Of a stretch of DNA of 64,000 nt, positions 1 to 64,000 are shown in pieces. Position 1 is the stretch's first letter, and the number at the start of each line of letters is the position of its first letter. Location: assembly GCF_040958095.1 (NCBI RefSeq), contig NC_091195.1, positions 26,389,881 to 26,453,880 of the forward strand. Direction: 5' to 3'. The notes under the pieces are model-generated. The model did not search any database. It saw only the letters and a list, made by a program, of their open reading frames with translations, and was not told the origin of the DNA. A program made the position numbers and the translations under genes. Source of the DNA: Procambarus clarkii. Its lineage: Eukaryota > Arthropoda > Malacostraca > Decapoda > Cambaridae.

Positions 1-129
1 CGTGAGGAGGCCATTTATGAACTGTACTTTGTTGTTTGTTCTTGTTTTCAGTCCTTGTATGTTGGCAAAGATGAATGAGGTTACTCTATTAGTGATAGTT
101 TGAATGGGAGACTTTTTCGGCACGTCCAT
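1..129 (-). CDS. LINE ORF2, N-terminal start of the apurinic-type endonuclease domain (partial, runs off window)
   Basis: On the minus strand an ATG at 129-127 opens a frame that stays open to the window edge (43 codons). About 20 residues in it reads SFIFANIQGLK, then KVQFINGLL. This is the first strand and helix of the endonuclease/exonuclease/phosphatase fold that begins LINE ORF2 proteins (the N-I-Q-G-L motif, with the catalytic Asn). The start overlaps the ORF1 stop as TAATG, so ORF2 is probably translated by termination-reinitiation on the bicistronic RNA. In the family, ORF2 continues into reverse transcriptase, which must lie left of this window. Family knowledge supplies the function; the overlap and motif are seen directly. 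The clade cannot be fixed from 43 residues. Confidence 0.72.
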   Translation of the reverse strand, partial: MDVPKKSPIQTITNRVTSFIFANIQGLKTRTNNKVQFINGLLT

Positions 130-1079
130 TAATCGTGGACATAATGAGTTTGTTCTGACCAGTACTGATTGTTGTAGGGCAGTTTTCTGTCGTAGTTGTA
201 GTTCCCTTTCGGTGGGTAATTGTATCTGTAATTCTGGAATGCCAGTGGATCTGGCATCCAGTTCCATACACTCTCCATGCTGCTCCTTTTGAATTCTCTG
301 CCGGTCTGGTATAAAAAATTTATAGAGTTTCCTCCAAATTCATTATCCTGCTTGCCACTCTTTATGTAGCGTTCCGTGCCTTTCACGTGAAAGTGTGGGC
401 AGCTAAGGTCATAGCATTTTCTGTACTCCAGTGAGGTTTGGCACATGTCAGGATGGAAAAACCTACATATTGATCCAAATCGACACTCACCTTTCCTAAG
501 CATATTTAAACATTTTTGGGGATGTTGGTAACTGCATTCCAATCCTTTCTTATTACCAGCATATCTATGTCTGCATATGCCCTTTGCATAAAATTTGCAT
601 AAGTCTGTCCTTCTGTTCTGAATTGCTCTATCGAGAACCGTCGTGGTGTCTGTACCTATCGAGCTGTCAGTGCTGTCTGGTACACTTTCTAGTTTACTGT
701 CATCTACATCCAGGCCTACTGAGTCAGAGTTTGCAACTTCCTGAGTTTCAGCCTCAGTTTCATCCCTGACTATAGCCTCCGCCCCTTGTATATTAGAATT
801 GTTGTTCCTTTCCCACTCCTTCTGGATGGCTGGTAGGCTTCCAATGAATGATGTTTTCCGATCATGCGTCATGTTATCTAGAAGGTTTTTTAGGATATTC
901 CAAGCTGGCAGGTCATTTTTACACACCCAGAGCAAGTGGCCATCTCTCAGTGCCGTAGTGTTACTCACTCCTGTACAAGCCGAATGGAATCTAGTCTTAC
1001 AGATATAACATTCAATTCCCGTTACCTTCGTCTTTAAGAAGTTGTTACAGTGGCCACAAATTTGTTTATTTACTCCCAT
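129..1079 (-). CDS. LINE ORF1 protein with PHD-like finger and three CCCH zinc fingers
   Basis: Intact 316-residue frame with no introns. Residues 8-50 contain C-x2-C, then C-x2-C-x4-H-x2-C and a W-x-C, the pattern of a PHD/RING-like finger. An acidic, Ser/Thr-rich linker follows (about 90-155). Then come three CCCH fingers at about 160-232: C-x7-C-x12-C-x3-H, C-x8-C-x5-C-x3-H and C-x8-C-x4-C-x3-H. The tail is rich in Tyr, Asn and Pro. The frame lies directly upstream of an ORF2 start, so it is best read as the RNA-binding ORF1 protein of a non-LTR retrotransposon rather than a host CCCH protein. The RNA-binding role is inferred from the fingers. The frame being unbroken suggests a fairly young copy. 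The alternative, a host zinc-finger gene, is unlikely given the TAATG overlap. Confidence 0.7.
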   Translation of the reverse strand: MGVNKQICGHCNNFLKTKVTGIECYICKTRFHSACTGVSNTTALRDGHLLWVCKNDLPAWNILKNLLDNMTHDRKTSFIGSLPAIQKEWERNNNSNIQGAEAIVRDETEAETQEVANSDSVGLDVDDSKLESVPDSTDSSIGTDTTTVLDRAIQNRRTDLCKFYAKGICRHRYAGNKKGLECSYQHPQKCLNMLRKGECRFGSICRFFHPDMCQTSLEYRKCYDLSCPHFHVKGTERYIKSGKQDNEFGGNSINFLYQTGREFKRSSMESVWNWMPDPLAFQNYRYNYPPKGNYNYDRKLPYNNQYWSEQTHYVHD

Positions 1080-1206
1080 ATTGCCTTGTTTTGTTGTATA
1101 TATCTATATATTTATAATATTATATGTATATTGTATATTTGTAACAATATATATATTTATATGTTTAATATTATAATATTATGTATATCGTATATTTGTA
1201 ATATGT
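1080..1206. repeat. AT-rich low-complexity tract
   Basis: Almost pure A/T with TATATAT and TATTTGTAA runs. It sits immediately upstream of the ORF1 start on the minus strand, so it may be part of that LINE's 5' leader or unrelated flanking DNA. No gene seen. Confidence 0.6.
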
Positions 1207-1214
1207 GTGTTATT

Positions 1215-1366
1215 TTGTTCAAACTTTATGGTCGATCTCGACCAGTCCAGCCAAAAGGCATTGACTTCGATGCCTTTCGGGGTCGACTGTCCATTTCGTG
1301 GAGAGGGGAATGACGTCGATAACAATGTTATACTTAGTGCATTTTTATACTTTCTTACAATGTATT
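1215..1366 (+). mobile_element. LINE 3' UTR, left fragment (split by insertion)
   Basis: Ends in the 25-bp word at 1342-1366 that recurs at 2852-2876, where the LINE 3' end continues. It contains a perfect 8-bp stem hairpin (AAAGGCAT/ATGCCTTT) around 1254-1277. Joining 1215-1366 to 2877-3071 is inferred from that shared word. Confidence 0.5.
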
Positions 1367-1370
1367 TTTT

Positions 1371-1541
1371 GGGGGAGCCCCATCGGCTCCCGGAGCTATC
1401 CAGGCTGATATGCTAATATCCGACTTTGGCATCAGTCATGTGTATGGAGTTCTGTGGGCCTAACAGGGACCATGAGCCAGAACCTGGCCCCCCTCACAGG
1501 CACGAGGAGCAATGGCCTATAGAAACCCCTGTGTGGTTGAA
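1371..1541 (+). repeat. Left arm of imperfect ~170-bp inverted repeat
   Basis: Reads GGGGGAGCC, then GAGCTATCCAGGCTGATATG, and ends in GGCCTATAGAAACCCC. The reverse complement of 2643-2803 follows the same order with scattered mismatches. Confidence 0.7.
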
Positions 1542-2642
1542 AGCATTCTATGTCTGCCATTGACCGGTTAGGCACCCATAAAAGGTAAGCATCCCAAAGC
1601 AAACCCCAATTCTGTTGAAAATTGCTACAAAATGCTGAACAAGTGGATAAACTCCCAAACAGAAATGAGCAAATGAGTATGACATTACACGTCGCTGCGC
1701 CGTCGTCTGCGCAGCTCCTCCCTCCCCGGGAGGGGGATGGGGAAGGGGAAGCCCCAGACCCTCACCCCGGCCATGCACCTCTCAGTTCTGAGGCTGGACA
1801 TCAAAACACTCGTGAAAACCACCGACTAGGGGGGAGGGAGGGTTGCTGGGGGAGCCTCTGGGACTCGCCCAGAAAATGGCGTTTCATTACATTCAATGCT
1901 GGATTTCTGGGGGGAAGCCCTGTCGGCTTCCCAAAGCTACCTAACCACAGATAAAAACCATAGGAACCTACCCAGGAGGAGGTCACTGCTCACTCCTCAA
2001 TGTGAAGTCGAGACAACTGGCTGCAACAGCCGACCCAAAACGACACAGGCCCGACTAAGCCCAGGAACGTTTACCAAGTAACGCACAGCCAGCACCCTGT
2101 TCGATCTCCAAAAAAACCCGCGCCCGAATGTCAACCCAGGACATATTACCAAAAACAGCAGCAAGAGCAGCAAACTTGCTAACATTATGGGCACGGGGAT
2201 AGACTGCAGGCTGGCTAGGGCGAATAACCCTGCGCACGACCTGGAAGACCCGAACCCTGGAACAGGGAAGATGGGAAACCGGATCAACCCAAAGTGCATC
2301 CCCGGTTACAGTCCGTGGCGCGCAATTAACAGCAAAGAGCCGTAACTGGACACGACACATGATGCACCCCCTGACCTGATGAACCAAGCATCAACAACCC
2401 ATGGACCCCTCCGGGGAGCAGCAGTCTCATTCTTCGCCAGAAAAGGAGGAGACAGCTGCAAATGAACAAACCTACCGCCAGGACCACACGAGCAGAAACC
2501 CATGCGCTGAAGGAGAGCATGAAGCTCCGAGACCCAACCCCAAGAGGCCAATGCCAACGAGAAGAGAGCTTTAGAGAAACAGTCCTGAACCAAAGGGGCC
2601 ACTACGAACCGAGGAGAAGAGAGATAAGAGAGCACCAACTTC

Positions 2643-2803
2643 CAACTACACGGGGGTTTCTATAGGCCATTACTCCTCGTGCTTCTGTGAGGGGGGCCAG
2701 GTTCTGGCTTGTGGTCCCCGGTTGGCCAACAGAACTTCATACACATGATTAATGCCAAAGTCTGACATTAGCATATCAGCCTGGATAGCTCTGGGGAGCC
2801 TCC
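2643..2803 (-). repeat. Right arm of imperfect ~170-bp inverted repeat
   Basis: Reverse-complement partner of 1371-1541 (shared words include GGGTTTCTATAGGCCATTAC and CATATCAGCCTGGATAGCTC, allowing for mismatches). The arms are about 1.1 kb apart, so they could be two oppositely oriented copies or the ends of one foldback element. Confidence 0.7.
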
Positions 2804-2851
2804 AGGACTTACCCAGAAAATGGCGTTTCATTACATTCAATGCTGTTTTTT

Positions 2852-3071
2852 TTTTTATACTTTCTTACAATGTATTGTACCTGTAAACACTTCCCCCCCC
2901 CCCCGAGAAATTACCTTCTTAAAATTATGTTAGATTACTGACCTGCCCAAAATGCTATACGTCCTAGTGGCTTTACAAGAATGTAAAACATCAATGCTCT
3001 GTACTCTCATAAACCCAATGTACCTTCTTGTATATAAATAAATAAATTAAATAAATAAATAAATAAATAAT
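2852..3071 (+). mobile_element. LINE 3' end with (AAAT)n tail
   Basis: Contains GACCTGCCCAAAATGCTA and CTAGTGGCTTTACAAGAATG and ends in ACCTTCTTGTATATAAAT followed by repeated AAAT units (about 3037-3070). The AAAT microsatellite is the tail type of many non-LTR elements. A diverged opposite-strand copy of the same word block lies at 3610-3685. Naming it as a LINE end rests on this layout and my memory of decapod repeats. Confidence 0.6.
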
Positions 3072-3146
3072 GGTGTTTAATTACAATAACTTTTATATTT
3101 AGTCTATTTCTAACCAAATAAATTGAAGTTTGTATGCCGTTTTCAG

Positions 3147-3370
3147 GAGTGTTGTGGAGACCATAAATCGCAGTGCCTTTGTCACTTCTCCTTACCCAAT
3201 CATTCTCTATTGAGAATCACTGTTCACTAATTCAACAAACAAGAATGGCACAAATCTTCATGCAAGTCTTTGGGGACAAATTAGTAACCAAATTCCTATT
3301 CGAGTCAGATTTTTCTGACGATGTTCATCTTCCTAGCCCCTCGCAACTCAAGTATCGGATCTTGATCAAG
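3147..3370 (+). CDS. PLCE1: Phospholipase C epsilon-like exon (PI-PLC X-box), apparent 2-bp frameshift
   Basis: A pyrimidine-rich acceptor ending TTTTCAG precedes 3147 and a good donor (AAG then GTAAGA) follows 3370. Codons from 3148 give [13 protein letters not shown] then YPIIL. Two frames over, [34 protein letters not shown] and [14 protein letters not shown] follow. This is the C-terminal half of the PI-PLC X domain; the Glu of IENHC is a calcium ligand in the family. The [14 protein letters not shown] segment fits PLC-epsilon better than the beta, gamma or delta classes, from memory. PLC-epsilon cleaves PIP2 to IP3 and diacylglycerol downstream of Ras/Rho GTPases. The two halves are out of frame near 3204-3208, where CTCT stands for an expected CTCTCT. 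This is either decay, an assembly error or polymorphism. The intron before is phase 2 (read through the repair) and the one after is phase 0. Neighbouring exons are not seen. Confidence 0.82.
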
Positions 3371-3609
3371 GTAAGATGATACAATGAAAAATACCTTTCA
3401 CGAAAATAAATATTTTTTATGACTGACGGTAACAGCTAGAAGTATTGTTATTTTTTTTATCTGATTTAGAAATGTTTTAAGAGATTCAAAAAGGTTTTGT
3501 GTTTTTAACTGTTACACTGTACTTTAATTTCAGAAACCTATAAAAATCCTACATTTGTTATTTATGAATGTATAAAGTGATACAATGAGTTATGGGGGTA
3601 TATATGCTG

Positions 3610-3685
3610 GTGGGGGAGTAGTACATTCTTGCAAAGCCACTAGCATGCATAGCATTTTGGGCAGGTCCTTTACCACTGCACTGCA
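3610..3685 (-). mobile_element. LINE 3' UTR fragment, opposite orientation
   Basis: ACATTCTTGCAAAGCCACTA and TAGCATTTTGGGCAGGTCC form the reverse complement, with few mismatches, of the block at about 2945-2990. Only this short segment is recognisable. Confidence 0.55.
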
Positions 3686-3762
3686 CATGAACGCCACAAG
3701 GCACCTAATCAAGGGTGCACAGAGCACCACAAGTCACCCGATCAATGGTGTACAGAGCACCA

Positions 3763-3999
3763 TCTTGAGATGATTTCGGGGCTTTAGTGTCCCCGCGGCC
3801 CGGTCCTCGACCAGGCCTCCACCCCCAGGAAGCAGCCCGTGACAGCCGACTAACACCCAGGTACCTATTTTACTGCTAGGTAACAGGGGCATAGGGTGAA
3901 AGAAACTCTGCCCATTGTTTCTCGCCGGCACCTGGGATCGAACCCAGGACCACAGGATCACAAGTCCAGCGTGCTGTCCGCTGGGCCGACCGGCTCCCT
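3763..3999 (-). mobile_element. tRNA-derived SINE, copy 1
   Basis: On the minus strand the head has tRNA-like A-box and B-box sequence (GGTTCGATCCC) at about 3930-3999. The body follows with AACAATGGGCAGAGTTTCTT and CCCCTGTTACCTAGCAGTAA, and the tail ends GAAATCATCTCAAGA. Body and tail recur at 8188-8423 and 9168-9416. The anticodon-loop equivalent is CTTGTGA. Confidence 0.85.
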
Positions 4000-4781
4000 T
4001 GTGGCAGAAACACATGCGTTTCCACATGTGTGCCATGTTGACATGGCACAAACCATATGGCAGTTTTAGGCATAGGAAGTGATTCAAAACTTTCTTCATG
4101 GGGCTCACATCCTGTGTCTCAGGACTCCAGTAAGCAGATGCCATCTTGAAAAAAAATTGTCAGCATCCATACTGGCTGTGAGAGCCTCAGTACTGAGAAT
4201 GTGACCAAGGCTGGCACATGTTGCAGCAGCTCAGAGCACTGCTGTGCAGTTAGGGGCCACAGCACCACTTAGTAATGATGAATAAAATAGGTAACTGTAG
4301 TTATTTTGCATTGATGGTATTATAGATGATCCTGACTGTGATAAAGACTTTGTACAATGTTCAGATATCAGTGAATACATTCTAGTCACTTGGGCTCTAG
4401 GAGACTCGAATTGTGGACTCCATGCGTGTGTGAGGCTGAAGCTCTATTGACTGAGCTTTTAGTGAATACAATGTTAGCTACAATATTCATAGCATGAGGT
4501 AAAGACACACAGCATCCAGCCATTGTTTCCTGCATCTACACATCATGAAATTACCTCAGGTTCCTTCACAATATAACCTTATGGAAATGGATTCATATTC
4601 TGAATTTTTGTGATAGGAAAGTGGTAATAATAGCTGTTTTGTAGCTGGTCATAAGGAAATATGTAGAATTTTGGTGGCATTGTCTTGCATCACGACTGGT
4701 GGTGTCGTCTGTTTGTATCATGTGGCTCAATGCTGTGTTTTGATTTCATCACCATGCACACCAGAACTGCTTATTGTTGAC
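4000..4781. other. No gene recognised
   Basis: Mixed-composition, intron-like sequence. I see no conserved coding, tandem repeat or RNA gene here. It could be intron of the phospholipase gene whose exon lies at 3147-3370. Confidence 0.5.
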
Positions 4782-5340
4782 CAAACTACACACTAGAAAG
4801 TGAAGAGATGACGACGTTTCAGTTCATCCTGGACCATTATCAAGTCGATTGTGAAAGAGGAGGCAGCAATGACAATAAATAGGCAAAAGAGAGGTGAGGA
4901 GAAGGAAATCTTAGAGGACGAAAAAGCAAGGCAACAGGAACGGAAGGCAAGGCATAATAAAGAGGGTAATAATAGGAATATGAAAGGGAACATAAGAGAA
5001 AACAAGATAGAAAAAAAGATAAAAGGAAGGGGTAGGCTTATATTATGTCATGTTTGTTAGATAGGTTAGAACATTTGAGTATATACTGTGAAAAGGAAGA
5101 GTCAACAGCAACAAAGCCATGACTCAGGTTCATGTTGGCTATGTTTTGTATCGGAGCCGATTTGACAAGACGGCGTCTGTGTAGAGTAGAGGCAGGAAAG
5201 ATTATTTTGGAGGAAGACCAATCAATAGGATAATTAGAATCCCTAACATGATAGAAGAGAGCATTGTTTGTGTCTGCAGACTTAACACTTCTTTTGTGTT
5301 CCTTAACCCTTAAATGGCGCCTGGCTATTTAGCATTTGTC
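4782..5340. mobile_element. Probable dispersed-repeat remnant, family uncertain
   Basis: Begins with GTTGACCAAACTACACACTA (from about 4777), which is repeated almost exactly at 41247-41267. It continues with GACGACGTTTCAGTTCATCC and TGGACCATTATCAAGTCGAT, wording I associate with a common decapod repeat. A Lys/Glu-rich frame at 4851-5060 has no domain and is not called. Confidence 0.4.
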
Positions 5341-6000
5341 ACCCACAGGCACCTACCAAAAAAAAAAAAAAATCTTCCTAACCTGTTAAGTCGTGTTCCC
5401 TGATCACGGGAAAAATAAAAAAAAAAATCAATTGTACTTACTGGTGACATAATTGAGCCAACAAGATGGGCGATGACATCACTATTTGCATGTTCGCTCA
5501 TGCACGGTGCGTCCCGAAGGCATCGCACACGGTCTTCAAGCAGCCAGAGTTGCCACGAATTTATTTTTGCATCATTATTTACAGTGTCTAGGCCTGTATT
5601 ATTTGCAATATTAGTCACTAATTGTGTTGCACATAATGTTACATCACAGTTATTGTCAATAAATGTTGCATACATCGAGTATACACATGCGCACACAAAT
5701 GTTTTCCATTACGCCGTTATATTATGTAATCACAATGTTCATTATTTTATATGTACACACTAGCACACACTATGTACAGGTTTTTGCACTATTATTGCAC
5801 ATTTAGAGTTCTTGGAGTGAGTGGTAGTCGTTGAAGCAGTCGACAGCACACAATGCAACTGCACACCCTTCACACCATGTTTGCACCATTTTACGTTTCT
5901 GTTCTCTCCGTTTTGTTGTTTACATACTAGGCATTCACATTTGCCTATTGCACACTTTCCAGCTGGTGGCAAATTCTTTAGTCTGTGTTGCTGAAAGGCA
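5341..6000. other. No gene recognised, up to assembly gap
   Basis: Contains A-runs near 5357-5370 and 5420-5428 and CA-rich stretches. Short open frames on both strands show no family features. Confidence 0.5.
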
Positions 6001-6500
6001 NNNNNNNNNNNNNNNNNNNNNNNNNNNNNNNNNNNNNNNNNNNNNNNNNNNNNNNNNNNNNNNNNNNNNNNNNNNNNNNNNNNNNNNNNNNNNNNNNNNN
6101 NNNNNNNNNNNNNNNNNNNNNNNNNNNNNNNNNNNNNNNNNNNNNNNNNNNNNNNNNNNNNNNNNNNNNNNNNNNNNNNNNNNNNNNNNNNNNNNNNNNN
6201 NNNNNNNNNNNNNNNNNNNNNNNNNNNNNNNNNNNNNNNNNNNNNNNNNNNNNNNNNNNNNNNNNNNNNNNNNNNNNNNNNNNNNNNNNNNNNNNNNNNN
6301 NNNNNNNNNNNNNNNNNNNNNNNNNNNNNNNNNNNNNNNNNNNNNNNNNNNNNNNNNNNNNNNNNNNNNNNNNNNNNNNNNNNNNNNNNNNNNNNNNNNN
6401 NNNNNNNNNNNNNNNNNNNNNNNNNNNNNNNNNNNNNNNNNNNNNNNNNNNNNNNNNNNNNNNNNNNNNNNNNNNNNNNNNNNNNNNNNNNNNNNNNNNN
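6001..6500. other. Assembly gap (500 N)
   Basis: Exactly 500 N, a conventional placeholder length, so the true distance is unknown. It abuts a truncated SINE and a minisatellite, the kind of sequence that breaks assemblies. Confidence 0.98.
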
Positions 6501-6562
6501 GATTCGAACCCGGAACCTCAGGACAACGAATCCTGAGCGCTGCCCACTCAGCTGTCAGGCCT
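6501..6562 (-). mobile_element. tRNA-derived SINE head, cut by the gap
   Basis: The minus strand reads GGCCTGACAGCTGAGTGGGC, then the anticodon-arm stem CAGGA/TCCTG around TTCGTTG, then a B-box-like GGGTTCGAATC. This is a different head from the SINEs at 3763, 8188 and 9168. The body would lie inside the gap. Confidence 0.65.
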
Positions 6563-7440
6563 TGATCATGGATTCTACCTCCAGCTTAAAGTCTTGGAGT
6601 GAATCAGGTGACGCCTCCGGTGGGGGTAAATGCAACACCTCAGGTACTACCTCCAGCTTAAAGTCTTGGAGTGAATCAGGTGTCGCCTCCGGTGGGGGTA
6701 AATGGAACAGCTCAGGTACTACCTCCAGCTTAAAGTCTTGGAGTGAATCAGGTGACGCCTCCGGTGGGGGTAAATGCAACACCTCAGGTACTACCTCCAG
6801 CTTAAAGTCTTGGAGTGAATCAGGTGTCGCCTCCGGTGGGGGTAAATGGAACAGTTCAGGTACTACCTCCAGCTTAAAGTCTTGGAGTGAATCAGGTGAC
6901 GCCTCCGGTGGGGGTAAATGTAACAGTTCAGGTACTACCTCCAGCTTAAAGTCTTGGAGTGAATCAGGTGACGCCTCCGGTGGGGGTAAATGCAACCTCA
7001 GGTACTACCTCCAGCTTAAAGTCTTGGAGTGAATCAGGTGACGCCTCCGGTGGGGGTAAATGGAACAGCTCAGGTACTACCTCCAGCTTAAAGTCTTGGA
7101 GTGAATCAGGTGACGCCTCCGGTGGGGGTAAATGCAACAGTTCAGGTACTACCTCCAGCTTAAAGTCTTGGAGTGAATCAGGTGACGCCTCCGGTGGGGG
7201 TAAATGTAGCAGCTCAGGTACTACCTCCAGCTTAAAGTCTTGGAGTGAATCAGGTGACGCCTCCGGTGGGGGTAAATGTAACACCTCAGGTACTACCTCC
7301 AGCTTAAAGTCTCGGAGTGAATCAGGTGACGCCTCCGGTGGGGGTAAATGCAACACCTCAGGTACTACCTCCAGCTTAAAGTCTTGGAGTGAATCAGGTG
7401 ACGCCTCCGGTGGGGTAAATGTGACACCTCAGGAACTAGG
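6562..7440 (-). repeat. 72-bp minisatellite derived from a BEL/Pao gag gene (about 12 units)
   Basis: About 12 units of 72 bp. On the minus strand each unit encodes 24 residues: LHLPPPEASPDSLQDFKLEV plus VPEV or VPEL. The same peptide, HLPPPEASADSLQVFKLEV, occurs once in the BEL/Pao gag at 32881-32946, and the last unit runs on into ESMI as the gag runs into ESLI. The array is therefore a tandem amplification of a gag segment from a related element. Because 72 is a multiple of 3 and the unit has no stop, the frame stays open on both strands, except where a unit near 6990 lost 2 bp. There is no evidence it is translated. Confidence 0.9.
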
Positions 7441-7453
7441 TGTCAAGTTCTTA

Positions 7454-7627
7454 TGAACAAATCCACAAGGGCCGTGGCGAGGATTCGAACCTGCGTCCGG
7501 GAGCATCCCTGACACTGCCTTAATCGACTGAGCTACGACAGGGTTAAAAGGGTTGAAACCGAAGTTCTACTAAACTTACAGGATCCCGTAGCCTCTCCGA
7601 GGCACAAACCAAGATTGTACACAACCC
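7454..7627 (-). mobile_element. tRNA-headed SINE-like element, left arm of inverted pair
   Basis: The minus strand reads TCGTAGCTCAGTCGATTAAG (A-box region) and GGTTCGAATCC (B-box) within 7475-7545, then CTTGTGGATTTGTTC. It is nearly the exact reverse complement of 7645-7819. It is probably a SINE rather than a working tRNA, because the acceptor stem pairs only partly and the flanks are conserved between copies. Confidence 0.65.
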
Positions 7628-7644
7628 CCCCCCCCCCCCGTTGA

Positions 7645-7819
7645 GGGTTGTGTAAAAGCCTGGTTTGTGCCTCGGAGAGGCTACGGGATCCAGTAAGTTC
7701 AGTAGAACTTCGGTTTCAACCCTTTTAACCCTGTCGTAGCTCAGTCGATTAAGGCAGTGTCTGGGATGATCCCGGACGAAGGTTCGAATCCTCGTCACGA
7801 CCCTTGTGGATTTGTTCAT
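7645..7819 (+). mobile_element. tRNA-headed SINE-like element, right arm of inverted pair
   Basis: Same content as 7454-7627 on the opposite strand, with few differences (GGGATGATCCC against GGGATGCTCCC in the anticodon arm). The arms are separated by a C-run (about 7627-7641) and a few bases, so together they form a ~365-bp foldback. Confidence 0.65.
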
Positions 7820-7820
7820 T

Positions 7821-8030
7821 TGATGCATCACGTTAGTGTGATCTCTGTGTGTGTGTCAAGTTCTTACCTCTGGATCAGCATAATTATCCTTGATGCATCA
7901 CGTTAGTGTGATCTGTGTGTGTGTGTCAAGTTCTTACCTCTGGATCAGCATAATTATCCTTGATGCATCACGTTAGTGTGATCTCTGTGTGTGTGTCAAG
8001 TTCTTACCTCTGGATCAGCATAATTATCCT
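7821..8030 (+). repeat. 70-bp tandem repeat, three copies
   Basis: TGATGCATCACGTTAGTGTG starts at 7821, 7891 and 7961. The copies differ only in the short GT run. The word GTGTCAAGTTCTTA in each unit also lies just left of the inverted SINE pair (7438-7455), suggesting the pair inserted into this array. Confidence 0.9.
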
Positions 8031-8187
8031 TGCGGAGTTATACAGCGAGGTCATGGCCGTCGGCAGTTAGCCTCAGATGAGATACTACTGATTTAGCATG
8101 TAACCTACCATTACATTACGTATATTTGCTTGGTTAGATGCACACACTTTAGTGGCTTTTTCATATTTATTTAGTAGTGATGGTTAT

Positions 8188-8423
8188 GGGAGCCGAGCGG
8201 ACAGCACGCTGGACTTATGATCCTGTGGTCCTGGGTTCGATCCCAGGCGCCGGCGAGAAACAATGGGCAGAGTTTCTTTCACCCTATGCCCCTGTTACCT
8301 AGCAGTAAAATAGGTACCTGGGTGTTAGCTGTCACGGGCTACTTCCTGGGGGTGGAGGCCTGGTCGAGGACCGGGCCGCGGGGACACTAAAAAGCCCCCG
8401 AAATCATCTCAAGATAAGATAAC
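8188..8423 (+). mobile_element. tRNA-derived SINE, copy 2
   Basis: Head GGGAGCCGAGCGGACAGCAC, B-box GGTTCGATCCC, then the shared body (CAATGGGCAGAGTTTCTTTC) and tail ending ATCTCAAGATAAGATAACC. The anticodon-loop equivalent is CTTATGA. The head has lost a few bases at its 5' end relative to copy 1. Confidence 0.85.
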
Positions 8424-8826
8424 CAAGATATAGCAGTCAATTGTTCGCAGTGTCGTAGACCTTGAGACGGAGCCTGGAGCAGAGCTGAGAGCAGAGTGAG
8501 GCTAGGGGGTAGAGAGCTCCATGCGGGACGAGAGCGTGAAAGCTCGAAGCGGTCGGAGTCTGCTGTCTGCTCTTTGTCGAAGGTACAGCATCTTGAGGTC
8601 GGTAGGAACTGTCCACGTCTGTGCCACGTTCTTGAGGTCGAAGGTGTGCGGTAACTCTCCGGCGTCGGTACTGAACTGAACCACTGTGGAAATTATTCTG
8701 ATTAATTGATGAAGATTAAGGCACCCAAGAGGTGACACGGGTAGGAGATTACTCGAGTCAAGTTGTGATAAGGTGATAATAGTTACGTTGTGTGTTTGTA
8801 GCGTTACTCATGGCCAGAAGTTCCTC
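8424..8826. other. No gene recognised; one short repeat fragment
   Basis: About 8705-8745 (TGATGAAGATTAAGGCACCC) matches the start of the repeat at 39188. A 78-residue minus-strand frame over 8502-8738 has no recognisable domain and is not called. Confidence 0.45.
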
Positions 8827-9000
8827 TCCGAGGTTCCCAATCTATCTTCCCGTGATTTAGGTCCCCCATGATTAGGAATGTGTGTCCGAAGTTCCCAATC
8901 TATCTTCCTGTGATTTAGCTCCCCCATAATTAGGAATGTGCGTCCGAGGTTCCCAATCTATTTTCCTGTGATTTAGCTCCCCCATGAGTAGGAATGTTGC
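8827..9000 (+). repeat. 58-bp tandem repeat, three copies
   Basis: Units start with TCCGAGGTTCCCAATCTAT at 8827, 8885 and 8943. The copies differ by a handful of substitutions, more than in the 70-bp array nearby, so this duplication is older. Confidence 0.9.
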
Positions 9001-9167
9001 TCTAAATCCGTGAGCTGCTGTCTGCGTTTCTGCTTCACGGGACTTGCTGGTGTCTTTGTATTCCTGTTTGTTCGTCTGCTGATTTTCCCATCTGCTGTGT
9101 GTGTCTTGTCTGTGTTTCCGTTGACACGTTTGGTGATCCTGTTGATGTGTTTGTTGCTCATTTTGAT

Positions 9168-9416
9168 GTTATCTTGAGGTTATCTTGAGATGATTTCGGG
9201 GCTTTAGTGTCCCCGCGGCCCGGTCCTCGACCAGGCCTCCACCCCCAGGAAGCAGCCCGTGACAGCTGACTAACTCCCAGGTACCTGTTTACTGCTAGGT
9301 AACAGGGGCATTCAGGGTGAAAGAAACTTTGCCCATTTGTTTCTGCCTCGTGCGGGAATCGAACCCGCGCCACAGAATTACGAGTCCTGCGCGCTATCCA
9401 CCAGGCTACGAGGCCC
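9168..9416 (-). mobile_element. tRNA-derived SINE, copy 3 with a different tRNA head
   Basis: Body and tail match copies 1 and 2, but the minus-strand head reads GGGGCCTCGTAGCCTGGTGG with B-box GGTTCGATTCC and anticodon-loop equivalent CTCGTAA. The swap lies 5' of the shared AGAAACAAATGGGCA body. Confidence 0.85.
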
Positions 9417-9454
9417 CATGTTCGGTCCTTCTCTTGAAGTTAGAGATACTAACA

Positions 9455-9920
9455 TAGGACAAAGTTAGAGAAGATTCAGAGGCATGCCAACAGACTAGTC
9501 CCAGAACTGAGAGGTATGAGCTACGAGGAAAGCTTGAGGAAGATGAACCTCACGTCCCTGGAAGACACAGTAAGGGGAGACATGATCACTACCTACAAAA
9601 TTCTCAGGGGAATTGACAGTGGACAAAGACAAACTGTTTAACACTGGTGGGACACGAACAAGGGGACACAGGTGGAAACTGAGTACCCACATGAGCCACA
9701 GAGACGTTAGAAAGAACTTTTTCAGTGTGGGAGTAGTTAACAGGTGGAATACATTAGGCAGTGATGTGGTGGAGGCTGACTCCATACACAGTTTCAAGTG
9801 TAGATATGATAGTGCCCAATAGGCTCAGGAACCTGTACACCAGTTGATAGACAGTTGAGAGGCGGGACCAAAGAGCCAGAGCTCAACCCCCGCAAGCACA
9901 ACTAGGTGAGTACATATACA
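9455..9920 (+). pseudogene. CR1/Jockey-like LINE, C-terminal remnant and 3' UTR, copy A
   Basis: The first frame reads RLVPELRGMSYEESLRKMNL then TSLEDTVRGDMITTYKIL. After a frameshift near 9610 a second frame (9616-9822) gives KDKLFNTGGTRTRGH, LSTHMSHRDVRKNFFSVGVV, then NRWN and DSIHSFKCRYD before the stop. This is the C-terminal region after the reverse transcriptase of a widespread non-LTR family. The 3' UTR ends CAAGCACAACTAGGTGAGTA followed by TACA repeats. The copy is 5'-truncated and dead. Confidence 0.85.
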
Positions 9921-10163
9921 TATACAGTCCCCCATGTGTTCGTGACCAAGCAGGCTGTGACTCGCGCAGAGTACGTTCCACACCGTCAAACAGGCGCAGC
10001 TGACCACACCCTCAACTCGGAGACCTGACCAGAGACCGGGCCTACGACACATTGATCCATGGACCCACAACGAGATAAATATACATCTATACATATAATT
10101 CTCCTTACCATGAAAAAAAATACATATTCGAACAGACCATGTATATGACTCGAATGTTTTGAG
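9921..10163. other. Unassigned spacer
   Basis: Starts with a short CATATA run after the LINE tail. Nothing else recognised. Confidence 0.5.
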
Positions 10164-10266
10164 AAGAGGCGGGGGGGGGGTGAGAGAGGGGGGGGGGACG
10201 GGGAATGGAGAGAGGGAGGGGGTACGGGGGGGTTAGGGGAAGGAGGAAGGAGGGGGGGAGGGGGCG
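10164..10266 (+). repeat. G-rich purine tract with quadruplex potential
   Basis: About 100 bases of G runs (3 to 9 G) broken by single A, T or C, for example GGAGGGGGGGAGGGGGCG. Many overlapping matches to the G3+N1-7 quadruplex pattern lie on the plus strand. Confidence 0.75.
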
Positions 10267-10325
10267 TTGTACCATCGAGGACCAAAATTCGCCACTTGGC
10301 ATCTCTCAGCGGCCCGCCCGGCTGG

Positions 10326-10433
10326 TGACGTCATGGTCAGTTACATGACGTCATCACCAGGCGCGTGACGTCATCACCAGCCGCGTGACGTCATCACCAG
10401 GCGCGTGACGTCATCACCAGCCGCGTGACGTCA
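10326..10433. promoter_or_regulatory. Array of six TGACGTCA (CRE) sites at exact 20-bp spacing
   Basis: TGACGTCA, the full cAMP-response-element palindrome bound by CREB/ATF dimers, occurs at 10326, 10346, 10366, 10386, 10406 and 10426. The last four repeat units are TGACGTCATCACCAGSCGCG-like. The 20-bp step is close to two helical turns, putting all sites on one face. No coding start is visible nearby, so regulatory function is unproven. Confidence 0.6.
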
Positions 10434-10471
10434 GTGTTTACCCAGCAGAAAGAAAGCCCTTTCTTCCTGCA

Positions 10472-13376
10472 GCTGGTGGCCAGCAGACATGGCCCCCACC
10501 AGCTGTGTGGCCCGCAGACATGGTTCCCACCAGCTGTGTGGCCCGCAGACATGGCCCCCACCAGCTGTGTGGCCCGTAGACATGGCCCCCACCAGCTGTG
10601 TGGCCCGCAGACATGGCCCCCACCAGCTGTGTGGCCCGCAGACATGGTCCCCACCAGCTGTGTGGCCCGCAGACATGGCCCCCACCAGCTGTGTGGCCCG
10701 CAGACATGGCCCCACCAGCTGTGTGGGCCGCATACATGGCTCCACCAGCTGTGTGGCCCGCAGACATGGTCCCACCAGCTGGTGGCCCGCAGACATGGCC
10801 CACCAACTGTGTGGCTCGCAGACACGGCCCCCACCAGCTGTGTGGCCCGCAGACATGGCCTCCACCAGCTGTGTGGCCCGCAGACATGGTTCCACCAGCT
10901 GTGTGGCCCGCAGACATGGCTCCACCAGCTGTGTGGCCCGCAAACATAATCCCCACCAGCTGTGTGGCCCGCAGACATGGCCCCCACTAGCTGTGTGGCC
11001 CGCAGACATGGCCCCACTAGCTGTGTGGCCCGCAGACATGGCCCCACCAGCTGTGTGGCCGGCAGACATGGCACCCCACCAGCTGTGTGGCCCGCAGACA
11101 CGGTCCCACCAGCTGTGTGGCCCGCAGACATGGTCCCACCAGCTGTGTGGCCCGCAGACAAGGCCTCCACCAGCTGTGTGGCCCGCAGGAACATGGCCTC
11201 CACCAGGTTGTGTGACCCGCAGACATGGCCCCCACCAGCTGTGTAGTCCGCAGGACATGGTCCCCACCAGCTGTGTGGGCCCCCCACCAGCTGTGTGGGC
11301 CCCCACCAGTTGTGTGGCCCGCAGACATGGCCTCCACCAGCTGTGTGGCCCGCAGAACATGGTCCCCACCAGAATGTGTGGCCCCCACCAGTTGTGTGGC
11401 CCGCAGACATGGCCTCCACCAGCTGTGTGGCCCGCAGACATGGTCCCCACCAGCTGTGTGCCCGCAGACATGGCCTCCACCAGTTGTGTGGCCCGCAGAC
11501 ATGGCCTCCACCAGCTGTGTGGGCCGCAGACATGGCCCTCCACCAGCTGTGTGGCCGGCAGACATGGTCCCCACCAGCTGTGTGGCCCGCAGACACGGTC
11601 CCACCAGCTGTGTGGCCCGCAGACATGGTCCCACCAGCTGTGTGGCCCGCAGACATGGCCTCCATCAGCTGTGTGGCCCGCAGACATGGCCTCCACCAGT
11701 TGTGTGACCGCAGACATGGCCCCCACCAGCTGTGTAGTCCGCAGACATGGTCCCCACCAGCTGTGTGGGCCCCCACCAGTTGTGTGGCCCGCAGACATGG
11801 CCTCCACCAGCTGTGTGGCCCGCAGACATGGTCCCCACCAGATGTGTGGCCCCCACCAGTTGTGTGGCCCGCAGACATGGCCTCCACCAGCTGTGTGGCC
11901 CGCAGACATGGTCCCCACCAGCTGTGTGGCCCGCAGACATGGCCTCCACCAGTTGTGTGGCCCGCAGACATGGCCTCCACCAGCTGTGTGGACGCAGACA
12001 TGGCCTCCACCAGCTGTGTGGGCCGCAGACATGGCCTCCACCAGCTGTGTGGCCCGCAGACATGGCTCACCAGCTGTGTGGCCCTCAGACATGGCCCCCA
12101 CCAGCTGTGTGGCCCGCAGACATGGTCTCCACCAGCAGTGTGGCCCGCAGACATGGCCTCCACCAGCTGTGTTTCCCGCAGACATGGTCCCCACCAGCTG
12201 TGTGGCCCGCAGACATGGTCCCTACCAGCTGTGTGGCCCGGAGACATGGTCCCACCAGCTGTGTGGCCCGCAGACATGGTCCCCACCAGCTGTGTGGCCC
12301 GCAGACATGGTCCCACCAGCTGTGTGGCCCTCAGACATGGTCCTACCAGCTGTGTGGCCCGCAGACATGGCCCCCACCAGCTGTGTGGCCCGCAGACATG
12401 GCCTCCACCAGCTGTGTGGCCCGCAGACATGGTCCCCACCAGCTGTGTGGCCCGCAGACATGGTCCCCACCAGCTGTGTGGCCCGCAGACATGGTCCCAC
12501 CAGCTGTGTGGCCCGCAGACATGGCCTCCGCCAGCTGTGTGTCCCGCAGACATGGCTCACCAGCTGTGTGGCCCTCAGACATGGCCCCCACCAGCTGTGT
12601 GGCCCACAGACATGATCCCACCAGCTGTGTGGCCCGCAGACATGGCCTCCACCAGCTGTGTGACCCGCAGACATGGCCCCCACCAGCTGTGTGGGCCCGC
12701 AGACATGGTCTCCACCAGCAGGGTGGCCCGCAGACATGGCCTCCACCAGCTGTGTGGCCCGCAGACATGGCCTCCACCAGGTGTGTGGCCCGCAGACATG
12801 ATCCCACCAGCTGTGTGGCCCGCATACATGGTCCCCGCCAGCTGTGTGGCCCGCAGACATGGCCCCGCCAGCTGTGTGGCCCGCAGACATGGTCCCCACC
12901 AGCTGTGTGGCCCGCAGACATGGTCCCCGCCAACTGTGTGGCCCGCAGACATGGCCCCACCAGCTGTGTGGCCCGCAGACATGGTCCCTACCAGCTGTGT
13001 GGCCCGCAGACATGGTCCCCACCAGCTGTGTGGCCCGCAGACATGGTCCCTACCAGCTGTGTGGCCCGCAGACATGGTCCCCACCAGCTGTGTGGCCCGC
13101 AGACATGGTCCCCACCAGCTGTGTGTGGCCCGCAGACATGGTCCCTACCAGCTGTGTGGCCCGCAGACATGGTCCCCACCAGCTGTGTGGCCCGCAGACA
13201 TGGTCCCGACCAGCTGTGTGGCCCGCAGACATGGTCCCACCAGCTGTGTGGCCCGCAGACATGGTCCCCACCAGCTGTGTGGCCCGCAGACATGGTCCCC
13301 ACCAGCTGTGTGGCCCGCAGACATGGTCCCCACCAGCTGTGTGGCCCGCAGACATGGCCCCCACCAGCTGTGTGGC
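10472..13376. repeat. 30-31-bp minisatellite (about 95 units)
   Basis: Unit core CACCAGCTGTGTGGCCCGCA followed by GACATGGTCCC, with variants (CTCCAC, CCCCAC, deletions of 1-3 bp). The very long open frames on both strands (up to 731 codons) arise because the unit lacks stops. They are repetitive and frame-shifting, and I do not call them genes. Confidence 0.95.
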
Positions 13377-13409
13377 CGAGAGAGGAGAGAGACAGAGAGA
13401 CAGACAGAC

Positions 13410-13484
<75 letters not shown>
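13377..13484. repeat. (CAGA)n microsatellite
   Basis: GAGAGA run then about 20 CAGA/GACA units, directly abutting the end of the 31-bp array. Confidence 0.95.
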
Positions 13485-13593
13485 ATATAGAACCGTCCCA
13501 CATTTAGAGAGAGAATTAGACCAACAAAATACTGATGGAATGCTAAACAACTTGTAAAGAAAGTTAGGATTACAAACATGTCCTGGGAAGCGA

Positions 13594-14645
13594 GGCATAA
13601 GGGGTATAAGGGTATGAGGGTATAAGGGTATGAGGGTATGAGGGTATGAGGGTATGAGGGTATAAGGGTATAAGGGTATAAGGGTATGAGGGTATAAGGG
13701 TATGAGGGTATGAGGGTATGAGGGTATAAGGGTATGAGGGTATAAGGGTATAAGGGTATAAGGGTATGAGGGTATGAGGGTATAAGGGTATGAGGGTATG
13801 AGGGTATGAGGGTATAAGGGTATGAGGGTATAAGGGTATGAGGGTATGAGGGTATGAGGGTATAAGGGTATAAGGGTATAAGGGTATAAGGGTATAAGGG
13901 TATGAGGGTATGAGGGTATGAGGGTATAAGGGTATGAGGGTATAAGGGTATGAGGGTATGAGGGTATGAGGGTATGAGGGTATAAGGGTATGAGGGTATG
14001 AGGGTATGAGGGTATAAGGGTATGAGGGTATGAGGGTATGAGGGTATAAGGGTATGAGGGTATAAGGGTATAAGGGTATAAGGGTATGAGGGTATAAGGG
14101 TATGAGGGTATGAGGGTATGAGGGTATAAGGGTATGAGGGTATAAGGGTATGAGGGTATAAGGGTATGAGGGTATAAGGGTATGAGGGTATAAGGGTATT
14201 AGGGTATAAGGGTATGAGGGTATAAGGGTGTGAGGGTATAAGGGTATGAGGGTATAAGGGTATGAGGGTATAAGGGTATGAGGGTATAAGGGTATGAGGG
14301 TATAAGGGTATGAGGGTATAAGGGTATGAGGGTATAAGGGTATGAGGGTATAAGGGTATGAGGGTATAAGGGTATGAGGGTATAAGGGTATGAGGGTATA
14401 AGGGTATGAGGGTATAAGGGTATGAGGGTATAAGGGGTATAAGGGTATGAGGGTATAAGGGTATAAGGGTATAAGGGTATAAGGGTATGAGGGTATGAGG
14501 GTATGAGGGTATAAGGGTATGAGGGTATAAGGGTATGAGGGTATAAGGGTATGAGGGTATAAGGGTATGAGGGTATAAGGGGTATAAGGGTATGAGGGTA
14601 TAAGGGTATGAGGGTATAAGGGTATGAGGGTATGAGGGTATAAGG
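13594..14645 (+). repeat. Octanucleotide array (GGGTATRA)n, about 130 units
   Basis: Alternating GGGTATAA and GGGTATGA units with almost no other change. In 14217-14440 they alternate strictly, giving a 16-bp higher-order unit. Every unit has GGG with 5-base loops, matching the quadruplex pattern throughout. It abuts the T-rich 3' end of the minus-strand LINE at 14646. The minus-strand frame of Tyr-Pro-His-Thr-Leu-Ile-Pro repeats is spurious. Confidence 0.95.
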
Positions 14646-15189
14646 AGTTTTTTTTATTATCATTATTATTATTTTCTACCACAGACGTGGCCGGACATTT
14701 ACAATGCTAACCAGCATATATACATTTTCTTCTGTCCTCCATGGACAGGGTTAGAGAAGTGTTAAACATATAGTTCAAGGGTTTATTGAACAATCAACCA
14801 CAGAAGGTGATTGTAGTGCTTTTAAAATGCTAAGCTAACCTACATATGTAAATACATAGATACACAGATCTACGTATGTCCTACATAAAGTATTAGATGT
14901 GTCTTTTACATAGTGTCATTAATGTACATTCACAAAGGTGAAATGTAATTCTGATCAGCTTCCATATATACTTTATACCCATACATATACATACACACAC
15001 ACACATATACATACATATATGCACACACATGCATTCACGTACATTTGTCTCATTTACTCTGACAGGGTGAGATAGCTGATAAAGAAACTAGTGTGCAATT
15101 AAGCACTTAATCACTGAAGGTGATGAAGGTGCTTTTACAAGCTCAGGTTATATAGTTACATCATATATATACATTGTATAATTGATACA
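14646..15189 (-). mobile_element. LINE 3' UTR with A/ATA-rich tail (RNase-H-type LINE)
   Basis: Follows the stop codon of the frame at 15190 on the minus strand and ends in AATAATAATAATGATAATAA and A8 at about 14647-14672, a retroposon tail. It contains CATCACCTTCAGTGATTAAG and a CA/TA-rich part (14990-15020). Confidence 0.75.
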
Positions 15190-15892
15190 TTACATGGTCA
15201 ATCTTGGATACAAGTCCAATATATCATCAAGTGTTCCAGTACTCGTATAGTAACTACAGAGTTCAGCATACCTTAGCCCAGGAGGGCGAAAGTCAGACAA
15301 TATGGGACATTCTACAATATAATGTTCAAGAGAGTGCATGTTTTCTCTTTCACAAAGTTGACACATTGTGTACTCGACACTTTCACAAAGTTGACACATT
15401 GTGTACTCGACACTTTCACAAAGTTGACACATTGTGTACTCGACACTTTCACAAAGTTGACACATTGTGTACTCGACACTTTCACAAAGTTGACACATTG
15501 TGTACTCGACACTTTCACAAAGTTGACACATTGTGTACTCGACATTTGGGTTTTGAGAAAGCTGCCAGATACGTCTATATCCCAGGCGTATTCTGGCCAC
15601 TATAACATCACATTGCCGGGTTCTTGTTCTATTAGTCCCATATGTGAATGTCTCCTTACGATATCTATCATAATATTTAATGCTACAACTTTCAAGTCTT
15701 TGTGAATTTGTTAGGTCGGTGAGATCTTCATTAGATATTTGTTTAAGTATTCTCTTTGTCACTGCTAATGAAACACCCATATCAATTTCTACCACTGGTT
15801 TTCTGCAGGCTGACTTAGCAAGCATATCAACAGTGTCATGCCTTGAGATGCCAACATGTGATGGTATCCATAGGAATTTAATCTCAAATCTG
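15190..15892 (-). pseudogene. LINE ORF2 C-terminal part: RNase H end plus CxxC/H-H-C region (5'-truncated)
   Basis: The minus-strand frame reads FEIKFLWIPSHVGISRH then DTVDMLAKSA, the last strand and helix of an RNase H domain (SHVGI and D-x2-D-x-LAK). About 70 residues on comes ARIRLGYRRIWQL. A CQLC motif follows, then HSLEHYIVECPIL, the C-x2-C...H-x3-H-x4-C element seen at the end of RNase-H-bearing LINE ORF2 proteins. The frame ends DDILDLYPRLTM and a stop. The CxxC segment is present six times in 33-bp steps. The 5' end meets a SINE at about 15893, so endonuclease and reverse transcriptase are absent. A second, shorter relative lies at 40793-40951. Confidence 0.85.
15347..15544 (-). repeat. 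33-bp in-frame tandem repeat inside the LINE frame (six copies)
   Basis: GTTGACACATTGTGTACTCG recurs at 15357, 15390, 15423, 15456, 15489 and 15522. Each 33-bp unit encodes 11 residues, VEYTMCQLCES, on the minus strand, so the CxxC half of the zinc-binding element is present six times. The units are identical by eye, so the expansion is recent. Confidence 0.95.
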
Positions 15893-16123
15893 GAGTATAA
15901 GGGTATAAGCCGATTGGCTTATGCCCTAAATCTTGGCTATAGAAGCTAGACAGACAAGCACAAAAACATCTGGGAGGATAAAAAAGAATGTTTACACATC
16001 CCACCAACTCCCAGTAGACAGGATATTTGGGATGAGACGGGGGGAAGGAATGGTGCCCAACCACTTGGACGGTCGGGGATTGAACGCCGACCTGTATGAC
16101 GCCAGACCGTCGCTCTACCGTCC
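15893..16123 (-). mobile_element. tRNA-derived SINE, second body type, copy 1
   Basis: The minus-strand head reads GGACGGTAGAGCGACGGTCT with B-box-like GTTCAATCCCC, then ACCGTCCAAGTGGTTGGGCA and CATTCCTTCCCCCCGTC. The same order is at 45835-46013. The 3' end has a small AAGCCGATTGGCTT palindrome. Confidence 0.75.
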
Positions 16124-16376
16124 AGGGGCCAGATTCACGAAAGCACTTACGAACCTGTACATCTTCTCTCAATCTTTGGCGGCTTTGTTTCCAATTATTA
16201 AACAGTTAATGAGCTCTGAAGCACCAGGAGGCTGTTTATAACAATAACAACAGTCAAATGGGACGTTTTCATGCTTGTAAACTATTTAGTAAATGTAACC
16301 AAAGCCGTCAGAGATTGAGGAAAGATGTAAATGTTCGTAAGGGCTTGCGTAAGTGCTTTCGTGAATCAGTTCCCAG
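16124..16376. mobile_element. MITE with ~25-bp terminal inverted repeats, copy 1
   Basis: Starts GGGGCCAGATTCACGAAAGC and ends with the diverged reverse complement (AAGTGCTTTCGTGAATCAGT). The two halves are largely complementary over their whole length (ATCTTCTCTCAATCTTTGGC against AGAGATTGAGGAAAGATGTA). Copies lie at 46794 and 63486. No coding sequence. Confidence 0.8.
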
Positions 16377-16444
16377 CCCATGTGATTGGGCTGCTAGGAT
16401 GGAATACATATATACGAACACACACATTCAGGTTTAGGACGAAC

Positions 16445-16787
16445 CTGGGTGACAATATGGATGACACAGGCAGGACAAGACGGGTGACACAGGCAGGACA
16501 AGACGGGTGACACAGGCAGGACAAGACGGGTGACACAGGCAGGACAAGATGGGTGACACAGGCAGGACAAGACGGGTGACACAGGCAGGACAAGACGGGT
16601 GACACAGGCAGGACAAGACGGGTGACACAGGCAGGACAAGACGGGTGACACAGGCAGGACAAGATGGGTGACACAGGCAGGACAAGACGGGTGACACAGG
16701 CAGGACAAGACGGGTGACACAGCCAGGACAAGACGGGTGACACAGGCAGGACAAGACGGGTGACACAGGCAGGACAAGATGGGTGAC
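16445..16787. repeat. 23-bp minisatellite (about 15 units)
   Basis: Unit GGGTGACACAGGCAGGACAA plus GAC or GAT, near perfect. Open frames on the minus strand are repeat-driven. Confidence 0.95.
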
Positions 16788-17337
16788 ATAGATTGTGAGA
16801 GACAGAGATTATGAGAGCCATAGATTATGAGAGCCATAGATTATGAGAGCCATAGATTATGAGAGCCATAGATTATGAGAGACAGAGATTATGAGAGCCA
16901 TAGATTATGAGAGCCATAGATTATGAGAGCCATAGATTATGAGAGCCATAGATTATGAGAGACAGAGATTATGAGAGCCATAGATTATGAGAGACAGAGA
17001 TTATGAGAGCCATAGATTATGAGAGCCATAGATTATGAGAGCCATAGATTATGAGAGCCATAGATTATGAGAGCCATAGATTATGAGAGACAGAGATTAT
17101 GAGAGCCATAGATTATGAGAGCCATAGATTATGAGAGCCATAGATTATGAGAGCCATAGATTATGAGAGACAGAGATTATGAGAGCCATAGATTATGAGA
17201 GCCATAGATTATGAGAGCCATAGATTATGAGAGCCATAGATTATGAGAGACAGAGATTATGAGAGCCATAGATTATGAGAGCCATAGATTATGAGAGCCA
17301 TAGATTATGAGAGACAGAGATTATGAGAGACAGAGAA
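16788..17337. repeat. 16-bp minisatellite (about 34 units)
   Basis: Two unit types, GAGCCATAGATTATGA and GAGACAGAGATTATGA, in irregular order. It starts where the 23-bp array ends. Confidence 0.95.
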
Positions 17338-17364
17338 GGGAGGTAAACACAGCCATCAACCAAT

Positions 17365-17557
17365 CACATCAACCAAAACAAACAAAGCCGTCCCGAGCCT
17401 AAACAAGAAGCCAGACCAAAACAACCAAAGCCGTCCCGAGCCTAAACAAGAAGCCAGACCAAAACAACCAAAGCCGTCCCGAGCCTAAACAAGAAGCCAG
17501 ACCAAAACAAACAAAGCCGTCCCGAGCCTAAACAAGAAGCCAGACCAAAACAAAGAA
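17365..17557. repeat. 43-bp tandem repeat (about four and a half units)
   Basis: AAAGCCGTCCCGAGCCTAAA recurs four times at 43-bp steps, with AACAACC/AACAAAC variants. Third consecutive unrelated array in this stretch. Confidence 0.9.
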
Positions 17558-18064
17558 CTTGCTAGGGACCCTTAATATAAACTCTCCCTTTTGTTGACAT
17601 TCTTTCAGCCCCGGACGATCGCTCCTGAAGTTGGAAACACATCTTCTGTTGAGCTAATAATTACCACAAACCATTTCACGTTAGCTGGTTTTAACAAGTA
17701 GTTTTTTTTAGGGTTTGTAATAGGGTGAAATATTTGTGATATAGTGGTTTATTTTTAGTACATTTTGGTGTGGTGGGTGTAAGACACTGTTGGCTAATGG
17801 CCACTTGGCTGGCGTCTCCCCTATAATACTCCACCACCTCCCCCCCCCTCACAGGCGTCAGAATGTCCATCACCCAACCCCCCAAGCCCCCCCCCTTTTA
17901 ATGGTCAGGGTATGCATCTTGATTAATATCTATATCTACCCGAGAAACAATCAGGGACCTCTTGATTATTGACCTCCAAGAAACTCCTAATTGGCCCAAA
18001 ATAGAATAGTTAATAAACAGAATCAATCACCATGCTAAATAATTTTGTTTGAAGCTCATGGTCT

Positions 18065-18066
<2 letters not shown>
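17558..18066. other. No gene recognised
   Basis: Mixed sequence with two C-rich runs near 17845 and 17885. Short frames have no domain signal. Confidence 0.5.

Positions 18067-18158
<92 letters not shown>
18067..18158. repeat. (CA)n microsatellite
   Basis: Short GC run then about 42 CA units. It abuts a truncated LINE copy and resembles the CA tail of that LINE family, so it may be the tail of an earlier copy. Confidence 0.95.
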
Positions 18159-18159
<1 letters not shown>

Positions 18160-18440
18160 CTATTCAACACTACTGGGACGCGAACAAGGGGAAACTGAGT
18201 ACCCACATGAGCCACAGAGACGTTAGAAGGAACTTTTTCAGTGTGGGAGTAGTTAACAGGTGGAGTGCATTAGGCAGTGATGTGGTGGAGGCTGACTCCA
18301 TACACAGTTTCAAGTGTAGATATGATAGAGCCCAATAGGCTCAGGAACCTGTACACCAGTTGATTGACAGTTGAGAGACGGGACCAAAGAGCCAGAGCTC
18401 AACCCGCGCAAGCACAAATAGGTGAGTACACACACACACA
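18159..18440 (+). pseudogene. CR1/Jockey-like LINE, C-terminal remnant, copy B
   Basis: Encodes KLSTHMSHRDVRRNFFSVGV then NRWSALGSDVVEADSIHSFK and stops at about 18338. The 3' UTR ends AGGTGAGTA then (CA)n at 18422-18441. Same 3' end as copies A and D, only the last ~280 bp. Confidence 0.85.
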
Positions 18441-20197
18441 CTCTGAACGACTCCGACATAAGGGAGCTTTCGGTTTCGCGGCCCCGGTAGGAATGAGCGA
18501 CCACAGTGTACTGACGTTGGAGTACCTGGTTGAAGAAGGGAAGGAGGGGAACTGATAACAAGGGAAAGGATAACAAGGGAACAAACTGATAACATTCTGA
18601 AAGGGAAACTATGAGGAGATAAGGAAATTCTTAACAGGTATATCATGGGAAACAGAGCTCAGGGAAAAGACGGCCCAAAACATGATGGACTACATCACGC
18701 AGAAGTGCGAGGAGGCAGCAGACACGTTTGTCCCGGTCCAAAAGGAAAACAACGAAATGCAGATGAGAAACCCATGGTTTAACCAGAGATGTAGGCTAGC
18801 TAAGCAGCAAAGTAAAGGGGCATGGAGAAACTATAGGAATAACAGGACACTGGAGAGCAGAGAAAGATACCAGAATGCCAGGAATGAATATGTTAGGATG
18901 AGAAGAGAGGCAGAAAGACAATACGAAAATGACATCGCAAGCAAGGCAAAGACTCAGCCTAAATTGCTGCATAGCCACATCAGGAGAAAAACAACAGTAA
19001 AGGAACAGGTTATGAAACTGAGGATAGGGGCAGACAGATTCACTACAAACGACAAGAAAGTGTGCGAGGAACTGAATAAGAAATTCCAGGAGGTCTTCAC
19101 ATTAGAGCAAAGGGAAGTTCTAGAGATAAGAGAGGGAATAGTTAACCAGGCACCACTAGAAGAGTTTGAGATTACCAGTGGGGATGTAAGGAAGCTCTTG
19201 CTAGAGTTGGATGTGACAAAGGCTATAGGACCAGATGGAATCTTCCCTTGGATACTAAAGGAAGGAGCAGAAGCACTGTGCCTGCCACTCTCCATAATGT
19301 ATAACAAATCACTGGCAACAGGGGAATTGCCAAAAATTTGGAAGAATGCTAATGTAGTCCCGATATACAAGAAAGGGGATAGACAGGAGGCACTGAACTA
19401 CAGGCCAGTGTCCCTAACCTGCATACCATGCAAGCTGATGGAGAAGATTGTGCGAAGAAAGCTAGTGGAGCACCTGGAGCGAAAGAACTTTGTAACACAG
19501 CATCAACATGGGTTCAGGGATGGCAGGTCCTGCCTCACAGGGTTACTTGAATTCTACGACCAGGCAACAAAAATAAGGCAAGAAAGAGAGGGGTGGTCAG
19601 ACTGCATATTTTTGGATAGCCAGAAAGCCTTTGACACCACACAAGAGGCTAGTGAAAAAGCTGGAGATGCAGGCTGGAGTGAAAGGGAAGGTACTCCACT
19701 GGATAAAGGAGTACCTAAGCAACAGGAGACAACGAGTCAGTGTGGGGGGTGAGGTCTCAGACTGGCGTGACGTCACAAGTGGAGTCCCGCAAGGGTCAGT
19801 CCTTGGACCTATACTGTTTCTGATATATGTAAATGATCTCCCAGAGGGTATAGAATCGTTCCTTTCATTGTTCGCTGATGATGCACAAATTATAAGGAGG
19901 ATTAAAACAGAGGATGATAGTAAGAGGCGACATAGGACCTAGACAGACTGACTAAATGGCCCAACAAATGGCTACTAAAGTTCAACCCAAGTAAATGCAA
20001 GGTCGTGAAACTAAGGCAGTGGAAACAGGAGGCCAGACACAGGATACCGAATGGGAAATGAAGTACTTCATGAAACGGACAGAGAGAAAGATCTAGGAGT
20101 TGATATCACACCAAACCTGTCTCCTGAAGCCCACATAAAGAGAATAACATCAGCGGCGTATGCGAGGCTGGCTAACATCAGAACAGCATTTAGGGAG
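18441..20197 (+). pseudogene. CR1/Jockey-like LINE ORF2: endonuclease end and reverse transcriptase, broken, copy C
   Basis: Starts inside the endonuclease with GMSDHSVLTLEYL (the SDH catalytic motif), then reads open from 18682 through a coiled, basic linker into the reverse transcriptase. Motifs seen in order: KAIGPDGI (about 19218), [30 protein letters not shown] (first catalytic Asp, about 19610), [11 protein letters not shown] (about 19777) and FADDAQII (catalytic DD, about 19870). Breaks: a stop after the endonuclease, about 5 bp lost after KAFD (near 19631), and another frameshift near 19920. After ANIRTAFR (about 20190) it gives way to the 29-31-bp minisatellite instead of its own C-terminus. 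Cannot be functional. Confidence 0.88.
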
Positions 20198-20199
20198 GA

Positions 20200-22257
20200 A
20201 CAACCTCCCTTGGTGGATGACAACATGGTCACCCTCCCCTGGTGGATGACACTGTGGTCACCCCCCCTGGTGGATGACACTGTGGTCACCTCTCCTGGTG
20301 GATGACACAGTGGTCACCTCCCCTGGTGGATGACACTGTGGTCACCTCTCCTGGTGGATGACACAGTGGTCACCTCCCCTGGTGGATGACACAGTGGTCA
20401 CCTCCCCTGGTGGATGATACAGTGGTCACCTCTCCTGGTGGATGACACTGTGGTCACCTTCCCTGGTGGATGACACAGTGGTCACCTCTCCTGGTGGATG
20501 ACACAGTGGTCACCTCCCCTGGTGGATGACACTGTGGTCACCCCCCCTGGTGGATGACACTGTGGTCACCTCCCCTGGTGGATGACACTGTGGTCACCTC
20601 CCCTGGTGAATGACACAGTGGTCACCTCTCCTGGTGGATGACACAGTGGTCACCTCCCCTGGAGGATGATACAGTGGTCACCTCCCCTGGTGGATGACAC
20701 TGTGGTCACCTCCCCTGGTGGATGACACTGTGGTCACCTCCCCTGGTGAATGACACAGTGGTCACCTCTCCTGGTGGATGACACAGTGGTCACCTCCCCT
20801 GGAGGATGATACAGTGGTCACCTCCCCTGGTGGATGACACTGTGGTCACCTCCCCTGGTGGATGACACAGTGGTCACCTCCCCTGGTGGATGACACAGTG
20901 GTCACCTCCCCTGGAGGATGACACAGTGGTCACCTCCCCTGGTGGATGACACTGTGGTCACCTCCCCTGGTGGATGACACAGTGGTCACCTCCCCTGGTG
21001 GATGACACAGTGGTCACCTCCCCTGGTGGATGACACAGTGGTCACCTCCCCTGGTGGATGACACAGTGGTCACCTCCCCTGGTGGATGACACAGTGGTCA
21101 CCTCCCCTGGTGGATGACACAGTGGTCACCTCTCCTGGTGGATGACACAGTGGTCACCTCCCCTGGTGGATGACACTGTGGTCACCCCCCCTGGTGGATG
21201 ACACTGTGGTCACCTCCCCTGGTGGATGACACTGTGGTCACCTCCCCTGGTGAATGACACAGTGGTCACCTCTCCTGGTGGATGACACAGTGGTCACCTC
21301 CCCTGGAGGATGATACAGTGGTCACCTCCCCTGGTGGATGACACTGTGGTCACCTCCCCTGGTGGATGACACAGTGGTCACCTCCCCTGGTGGATGACAC
21401 AGTGGTCACCTCCCCTGGAGGATGACACAGTGGTCACCTCCCCTGGTGGATGACACTGTGGTCACCTCCCCTGGTGGATGACACAGTGGTCACCTCCCCT
21501 GGTGGATGACACAGTGGTCACCTCCCCTGGTGGATGACACAGTGGTCACCTCCCCTGGTGGATGACACAGTGGTCACCTCCCCTGGTGGATGACACAGTG
21601 GTCACCTCCCCTGATGGATGACACAGTGGTCACCTCCCCTGGTGGATGACACTGTGGTCACCTCCCCTGGTGGATGACACAGTGGTCACCTCCCCTGGTG
21701 GATGACACAGTGGTCACCTCCCCTGGAGGATGATACAGTGGTCACCTCCCCTGGTGGATGACACTGGTCACCCTCCCCTGGTGGATGACACAGTGGTCAC
21801 CTCCCCTGGTGGATGACACAGTGGTCACCCTCCCCTGGTGGATGACACAGTGGTCACCTCCCCTGGTGAATGACACAGTGGTCACCTCCCCTGGTGGATG
21901 ACACAGTGGTCACCTCCCCTGGTGGATGACACAGTGGTCACCTCCCCTGGTGGATGACACAGTGGTCACCTCCCCTGGTGGATGACACAGTGGTCACCTC
22001 CCCTGGTGAATGACACAGTGGTCACCTCCCCTGGTGGATGACACTGTGGTCACCCTCCCCTGGTGGATGACACAGTGGTCACCTCCCCTGGTGGATGATA
22101 CTGTGGTCACCCTCCCCTGGTGGATGACACTGTGGTCACCTCCCCTGGTGGATGACACTGTGGTCACCCTCCCCTGGTGGATGACACAGTGGTCACCTCC
22201 CCTGGTGGATGACACTGTGGTCACCCTCCCCTGGTGGATGACACAGTGGTCACCTCC
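20200..22257. repeat. 29-31-bp minisatellite, first block
   Basis: Unit GGTGGATGACACTGTGGTCA plus CCTCCCCT, with CACAGT/CACTGT and CTCC/CCCC variants. It begins at the break in LINE copy C. A ~135-bp run of variant units at 20483-20620 repeats at 21123-21258, showing block duplication of about 640 bp. Confidence 0.95.
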
Positions 22258-23241
22258 TGTTACGACCCTGGGTTCTCCAGTGGAAACCAGAGGTCAAAAT
22301 TGAGCTATTAAACTTCCTGGTAGCACAGTTGGGCATCTAGAATGTCAATTGTTTGTATCTTCCCTGCCAGACGTAAGACTTTTTGTTTCTCAAAGAGCAT
22401 TTAAAGACTGAGCTGGGGTTGATTATTAAATAATAACATAGGCACCAAACTTTGCTTACTAATACTTTCTAATCATTCATAAAGTAACAATACGTTGCAT
22501 AGGGGAAGATCTTTAATGTGCTTAGCTGCACGATCAATTAGGCTCCTCCCGGCACCACGAGATGAGGGAGGCAGCTGGTGGCTAGCTCGCTCTTCTCTCT
22601 GGCTGGTGTGTGCGGATAAGACCTACTCTGTGGCTGTATCCCTACTCTCCTTCCTTCTCCTCTTACTTATTTCCCTTACCTGAAGTTCCTGTATCCTTAA
22701 GCTAAGTACGGGGCATCAGTAAGTGTACCTACTCTGGTAGTAACTATTGGTGAGACCTGGGGTTAGTATTTGCCAGTGTTTTGTTTACCCTGAGTGTTGT
22801 GTTTTGTATTAGGGTACCACATGGTCTCACTACCCTAAGCTGCATCCAGCTTCAGTGCTTATCCAGTAGTACTTTACCCTAGCTTGTTATTAGTGTAAAC
22901 CTTGTATCCTGTCTATGTGGACCAAGGCTTTTAACGTAAGATAGTGTGGTAAAGTTATTATTATTATTGTTATTGGTGTGAGTGTATATGGGGGGGTTGT
23001 TAAGGGGTAAATAAATAAGTACATGAATTACAGAGTATCTCTTCTTCCTATGTGGGAGCGCATTGATCAACCCTTAGACTAACATATATGGTCTTGTAGC
23101 AAGTTATTACTACTGTGGATAGTTTATTTTAGGGGCCGGGCCTTTTAGCTCTCCCATATTTGATACTCTTGTCTTCTAACTACCTTTACCCCTTAATAGT
23201 ACCAGTACCCCATACAAGCCCCACTCATATCAGTTGTAACA
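22258..23241. mobile_element. Solo LTR (984 bp) inside the minisatellite
   Basis: Begins TGTTACGACC and ends GTTGTAACA, so the ends are inverted TGTTAC/GTAACA with the TG...CA of LTRs. It is flanked by the 5-bp duplication CCTCC (22253-22257 and 23242-23246). No internal coding region, so this is a solo LTR left by recombination. Its sequence differs from the LTRs at 30080 and 34877, so another family, possibly Ty3/gypsy; orientation not established. Confidence 0.85.
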
Positions 23242-26200
23242 CCTCCCCTGGTGGATGACACTGTGGTCACCCTCCCCTGGTGGATGACACTGTGGTCACC
23301 CTCCCCTGGTGGATGACACTGTCGTCACCTCTCCTGGTGGATGACACTGTGGTCACCTCCCCTGGTGGATGATACAGTAGTCACCTCTCCTGGTGGATGA
23401 CACTGTGGTCACCCTCCCCTGGTGGATGACACTGTGGTCACCCTCCCCTGGTGGATGACACAGTGGTCACCTCCCTTGGTGGATGACACTGTGGTCACCC
23501 TCCCCTGGTGGATGACACTGTGGTCACCCTCCCCTGGTGGATGACACTGTCGTCACCCTCCCCTGGTGGATGACACAGTGGTCACCTCCCCTGGTGGATG
23601 ACACTGTGGTCACCCTCCCCTGGTGGATGACACAGTGGTCACCCCCCCCTGGTGGATGACACAGTGGTCACCTCCCCTGGTGGATGACACAATGGTCACC
23701 TCTCCTGGTGGATGACACTGTGGTCACCCTCCCTGGTGGATGACACTGTGGTCACCTCTCCTGTTGGATGACTCTGTGGTCACCTCCCCTGGTGGATGAT
23801 ACAGTAGTCACCTCTCCTGGTGGATGACACTGTGGTCACCCCCCTGGTGGATGACACTGTGGTCACCCCCCTAGTGGATGACACTGTGGTCACCTCTCCT
23901 GGTGGATGACACTGTGGTCACCCCCCCTGGTGGATGACACTGTGGTCACCCCCCTGGTGGATGACACTGGTCACCTCTCCTGGTGGATGACACTGTGGTC
24001 ACCCTCCCTGGTGGATGACACTCTGGTCACCCTCCCCTGGTGGATGACACAGTGGTCACCTCCCTGGTGGATGACACAGTGGTCACCTCCCCTGGTGGAT
24101 GACACTGTGGTCACCTCCCCTGGTGGATGACACAGTGGTCACCCTCCCCTGGTGGATGACACTGTGGTCACCTCCCCTGGTGGATGACACAGTGGTCACC
24201 CTCCCCTAGTGGATGACACTGTGGTCACCCTCCCTGGTGGATGACACTGTGGTCACCTCCTCTGGTGGATGACACAGTGGTCACCTCCCCTGGTGGATGA
24301 CACTGTGGTCACCTCCCCTGGTGGATGACACTGTGGTCACCTCCCCTGGTGGATGACACAGTGGTCACCCTCCCCTGGTGGATAACACAGTGGTCACCTC
24401 CCCTGGTGGATGACACTGTGGTCACCCTCCCCTGGTGGATGACACTGTAGTCACCTCTCCTGGTGGATGACACTGTGGTCACCTCCCCTGGTGGATGACA
24501 CAGTAGTCACCCTCCTGGTGGATGACACTGTGGTCACCCCCCTGGTGGATGACACTGTGGTCACCTCTCCTGGTGGATGACACAGTGGTCACCTCTCCTG
24601 CTGGATGACACTGTGGTCACCCTCCCTGGTGGATGACACTGTGGTCACCTCTCCTGGTGGATGACACTGTGGTCACCTCTCCTGGTGGATGACACTGTGG
24701 TCACCTCCCCTGGTGGATGACACAGTAGTCTCCTCTCCTGGTGGATGACACTGTGGTCAACCCCCCTGGTGGATGACACTGTGGTCACCTCTCCTGGTGG
24801 ATGACACTGTGGTCACCCTCCCTGGTGGATGACACAGTGGTCACCCTCCCCCTGGTGGATGACACAGGGGTCACCCTCCCCTGGTGGATGACACTGTGGT
24901 CACCTCCCCTGGTGGATGACACAGTGGTCACCTCTCCTGGTGGATGACACTGTGGTCACCCCCCTGGTGGATGACACTGTGGTCACCTCTCCTGGTGGAT
25001 GACACTGTGGTCACCCTCCCTGGTGGATGACACAGTGGTCACCTCCCCTGGTGGATGACACTGTGGTCACCTCCCCCTGGTGGATGACACAGTAGTCACC
25101 TCCCCTGGTGGATGACACGGTGGTCACCCCCCTGGTGGATGACACAGTGGTCACCTCTCCTGGTGGATGACACTGTGGTCACCCTCCCTGGTGGATGACA
25201 CTGTAGTCACCTCTCCTGGTGGATGACACTGTGGTCACCTCCCCTGGTGGATGACACAGTAGTCACCTCTCCTGGTGGATGACACTGTGGTCACCCCCCT
25301 GGTGGATGACACTGTGGTCACCTCTCCTGGTGGATGACACAGTGGTCACCTCTCCTGCTGGATGACACTGTGGTCACCCTCCCTGGTGGATGACACTGTG
25401 GTCTCCTCTCCTGGTGGATGACACTGTGGTCACCTCTCCTGGTGGATGACACTGTGGTCACCTCCCCTGGTGGATGACACAGTAGTCACCTCTCCTGGTG
25501 GATGACACTGTGGTCACCCCCCCCTGGTGGATGACACTGTAGTCACCTCTCCTGATGGATGACACTGTGGTCACCCTCCCTGGTGGATGACACAGTGGTC
25601 ACCCTCCCCCTGGTGGATGACACAGTGGTCACCCTCCCCTGGTGGATGACACTGTGGTCACCTCCCCTGGTGGATGACACAGTGGTCACCTCTCCTGGTG
25701 GATGACACTGTGGTCACCTCCCCTGGTGGATGACACAGTTGTCACCTCCCCTGGTGGATGACACTGTGGTCACCTCCCCTGGTGGATGACACAGTGGTCA
25801 CCCTCCCCTGGTGGATGACACTGTGGTCACCCTCCCCTGGTGGATGACACATTGGTCACCTCTCCTGGTGGATGACACTGTGGTCACCCCCCTGGTGGAT
25901 GACACTGTGGTCACCTCTCCTGGTGGATGACACTGTGGTCACCCTCCCTGGTGGATGACACTGTGGTCACCCTCCCCTGGTGGATGACACAGTGGTCACC
26001 TCCCCTGGTGGATGACACAGTGGTCACCTCCCCTGGTGGATGACACTGTGGTCACCTCCCCTGGTGGATGACACAGTGGTCACCCTCCCCTGGTGGATGA
26101 CACTGTGGTCACCTCCCCTGGTGGATGACACTGTGGTCACCCTCCCCTAGTGGATGACACTGTGGTCACCCTCCCTGGTGGATGACACTGTGGTCACCTC

Positions 26201-29200
26201 CTCTGGTGGATGACACAGTGGTCACCTCCCCTGGTGGATGACACTGTGGTTACCCTTCCCTGGTGGATGATACTGTGGTCACCCTCCCCTAGTGGATGAC
26301 ACTGTGGTCACCCTCCCTGGTGGATGACACAGTGGTCACCTCCCCTGGTGGATGACACTGTGGTCACCTCCCCTGGTGGATGACACTGTGGTCACCTCCC
26401 CTGGTGGATGACACAGTGGTCACCCTCCCCTGGTGGATGACACAGTGGTCACCTCCCCTGGTGGATGACACTGTGGTCACCCTTCCCTGGTGGATGACAC
26501 TGTGGTCACCTTCGCTGGTGGATGACACTGTGGTCACCCTCCCCTGGTGGATGGCACTGTGGTCACCCCCCCTGGTGGATGACACTGTGGTCACCCGCCC
26601 ATGGTGGATGACACTGTGGTCACCCCCCTGGTGGATGACACAGTGGTCACCTCCCCTGGTGGATGACACAGTGGTCACATCCCCTGGTGGATGACACAGT
26701 GGTCACATCCCCTGGTGGATGACACTGTGGTCACCCCCCCTGGTGGATGACACTGTGGTCACCCCCCCTGGTGGATGACACTGTGGTCACACTCCCCTGG
26801 TGGATGACACTGTGGTCACCCCCCTGGTGGATGACACAGTGGTCACCTCCCCTGGTGGATGACACAGTGGTCACCTCCCCTGGTGGATGACACTGTGGTC
26901 ACCCTCCCTGGTGGATGACACTGTGGTCACCTCCCCTGGTGGATGACACTGTGGTCACCCTCCCTGGTGGATGATACAGTGGTCACCTCTCCTGGTGGAT
27001 GACACTGTGGTCACCTCCCCTGGTGGATGACACTGTGGTGACCCCCCCTGGTGGATGACACAGTGGTCACCCTCCCTGGTGGATGACACTGTGGTCACCC
27101 TCCCCTGGTGGATGACACTGTGGTCACCCTCCCTGGTGGATGACACTGTGGTCACCCCCCTGGTGGATGACACAGTGGTCACCCCCCTGGTGGATGACAC
27201 AGTGGTCACCTCCCCTGGTGGATGACACTGTAGTCACCCCCTTGGTGGATGACACTGTGGTCACCCTCCCTGGTGGATGATACAGTGGTCACCCTCCCTG
27301 GTGGATGACACTGTGGTCACCCTCCCCTGGTGGATGACACTGTGGTCACTTCTCCTGGTGGATGACACTGTGGTCACCTCCCCTGGTGGATGACACTGTG
27401 GTCACCTCCCCTGGTGAATGACAAAGTGGTCACCTCCCCTGGTGGATGACACTGTGGTCACCCTCCCTGGTGGATGACACTGTGGTCACCCTCCCCTGGT
27501 GGATGACACAGTGGTCACCCTCCCTGGTGGATGACACTGTGGTCACCCTCCCCTGGTGGATGACACTGTGGTCACCTCTCCTGGTGGATGACACTGTGGT
27601 CACCTCCCCCTGGTGGATGACACTGTGGTCACCCCCCCTCGTGAATGACACAGTGGTCACCTCCCCTGGTGGATGACACTGTGGTCACCCTCCCTGGTGG
27701 ATGACACTGTGGTCACCCTCCCCTGGTGGATGACACAGTGGTCACCCTCCCCTGGTGGATGATACAGTGGTCACCCTCCCCTGGTGGATGATACAGTGGT
27801 CACCTCCCTGGTGGATGATACAGTGGTCACCTCCCCTGGTGGATGACACAGTAGTCACCTCCCCTGGTGGATGACACTGTGGTCACCCCCCTGGTGGATG
27901 ACACTGTGGTCACCCCCCCTGGTGGATGACACAGTGGTCACCTCCCCTGGTGGATGACACTGTGGTCACCTCCCCTGGTGGATGATACAGTGGTCACCTC
28001 CCCTGGTGGATGATACAGTGGTCACCTCCCCTGGTGGATGACACTGTGGTCACCCCCCCTGGTGGATGACACTGTGGTCACCCCCCCTGGTGGATGACAC
28101 TGTGGTCACCTCCCCTGGTGGATGACACTGTGGTCACCTCCCCTGGTGGATGATACAGTGGTCACCTCCCCTGGTGGATGATACAGTGGTCACCTCCCCT
28201 GGTGGATGACACTGTGGTCACCTCTCCTGGTGGATGACACTGTGGTCACCTCCCCTGGTGGATGACACTGTGGTCACCCTTCCCTAATGGATGACACTGT
28301 GGTCACCTCCCCTGGTGGATGACACTGTGGTCACCCTCCCCTGGTGGATGGCACTGTGGTCACCCCCCCTGGTGGATGACACTGTGGTCACCCGCCCATG
28401 GTGGATGACACTGTAGTCACCCCCCTGGTGGATGACACAGTGGTCACCTCCCCTGGTGGATGACACAGTGGTCACATCCCCTGGTGGATGACACAGTGGT
28501 CACATCCCCTGGTGGATGACACTGTGGTCACCCCCCCCCCCTGGTGGATGACACTGTGGTCACCCCCCCTGGTGGATGACACAGTGGTCACCCTCCCTGG
28601 TGGATGACACTGTGGTCACCCTCCCCTGGTGGATGACGGTGTGATCACCCTCCCTGGTGGATGACACTGTGGTCACCCCCCTGGTGGATGACACAGTGGT
28701 CACCCCCCTGGTGGATGACACAGTGGTCACCTCCCCTGGTGGATGACACTGTGGTCACCCCCCCTGGTGGATGACACTGTGGTCACCTCCCCTGGTGGAT
28801 GACACTGTGGTCACCTCCCCTGGTGGATGATACAGTGGTCACCTCCCCTGGTGGATGATACAGTGGTCACCTCCCCTGGTGGATGACACTGTGGTCACCT
28901 CTCCTGGTGGATGACACTGTGGTCACCTCCCCTGGTGGATGACACTGTGGTCACCCTTCCCTGGTGGATGACACTGTGGTCACCTCCCCTGGTGGATGAC
29001 ACTGTGGTCACCCTCCCCTGGTGGATGGCACTGTGGTCACCCCCCCTGGTGGATGACACTGTGGTCACCCGCCCATGGTGGATGACACTGTAGTCACCCC
29101 CCTGGTGGATGACACAGTGGTCACCTCCCCTGGTGGATGACACAGTGGTCACATCCCCTGGTGGATGACACAGTGGTCACATCCCCTGGTGGATGACACT

Positions 29201-30079
29201 GTGGTCACCCCCCCTGGTGGATGACACTGTGGTCACCCCCCCTGGTGGATGACACAGTGGTCACCCTCCCTGGTGGATGACACTGTGGTCACCCTCCCCT
29301 GGTGGATGACACTGTGATCACCCTCCCTGGTGGATGACACTGTGGTCACCCCCCTGGTGGATGACACAGTGGTCACCCCCCTGGTGGATGACACAGTGGT
29401 CACCTCCCCTGGTGGATGACACTGTAGTCACCCCCTTGGTGGATGACACTGTGGTCACCCTCCCTGGTGGATGATACAGTGGTCACCCTCCCTGGTGGAT
29501 GACACTGTGGTCACCCTCCCCTGGTGGATGACACTGTGGTCACCTCCCCTGGTGGATGACACTGTGGTCACCTCCCCTGGTGAATGACACAGTGGTCACC
29601 TCCCCTGGTGGATGACATTGTGGTCACCCTCCCTGGTGGATGACACTGTGGTCACCCTCCCCTGGTGGATGACACAGTGGTCACCCTCCCTGGTGGATGA
29701 CACTGTGGTCACCCTCCCCTGGTGGATGACACTGTGGTCACCTCTCCTGGTGGATGACACTGTGGTCACCTCCCCCTGGTGGATGACACTGTGGTCACCC
29801 CCCCTCGTGAATGACACAGTGGTCACCTCCCCTGGTGGATGACACTGTGGTCACCCTCCCTGGTGGATGACACTGTGGTCACCCTCCCCTGGTGGATGAC
29901 ACAGTGGTCACCCTCCCCTGGTGGATGATACAGTGGTCACCCTCCCCTGGTGGATGATACAGTGGTCACCTCCCTGGTGGATGATACAGTGGTCACCTCC
30001 CCTGGTGGATGACACAGTAGTCACCTCCCCTGGTGGATGACACTGGTCACCCCCCCCCCCTGGTGGATGACACTGTGGT
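23242..30079. repeat. 29-31-bp minisatellite, second block
   Basis: Same unit as 20200-22257. Longer block duplications are visible: variant strings near 28284-28475 recur near 28895-29090, and those near 27241-27660 recur near 29435-29826, about 2.2 kb apart. Open frames inside are repeat artefacts. Confidence 0.95.
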
Positions 30080-31180
30080 TGTCGGAAAATCCGACACCAT
30101 TTAATAATAATATCATACAGACAGATAAGAGCTGTGTTGTATAAACAAGTTACCCATAGAAAACGTAACTTGTAGTGGAATTACCATCTAAAGAAAACGG
30201 GATATCATCACCACATACTATTATAATTCACCACCTATTATGGTGGGAATTATTCTTAAATACATTAGTCTTTGGACTTTACCATCATAAAACATCTTAT
30301 ATAAATTAACTTAATTATCAATATTAAAGTAGAGTAACTGTGACCCTTCTATCACTTTCTGAAATCTGGACAAAGTAGGCCAGGCGTCAGTGGGGAAGGA
30401 GGTCAGCCATTGTAGTGTCACCTCCGAGACGTGTGGAGCAAATTCGGCTCCTATCATTCTGGACAATGTCGGCCAGTAACGTCAATTGTATGGAGTGTTA
30501 AACAGCCATTGTTGTTATACGAGACCAGAGGCTCACACGGGAGCAAATTCGGCTCCTGTTAATTTTACTTGGACGTAGTGTTATGGATACCAAAGGTGTA
30601 CCATCTGTCAACACGCTGTCAACAAATCAAGTTAAGTGTTCTTTCCGAAACCCATTATTTATCATTAGTGGCCATTAATGTCATTATATAGGGTGACCCG
30701 GTTAGATCACATGGAAGCCTCAAACTAAAGGTAATTAAGCCAGGTCTTCATGTTCCATGTACTGTTTTCTCTGATATACTTGTCATATATAGGATTCTGG
30801 CTTCACAGCTAGCACACTTTTGACAGGTCAAGACGAGGATGCAAGATTTTGTGCACCAGTTACTGGGTGATATGGAAGCTACCTCAAAGAGGATAATTTG
30901 GTGTCTACACCCTAGTTATACCTGGTGGACTAGCCTGCTGTACTATAAGATAAGGAACCTCTTCAATGTATGTAGTTAATTCTGTAGTTTGATTGGCTGC
31001 ATATATATTAATTTAATAACCCCCCCTAATGTGTAGAGGATCGATTTGTGAGATTATGAGATTATTGCAGAAATACAGTCCACTTAACATTATACAAATT
31101 GCTATCGAAGTATATAAATTAACGTAAATATAAATTCATATAAATTAAATAAATATAAATCTCACAGGTCGGTTCCCACA
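30080..31180 (+). repeat. 5' LTR of the BEL/Pao element
   Basis: Opens with the short palindrome TGTCGGAAAATCCGACA. Ends CACAGGTCGGTTCCCACA. The same length as the 3' LTR. An imperfect repeat of AGCAAATTCGGCTCCT occurs twice within it (about 30439 and 30542). Confidence 0.92.
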
Positions 31181-31350
31181 TTATTTGGTCCTTCGAAACC
31201 GAATTATTTGGACCTTCGGAACCGGAATATTTGATCCTATGAACCCATATTTGGTCATCTTCGAACCGGATGACGGATTATTTGATCCTTTGAACCCACA
31301 TTTGGTCATCTTAGTACCGGATGAACCAGTTAACCAGTGGATTCATTAAA
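31181..31350 (+). promoter_or_regulatory. Putative primer-binding region with repeated TTTGGTCCTTCGAA-like motif
   Basis: Directly after the 5' LTR the words ATTTGGTCCTTCGAAACCG, ATTTGGACCTTCGGAACCG, ATTTGATCCTATGAACCC and TTTGGTCATCTTCGAACCGG follow one another. Words like TTTGGTCCTTCGA are what I recall next to LTRs of Pao elements. The complementary tRNA is not identified. The repetition is unusual for a primer site. Confidence 0.4.
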
Positions 31351-32202
31351 TATCTAGTGCAGTGTTATTTAAACAAAGCCAGTCAAAGACAGCGGCGAAG
31401 CCTCGTGGGAGCTCAGGAGCTTCCCTCAGCCCAGTTCAGCTTCGTCAGCGGTTTCATGCACACCCACAGATATTTGGTGGCGTGTTATTTCGTGAAATGA
31501 CAGCGCTAATATTGAAGCCAGCCTAATTAGTGACTGTGTCTTCGCGAGATTGTTCACGGATTTCGTGGTGTTACATTTCGCGAGAGATTATCTACGAATT
31601 TTGTGGAGTTTATTTCGCGAGGTCACTAATAATATTTAATACTTCTAGATAATATTAGAAGTTTCATAGAGGCTAATTAAGAGGCTATTATCAATAATTG
31701 TGTATATTATTTCTCCAAAATAGAGAATCATTTAATATAAATTGCACTAGTGATCACAGTATAATATTTACTAATTGCCAACCCACAACAGGGTAGGATA
31801 TTAACCATTGACTAGTTGAACTATTATCGTTCATCCTAGTCCCATTATTACCATAGTCAGTTGTACTATATTCAACAACTTAGCACCATTAATGAATGGT
31901 GCAGACCCTATTTTGGGTGTAATTATTATCAACTCGAATTGAGTTGTATATATAATAATTTACTTATGGTCATTACACCTTTGAGTGATTAATTAGTGTC
32001 TCTACCATCCTGGGGTGATATAGAAGAGCTAACCTAAAGGTACTTCCAGTGACACTGGTTTATCACTCAAATCATTAGTGTGTATGATTGTATATATATA
32101 TAATGTGTATTAATTTTAAGTGCTAACCTCTAGTAGAGGTAGGATTATTGCCTAGTGAGTTCAGAATTTACCCTAGGCTACCATTAGAGCTTGTTCAGTA
32201 TT

Positions 32203-34179
32203 ATGAGCAGCCCAAGTACAAGCCCCACAAGGCTTCACCAACTAGCCAGTATGGATAATGCAGGGAGAATGAAAAGAACCCTTGCAGGTCTTAAAGGCCA
32301 CTTAACAAGACAGATCAAGAAATGTGAAGATTTGTCACAACAATCAACAGTTGATTATGCTGACCTGGAAAGCTATTATCAAGCAGCTGCAGGTAAATTT
32401 GAGCAAATCAAATGTCAAATAGCAACATATGTGGCTGAACTTGCCAACACCAATTTATCAGAAACAGAAATAGACGACATTATGGTTGATCTTGCGAATT
32501 ATGAAGATCACACTCAGGCCACGTTACAGCCTTATGTCAAATTAATTGCCCAGAACAAGGCAACAGCAACAACAACAACAGTTGCATCTAATACGAGTCA
32601 AGCAGAAGCTCGACTCCCTCCAATTAATTTACCCACTTTCTCAGGAAAAGATGAGGAAGATTGGGATGAATTTTGGAACAAATTCGTTGACCTTGTAGAC
32701 TCAAAACAATCTTTACCAAAGAGTAGTAAATTCTCTTATTTGCAAGGCCAATTATCAGGTGAGGCTAAAACAGTAGTATCCCATCTGAGATTAACTAATG
32801 ACGGCTATGATCTGGCAGTAAAACTCCTCAAGGATAATTATGCTGATCCAGAAGTAAGAACATCACATTTAGTTCATGAGCTGTTGCATTTACCCCCACC
32901 GGAGGCTTCAGCTGATTCACTCCAAGTCTTCAAGCTGGAGGTAGAATCATTGATCAATGCCCTCAGCCTGACAGCAGATACAAACGGGGCTGAGTGGGTC
33001 TTGAAAATAATTGTCCAGGAGAAAATACCTAGGGACATATTGAGACAAATGAGTGCTCATTACAATAAAAGCATCTTATCCATGAATGAAATATCTGAAG
33101 GTTTAAAGTCAGTAGTTCATCAATTACGAACACATGACAAATTAAAACCACCAAGTAAACCCTCAGAAACCAATAATAGTAAACCACAGAGTACCAAAGG
33201 TACTCCAAATCAATCTAGACAATATAATTCAACACCAAAGTGGAACAGTGGCAGTGTGGGCGTATATGCAGTGGGACCCTCCAAGCCTATAGTTACTGTG
33301 TCACCCAAGAACGTCACACCAAAGGGTACTGGAAACTATGGAACATGTTTGTTCTGCAATGAGAAACATTCAATGTACCACTGCCCTAATTTTCCTGATA
33401 GTGACGCCCGTGTTGAGCGACTCAAAGATTTGCAACATTGCACGAGGTGCCTCAGGAAACATAACATCAAGGATTGTGATACCCAATTACACACCTGTAA
33501 TAGGTGTAACAAAGGTCAACACCATGCAGCATTGTGCAGAGACACCAAAACAACGTCTCCAAACCCCAAGGTGGAAGATAGCATTCCCACCACAGTACAG
33601 TACTGCAAGGTGCAACAAACAAAGAGTGTCCAATCAGCAAAGTCTAAAGGTAATACGACTTTGCCTACTGCCCAAATTACCATCCTGAATAAGAGGGCCA
33701 AGGTCCATACCCGTGGGTTGTTTGACCAAGGATCCCAGAGAACATATATCACTAAAAAGCTGGCAGATGAATTACAATTAAGGCCTGTAGCCCAGATGTC
33801 ATTCAACATCTCAGGGTTTGTAACAGATGCAGGACCTCAAGTCTACCAGGTGGTACAACCATCAGTACGTTTAGGCAGGTACGTCTGTCGAGTACAAGCC
33901 ATTGTGGTGGACAAAATACCAGTAGACCTACAAGTTCAAGGTCTGAGAGCAACAGCCAAATTCCTGAGAAATAGAGGAATAAAATTGGCAGATAATATTA
34001 AGTCTGATCACCTCACCGACTTCGGTCTCCTTGTAGGGACAGACTATTGTCATCGATTCATCGGTAGCCCTACTAAATATCAGGGTATAACCATGTTAAA
34101 CTCTGCAGGAGGTAAATTACTCTCAGGCCCAGTATCAAGCCTGAGGAGACCTATGCCTGCAGATAAACAATACCAGTAG
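32203..34179 (+). CDS. gag-pr: BEL/Pao Gag-aspartic protease polyprotein
   Basis: Intact frame of 658 codons from the ATG at 32203 (four codons inside the longest open frame). A helical N-terminal region is followed at about 137 by LPPINLPTFSGKDEEDW, the start of the Pao-type gag domain (DUF1759), with FKLEVESL near 250. A polar Ser/Pro/Asn linker leads to three CCHC knuckles (about 379-445): two C-x2-C-x3-H-x4-C and one C-x2-C-x4-H-x4-C, typical nucleic-acid binding of gag. At about 505, GLFDQGSQRTYI is the active-site strand of the Pao-type aspartic protease (DUF1758), with a single catalytic Asp as in dimeric retropepsins. It ends soon after LLVGTDYCHRFIG, which in full elements precedes reverse transcriptase. 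No disabling mutation is seen. It is the source type for the 72-bp array at 6562-7440. Confidence 0.92.
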   Translation: MSSPSTSPTRLHQLASMDNAGRMKRTLAGLKGHLTRQIKKCEDLSQQSTVDYADLESYYQAAAGKFEQIKCQIATYVAELANTNLSETEIDDIMVDLANYEDHTQATLQPYVKLIAQNKATATTTTVASNTSQAEARLPPINLPTFSGKDEEDWDEFWNKFVDLVDSKQSLPKSSKFSYLQGQLSGEAKTVVSHLRLTNDGYDLAVKLLKDNYADPEVRTSHLVHELLHLPPPEASADSLQVFKLEVESLINALSLTADTNGAEWVLKIIVQEKIPRDILRQMSAHYNKSILSMNEISEGLKSVVHQLRTHDKLKPPSKPSETNNSKPQSTKGTPNQSRQYNSTPKWNSGSVGVYAVGPSKPIVTVSPKNVTPKGTGNYGTCLFCNEKHSMYHCPNFPDSDARVERLKDLQHCTRCLRKHNIKDCDTQLHTCNRCNKGQHHAALCRDTKTTSPNPKVEDSIPTTVQYCKVQQTKSVQSAKSKGNTTLPTAQITILNKRAKVHTRGLFDQGSQRTYITKKLADELQLRPVAQMSFNISGFVTDAGPQVYQVVQPSVRLGRYVCRVQAIVVDKIPVDLQVQGLRATAKFLRNRGIKLADNIKSDHLTDFGLLVGTDYCHRFIGSPTKYQGITMLNSAGGKLLSGPVSSLRRPMPADKQYQ

Positions 34180-34876
34180 AGATCTAAATTTGTCAGCTGA
34201 TTATATTTCTCCAGTAGCATTATACTAAGGAGATTACAGCTGACTATACCAACAGAGGTTGATGTTAGTATCATCATTTAAAGCTGAAGATGAGTTCATG
34301 AGGCCTCAGTGGCAAATCAGTGAACAGTAGCCTAAAACAGCTACAAGTCACTGCGACCAATGTCACTGAACCCACTGCAGTCTCAGAACCATAATTTACT
34401 TTAATGATGAGCTATTCAATCTTCTGAATCAATTAACTAAATTAAACCCCAATAAATCTGATGACTGATTTGATACATTTATTATTTAATCAAGATGTAT
34501 TCCATGGGCCTCAGTGTTTATATATCAGTGACCAGTTACCTGAAGAAACTTCAAGTTATATCTAATGTCACTGATCTCACTGCAGTCCCTGAATCATACT
34601 TGACTGTAGTACTTGATCACATTCAGTCTTCTGGGTTAAATAATATGTAATAAGGCTTGAATATTAGCCTTTCAAGAGTTGACAGGGAAATGAAATCGCA
34701 TTAGACTTCTAACCCCTGCAACTCTAGTACGGGACATCCGTCCTGTACGAACAGACACACAAATGTGTGATTACTAACTACTAACATCAAATTAATGTAA
34801 TAATTCGATGGAGGAGTATCGGTGTTCGTCTGTTCTAACTAGGACTTCGACCCGTGAGCAGCCCCCTGGGGAATTA
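34180..34876 (+). other. Non-coding 3' interior of the BEL/Pao element with imperfect ~140-bp duplication and polypurine site
   Basis: No frame of note. About 34297-34435 and 34507-34648 are diverged copies of each other: both run GGCCTCAGTG, AATGTCACTGA, CACTGCAGTC and TTCAGTCTTCTG-like words in the same order. The last bases, CTGGGGAATTA before 34877, are the likely polypurine primer. This segment stands where pol should be. Confidence 0.6.
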
Positions 34877-35977
34877 TGTCGGAAAATCCGACACCATTTA
34901 ATAATAATATCATACAGACAGATAAGAGCTGTGTTGTATAAACAAGTTACCCATAGAAAACGTAACTTGTAGTGGAATTACCATCTAAAGAAAACGGGAT
35001 ATCATCACCACATACTATTATAATTCACCACCTATTATGGTGGGAATTATTCTTAAATACATTAGTCTTTGGACTTTACCATCATAAAACATCTTATATA
35101 AATTAACTTAATTATCAATATTAAAGTAGAGTAACTGTGACCCTTCTATCACTTTCTGAAATCTGGACAAAGTAGGCCAGGCGTCAGTGGGGAAGGAGGT
35201 CAGCCATTGTAGTGTCACCTCCGAGACGTGTGGAGCAAATTCGGCTCCTATCATTCTGGACAATGTCGGCCAGTAACGTCAATTGTATGGAGTGTTAAAC
35301 AGCCATTGTTGTTATACGAGACCAGAGGCTCACACGGGAGCAAATTCGGCTCCTGTTAATTTTACTTGGACGTAGTGTTATGGATACCAAAGGTGTACCA
35401 TCTGTCAACACGCTGTCAACAAATCAAGTTAAGTGTTCTTTCCGAAACCCATTATTTATCATTAGTGGCCATTAATGTCATTATATAGGGTGACCCGGTT
35501 AGATCACATGGAAGCCTCAAACTAAAGGTAATTAAGCCAGGTCTTCATGTTCCATGTACTGTTTTCTCTGATATACTTGTCATATATAGGATTCTGGCTT
35601 CACAGCTAGCACACTTTTGACAGGTCAAGACGAGGATGCAAGATTTTGTGCACCAGTTACTGGGTGATATGGAAGCTACCTCAAAGAGGATAATTTGGTG
35701 TCTACACCCTAGTTATACCTGGTGGACTAGCCTGCTGTACTATAAGATAAGGAACCTCTTCAATGTATGTAGTTAATTCTGTAGTTTGATTGGCTGCATA
35801 TATATTAATTTAATAACCCCCCCTAATGTGTAGAGGATCGATTTGTGAGATTATGATATTATTGCAGAAATACAGTCCACTTAACATTATACAAATTGCT
35901 ATCGAAGTATATAAATTAACGTAAATATAAATTCATATAAATTAAATAAATATAAATCTCACAGGTCGGTTCCCACA
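34877..35977 (+). repeat. 3' LTR of the BEL/Pao element
   Basis: 1101 bp, same ends and length as the 5' LTR, one difference seen (T at 35857). Followed at once by GTGGT and the minisatellite unit that was interrupted at 30079. Confidence 0.92.
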
Positions 35978-37257
35978 GTGGTCACCCCCCCCTGGTGGAT
36001 GACACTTTGGTCACCTCCCCTGGTGGATGACACTGTGGTCACCTCCCCTGGTGGATGATACAGTGGTCACCTCCCCTGGTGGATGATACAGTGGTCACCT
36101 CCCCTGGTGGATGACACTGTGGTCACCTCTCCTGGTGGATGACACTGTGGTCACCTCTCCTGGTGGATGACACTGTGGTCACCTCCCCTGGTGGATGACA
36201 CTGTGGTCACCCCCCCTGGTGGATGACACAGTGGTCACCTCCCCTGGTGGATGATACTATTGTCACCCTCCCTGGTGGATGACACTGTGGTCACCCTCCC
36301 CTGGTGGATGACACAGTGGTCACCCTCCCCTGGTGGATGATACAGTGGTCACCCTCCCCTGGTGGATGATACAGTGGTCACCTCCCCTGGTGGATGATAC
36401 AGTGGTCACCTCCCCTGGTGGATGACACAGTAGTCACCTCCCCTGGTGGATGACACTGTGGTCACCCCCCCCGGTGGAGGACACTGTGGTCACCCCCCCC
36501 CTGGTGGATGACACTGTGGTCACCTCCCCTGGTGGATGATACAGTGGTCACCTCCCCTGGTGGATGATACAGTGGTCACCTCCCCTGGTGGATGACACAG
36601 TAGTCACCTCCCCTGGTGGATGACACTGTGGTCACCCCCCCCGGTGGAGGACACTGTGGTCAACCCCCCCCCCCTGGTGGATGACACTGTGGTCACCTCC
36701 CCTGGTGGATGACACTGTGGTCACCTCCCCTGGTGGATGATACAGTGGTCACCTCCCCTGGTGGATGATACAGTGGTCACCTCTCCTGGTGGATGACACT
36801 GTGGTCACCTCTCCTGGTGGATGACACTGTGGTCACCCTCCCCTGGTGGATGACACAGTGGTCGCCCTCCCCTGGTGGATGACACTGTGGTCACCCCCCC
36901 TGGTGGATGACACAGTGGTCACCCTCCCCTGGTGGATGACACTGTGGTCACCCTCCCCTGGTGGATGACACTGTGGTCACCCCCCTGGTGGATGATACAG
37001 TGGTCACCCTCCAGTGGTGGATGACACAGTGGTCACCCTCCCCTGGTGGATGACACAGTGGTCACCTCTCCTGGTGGATGACACAGTGGTCACCTCCCCT
37101 GGTGGATGACACAGTGGTCACCTCTCCTGGTGGATGACACTGTGGTCACCTCTCCTGGTGGATGACACTGTGGTCACCCCCCCTGGTGGATGAGACACTG
37201 GTCATCCCCCCTGGTGGATGATACAGTGGTCACCTCTCCTGGTGGATGAGACAGTGT
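35978..37257. repeat. 29-31-bp minisatellite, third block
   Basis: Continuation of the array cut at 30079; removing the element and one GTGGT restores a normal unit. Ends with a degenerate unit (GGTGGATGAGACAGTG) at 37257. Confidence 0.95.
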
Positions 37258-37490
37258 AAGTGTTCTAGCCTCCTGTTCTTGACCAGTCACCAGACACTAA
37301 GGCACAACCGTCTCTGATCCTTCCCGCCACTCAAGTGACGTCCAGACCAATCACAGACCTCCACTGCTGGCTACGTCACAGCCCAGCCTCTCCTCATTGG
37401 CTGCTGATGACATCATCCTTGCCCTTCCCGCCATTTTTTGTAAATATTCCAGACAGCATTCATGAACACAGTGTCCTTAACTCTTAAAGT
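37258..37490. promoter_or_regulatory. Promoter-like cluster: CCAAT, E2F-like and CRE-like words
   Basis: Within about 200 bp: TTCCCGCC at about 37321 and 37425 (E2F-like), CCAATCAC and inverted ATTGGCTG (CCAAT boxes), and TGACGTCC, TACGTCAC and TGACATCA (CRE-like). No start codon or transcript can be tied to it, so this is only a motif cluster in unique sequence between two arrays. Confidence 0.3.
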
Positions 37491-37866
37491 GCGCATCACG
37501 TCATATGACGTGTTGGACGTTGTTCCAGTCAACTGCGCATCACGTCATATGACGTGTTGGACGTTGTTCCAGTCAGCTGCGTATCACGTCATATGACGTG
37601 TTGGACTTTGTTCCAGTCAACTGCGCATCACGTCATATGACGTGTTGGACGTTGTTCCAGTCAACTGCGCATCACGTCATATGACGTGTTGGACGTTGTT
37701 CCAGTCAACTGCGCATCACGTCATATGACGTGTTGGACGTTGTTCCGGTCAACTGCGCATCACGTCATATGACGTGTTGGACGTTGTTCCAGTCAACTGC
37801 GCATCACGTCATATGACGTGTTGGACGTTGTTCCAGTCAACTGCGCATCACGTCATATGACGTGGT
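37491..37866. repeat. 44-bp tandem repeat with a perfect 16-bp palindrome (nine units)
   Basis: Units start at 37491, 37535, 37579 and so on to 37843, exactly 44 bp apart. Each contains CACGTCATATGACGTG, a perfect palindrome, then TTGGACGTTGTTCCAGTC. The copies are nearly identical; the palindrome is intact in all nine. Confidence 0.95.
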
Positions 37867-38035
37867 GGAGTACTACGCAAGATTTAAAGTATTGACCCTG
37901 GCACAACTACCTAACTTCCCGCCCAGAGGAGGTCACAGTTAAATAGTTCTCACGTATGTGAGGTAAAACAAGTAAGGAACTGGTTGGGCTCAGAGTCGGG
38001 GTCACCTCTGGCAATGTTGACCTTCGCGGGATTGA

Positions 38036-38335
38036 CTGTGGGGAACCGACCTGTGAGATTTATATTTATTTAATTTATATGATTTATATAGAATTTATAT
38101 TTACGTTAATTTATATATTTCGATTGCAAATCTTTTGATGTTTAATGGACTGTATTTCTGTAAAGTCTCACAAATCGATCTTACACATTAGGGGGGGCGG
38201 GGTGTAGTCAATCAGAATTGATTGACTAACATACACTACAGTATTAGACTACATATATTAGTAATTAACACTGGGAGGCCTTATTGTCTGGTAGGCCTGG
38301 TCCACCAGGTGTAAACAGGGATGATCACACCAAAT
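38036..38335 (-). mobile_element. Diverged partial LTR of the BEL/Pao family, opposite strand
   Basis: GGGAACCGACCTGTGAGATT and the following AT-rich stretch, CTCACAAATCGATC and CACATTAGGGGGGG, are the reverse complement of the 3' half of the LTR at 30080. Match weakens after about 38220 but ACCAGGTGTAAAC still corresponds. Older, truncated copy. Confidence 0.75.
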
Positions 38336-38337
38336 AA

Positions 38338-38416
38338 TTTTACGGGTTCACCATAGCCCGTGCTACTTGGACACTTCGTTCTGAGTAGCTAAATCTGAAA
38401 CAACAACAACAACAAC
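38338..38416. repeat. Short repeat fragment with (CAA)n tail
   Basis: CACCATAGCCCGTGCTACTT and GTTCTGAGTAGCTAAATCTG followed by CAACAACAACAACAAC, a retroposon-like tail. Confidence 0.45.
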
Positions 38417-38463
38417 CAAATAATCCTGGTGGTTGAGGCTAGCATCAACATCATGTACGTAAG

Positions 38464-38834
38464 CAACCCGTTCTCGCAAATTTAATAAGTCAATATTGAC
38501 TTATTAAATATGTGCATAGGTGACATACTTAGCAAAATAGATACCCTTAAAAAGATTCATAGAAAACACCGACCTTACCTAACCTACTTAGTATGTTAAG
38601 ATAAGCATCTTATTGCTTCGTAATTACAATTATTACCTAACCTATAATAGGTACAGGTTAAGTAATAATTGTAATTACGAAGCAATAAGATGCTTATCTT
38701 AAGATACTAACAAGGTTAGGTAAGGTCGGTGTTTTCTATGAATCTTTTTAAGGGTATCTATTATGCTAAGTATGTCACCTATGCACTTATTTAATAAGTC
38801 AATATTGACTTATTAAATTTGCGAGAACGGGTTG
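38464..38834. mobile_element. 371-bp foldback MITE with 7-bp target duplication
   Basis: Starts CAACCCGTTCTCGCAAATTT and ends with its exact reverse complement. The arms (about 38464-38635 and 38660-38834) are complementary almost throughout, with a small spacer containing CCTAACCTATAATAGGTACA. ACGTAAG flanks both sides (38457-38463 and 38835-38841). No coding sequence, so it would be moved by a transposase encoded elsewhere. Confidence 0.88.
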
Positions 38835-38841
38835 ACGTAAG

Positions 38842-39155
38842 AACATAAGACCATAAGAACAAAGGTAACTGCAGAAGGCCTATTGGCCCATACGAGGCAG
38901 CTCCTATTGGCCCATACGAGGCAGCTCCTATTTATAACCCCCCAATCCCACTCATATACATGTCCAACCCGCGCTTGAAACAATCCAGGGACCCCACCTC
39001 CACCACGTTACGCGGCAATTGGTTCCACAAATCAACAACCCTGTTACTGAACCAGTATTTACCCAAGTCTTTCCTAAATTTAAACTTATCCAGTTTATAT
39101 CCATTGTTTCGTGGTCTCATGTACTGGTGTACCAAGTAACTGTACTGCTTCCTCT
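38842..39155 (-). pseudogene. LINE ORF2 C-terminal remnant, minus strand
   Basis: The minus-strand frame at 38932-39135 reads MRPRNNGYKLDKFKFRKDLG then YWFSNRVVDLWNQLPRNVVE and DCFKRGLD before a stop. The FSNRVVDLWNQLP signature is the conserved C-terminal region of CR1-type LINEs. The 3' part contains a duplicated 23-bp word around TATTGGCCCATACGAGGCAG. Confidence 0.8.
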
Positions 39156-39187
39156 TCAGTTGTACCTGTCAAAGGGCACTTGCAATA

Positions 39188-39345
39188 ATAAGATGGATGA
39201 AGATTAAGTCACCCAAAAGGTGGCACGGGCATGAATAGCCCGTAAGTGGTGGCCCTTTTGAGCCATTACCAGTGTCAATAGATGATACTGGAGATCTGTG
39301 GAGGTGCGACTGCCCCCTGCGTGACGGGAGATGTCTCCCGTGCTT
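39188..39345 (+). repeat. Dispersed repeat fragment
   Basis: GGATGAAGATTAAGTCACCC and AAGGTGGCACGGGCATGAAT match the fragment at 8705-8745. Wording I recall as common in decapods. Family name not known. Confidence 0.45.
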
Positions 39346-39359
39346 GCAATGATAGTAGT

Positions 39360-39548
39360 AATCCTATATATATATAATATATATATATAATATTCTACCC
39401 ACCTCAAGACTCCGCTCCAATATAGAAGCATCAAGAAATATGGACCAATAGGCTTTCTACAATCACTTCTATTCAATACCCATTGTTTCGTGTTCTGTCT
39501 TGTGTTGATGAAATTAATACCCTATTAATGCCACCTCACCCCATCCAC

Positions 39549-39632
<84 letters not shown>
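39360..39632. repeat. AT microsatellites around a short unique stretch
   Basis: TATATA/ATATAT run at about 39364-39392 and a (TA)n run of about 75 bp at 39555-39632. Between them is unassigned sequence. A Tyr-Ile frame across the run is spurious. Confidence 0.9.
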
Positions 39633-39633
<1 letters not shown>

Positions 39634-39867
39634 CAGCTATAAGAGAGGAAATATTGTCAATTTCAATAAAGAACTGAGATATTACTCACTCTGGGTTCAC
39701 TTTAATTCGCGTGCCAATCAGTAAATAATCCTTCCTAACATTACTGGTCAGGAATGACGAGATAAGATTTCGCATAGGCACTTGCCTTGTTTACATGCTG
39801 ACTGTGTGTTGATGGTCGCACTAATTTAGTCTTCGTAACACTTCGTCCAAGAGAGAGTTATTGGAGC

Positions 39868-39962
39868 TGTTTCCAGGGGGGGTAGACATAGCCTAAGCTA
39901 CTCTATCCCTTTGAGATGTATTTATTGCTTATCTCAATAAACATACTTGAACTTGAACTCCA
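39868..39962 (+). mobile_element. LINE 3' end with TTGAAC-repeat tail
   Basis: CTAAGCTACTCTATCCCTTT, GAGATGTATTTATTGC and TCTCAATAAACATACTTGAA followed by TTGAACTTGAACT-like tail. It carries an AATAAA signal. Identified from memory of decapod repeats; no coding part here. Confidence 0.6.
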
Positions 39963-40625
39963 GCGACTCAAGTGGTAGAAAGGTCACATTTACTCTATTT
40001 TGGTACTAATAATTAAGCTGATTCAAGTGAGATTTTTTTTTATGATGTTAACAGTCAAAAAACTGCTGTATTAAGAATAATTCCCAGCAGAATAGCTGGT
40101 GCATTTAATAGCGACATGGCAATGATATCTCCGTTTTCTATGAGAGGAAAATTTCCACTGTGCCAGGACCTAGATTCAGGAAGCTCTGTGTATTTCTTCG
40201 TAAGTGGGTTTGCTACGAAGGTTCCTAAGTGCGCCCTAAGAAGATGCTTAGGTGCGATTCACGTACGTCCACTTAGGAAGATATTTGTTGGTTCACCTGC
40301 GTGCCGATAGAGGTCACTACTGTGTTTCGTTTGGCCAATCAGAGAGCAGCAACATTCTTCATATTGAAGATTTAGCGCTGGCTTATCGCAGCTCTACTGC
40401 CTCCTATTTACGTCGAATTTTCTTATAAAATTAGTATATTTCGAAGTAAAACAATGTTTTTTCAACTTCTACAGCCAGCACCGACATTGTGGTAAACAAA
40501 TATGTTACATTTGTTGTTTACCTACGTAATTCTAAGAGATACTGTGTAGCTGTCCTTGTTGCTCGGAAGATGCGCTGACAATTATTGTATATATTTACTG
40601 AATTTACCCAAGGGCCACTAACTAT
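39963..40625. other. No gene recognised; possible DNA-element end
   Basis: From about 40168 (CCTAGATTCAGGAAGCTCTG) sequence resembles the start of an element whose far end may be at 42525-42650 (see there). Otherwise unassigned. Confidence 0.3.
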
Positions 40626-40784
40626 CTAGTGACCTCGACGAGGACAGAAAGCCGGCGGCTTGTTAAAGGGCCCGCCAATTATCCTAATGAAATTTTCCAA
40701 CTGGATTTTGGCATTTACGGCTTCAGCGGGTAGGCTGTTCCATGGGTTTATAGCCCTCTTGTTGAAAAAACATCTGTTTTCAGT
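40626..40784 (-). pseudogene. LINE ORF2 C-terminal remnant
   Basis: Minus-strand frame ENRCFFNKRAINPWNSLPAE then AVNAKIQLENFIR and a stop at 40626. It has the same F-x-N/Q-R-x-x-x-x-W-N-x-L-P signature as the copy at 38842 but from a different family. Only about 50 codons remain. Confidence 0.7.
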
Positions 40785-40792
40785 CCTACTTG

Positions 40793-40951
40793 AAAGAACA
40801 TACTCTCCAACACTATATCTGTGATTGTCCTGTTATCAGTGACTTCATACCAAATGGTATGAGGTATTTTGAGCTCTGTAATTACTTCATACACTCAGGA
40901 ATATTGGAAGATATTCTTGTGCTGCACCCAGATTTTGCCAGTGGAGGCTAA
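40793..40951 (+). pseudogene. RNase-H-type LINE, C-terminal tip
   Basis: Reads EHTLQHYICDCPVISDF, NGMRYFELCNYFI and GILEDILVLHPDF before TAA at 40949. It aligns by eye with HSLEHYIVECPIL...ELCSYY...TLDDILDLYP of the element at 15190. Followed by a 3' UTR with an AATAAAAAAA tail near 41117. Confidence 0.75.
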
Positions 40952-41724
40952 TAGATCAGCATTAAGTATTTTGTTCTCTCCTAATTCCATGTATGACTGG
41001 CCATCCTGTGAGGTGAGGATGTTGGATGAGCTTGTAGCTGGTTTTTGATCTACACTGTGTGGTCCTTTACACAGAATAGGGAAGCAGCACATTGCTCTGT
41101 GTACCTAAGCTTCTTAATAAAAAAATCAGTAAAAATTTTTTTAAATTATAGCTTGTATTATTATTATTACTAGTATTATCCTTATTAAATCATAAATGTT
41201 AACCAATGATCATTAAGATCTCATATTGATATATAATGTTAGTAATGTTGACCAAACTACACACTAAAAGATAAAAAAAGATGACAATGTTAATAATATT
41301 TCTTTTGAATAATTAAATTGTGCATTATTTCTCAACTTTTTACTTCTTTGGATGTACAGTAGAAAAAATATGATAACCCACAAATATTTGTTTCATTATA
41401 TTATTTATTTAAATAACTGAATTTAATATTTTTACAGCTGACAGGATTTGTTTTACTCACAGGTGCATTTATTGGTTAAAAAAACAGAACAATTAGGTTT
41501 TAACTATGTAACTATTAACTATGTAACACCATTGTGTTACACACAATGGTGTTACACAGCCTTCCTGGCTTGGTGCTTTCTTTTGATAATTAATTATTGT
41601 TACACACAGCCAAATTGTGTAACAGGAAGAGGTCTGGGACACAGATTTGTTCCATGCTAAATGTAGAGGAATCAGCTGAGTATTCCTCAAATATAATAAG
41701 CTGCCTCAGCTTATAAGGTAAATA
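40952..41724. other. No gene; LINE 3' UTR then AT-rich spacer with a perfect hairpin
   Basis: The LINE 3' UTR runs to about 41125. GTTGACCAAACTACACACTA at 41247 begins a fragment of the repeat seen at 4782. A perfect 14-bp stem (GTAACACCATTGTG, 5-nt loop) lies at 41523-41555. Confidence 0.5.
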
Positions 41725-41815
41725 CAATACAATACAATTTTATTTAGGTAAGGTACATACATACAATAAATTTTTACAAGGATTGGTAGACTTATAGGTA
41801 GACTAAAATACAATA
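41725..41815 (-). mobile_element. LINE 3' UTR fragment, minus strand
   Basis: AATACAATACAATACAATTT, then TATTTAGGTAAGGTACATAC and AATAAATTTTTACAAGGATT. On the minus strand this ends in an ATTGT repeat tail. Identified from memory of decapod LINE tails. Confidence 0.5.
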
Positions 41816-43030
41816 AGCATTCCTCCAAAAAGTAGCTGCCTCACCAAATGGTGATAAATTGTTTGGATCCGTGTACAGCAACGCTATATTGGTAATCTAG
41901 AAAAATAAAGCAAAATTTTAATACAGCCTGTATGATGAACTATCTTGCTATTCCCTGCTTTCCCCTCCCATTTTTAATAGGCCATAATAGTCCATATAAT
42001 CATAATTATAGCTTTAAGTATTCAATGAATAAAGTTTTTGAAGTTTTTACCCTTCTCTTTACCTAACATCATTTGTGCAGCATATTTTCTCTTTTATGCC
42101 TCACCCAGATATAATTTCAAAATAAAACCAAACAAAATAAATTAAAAATGGGTATGTATAGCTAAGGTACACCACCTAGTTATACTTATTGCCAGGTGAA
42201 CAGGGGCATTTGGTGATAGTAAATGCTCCCACCAGCCTGGGCTCATCACCTTCTCTCATATTTCATGTTGACCAGTGTTTATTTACTTAATAACTACTGA
42301 TATAATATCTTGCTATTATAATACTAATTCTAATATCACAAAAGACATATTTTCTGCAAGTTTCAAGCAGTGAATGCATATATAGCTAACACGAAGGACT
42401 CTTTGATGAGACTCGCTAGCAAAAATTTTTGTTTATAATAAAATCGATCCTCCAGTTTGTGTAGTAGAGAAAAATTGAGTTATATCGAGTTTATATAAAG
42501 CTACGAGTTGTCGAGAGTGCTCTTAGCGCGACGGTGTTTACTTAAGAAGATTTTCCTTCCTAAATGCCTACCTGAATACCGACGTAGTCGCTAAGAAGAA
42601 AAACGTTTGTAAGTACGTACGTAACTGCTTCGTGAAATTGGCCCCAGAGATTGGTAGGCAGGAAGTCGTGCCCTCAGTGTCCAGGACCAAGCTGGTGTAA
42701 ACAGTCCCTGCTGGACTACCTCCCAGACATTGCAGGATGTCCTACGCTGCTTGAGCCACCCCAATGTCTTATAGTAACTGCCTAATTAGAAAGCATTAAA
42801 CAGCCACCAATCTCTTGCATATTAATCGTACATATGATATAACTTTTTAGCTGCATTTTTTTTCGTTAATAAAACTTCTTACAATCTTCTATTAAGCAAA
42901 TTAGAAGCCTACATAATGGTATACGGCCATACGGTTGACAGTATTTCGCCTTAACCGGCCCTCGATACCTATGTTTGGCATAGCCCTGTGTTCCTCCATC
43001 ACTTAGGCCCACCTGAGTCATAACACCATC
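41816..43030. other. No gene recognised; possible terminal segment of a DNA element at 42525-42650
   Basis: The reverse complement of 42600-42650 (CTGGGGCCAATTTCACGAAG) resembles the MITE end at 16124 and, more loosely, 40168. A large element spanning 40168-42650 is possible but its interior shows no transposase. About 42180-42245 has words like the SINE body (TTGCCAGGTGAACAGGGGCA). Confidence 0.3.
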
Positions 43031-45062
43031 GTGTATGATGGCTCTCCCCTCACCTGTGATAGCTCCCATGGCTCCCCCCTCACCTGTGATAGCTCCCATG
43101 GCTCCCCCTCACCTGTGATGGCTCCCATGGCTCCCCCCTCACCTGTGATAGCTCCCATGGCTCCCCCCTCACCTGTGATAGCTCCCATGGCTCCCCCCTC
43201 ACCTGTGATAGCTCCCATGGCTCCCCCTCACCTGTGATGGCTCCCATGGCTCCCCCCTCACCTGTGATAGCTCCCATGGCTCTCCCCTCACCTGTGATAG
43301 CTCCCATGGCTCCCCCCTCACCTGTGATAGCTCCCATGGCTCCCCCCTCACCTGTGATGGCTCCCATGGCTCCCCCCTCACCTGTGATAGCTCCCATGGC
43401 TCCCTCCCCTCACCTGTGATGGCTCCCATGGCTCCCCCCTCACCTGTGATAGCTCCCATGGCTCCCCCCTCACCTGTGATGGCTCCCATGGCTCCCCCCT
43501 CACCTGTGATAGCTCCCATGGCTCCCTCCCCTCACCTGTGATGGCTCCCATGGCTCCCCCCTCACCTGTGATAGCTCCCATGGCTCCCTCCCCTCACCTG
43601 TGATGGCTCCCATGGCTCCCCCCTCACCTGTGATAGCTCCCATGGCTCCCCCCTCACCTGTGATGGCTTCCATGGCTCCCCCCCCTCATCTGTGATGGCT
43701 CCCATGGCTCCCCCCTCACCTGTGATGGCTCCCATGGCTCTCCCCTCACCTGTGATGGTTCACCTGGCTCCCTCCTCTCACCTGTAATGGCTCACCTGGC
43801 TCCCTCCCCTCACCTGTGATGGCTCCCATGGCTCCCCCTCACCTGTGATGGCTCACCTGGCTCCCCCCTCACCTGTGATGGCTCACCTGGCTCCCTCCCC
43901 TCACCTGTGATGGCTCCCATGGCTCCCTCCCCTCACCTGTGACAGCTCCCATGGCTCCCCTCCTCACCTGTGATGGCTCTCATGGCTCCCCCCTCACCTG
44001 TGATAGCTCCCATGGCTCCCCTCCTCACCTGTGATGGCTCCCATGGCTCCCCCCTCACCTGTGATGGCTCCCATGGCTCCCCCCTCACCTGTGATGGCTC
44101 CCATGGCTCCCCCCTCACCTGTGATGGCTCCCATGGCTCCCCCCTCACCTGTGATGGCTCCCATGGCTCCCCCCTCACCTGTGATGGCTCCCATGGCTCC
44201 CCCCTCACCTGTGATGGCTCCCATGGCTCCCCCCTCACCTGTGATAGCTCCCATGGCTCCCCCCTCACCTGTGATGGCTCCCATGGCTCCCCCCCTCACC
44301 TGTGATGGCTCCCATGGCTCCCCCCTCACCTGTGATGGCTCCCATGGCTCCCCCCTCACCTGTGATGGCTCCCATGGCTCCCCCCTCACCTGTGATGGCT
44401 CCCATGGCTCCCCCTCACCTGTGATGGCTCCCATGGCTCCCCCCTCACCTGTGATAGCTCCCATGGCTCCCCCCTCACCTGTGATGGCTCCCATGGCTCC
44501 CCCCCTCACCTGTGATGGCTCCCATGGCTCCCTCCCCTCACCTGTGATGGCTCCCATGGCTCCCCCCTCACCTGTGATGGCTCCCATGGCTCCCCCCTCA
44601 CCTCTGATGGCTCACCTGGCTCCCCCCTCACCTGTGATGGCTCCCATGGCTCCCCCCTCATCTGTGATGGCTCCCATGGCTCCCCCCTCACCTGTGATGG
44701 CTCCCATGGCTCCCCCCTCACCTGTGATGGCTCCCCCTCACCTGTGATGGCTCCCATGGCTCCCCCCTCACATGTGATGGCTCCCATGGCTCCCCCCTCA
44801 CCTGTGATGGCTCCCATGGCTCCCCCCCTCACCTGTGATAGCTCCCATGGCTCCCCCCTCACCTGTGATGGCTCCCCTGGCTCCCCCCCCTCACCTGTGA
44901 TGGCTCCCATGGCTCCCCCCTCACCTGTGATGGCTCCCATGGCTCCCCCCTCACCTGTGATGGCTCCCATGGCTCCCCCCTCACCTGTGAAGGCTCCCCC
45001 CTCACCTGTGATGGCTCCCCCCTCACCTGTGATGGCTCCCCGTCTCACCTGTGATGGCTGAC
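43031..45062. repeat. 30-bp minisatellite (about 67 units)
   Basis: Unit CTCCCATGGCTCCCCCCTCA plus CCTGTGATGG. Variants replace CCCATGG by ACCTGG or change G to A in GATGG. It ends about 20 bp before the acceptor of the heat-shock-protein exon. Open frames are repeat-driven. Confidence 0.95.
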
Positions 45063-45106
45063 CTACCCTCTCCCTCACCACAGAGCCACCAGCAGCAGGA
45101 GCAGTG

Positions 45107-45231
45107 ATGGTGTGCGAGGCGCCACGCACCAGGACGCTACTGGTCAGTCGCCGCGGCGGGTTCCTGGAGGACCCGTTCTTCAGGGACGCCTGGGGGGACT
45201 ACAATAACGCTGTCCGGAGGATCGTCGATAG
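45107..45231 (+). CDS. Small heat-shock protein-like gene, exon with start codon (residues 1-42)
   Basis: A pyrimidine-rich acceptor, CCTCTCCCTCACCACAG, ends at 45083, so the exon is about 45084-45231 and the first 23 bases may be 5' UTR. The ATG at 45107 has G at -3 and +4. The 41 codons contain GGFLEDPFFRDAWGDYNNAV. D-P-F-F-R-x-x-W-x-D-Y/F is the N-terminal arm motif of arthropod small heat-shock proteins, as I recall from decapod Hsp21-type proteins. The donor is AG then GTACAC (phase 2). The first base of exon 2 completes codon 42 as Arg. Coding sequence is GC-rich against its surroundings. Such proteins are ATP-independent holdases. If the frame upstream (PPAAGAV) is coding, the start is earlier. 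The family call is moderate because the alpha-crystallin domain is not in view. Confidence 0.68.
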
Positions 45232-45261
45232 GTACACCTCGGCCTACACTTCTCCTGTCTG

Positions 45262-45716
45262 GTACACTGTACTAATTGCACTTCTTATGTCTGGTACACT
45301 GCACTAACCACTTCTCGTGTCTGGAACACTGCATTAACTGCACTTCTCGTGTCTGGAACACTGCATTAACTGCACTTCTCGTGTCTGGAACACTGCACTA
45401 ACTGCACTTCTCGTGTCTGGAACACTGCATTAACTGCACTTCTCGTGTCTGGAACACTGCACTAACCACTTCTCGTGTCTAGAACACTGCATTAAGTGCA
45501 CTTCTCGTGTCTGGAACACTGCACTAACCACTTCTCGTGTCTAGAACACTGCATTAACTGCACTTCTCGTGTCTGGAACACTGCACTAACCACTTCTCGT
45601 GTCTAGAACACTGCATTAAGTGCACTTCTCGTGTCTGGAACACTGCACTAACCACTTCTCGTGTCTAGAACACTGCATTAACTGCACTTCTTGTGTCTGG
45701 TACTCTGCACTGTCTC
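45262..45716. repeat. 30/32-bp minisatellite in intron 1, starting at the exon donor
   Basis: Units GTGTCTGGAACACTGCATTA plus ACTGCACTTCTC, with a shorter form ending CTAACCACTTCTC; long and short forms alternate in the second half. The first units read TCTGGTACACTG, like the donor (GGTACACC) 30 bp upstream. Confidence 0.9.
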
Positions 45717-45834
45717 CAGCACTTCTCCTAGCCTAATATTGAGAACTAATCACCTCTGCATGACTGGCTTGTAACTGTCATCAGCATGTTTCATGACACA
45801 TTTAAAGCTGTCTGAATCAGTTATTTAGTGTGTG

Positions 45835-46013
45835 GGTAGGGGGAGGGAACTATCACGAGAAAGCGTCAAGCCATTACAACTTTATAGCATTGGGAAGGGG
45901 TCAGAATAAGGGTTTGGGATGCGACGGGGGGAAAGGAATGGTGCACAACCACTTGGACGGTCGGGGATTGAACGCGAACCTGCATGAAACATGACCGTTG
46001 CTCTACCCTAAGC
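45835..46013 (-). mobile_element. tRNA-derived SINE, second body type, copy 2
   Basis: Minus strand from the head: GTAGAGCAACGGTCATGTTT, GTTCAATCCCCGACCGTCC, AAGTGGTTGTGCACCATTCC, then CTTATTCTGACCCCTTCCCA and GTTCCCTCCCCC. The head and first half match 15893-16123; this copy retains a longer body. Confidence 0.75.
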
Positions 46014-46614
46014 CCAAGTGGGTAGTGGGTGACCTGTGTTGGCAGTACTAGTTTTCACTCAACTTTATTCATAAATCGGTGTACTTGTATTATCTTTGAA
46101 CACCAGAGTTTAAAATGAACACTGAAACATGGTGTTCCAGTGTTCAAAAATAATAATATGGTTAGTTCATTTTAATTAAGAATTCGCCTCAGTCTGTAGC
46201 AGGTTGTGTGTACTCCGTCACTGGCAGTGTGCATTTGTTTACATCGGCCAAACTGGTAAACTGCTGTGGTCACGTTTACAACAACATCCTTACTCGATTC
46301 ATTCAACACTCTAATGCATTGTATTTACATTCCAATGCATGTGATCATTCTATCGACTGGAGAGAAGCAAAATACATTGCTCAGTGTAAGGGTGAGTGAA
46401 ATTTGCTTGAGTCAGCCTTGATCAACAAATGCACCAACACCTTTACTCTTACTCTTAACCTTGGCATGCACAAATTACATTCGAATATAAGCTTCAATAT
46501 TTCACCTCAGTACATGATAAAATAAGCACCCCTGGTAGGTGGGGGTGTTCAAGTTTTTTTTCTTAATTTATCTTTCATGTAGCCCGTTTTCTGTAGAGCT
46601 TCCTTACCGTCGAA
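46014..46614. other. No gene recognised (intron)
   Basis: Unique-looking AT-rich sequence within intron 1 of the heat-shock-protein-like gene. Contains a CCATGTTTCAGTGTTC/GAACACTG-like local inverted repeat near 46105-46147. Confidence 0.5.
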
Positions 46615-46793
46615 ACATCAAACCTCTCTCAATGTTTACGGACGACGCCAAAATTATGAGAAGGGTTAAGAAAGAAGAGGACTGTTTGAGGCTTCAAAAA
46701 GACTTGGACAACTGAAGGAATGGTCCAACAAAGAGTTGTAAGAGTTTAACCCGAGCAAATGTAATGTAATGAAGATAGGTGTAGGGAGCAGGA
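46615..46793 (+). pseudogene. CR1/Jockey-like LINE reverse transcriptase remnant, copy D left part
   Basis: Reads FTDDAKIMRRV, the catalytic FADD region with Ala changed to Thr, then a broken stretch matching KDLDN and FNPSKC wording. Interrupted at 46794 by a MITE; continues at 47051. Confidence 0.75.
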
Positions 46794-47050
46794 GCCAGAT
46801 TCACGAAAGCACTTACGCAAGCACTTACGAATGTGTACATCTTTCCTCAATCTTTGACGGGTTTGTTTACATTTATTAAACAGTTTACAAGTATGAAAAC
46901 TTCCCAATCAACTGTTGTTATTGTTATAAACAGCCTCCTGGTGCTTCGGAGCTCATTAAATTTTTAATAATTGGAAACAAAGCCACCAAAGATTGAGAAA
47001 AGATGTACAGGTTTGTAAGTGCTTGCGTAAGTGCTTTCGTGAATCTGGCC
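46794..47050. mobile_element. MITE with terminal inverted repeats, copy 2, inserted in LINE copy D
   Basis: GCCAGATTCACGAAAGCACT at the left and AGTGCTTTCGTGAATCTGGC at the right are exact inverted repeats. CAGGAG flanks both sides. Interior matches 16124-16376 read in the other direction. Confidence 0.85.
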
Positions 47051-47775
47051 CCAGGAGGCCAGATACGAGGTATCATTTGGGAGATGAAATACTTCAAAAT
47101 CAGAGAGAGAAAAAAGCCTGGGGGTTGATATCACGCCAGACCTGTCCCCTGAAGCCCATATCAAGAGGATAACATCAGTGGCATGTGGCAAGCTGGCCAA
47201 CATACGAACGGTCTTTAGAAACTTGTGTAAGGAATTATTTAGAACCCTTGTATACCACATATGTCAGACCTATCCTGGAGTATGCAACTGCAGCATGGAG
47301 TCCATATCTCGTCAAGCTTAAGACTAAATTGGAGAAGGTTCAGAGGTTTACCACCAGACTAGTACCCGAGCTGAGGAGCATAAACTATGAGGAGAGAATA
47401 AGGAAATTAAACCTCACGTCGCTGGAAGACATGAGATTTAGAATGGATCGACATGATCACAACATGCAAGATTCTCTAAGGAATTGATAGACAAAGACAG
47501 TTTATTTAACACAAGGGGCACACGCACCAGGGGACAGGTGGAAATTGAGTGCCCAAATGAGCCACAGAGATATTAGAAAGAACTTTTTCAGTGACAGTGT
47601 AGTTGACAAGTGGAATGCATTAGGCAGTGATGTGGTGGAGGCTGACTCCATACACAGTTTCAAGTGTAGATATGATAGAGCCCAATAGGCTCAGGAACCT
47701 GTACACCAGTTGATTGACAGTTGAGAGGCGGGACCAAAGAGCCAGAGCTCAACCCCCGCAAGCACAAATAGGTAG
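47051..47775 (+). pseudogene. CR1/Jockey-like LINE C-terminal region and 3' UTR, copy D right part
   Basis: The frame at about 47185-47487 gives TTYVRPILEYATAAWSPYLV, KLKTKLEKVQRFTTRLVPEL and LNLTSLEDM, the thumb and C-terminal region. It then shifts frame and continues to DSIHSFKCRYDRAQ and a stop at about 47687. The 3' end CAAGCACAAATAGGTAGGTA lies at 47759-47777, right against the 31/33-bp array. Several stops and shifts, so dead. Confidence 0.85.
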
Positions 47776-47777
47776 GT

Positions 47778-50700
47778 ACCAGTTCACCCACAGTAACTGG
47801 TGGTGTTCACAGGGTTCACACACAGTAACTGGTGGTGTTGACAGGTTCACACACAGTAACTGGTGGTGTTCACAGGTTCACCCACAGTAACTGGTGGTGT
47901 TCACAGGTTCACACACAGTAACTGGTGGTGTTCACAGGTTCACACACAGTAACTGGGGGTGTTCACAGGTTCACACACAGTAACTGGTGGTGTTCACAGG
48001 TTCACACACAGTAACTGGTGGTGTTCACAGGTTCACACACAGTAACTGGGGGTGTTCACAGGTTCACACACAGTAACTGGTGGTGTTCACACACACAGTA
48101 ACTGGTGGTGTTCACACACAGTAACTGGTGGTGTTCACACACACAGTAACTGGTGGTGTTCACACACAGTAACTGGTGGTGTTCACACACACAGTAACTG
48201 GTGGTGTTCACAGGTTCACACACAGTAACTGGTGGTGTTCACAGGTTCACACACAGTAACTGGTGGTGTTCACAGGTTCACACACAGTAACTGGTGGTGT
48301 TCACACACACAGTAACTGGTGGCGTTCACAGGTTCACACACACAGTAACTGGTGGTGTTCACAGGGTTCACACACACAGTAACTGGTGGTGTTCACAGGT
48401 TCACACACAGTAACTGGTGGTGTTCACAGGTTCACACACACAGTAACTGGTGGTGTTCACACACACAGTAACTGGTGGTGTTCACAGGTTCACACACAGT
48501 AACTGGTGGTGTTCACAGGTTCACACACACAGTAACTGGTGGTGTTCACAGGGTTCACACACACAGTAACTGGTGGTGTTCACAGGTTCACACACAGTAA
48601 CTGGTGGTGTTCACAGGTTCACACACACAGTAACTGGTGGTATTCACAGGTTCACACACACAGTAACTGGTGGTGTTCACACACACAGTAACTGGGGGTG
48701 TTCACAGGTTCACACACACAGTAACTGGTGGTGTTCACAGGCTCAACCACATAGTAACTGGTGGTGTTCACAGGTTCACCCACAGTAACTGGTGGTGTTC
48801 ACAGGTTCACACACAGTAACTGGTGGTGTTCACAGGTTCACACACAGTAACTGGTGGTGTTCACAGGTTCACCCACAGTAACTGGTGGTGTTCACCCACA
48901 CAGTAACTAGTGGTGTTCACACACACAGTAACTGGTGGTGTTCACAGGTTCACCCACAGTAACTGGTGGTGTTCACAGGTTCACACACAGTAACTGCTGG
49001 TGTTCACAGGTTCACCCACAGTAACTGGTGGTGTTCACAGGTTCACCCACAGTAACTGGTGGTGTTCACAGGTTCACCCACAGTAACTGGTGGTGTTCAC
49101 AGGTTCACCCACAGTAACTGGTGGTGTTCACAGGTTCACCCACAGTAACTGGTGGTGTTCACAGGTTCACACACAGTAACTGGTGGTGTTCACAGGTTCA
49201 CCCACAGTAACTGGTGGTGTTCACCCACACAGTAACTGGTGGTGTTCACACACACAGTAACTGGTGGTGTTCACAGGTTCACCCACAGTAACTGGTGGTG
49301 TTCACAGGTTCACACACAGTAACTGCTGGTGTTCACAGGTTCACCCACAGTAACTGGTGGTGTTCACAGGTTCACCCACAGTAACTGGTGGTGTTCACAG
49401 GTTCAACCACACAGTAACTGGTGGTGTTCACAGGTTCACACACAGTAACTGCTGGTGTTCACAGGTTCACCCACAGTAACTGGTGGTGTTCACAGGTTCA
49501 CACACAGTAACTGCTGGTGTTCACAGGTTCACCCACACAGTAACTGGTGGTGTTCACAGGTTCACCCACAGTAACTGGTGGTGTTCACACACAGTAACTG
49601 GTGGTGTTCACAGGTTCACACACAGTAACTGGTGGTGTTCACAGGTTCAACCACAGTAACTGGTGGTGTTCACAGGTTCACACACAGTAACTGCTGGTGT
49701 TCACAGGTTCAACCACATAGTAACTGGTGGTGTTCACCCACACAGTAACTGGTGGTGTTCACAGGTTCACCCACAGTAACTGGTGGTGTTCACACACACA
49801 GTAACTGGTGGTGTTCACACACACAGTAACTGGTTGTGATCACAGGTTCACACACAGTAACTGGTGGTGTTCACAGGTTCAACCACATAGTAACTGGTGG
49901 TGTTCACAGGTTCACCCACAGTAACTGGTGGTGTTCACAGGTTCACCCACAGTAACTGGTGGTGTTCACCCACACAGTAACTGGTGGTGTTCACAGGTTC
50001 ACCCACAGTAACTGGTGGTGTTCACACACACAGTAACTGGTGGTGTTCACAGGTTCACACACAGTAACTGGTGGTGTTCACAGGTTCAACCACATAGTAA
50101 CTGGTGGTGTTCACAGGTTCACCCACAGTAACTGGTGGTGTTCACCCACACAGTAACTGGTGGTGTTCACAGGTTCACCCACAGTAACTGGTGGTGTTCA
50201 CACACACAGTAACTGGTGGTGTTCACAGGTTCACACACAGTAACTGGTGGTGTTCACAGGTTCACCCACACAGTAACTGGTGGTGTTCACAGGTTCACAC
50301 ACAGTAACTGGTGGTGTTCACAGGTTCACCCACACAGTAACTGGTGGTGTTCACAGGTTCACCCACAGTAACTGGTGGTGTTCACAGGTTCACCCACACA
50401 GTAACTGGTGGTGTTCACAGGTTCACCCACACAGTAACTGGTGGTGTTCACAGGTTCACCCACAGTAACTGGTGGTGTTCACAGGTTCACCCACACAGTA
50501 ACTGGTGGTGTTCACAGGTTCACACACAGTAACTGGTGGTGTTCACAGGTTCACACACATAGTAACTGGTGGTGTTCACAGGTTCACACACAGTAACTGG
50601 TGGTGTTCACAGGTTCACACACAGTAACTGGTGGTGTTCACAGGTTCACACACACAGTAACTGGTGGTGTTCACAGGTTCACACACACAGTAACTGGTGG

Positions 50701-53238
50701 TGTTCACAGGTTCACACACACAGTAACTGGTGGTGTTCACAGGTTCACCCACAGTAACTGGTGGTGTTCACAGGTTCACACACAGTAACTGGTGGTGTTC
50801 ACAGGTTCAACCACACTAGTAACTGGTGGTGTTCACAGGGTTCACACACAGTAACTGGTGGTGTTCACAGGTTCACACACAGTAACTGGTGGTGTTCACA
50901 GGTTCACACACAGTAACTGGTGGTGTTCACAGGTTCACACACACAGTAACTGGTGGTGTTCACAGGGTTCACACACACAGTAACTGGTGGTGTTCACAGG
51001 TTCACACACACAGTAACTGGTGGTGTTCACAGGTTCACACACACAGTAACTGGTGGTGTTCACAGGTTCACACACAGTAACTGGTGGTGTTCACAGGTTC
51101 ACACACACAGTAACTGGTGGTGTTCACAGGTTCACACACAGTAACTGGTGGTGTTCACAGGTTCACCTACACAGTAACTGGTGGTGTTCACAGGTTCACC
51201 CACGCAGTAACTGGTGGTGTTCACAGGTTCACCTACACAGTAACTGGTGGTGTTCACAGGTTCACCCACGCAGTAACTGGTGGTGTTCACAGGTTCACCC
51301 ACGCAGTAACTGGTGGTGTTCACAGGTTCACCCACGCAGTAACTGGTGGTGTTCACAGGTTCACACACAGTAACTGGTGGTGTTCACACACACAGTAACT
51401 GGTGGTGTTCACAGGTTCACACACAGTAACTGGTGGTGTTCACAGGTTCACACACACAGTAACTGGTGGTGTTCACAGGTTCACACACAGTAACTGGTGG
51501 TGTTCACAGGTTCACACACACAGTAACTGGTGGTGTTCACAGGTTCACCCACAGTAACTGGTGGTGTTCACAGGTTCACACACAGTAACTGGTGGTGTTC
51601 ACAGGTTCACACACACAGTAACTGGTGGTGTTCACAGGTTCACACACACAGTAACTGGTGGTGTTCACAGGGTTCACACACACAGTAACTGGTGGTGTTC
51701 ACAGGTTCACACACAGTAACTGGTGGTGTTCACAGGTTCACACACACAGTAACTGGTGGTGTTCACAGGTTCACCCACGTAGTAACTGGTGGTGTTCACA
51801 GGTTCACACACAGTAACTGGTGGTGTTCACACACACAGTAACTGGTGGTGTTCACAGGTTCACACACAGTAACTGGTGGTGTTCACAGGTTCACACACAC
51901 AGTAACTGGTGGTGTTCACAGGGTTCACACACACAGTAACTGGTGGTGTTCACAGGTTCACACACAGTAACTGGTGGTGTTCACAGGTTCACCCCCACAG
52001 TAACTGGTGGTGTTCACAGGTTCACCCACAGTAACTGGTGGTGTTCACAGGTTCACACACACAGTAACTGGTGGTGATCACAGGTTCACCCCCACAGTAA
52101 CTGGTGGTGTTCACAGGTTCACACACAGTAACTGGTGGTGTTCACAGGTTCACCCTCACAGTAACTGGTGGTGTTCACAGGTTCACACACACAGTAACTG
52201 GTGGTGTTCACAGGTCCACAAACACAGTAACTGGTGGTGTTCACAGGTTCACCCACAGTAACTGGTGGTGTTCACAGGTTCACCCACAGCAACTGGTGGT
52301 GTTCACAGGTTCAACCACATAGTAACTGGTGGTGTTCACAGGGTTCACACGCAGTAACTGGTGGTGTTCACAGGGTTCACACACAGTAACTGGTGGTGTT
52401 CACAGGTTCACACACAGTAACTGGTGGTGTTCACAGGTTCACACACAGTAACTGGTGGTGTTCACAGGTTCACACACAGTAACTGGTGGTGTTCACAGGT
52501 TCACCCACAGTAACTGGTGGTGTTCACACACACAGTAACTGGTGGTGTTCACAGGGTTCACACACAGTAACTGGTGGTGTTCACAGGGTTCACACACAGT
52601 AACTGGTGGTGTTCACAGGTTCACACACAGTAACTGGTGGTGTTCACAGGTTCACACACACAGTAACTGGTGGTGTTCACAGGTTCACACACAGTAACTG
52701 GTGGTGTTCACAGGTTCACACACAGTAACTGGTGGTGTTCACAGGTTCACCCACAGTAACTGGTGGTGTTCACAGGTTCACACACACAGTAACTGGTGGT
52801 GTTCACAGGTTCTCACACAGTAACTGGTGGTGTTCACAGGTTCACCCACAGTAACTGGTGGTGTTCACAGGTTCACACACAGTAACTGGTGGTGTTCACA
52901 GGTTCACCCACAGTAACTGGTGGTGTTCACAGGTTCACACACAGTAACTGGTGGTGTTCACAGGTTCACACACAGTAACTGGTGGTGTTCACAGGTTCAC
53001 ACACAGCAACTGGTGGTGTTCACAGGTTCACACACACAGTAACTGGTGGTGTTCACAGGTTCACACACAGCAACTGGTGGTGTTCACAGGTTCACCCACA
53101 GTAACTGGTGGTGTTCACAGGTTCACACACAGTAACTGGTGGTGTTCACAGGTTCACCCACAGTAACTGGTGGTGTTCACAGGTTCACACACAGTAACTG
53201 GTGGTGTTCACACACACAGTAACTGGTGGTGTTCACAG
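47778..53238. repeat. 31/33-bp minisatellite filling the 3' end of intron 1 (about 170 units)
   Basis: Unit CAGTAACTGGTGGTGTTCAC plus AGGTTCACACA, with a 2-bp CA variation and GGGTT, CCCACA, CCCACG and CAACCACATAG variants. The last unit ends GGTGTTCACAG at 53238, which is the splice acceptor of the exon at 53239. A minority of units carry CACAGGTTCAACCA, matching the first nine exon bases as well. Confidence 0.95.
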
Positions 53239-53380
53239 GTTCAACCATGGAGGGATGTTCGCCCCAAGAGACCGTCTGCGGGACTCCCACTACCACACCA
53301 TGTACAGGACTCTGCGCTCTGCTCGCATCAACTACGCCGCGCAGGCAGCAGCCTTCAAGGACCAGGGCGATGTTTACAAG
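53239..53380 (+). CDS. Small heat-shock protein-like gene, exon 2 (residues 42-89)
   Basis: The acceptor CACAG at 53234-53238 comes from the last minisatellite unit. The first G completes Arg42, and the next 47 codons read FNHGGMFAPRDRLRD, HYHTMYRTLRSARINYAAQA and FKDQGDVYK. The donor is AAG then GTGAGT (phase 0), a strong consensus. The junction gives VRRIVDRFNHGG with no stop. FKDQGDVYK ends like the linker and first strand of an alpha-crystallin domain (compare F-K-V in that family), so the conserved domain should start the next exon, beyond 64000. Composition is GC-rich and non-repetitive between two arrays. That both exons belong to one gene is inferred from phase and theme. Confidence 0.68.
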
Positions 53381-53397
53381 GTGAGTCGCGCCCCCTG

Positions 53398-56300
53398 GTG
53401 TTCTCATACACCATCCTGCCGGGTGTATGGTGTTCTGGCGTCGTGTATGGTGTTCTGGAGTCGTGTATGGTGTTCTGGCGTCGTGTATGGTGTTCTAGCG
53501 TGGTGTATGGTGTTCTGGCGTGGTGTATGGTGTGGTGTATGGTGTTCTGGCGTGGTGTATGGTGTTCTGGCGTGGTGTATGATGTTCTGGCGTGGTGTAT
53601 GGTGTTCTAGCGTGGTGTATGGTGTTCTGGCGTGGTGTATGGTGTTCCTGCCGGGTGTATGGTGTTCTGGCGTGGTGTATGGTGTTCCTGCCGGGTGTAT
53701 GGTGTTCTGGCGTGGAGTATGGTGCTCTGGCGTGGTGTATGGTGTTCTGGCGTGGTGTATGGTGTTCTGGAGTCGTGTATGGTGTTCTGGAGTCGTGTAT
53801 GGTGTTCTGGCGTCGTGTATGGTGTGGTGTATGGTGTTCTGGCGTCGTGTATGGTGTTCTGGCGTGGTGTATGGTGTTCTGGCGTCGTGTATGGTGTGGT
53901 GTATGGTGTTCTGGCGTCGTGTATGGTGTTCTGGCGTGGTGTATGGTGTTCTGGCGTGGTGTATGGTGTTCTGGCGTGGTGTATGGTGTTCTGGCGTGGT
54001 GTATGGTGTTCTGGCGTGGTGTATGGTGCTCTGGCGTGGTGTATGGTGTTCCTGCCGGGTGTATGGTGTTCTGGCGTGGAGTATGGTGCTCTGGCGTGGT
54101 GTATGGTGTTCTGGCGTCGTGTATGGTGTTCTGGCCTCGTGTATGGTGTTCTGGCGTCGTGTATGGTGTTCTGGCGTCGTGTATGGTGTTCTGGCGTCGT
54201 GTATGGTGTTCTGGCGTGGTGTATGGTGTTTCTACCTGGTGCAAGGGGTTTTGGTGTGGTGTATAGTGTTCTAGCGTGGTGTATGGTGTTTTAGCGTGGT
54301 GTATGGTGTTCTGGCGTGGTGTACGGTGTTCTAGCGTGGTGTATGGTGTTCTGGCGTGGTGTATGGTGTTCTGGCGTGGTGTATGGTGTTCTGGCGTGGT
54401 GTATGGTGTTCTAGCGTGGTGTATGGTGTTCTAACGTGGTGTATGGTGTTCTGGCGTGGTGTTCGGTGTTCTAGCGTGGTGTATGGTGTTCTGGCGTGGT
54501 GTATGGTGTTCTGGCGTGGTGTATGGTGTTCTAGCGTGGTGTATGGTGTTCTAGCGTGGTGTATGGTGTTCTAGCGTGGTGTATGGTGTTCTGGCGTGGT
54601 GTTTGGTGTTCTAGCGTGGTGTATGGTGTTCTAGCGTGGTGTATGGTGTTCTAGCGTGGTGTATGGTGTTCTAGCGTGGTGTATGGTGTTCTGGCGTGGT
54701 GTATGGTGTTCTAGCATGGTGTATGGTGTTCTGGCGTGGTGTACGGTGTTCTAGCGTGGTGTATGGTGTTCTGGCGTGGTGTATGGTGTTCCTGCCGGGT
54801 GTATGGTGTTCTGGCGTGGAGTATGGTGCTCTGGCGTGGTGTATGGTGTTCTGGCGTGGTGTATGGTGTTCTGGAGTCGTGTATGATGTTCTGGAGTCGT
54901 GTATGGTGTTCTGGCGTCGTGTATGGTGTGGTGTATGGTGTTCTGGCGTCGTGTATGGTGTTCTGGCGTGGTGTATGGTGTTCTGGCGTCGTGTATGGTG
55001 TTCTGGCGTCGTGTATGGTGTGGTGTATGGTGTTCTGGCGTCGTGTATGGTGTTCTGGCGTCGTGTATGGTGTTCTGGCGTGGTGTATGGTGTTCTGGCG
55101 TGGTGTATGGTGTTCTGGCGTGGTGTATGGTGTTCTGGCGTGGTGTATGGTGCTCTGGCGTGGTGTATGGTGTTCCTGCCGGGTGTATGGTGTTCTGGCG
55201 TGGAGTATGGTGCTCTGGCGTGGTGTATGGTGTTCTGGCGTCGTGTATGGTGTTCTGGCGTCGTGTATGGTGTTCTGGCGTCGTGTATGGTGTTCTGGCG
55301 TCGTGTATGGTGTTCTGGCGTCGTGTATGGTGTTCTGGCGTGGTGTATGGTGTTTCTACCTGGTGCAAGGGGTTTTGGTGTGGTGTATAGTGTTCTAGCG
55401 TGGTGTATGGTGTTTTAGCGTGGTGTATGGTGTTCTGGCGTGGTGTACGGTGTTCTAGCGTGGTGTATGGTGTTCTGACGTGGTGTATGGTGTTCTGGCG
55501 TGGTGTATGGTGTTCTGGCGTGGTGTATGGTGTTCTGGCGTGGTGTACGGTGTTCTAGCGTGGTGTATGGTGTTCCGGCGTGGTGTATGGTGTTCTGGCG
55601 TGGTGTATGGTGTTCTAGCGTGGTGTATGGTGTTCTAGCGTGGTGTATGGTGTTCTAGCGTGGTGTATGGTGTTCTAGCGTGGTGTATGGTGTTCTAGCG
55701 TGGTGTATGGTGTTCTAGCGTGGTGTATGGTGTTCTGGCGTGGTGTTTGGTGTTCTAGCGTGGTGTATGGTGTTCTAGCGTGGTGTATGGTGTTCTAGCG
55801 TGGTGTATGGTGTTCTAGCGTGGTGTATGGTGTTCTGGCGTGGTGTATGGTGTTCTAGCATGGTGTATGGTGTTCTGGCGTGGTGTACGGTGTTCTAGCG
55901 TGGTGTATGGTGTTCTGGCGTGGTGTTTGGTGTTCTAGCGTGGTGTATGGTGTTCTAGCGTGGTGTATGGTGTTCTAGCATGGTGTATAGTGTTCTAGCG
56001 TGGTGTATGGTGTTCTAGCGTGTTGTATGGTGTTCTAGCGTAGTGTATGGTGTTCTGGCGTGGTGTATGGTGTTCTAGCATGGTGTATGGTGTTCTAGCG
56101 TGGTGTATGGTGTTCTAGCGTGGTGTATGGTGTTATAGCGTGGTGTATGGTGTTTTAGCGTGGTGTATGGTGTTTTAGCGTGGTGTATGGTGTTCTAGCG
56201 TGGTGTATGGTGTTCTGGCGTGGTGTACGGTGTTCTAGCGTGGTGTATGGTGTTCTAGCGTGGTGTATGGTGTTCTAGCGTGGTGTATGGTGTTCCTACC

Positions 56301-59300
56301 TGGTAAATGGTGTTCTAGCGTGGTGTATGGTGTTCCTACCTGGTAAATGGTGTTCTAGCGTGGTGTATGGTGTTCCTACCTGGTAAATGGTGTTTTACCG
56401 TGGTGTATGGTGTTCTAGCGTGGTGTATGGTGTTCCTGCCTGGTTTATGGTGTTCTAGCGTAGTGTATGGTGTTCTATCGTAGTGTTTGGTGTTCTAGCG
56501 TGGTGTATGGTGTTCTAGCGTGGTGTATGGTGTTCTAGCGTGGTGTATGGTGTTCTAGCGTGGTGTATTGTGTTCTGGCGTTGTGTAGGGTGCTCTAGCG
56601 TGGTGTATGGTGTTCTAGCGTGGTGTATGGTGTTCTTACGTGGTGTATGGTGTTCTGGCGTGGTGTATGGTGTTTTAGCGTGGTGTATGGAGTTCTGGCG
56701 TGGTGTATGGTGTTCTAGCGTGGTGTATGGTGTTCCTACCTGGTAAATGGTGTTCTAGCGTGGTGTATGGTGTTCCTACCTGGTAAATGGTGTTTTAGCG
56801 TGGTGTATGGTGTTCTAGCGTGGTGTATGGTGTTCCTGCCTGGTTTATGGTGTTCTAGCGTAGTGTATGGTGTTCTATCGTAGTGTTTGGTGTTCTAGCG
56901 TGGTGTATGGTGTTCTAGCGTGGTGTATGGTGTTCTAGCGTGGTGTATGGTGTTCCTACCTGGTAAATGGTGTTCTAGCGTGGTGTATGGTGTTCTAGCG
57001 TGGTGTATGGTGTTCTAGCGTGGTGTATGGTGTTCCTACCTGGTAAATGGTGTTCTAGCGTGGTGTATGGTGTTCCTACCTGGTAAATGGTGTTTTAGCG
57101 TGGTGTATGGTGTTCCTGCCTGGTTTATGGTGTTCTAGCGTAGTGTATGGTGTTCTATCGTAGTGTATGGTGTTCTATCGTAGTGTTTGGTGTTCTAGCG
57201 TGGTGTATGGTGTTCTAGCGTGGTGTATGGTGTTCTAGCGTGGTGTATTGTGTTCTGGCGTTGTGTAGGGTGCTCTAGCGTGGTGTATGGTGTTCTAGCG
57301 TGGTGTATGGTGTTCTTACGTTGTGTATGGTGTTCTGGCGTGGTGTATAGTGTTCTGGCGTGGTGTATGGTGTTCTGGCGTGGTGTATGGTGTTTTAGCG
57401 TGGTGTATGGAGTTCTGGCGTGGTGTATGGTGTTCTAGCGTGGTGTATGGTGTTCTATAGCGTGGTGTATGGTTTTCTGGCGTGGTGTATGGTGTACTGA
57501 CGTGGTGTATGGTGTTCGTACGTGGTGTATGGTGTTCTGGCGTGGTGTATAGTGATCTGGCGTGGTGTATGGTGTTCTGGCGTGGTGTATAGTGTTCTGG
57601 CGTGGTTTATGGTGTTCTGATGTGGTGTATGGTGTTCTGGCGCGGTGTATAGTGTTCTGGCGTGGTTTATGGTGTTCTGATGTGGTGTATGGTGTTCTAG
57701 CGTGGTGTATGGTGTTATGGCGTTGTGTATGGTGTTCTGGCGTGGTGTATGGTGTTCTTACGTGGTGTATGGTGTTCTGGCGTGGTGTATAGTGTTCTGG
57801 CGTGGTGTATGGTGTTCTGGCGTGGTGTATAGTGTTCTGGCGTGGTGTATGGTGTTCTGGCGTGGAGTATGGTCCTCTGGCGTGGTGTATGGTGTTCTTG
57901 CGTCGTGTATGGTGTTCTGGCGTGGTGTATGGTGTTCTGGCGTGGTGTATGGTCCTCTGGCGTAGTGTATGGTGTTCTTGCGTCGTGTATGGTGTTCTGG
58001 CGTGGTGTATGGTGTTCTGGCGTGGTGTATGGTGTTCTGGCGTGGTGTATGGTGTTCTGGCGTGGTGTATGGTGCTCTGGCGTGGTGTATGGTGTTCCTG
58101 CCGGGTGTATGGTGTTCTAGCGTGGAGTATGGTGCTCTGGCGTGGTGTATTGTGTTCTGGCGTCGTGTATGGTGTTCTGGCGTCGTGTATGGTGTTCTGG
58201 CGTCGTGTATGGTGTTCTGGCGTCGTGTATGGTGTTCTGGCGTGGTGTATGGTGTTCTGGCGTCGTGTATGGGGTTTTGGTGTGGTGTATGGTGTTCTAG
58301 CGTGGTGTATGGTGTTTTAGCGTGGTGTATGGTGTTCTGGCGTGGTGTACGGTGTTCTAGCGTGGTGTATGGTGTTCTGGCGTGGTGTATGGTGTTCTGG
58401 CGTGGTGTATGGTGTTCTGGCGTGGTGTATGGTGTTCTAGCGTGGTGTATGGTGTTCTAACGTGGTGTATGGTGTTCTGGCGTGGTGTACGGTGTTCTGG
58501 CGTGGTGTATGGTGTTCTGGCGTGGTGTATGGTGTTCTAGCGTGGTGTATGGTGTTCTAGCGTGGTGTATGGTGTTCTGGCGTGGTGTTTATAGTGTTCT
58601 AGCGTGGTGTATGGTGTTCTGGCGTGGTGTATGGTGTTCTGGCGTGGTGTACGGTGTTCTAGCGTGGTGTATGGTGTTTTAGCGTGGTGTATGGTGTTCT
58701 AGCGTGGTGTATGGTGTTCTGGCGTGGTGTATGGTGTTCTAGCATGGTGTATGGTGTTCTGGCGTGGTGTACGGTGTTCTAGCGTGGTGTATGGTGTTCT
58801 GGCGTGGTGTACGGTGTTCTAGCGTGGTGTATGGCGTTCTGGCGTGGTGTACGGTGTTCTAGCGTGGTGTATGGCGTTCTGGCGTGGTGTATGGTGTTTT
58901 AGCGTGGTGTATGGAGTTCTGGCGTGGTGTATGGTGTTCTAGCGTGGTGTATGGTGTTCTAGCGTGGTGTATGGTTTTCTGGCGTGGTGTATGGTGTACT
59001 GACGTGGTGTATGGTGTTCGTACGTGGTGTATGGTGTTCTGGCGTAGTGTATAGTGATCTGGCGTAGTGTATGGTGTTCTGGCGTGGTGTATAGTGTTCT
59101 GGCGTGGTTTATGGTGTTCTGATGTGGTGTATGGTGTTCTGGCGTGGTGTATAGTGTTCTGGCGTGGTTTATGGTGTTCTGATGTGGTGTATGGTGTTCT
59201 AGCGTGGTGTATGGTGTTATGGCGTTGTGTATGGTGTTCTGGCGTGGTGTATGGTGTTCTTACGTGGTGTATGGTGTTCTGGCGTGGTGTATAGTGTTCT

Positions 59301-62300
59301 GGCGTGGTGTATGGTGTTCTGGCGTGGTGTATAGTGTTCTGGCGTGGTGTATGGTGTTCTGGCGTGGAGTATGGTGCTCTGGCGTGGTGTATGGTGTTCT
59401 TGCGTGGTGTATGGTGTTCTGGCGTGGTGTATGGTGTTCTGGCGTGGTGTATGGTGTTCTGGCGTCGTGTATGGTGTTCTGGCGTGGTGTATGGTGTTCT
59501 GGCGTGGTGTATGGTGCTCTGGCGTGGTGTATGGTGTTCCTGCCGGGTGTATGGTGTTCTGGCGTGGAGTATGGTGCTCTGGCGTGGTGTATTGTGTTCT
59601 GGCGTCGTGTATGGTGTTCTGGCGTCGTGTATGGTGTTCTGGCGTCGTGTATGGTGTTCTGGCGTCGTGTATGGTGTTCTGGCGTCGTGTATGGTGTTCT
59701 GGCGTCGTGTATGGTGTTCTGGCGTCGTGTATGGTGTTCTGGCGTCGTGTATGGTGTTCTGGCGTGGTGTATGGTGTTCTGGCGTGGTGTATGGTGTTCT
59801 GGCGTGGTGTATGGTGTTCCTACCTGGTGCAAGGGGTTTTGGTGTGGTGTATGGTGTTCTAGCGTGGTGTATGGTGTTTTAGCGTGGTGTATGGTGTTCT
59901 GGCGTGGTGTACGGTGTTCTAGCGTGGTGTATGGTGTTCTGGCGTGGTGTATGGTGTTCTGGCGTGGTGTATGGTGTTCTAGCGTGGTGTATGGTGTTCT
60001 AACGTGGTGTATGGTGTTCTGGCGTGGTGTACGGTGTTCTGGCGTGGTGTATGGTGTTCTGGCGTGGTGTATGGTGTTCTAGCGTGGTGTATGGTGTTCT
60101 AGCGTGGTGTATGGTGTTCTGGCGTGGTGTTTGGTGTTCTAGCGTGGTGTATGGTGTTCTAGCGTGGTGTATGGTGTTCTAGCGTGGTGTATGGTGTTCT
60201 GGCGTGGTGTTTATAGTGTTCTAGCGTGGTGTATGGTGTTTTAGCGTGGTGTATGGTGTTCTAGCATGGTGTATGGTGTTCTGGCGTGGTGTACGGTGTT
60301 CTAGCGTGGTGTATGGTGTTCTGGCGTGGTGTTTGGTGTTCTAGCGTGGTGTATGGTGTTCTAGCGTGGTGTATGGTGTTCTAGTATGGTGTATGGTGTT
60401 CTAGCGTGGTGTATGATGTTCTAGCGTGGTGTATGGTGTTCTAGCGTGGTGTATGGTGTTCTGGCGTGGTGTATGGTGTTCTGGCATGGTGTATGGTGTT
60501 CTAGCGTGGTGTATGGTGTTCTAGCGTGGTGTATGGTGTTCTAGCGTGGTGTATGGTGTTCTAGCGTGGTGTATGGTGTTTTAGAGTGGTGTATGGTGTT
60601 CTAGCGTGGTGTATGGTGTTCTGGCGTGGTGTACGGTGTTCTAGTGTGGTGTATGGTGTTCTAGCGTGGTGTATGGTGTTCTAGCGTGGTATATGGTGTT
60701 TCTACCTGGTACATGGTGTTCTAGCGTGGTGTATGGTGTTTCTACCTGGTTTATGGTGTTCTAGCGTGGTGTATGGTGTTCTAGCGTGGTGTATGGTGTT
60801 TCTACCTGGTAAATGGTGTTCTAGCGTGGTGTATGGTGTTCTGGCGTGGTGTACGGTGTTCTAGCGTGGTGTATGGTGTTCTAGCGTGGTGTATGGTGTT
60901 CTAGCGTGGTGTATGGTGTTCTTACGTGGTGTCTGGTGTTCTGGCGTGGTGTATAGTGTTCTGGCGTGGTGTATGGTGTTCTGGCGTGGTGTACGGTGTT
61001 CTAGTGTGGTGTATGGTGTTCTAGCGTGGTGTATGGTGTTCTAGCGTGGTGTATAGTGTTCTTACGTGGTGTCTGGTGTTCTGGCGTGGTGTATAGTGTT
61101 CTGGCGTGGTGTACGGTGTTCTAGTGTGGTGTATGGTGTTCTAGCGTGGTGTATGGTGTTCTAGCGTGGTGTATGGTGTTCTTACGTGGTGTCTGGTGTT
61201 CTGGCGTGGTGTATAGTGTTCTGGCGTGGTGTATGGTGTTCTGGCGTGGTGTACGGTGTTCTATTGTGGTGTATGGTGTTCTAGCGTGGTGTATGGTGTT
61301 CTAGCGTGGTGTATGGTGTTCTTACGTGGTGTCTGGTGTTCTGGCGTGGTGTATAGTGTTCTAGCGTGGTGTATGGTGTTCTAGCGTGGTGTATGGTGTT
61401 CTTGCGTCGTGTATGGTGTTCTTACGTGGTGTATGGTGTTCTGGCGTGGTGTATAGTGTTCTGGCGTGGTGTTTGGTGTTCTGGCGTGGTGTATAGTGTT
61501 CTGGCGTGGTGTATGGTGTTCTGGCGTGGTGTATAGTGTTCTGGCGTGGTGTATGGTGTTCTGGCGTGGTGTATGGCGTGGTGTATGGTGTTCTAGCGTG
61601 GTGTATTGTGTTCTAGCGTGGTGTATGGTGTTCTTGCGTCGTGTATGGTGTTCTTACGTGGTGTATGGTGTTCTGGCGTGGTGTATAGTGTTCTGGCGTG
61701 GTGTATGGTGTTCTGGCGTGGTGTATAGTGTTCTGGCGTGGTGTATGGTGTTCTGGCGTGGTGTATGGCGTGGTGTATGGTGTTCTAGCGTGGTGTATGG
61801 TGTTCTGGCTTCGTGTATGGTGTTCTGGCGTCGTGTATGGTGTTCTGGCGTCGTGTATGGTGTTCTGGCGTCGTGTATGGTGTTCCTGCCTGTGTATTGT
61901 GTTCTGGCGTGGTGTATGGTGCACTAGCATAGTGTATGGTATTCTGGCGTGGTGTATGGTGCACTAGCATAGTGTATGGTATTCTGGCGTGGTGTATGGT
62001 GCACTAGCATAGTGTATGGTATTCTGGCGTGGTGTATGGTGCACTAGCATAGTGTATGGTATTCTGGCGTGGTGGATGGTGTTCTAGCGTGGTGTATGGT
62101 GTTCTTACGTGGTGTATGGTGTTCTGGCGTGGTGTATGGTGCACTAGCATAGTGTATGGTATTCTGGCGTGGTGTATGGTGCACTAGCATAGTGTATGGT
62201 ATTCTGGCGTGGTGTATGGTGTTCTAGCGTGGTGTATGGTGTTCTAGCGTGGTGGATGGTGTTCTGGCGTGGTGTATGGTGTTCTGGCGTGGTGTATGGT

Positions 62301-63483
62301 GTTCTTACGTGGTGTATGGTCTTCTGGCGTGGTGTATGGTGTTCTGGCGTGGTGTATGGTGTTCTTACGTGGTGTATGGTGTACTGACGTGGTGTATGGT
62401 GTTCTGGCGTGGTGTATGGTGTTCTGGCGTGGTGTATGGTGTTCTAGCGTGGTGTATGGTGTTCTAGCGTGGTGTATGGTGTTCTTACGTGGTGTATGGT
62501 GTTCTGGCGTGGTGTATGGTGTTCTGGCGTGGTGTATGGTGTTCTAGCGTGGTGTATGGTGTTCTAGCGTGGTGTATGGTGTTCTAGCGTGGTGTATGGT
62601 GTTCTATCGTGGTGTATGGTGTTCTTACGTGGTGTATGGTGTTCTGGCGTGGTGTATGGTGTTCTGGCGTGGTGTATGGTGTTCTGGCGTGGTGTATGGT
62701 GTTCTAGCGTGGTGTATGGTGTTCTAGCGTGGTGTATGGTGTTCTAGCGTGGTGTATGGTGTTCTTACGTGGTGTATGGTGTTCTGGCGTGGTGTATGGT
62801 GTTCTGGCGTGGTGTATGGTGTTCTAGCGTGGTGTATGGTGTTCTAGCGTGGTGTATGGTGTTCTGGCGTGGTGTATGGTGTTCTGGCGTGGTGTATGGT
62901 GTTCTGGCGTGGTGTATGGTGTTCTAGCGTGGTGTATGGTGTTCTGGCGTGGTGTATGATGTTCCTGCCTGGTGCATGGGGTCTGGTGGGGTGTATGGTA
63001 TTCTAGCGTGGTGTATGGTGTTCTAGCGTGGTGTATGGTGTTCTTACGTGGTGTATGGTGTTCTGGCGTGGTGTATGGTGTTCTGGCGTGGTGTATGGTG
63101 TTCTAGCGTGGTGTATGGTGTTCTAGCGTGGTGTATGGTGTTCTGGCGTGGTGTATGGTGTTCTGGCGTGGTGTATGGTGTTCTGGCGTGGTGTATGGTA
63201 TTCTAGCGTGGTGTATGGTGTTCTGGCGTGGTGTATGGTGTTCTGGCGTGGTGTATGGTGTTCTGGCGTGGTGTATGGTGTTCTGGCGTGGTGTATGGTG
63301 TTCTAGCGTGGTGTATGGTGTTCTAGCGTGGTGTATGGTGTTCTAGCGTGGTGTATGGTGTTCTAGCGTGGTGTATGGTGTTCTAGCGTGGTGTATGGTG
63401 TTCTAGCGTGGTGTATGGTGTTCTAGCGTGGTGTATCGTGTTCTAGCGTGGTGTATCGTGTTCTAGCGTGGTGTATGGTGTTC
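53398..63483. repeat. 20-bp minisatellite in intron 2 (about 500 units, 10 kb)
   Basis: Unit TGGTGTTCTGGCGTGGTGTA with frequent variants (TAGCG, GTCGT, TACGT, CCTGCCGGG, CCTACCTGGTAAA). It starts 17 bp after the exon-2 donor, where CTGGTGTTCTCATACACCAT already has the unit words. Block duplications are clear: variant strings at about 54041-54340 recur at 55142-55470, and those at 57480-58440 recur at about 58980-60000. The many Val-Trp-Cys frames are artefacts. Confidence 0.95.
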
Positions 63484-63485
63484 TA

Positions 63486-63744
63486 GGGCCAAATTTACGA
63501 AGCAGTTACGCAAGCACTTACGAACGTGTACATCTTTTCTCAATCTCTGACGGCTTTGGTTAAGTTTATTAAACAGTTTACATGTATGAAAACTTGCCAA
63601 TCAACTGTTGTTATTGTTATAAACAGCCTCCTGGTGCTTCGGAGCTCATTGACTGTATAATAATTGTAAACAAAGCCGCCAAAGATTGAGAATAGATGTA
63701 CAGGTTCGTAAGTACTTGCGTAACTGCTTCGTGAATCTGTCCCC
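63486..63744. mobile_element. MITE with terminal inverted repeats, copy 3
   Basis: GGGCCAAATTTACGAAGCAG at the left, TAACTGCTTCGTGAATCTGT and CCCC at the right, with interior words shared with 46794-47050 (CAACTGTTGTTATTGTTATA, AACAGCCTCCTGGTGCTTCG). It marks the end of the 20-bp array. Confidence 0.85.
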
Positions 63745-64000
63745 TGGTCGAGTCATCTTGTTAGGTCCCTCAGTCATCATATCATCATCTTAAGACTCCA
63801 CAATGTCATCATGTTACAGTAATCAATCCCTATATCAACATATTAGCTTAGATCTCTATGCCTTTCTTTAAATTTATATATATTTTTTATGCCTATTTCT
63901 CCGTGGAGTGGCTTCTAGTTTTCAGTAATATTTTAGGTGTCTTTGTATATATAATTCTCAGTTCATTGAGCATAATTTTACAGTTTAAGTGATTTTAATA
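63745..64000. other. No gene recognised
   Basis: AT-rich intron-like sequence to the window edge. No exon with splice sites seen. Confidence 0.5.

Follow-up and report, generated by a model that had tools for sequence, protein, structure and literature searches.

A 31-bp minisatellite with acceptor-like units abuts exon 2 of a small heat-shock protein gene in Procambarus clarkii

The window, that is, the whole 64,000-nucleotide stretch of Procambarus clarkii DNA analysed here, carries the first two predicted exons of a gene that, judged from its sequence, is a small heat-shock protein gene, together with four tandem arrays (A to D) found with TRF near the splice junctions of these exons.

43038..45059, plus strand: array A, 30/21-bp units; adjacent to exon 1, ending 24 nt before its acceptor.
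45084..45231, plus strand: exon 1, with ATG at 45107 and the end GATAG/GTACAC in phase 2, predicted from the open frame into exon 2 and the alignment with the paralogue L015.
45232..53238, plus strand: intron 1 (8 kb), missing from L015.
45247..45711, plus strand: array B, 32-bp units, beginning 15 nt past the exon-1 donor.
47782..53238, plus strand: array C, a 31-bp minisatellite of 177 cores with the typical acceptor-like unit TAAC...CACAG/GTTCA, delimited by TRF and unit parsing.
53239..53380, plus strand: exon 2 (142 nt), GTTCAACCATGG...TACAAG/GTGAGT, predicted from the open frame and matching the second copy of the gene (C46:28724219).
53422..63484, plus strand: array D, 506 copies of a 20-bp unit, beginning 41 nt past the exon-2 donor; adjacent only.

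Joining 45231 to 53239 gives, on translation, an open frame of 89 amino acids. In L015, which is intron-less, the equivalents of exons 1 and 2 are coded in one open frame, and this frame aligns with the predicted product over its full length, 89 against 89 residues, through the predicted junction. Exons 1 and 2 alone gave no match to the HSP20 domain, while adding exon 3 from the second copy to them produced a match to PF00011 (HSP20) with an E value of 4.8e-13. The second copy lies 2.28 Mb away, and it agrees with the window at 95.8 to 100% identity over five unique stretches, and at 100% over the 192 bp of window positions 53230-53421.

TRF places array C at 47782-53243 (period 31, 177.2 copies, against a core motif count of 177), and the similarity to the unit extends to 53243, five bases inside exon 2. 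The final unit terminates in GTGTTCACAG at 53238, immediately before exon 2, which bears out the proposal of an earlier note on this DNA that a minisatellite abuts exon 2 and supplies its acceptor. That note also expected the spliceosome to take the last AG of the array or to use several, and the reading frame agrees with the last: when 332 array AGs were tried as acceptors, only the one opening the exon at 53239 was open in register, and the full-length alignment with L015 points to the same site. The other 331 led to a stop codon in 330 cases and to a frame shift in one, so the use of a decoy would be unproductive. It is thus supported, from translation, that exon 2 receives its 3′ splice site from array C and that the last AG of the array is the productive one. 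With an AG inside exon 2, which would start the exon at 53269, the frame stays open too, with ten codons fewer.

How many look-alike acceptors lie upstream depends on the measure. The earlier figure of about 170 compares with 331 AG dinucleotides within 47782-53243, 150 copies of TTCACAGG, and 123 exact look-alikes of the 23-nt GTAACTGGTGGTGTTCACAGGTT, which has 124 matches including the real acceptor (mean 0 in 100 shuffles). The word TTCACAGGTTCA, said to occur in nearly every unit, is indeed present, but its 136 copies among 177 cores show that its frequency was overstated. With 123 upstream sites matching it at all 23 positions, the real acceptor cannot be singled out by its core sequence. 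The typical unit also contains a TAAC resembling a branch point, with 16 nt between its last A and the end of CACAG. With a home-made matrix the array acceptor scored 5.1, the leave-one-out mean being 7.3 (sd 3.8), although this matrix was built from only 22 distinct, automatically picked acceptors, some of them doubtful, a set too small for reliance.

The unit also resembles the exon. Its consensus repeats five exon bases, and at the 149 upstream TTCACAGG sites the match to the head of the exon is exactly five bases long in 128 cases and nine in seven. The seven longer matches, in which GTTCAACCA starts at 49401, 49645, 49707, 49877, 50084, 50805 and 52309 as it does in the exon at 53239, were correctly counted before, with six of the seven coordinates off by 1 to 4 bases. 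By a rough estimate (6 distinct 4-mers/256), the chance of the extra four exon bases is about 0.02. The heptamer CAACCAT has no occurrence in array C of either gene copy. When the unit was compared with the junction, its score of 30 was equalled by none of 140 control units and none of 500 shuffles, but this score is largely built in, because the 25 intron bases that it counts belong to array C itself. Array C therefore supports, with these caveats, but does not prove that its unit came from the junction.

Taking all the evidence together, we consider it likely, with a probability of roughly 0.7, that array C belongs with the splice-junction minisatellites called “mirages” in amphioxus, seeded by the end of intron 1 and the first bases of exon 2. 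A short stretch comprising the intron end (TAAC...CACAG) and these exon bases would have been duplicated in tandem, and the duplication would then have expanded to 177 units in the window copy and 321 in the second copy. The real acceptor would most likely be picked through exon definition acting from GTGAGT, the donor of exon 2, and mis-spliced products would most likely be removed by nonsense-mediated decay. Array C itself is most likely functionless, and may be tolerated because decoy use would be unproductive.

The alternative that survives best, though we think it unlikely, is that array C is an ordinary intronic minisatellite that was born elsewhere in the intron and reached the exon, where its end was captured as a splice site and left the five-base match. 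In its favour, 15 arrays selected from the TRF output occupy 56% of the window, and the exon match of most array C units is just five bases. The nine bases common to seven units argue against capture, as does the number of residues in L015, which is equal across the junction, so that exon 2 is not visibly extended from the array. The placement of the arrays is not random either: all four junctions in the window have one of the 15 arrays, hand-picked from the TRF output, at most 45 nt away, and among 63,999 circular shifts all those scoring 3 or 4 of 4 lie within 21 nt of zero.

Arrays A and D, which lie close to junctions without clear unit similarity, speak for capture. The array A unit does not resemble its junction significantly, since 204 of 500 shuffles did equally well, as did 43 of 140 control units, and the array D unit does not stand out from control units, of which 19 of 139 did equally well, as did 11 of 500 shuffles. 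For array B, 2 of 140 control units and 43 of 500 shuffles matched the donor equally well, and its derivation from the exon-1 donor is only suggestive on this resemblance. The idea that each of the gene's four arrays is a mirage was consequently rejected, with A and D failing, B equivocal and C passing mostly by construction.

Weightier evidence for a junction origin comes from elsewhere in the genome, where other junctions show longer exon copies. At five sampled places, the repeat units contain both intron-end and exon sequence, as in mirages:

L023: exon-3 donor of the gene's second copy; 51 of 51 exon nt in the repeat.
L036: exon of another small heat-shock protein; 26 of 30 exon nt in the repeat.
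L073: peroxidase exon; 15 of 15 exon nt in the repeat.
L077: alkaline phosphatase exon; 34 of 38 exon nt in the repeat.
L084: PDZ exon; 18 of 20 exon nt in the repeat.

Thus, at least 15 exon bases lie within repeats at exons of four other genes as well as at the exon-3 donor, which further weakens the case for capture. Genome-wide counts of triple donor motifs (51,959, 37,515 and 10,221) exceeded those of reversed-pattern controls (9,491, 7,789 and 2,774), but they served solely to choose places for sampling, as single copies and not arrays are tallied, among them telomere-like AGGTTAGG repeats and the end of a dispersed element (L076). Such arrays do not accompany every intron of the genome, a possibility ruled out by two samples: a boundary minisatellite was absent at 13 of 13 myosin exons sampled from 102 myosin places, and no array lay at the exon edges in 24 of the 30 HSP20 exon loci excised from 32 matches; three of these 24 have an array farther away, and some of the 24 may have no splice junction at the edge. 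At the donor of one myosin exon (L070), a 10-bp repeat is present in 3.7 copies. A search for ordinary exons with AMP-binding returned 14 large single-frame matches and was of no use here. It is possible, though we hold it tentatively and at somewhat less than even odds, that splice junctions are recurrent birthplaces of minisatellites in this genome, with boundaries of unrelated genes, donors and acceptors alike, having been copied independently in tandem and then expanded, so that many genes would carry ladders of identical decoys. If this is true, accurate splicing must depend on position and exon definition, and not on the local sequence of the splice site.

The earlier note treated the case as unique, a view that does not hold, given this recurrence and the known examples of the kind. 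Amphioxus mirages, described for Adh3, globin Gb6/Gb9, troponin C and PGBD5, are minisatellite-like tandem duplications over an intron-exon boundary, on the 5′ or 3′ exon side, in which AG or GT signals recur and whose lengths vary between haplotypes (PMC3087553, PMC3902484). Array C resembles them in its position at a splice junction (31-bp repeats, 177 cores, ending at 53238) and in its variable length (177 vs 321). In the portions of those papers used here, copy numbers are small (globin Gb6 has 3 and 6 units, each 150-160 bp long) and RT-PCR suggested normal splicing, whereas in our case a 31-bp unit is repeated 177 and 321 times next to an acceptor, in a 4.0-Gb genome, with splice choice predicted from sequence. 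The human ABCA7 intron-18 VNTR, as far as the consulted text describes it, has a 25-bp unit starting with a splice donor, in about 12 to 427 units, and a one-unit retention isoform that leads to a stop; it is donor-sided, unlike the acceptor-sided array C, as well as RNA-tested and disease-associated, with no exon origin claimed there for its unit (PMC5954066). Repeat number in the human TERT intron-6 VNTR (38-bp repeats) also influences splicing (PMC3948165), but those repeats are over 1 kb away from the junctions and work through RNA pairing, whereas array C abuts its junction. In Drosophila and potato cases, tandem duplication of boundary sequence created extra splice signals (PMC2891723). 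The resemblances that such duplication predicts for intron 1 are not above chance: a Rogers-type (proto-splice-site) origin was rejected when intron start was compared with exon-2 start and intron end with exon-1 end, 98 of 409 GT and 185 of 439 AG control sites being equally similar. The kind is therefore already known; what is new here is the copy number, the acceptor type and the spread over gene families.

The ABCA7 precedent, where expression falls with VNTR length (PMC5954066), suggests a second alternative, in which array C is a splicing regulator whose decoys lower or tune heat-shock protein output according to copy number. The unequal arrays of the two gene copies would suit it, and the comparison of 177 with 321 units covers either case, whether the copies are alleles or paralogues. 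We regard this as improbable, since nothing in the local folding of the RNA suggests why the last site should be the more open one: sites internal to the array were at least as open as the last CACAGG in 84 of 151, 151 of 151, 151 of 151 and 150 of 151 cases with four window sizes. Masking of the decoys by RNA structure was likewise rejected, three folded stretches being no better than shuffles (z −0.21, −1.39 and 0.37).

The two arrays are collinear at their ends, sharing the first 14 unit types and the last 6, and they have a further identical run of 36 units; their length difference sits mid-array, where the second copy is longer. Long arrays are hard to assemble, and 88 of the 320 parsed units in the second copy are of types absent from the window, many with one-base indels, but an assembly artefact is very improbable, since the two copies, which were placed separately, correspond unit for unit in long runs at both ends and closely match in the five unique stretches.

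An intron with 124 acceptors identical over 23 nt, only one of them predicted to be productive, offers a natural experiment on 3′ splice site selection, in which the candidate selectors beyond the core signal are last-in-line position, exon definition or the decay of errors, and in which the two gene copies provide two doses of decoys. Because it is found at several gene families, boundary duplication would be open to study as a mutational process outside amphioxus, and it may supply material from which new exons and introns could arise.

The 5.5-kb minisatellite in intron 1 (array C) stops exactly at an exon, as the earlier note had described: CACAG closes its last unit at 53238, and exon 2 begins at 53239. 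Tandem Repeats Finder places the array at 47782-53243 with a period of 31 and 177.2 copies, and cutting it at the core motif gives 177 cores, the most frequent unit being TAACTGGTGGTGTTCACAGGTTCACACACAG (52 copies), followed by its CACCCACAG variant (30 copies). Translation of exon 1 (ATG at 45107, end at 45231) spliced to 53239 gives an 89-residue open frame reaching TACAAG/GTGAGT.

When each of the 332 array AGs was tested singly as the acceptor (exon starts 47782 to 53240), 53239 was the sole in-register open start; 330 AGs led to a stop, and the one with exon start 53220 was out of frame, with no stop before the end of exon 2. An AG within exon 2 (start 53269) likewise leaves the frame open, ten codons shorter. 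On the same contig, at a distance of 0.28 Mb, lies a paralogue (L015) in which one frame encodes the equivalents of exons 1 and 2; each protein has 89 residues, and the search reports 33% identity over 83 of them. This alignment supports 53239 as the probable exon-2 start, because it crosses the junction with no gap nearby (..IVDR/FNHGG.. with ..VVDR/WDDAG..), and together with the AG test it bears out the proposal that the array supplies the acceptor. It also shows an intron 1 apparently present in one paralogue and absent from the other.

The 23 nt of the real acceptor (-20 to +3) occur 124 times in the window, with none expected, and 123 of these lie upstream, so the core signal cannot tell the last site from the rest. 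Common units have a TAAC whose final A precedes the end of CACAG by 16 nt, and this TAAC could act as a branch point. The closest TCACAGG-type decoys (upstream look-alike acceptors) would add 56, 87, 118 or 149 nt to the 142-nt exon 2, and every one ends in a stop. Folding of array stretches did not favour the last site. The most likely selector would be exon definition from the exon-2 donor, and mis-spliced products would presumably be removed by decay.

In this 4.03-Gb genome the window spans C46:26389881-26453880; a second exon 2, 100% identical and in the same orientation, lies 2.28 Mb farther downstream. Five unique stretches of this second copy match the window at 95.8 to 100% identity, exon 1 differs by one base, and all four minisatellites of the gene are present at differing lengths.

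Lengths of the four arrays in the window and in the second gene copy
Array A (before exon 1): window 2.0 kb, second copy 5.3 kb
Array B (after the exon-1 donor): window 465 bp, second copy 617 bp
Array C (intron 1, up to exon 2): window 5.5 kb, 177 units; second copy 10.4 kb, 321 units
Array D (after the exon-2 donor): window 10.1 kb, second copy 11.1 kb

The two C arrays begin with the same 14 unit types, end with the same 6 and have in common a run of 36 identical units near the 3′ end, the surplus units lying mid-array. Of the 320 units parsed in the second copy, 88 belong to types not found in the window, many with one-base indels that may be sequencing error. The second copy itself may be a paralogue or a misplaced allele. 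Three near-identical small heat-shock protein (sHSP) exons, L036, L037 and L038, lie about 1.43 Mb apart on contig C79 (at 9.77, 11.20 and 12.63 Mb), one of them inverted; this spacing and the 2.28-Mb pair point to alleles misplaced in the assembly, or to segmental duplications.

By themselves, exons 1 and 2 fall below every family's cut-off. Exon 3 of the second copy holds an HSP20 domain, and with this exon added, the window's own exon 3 being outside the window, the three exons match PF00011 at 4.8e-13. Judged by this match, the window gene is a small heat-shock protein gene, in agreement with the earlier mention of heat shock. Each of the other two sHSP genes on the contig has at least one HSP20 match. 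Another match, L034 (C1541:24942-25220), reads bacterial by eye, and its contig is perhaps a contaminant or symbiont.

Other elements lie in the window.

46794-47052 and 63489-63745: a ~260-bp element with long inverted ends, present as two related copies; the first sits inside a dispersed element and shares 90.7% identity with the version of the other in the second gene copy, where the first itself is missing; the other terminates array D
~46500-47777: dispersed-repeat remains directly before array C, in which 47173-47487 reads by eye as a reverse-transcriptase-like frame; the flanks of two arrays on contig C1 (L075, L076) are similar to it
20203-30079 and 35974-37256: two blocks of a single 28-bp minisatellite, separated by 30080-35973
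30080-35973: the same 58-aa frame at 30502 and 35299, and the same short repeat at 31112-31160 and 35909-35957, both pairs 4797 bp apart, with a 663-aa frame at 32188 between them, as in an inserted LTR-type element
37490-37869: 44-bp repeat, 8.6 copies, whose unit holds the palindrome CACGTCATATGACGTG

The earlier note also proposed that the repeat unit probably arose from the intron-exon junction. Exactly five exon bases are repeated at 128 of the 149 upstream TTCACAGG sites and nine at seven of them; nine places in the second copy's array carry the nine bases, and the CAACCAT continuation occurs in array C of neither copy. With the five bases given, the chance that any of the six 4-mers present matches the next four is about 0.02. 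The unit-to-junction alignment score of 30 exceeded those of 140 control units and 500 shuffles. Array C alone supports, and does not prove, that its unit may derive from the junction, since 25 of the 30 aligned bases are the array itself and the exon match is short. Each of the four window junctions has an array within 45 nt, and circular shifts score 3 or 4 of four solely within 21 nt of zero; for arrays A and D, near junctions as they are, unit similarity to the junction is not clear.

Copying of junction sequence appears more clearly at other sHSP junctions.

L036-L038 (C79 sHSP exon in three near-identical copies): 41-bp unit, 7.6 copies, ~26-30 exon bases and GTGAGTGGG
L023 (exon 3 of the second copy): 53-bp unit, 4.4 copies, 51 exon bases
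L016 (exon-3 donor): 24-bp unit, 47 copies, with GGTGAGTG

In L023, exon and first repeat are identical at 51 of 51 bases; in L016, the automatic count finds two exon bases in the first repeat, and visual inspection shows the exon end repeated in a stretch within the array. For L025, 4 of 141 control units and 4 of 500 shuffles aligned as well, which is suggestive of a relation between array and junction; for the L015 donor array (12 of 139 and 46 of 500), similarity is not clear. L016, L023 and L025 carry three different arrays at a homologous exon-3 donor, which suggests that these arose separately. Inside the L036 repeat (2869-3153), an acceptor-like TTGCAG/GG and a donor-like ACT/GTGAGTG are separated by ~20 nt, an arrangement resembling a tandem micro-exon.

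Beyond heat-shock genes, we searched the genome for three spaced donor motifs; among the matches listed, all places were on contigs C1 and C2. These counts are inflated by other repeats and were not taken as proof. From the places we picked 19 donor-pattern arrays (L073-L091) blind to genes, taking the expected 5′ edge; the L086 and L088 cut-outs proved to be inside the array. The exon ending at the first donor has a Pfam match in three of the 19.

L073: animal haem peroxidase, 2.7e-8; 15/15 exon bases repeated in the unit
L077: alkaline phosphatase, 1.9e-8; 34/38 exon bases repeated in the unit
L084: PDZ, 4.9e-8; 18/20 exon bases repeated in the unit

L073 and L077 were spotted by eye ahead of the Pfam scan; for the remaining 17, at least one candidate frame was scanned in 12, and in the other five (L075, L076, L080, L082, L088) frames were missing, of insufficient length, or assessed by eye. 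L089 repeats 22 of 23 exon bases without a Pfam match, its exon looking lectin-like by eye; by eye, an exon is also possible in L087 and in L080, and the other 13 gave no coding evidence in frames scanned or judged by eye. Within C1:58102743-58128954, one 35-bp donor-bearing repeat is shared by ten of the listed places, spaced 1 to 6 kb from one another, and L086, cut at one of them, is wholly array; this may be a single very long array that lost the donor motif from most units.

Boundary arrays are far from universal in this genome: an array sits at the exon edge, or within ~35 nt of it, in 6 of the 30 HSP20 exon loci (these 6 representing four distinct genes), and none of 13 myosin exons examined has a boundary minisatellite. 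The acceptor type is represented by one junction, array C. A crayfish satellite survey found minisatellites numerous, and words starting with intron, exon, splice or genic are absent from its main text; among the literature matches listed, titles and abstract openings gave no crustacean or genome-wide case. RT-PCR suggested normal splicing in amphioxus (PMC3902484), whose boundary-spanning globin minisatellite, or mirage, has far fewer copies than array C. Array C is of the acceptor type, and the human ABCA7 VNTR carries a donor in every unit, up to ~427 units (PMC5954066). Array C is real and a striking instance of a kind already known, and boundary repeats also occur in several other gene families of the genome. 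It is probably without function, any function being putative, and it is highly valuable for testing how splice sites are chosen.
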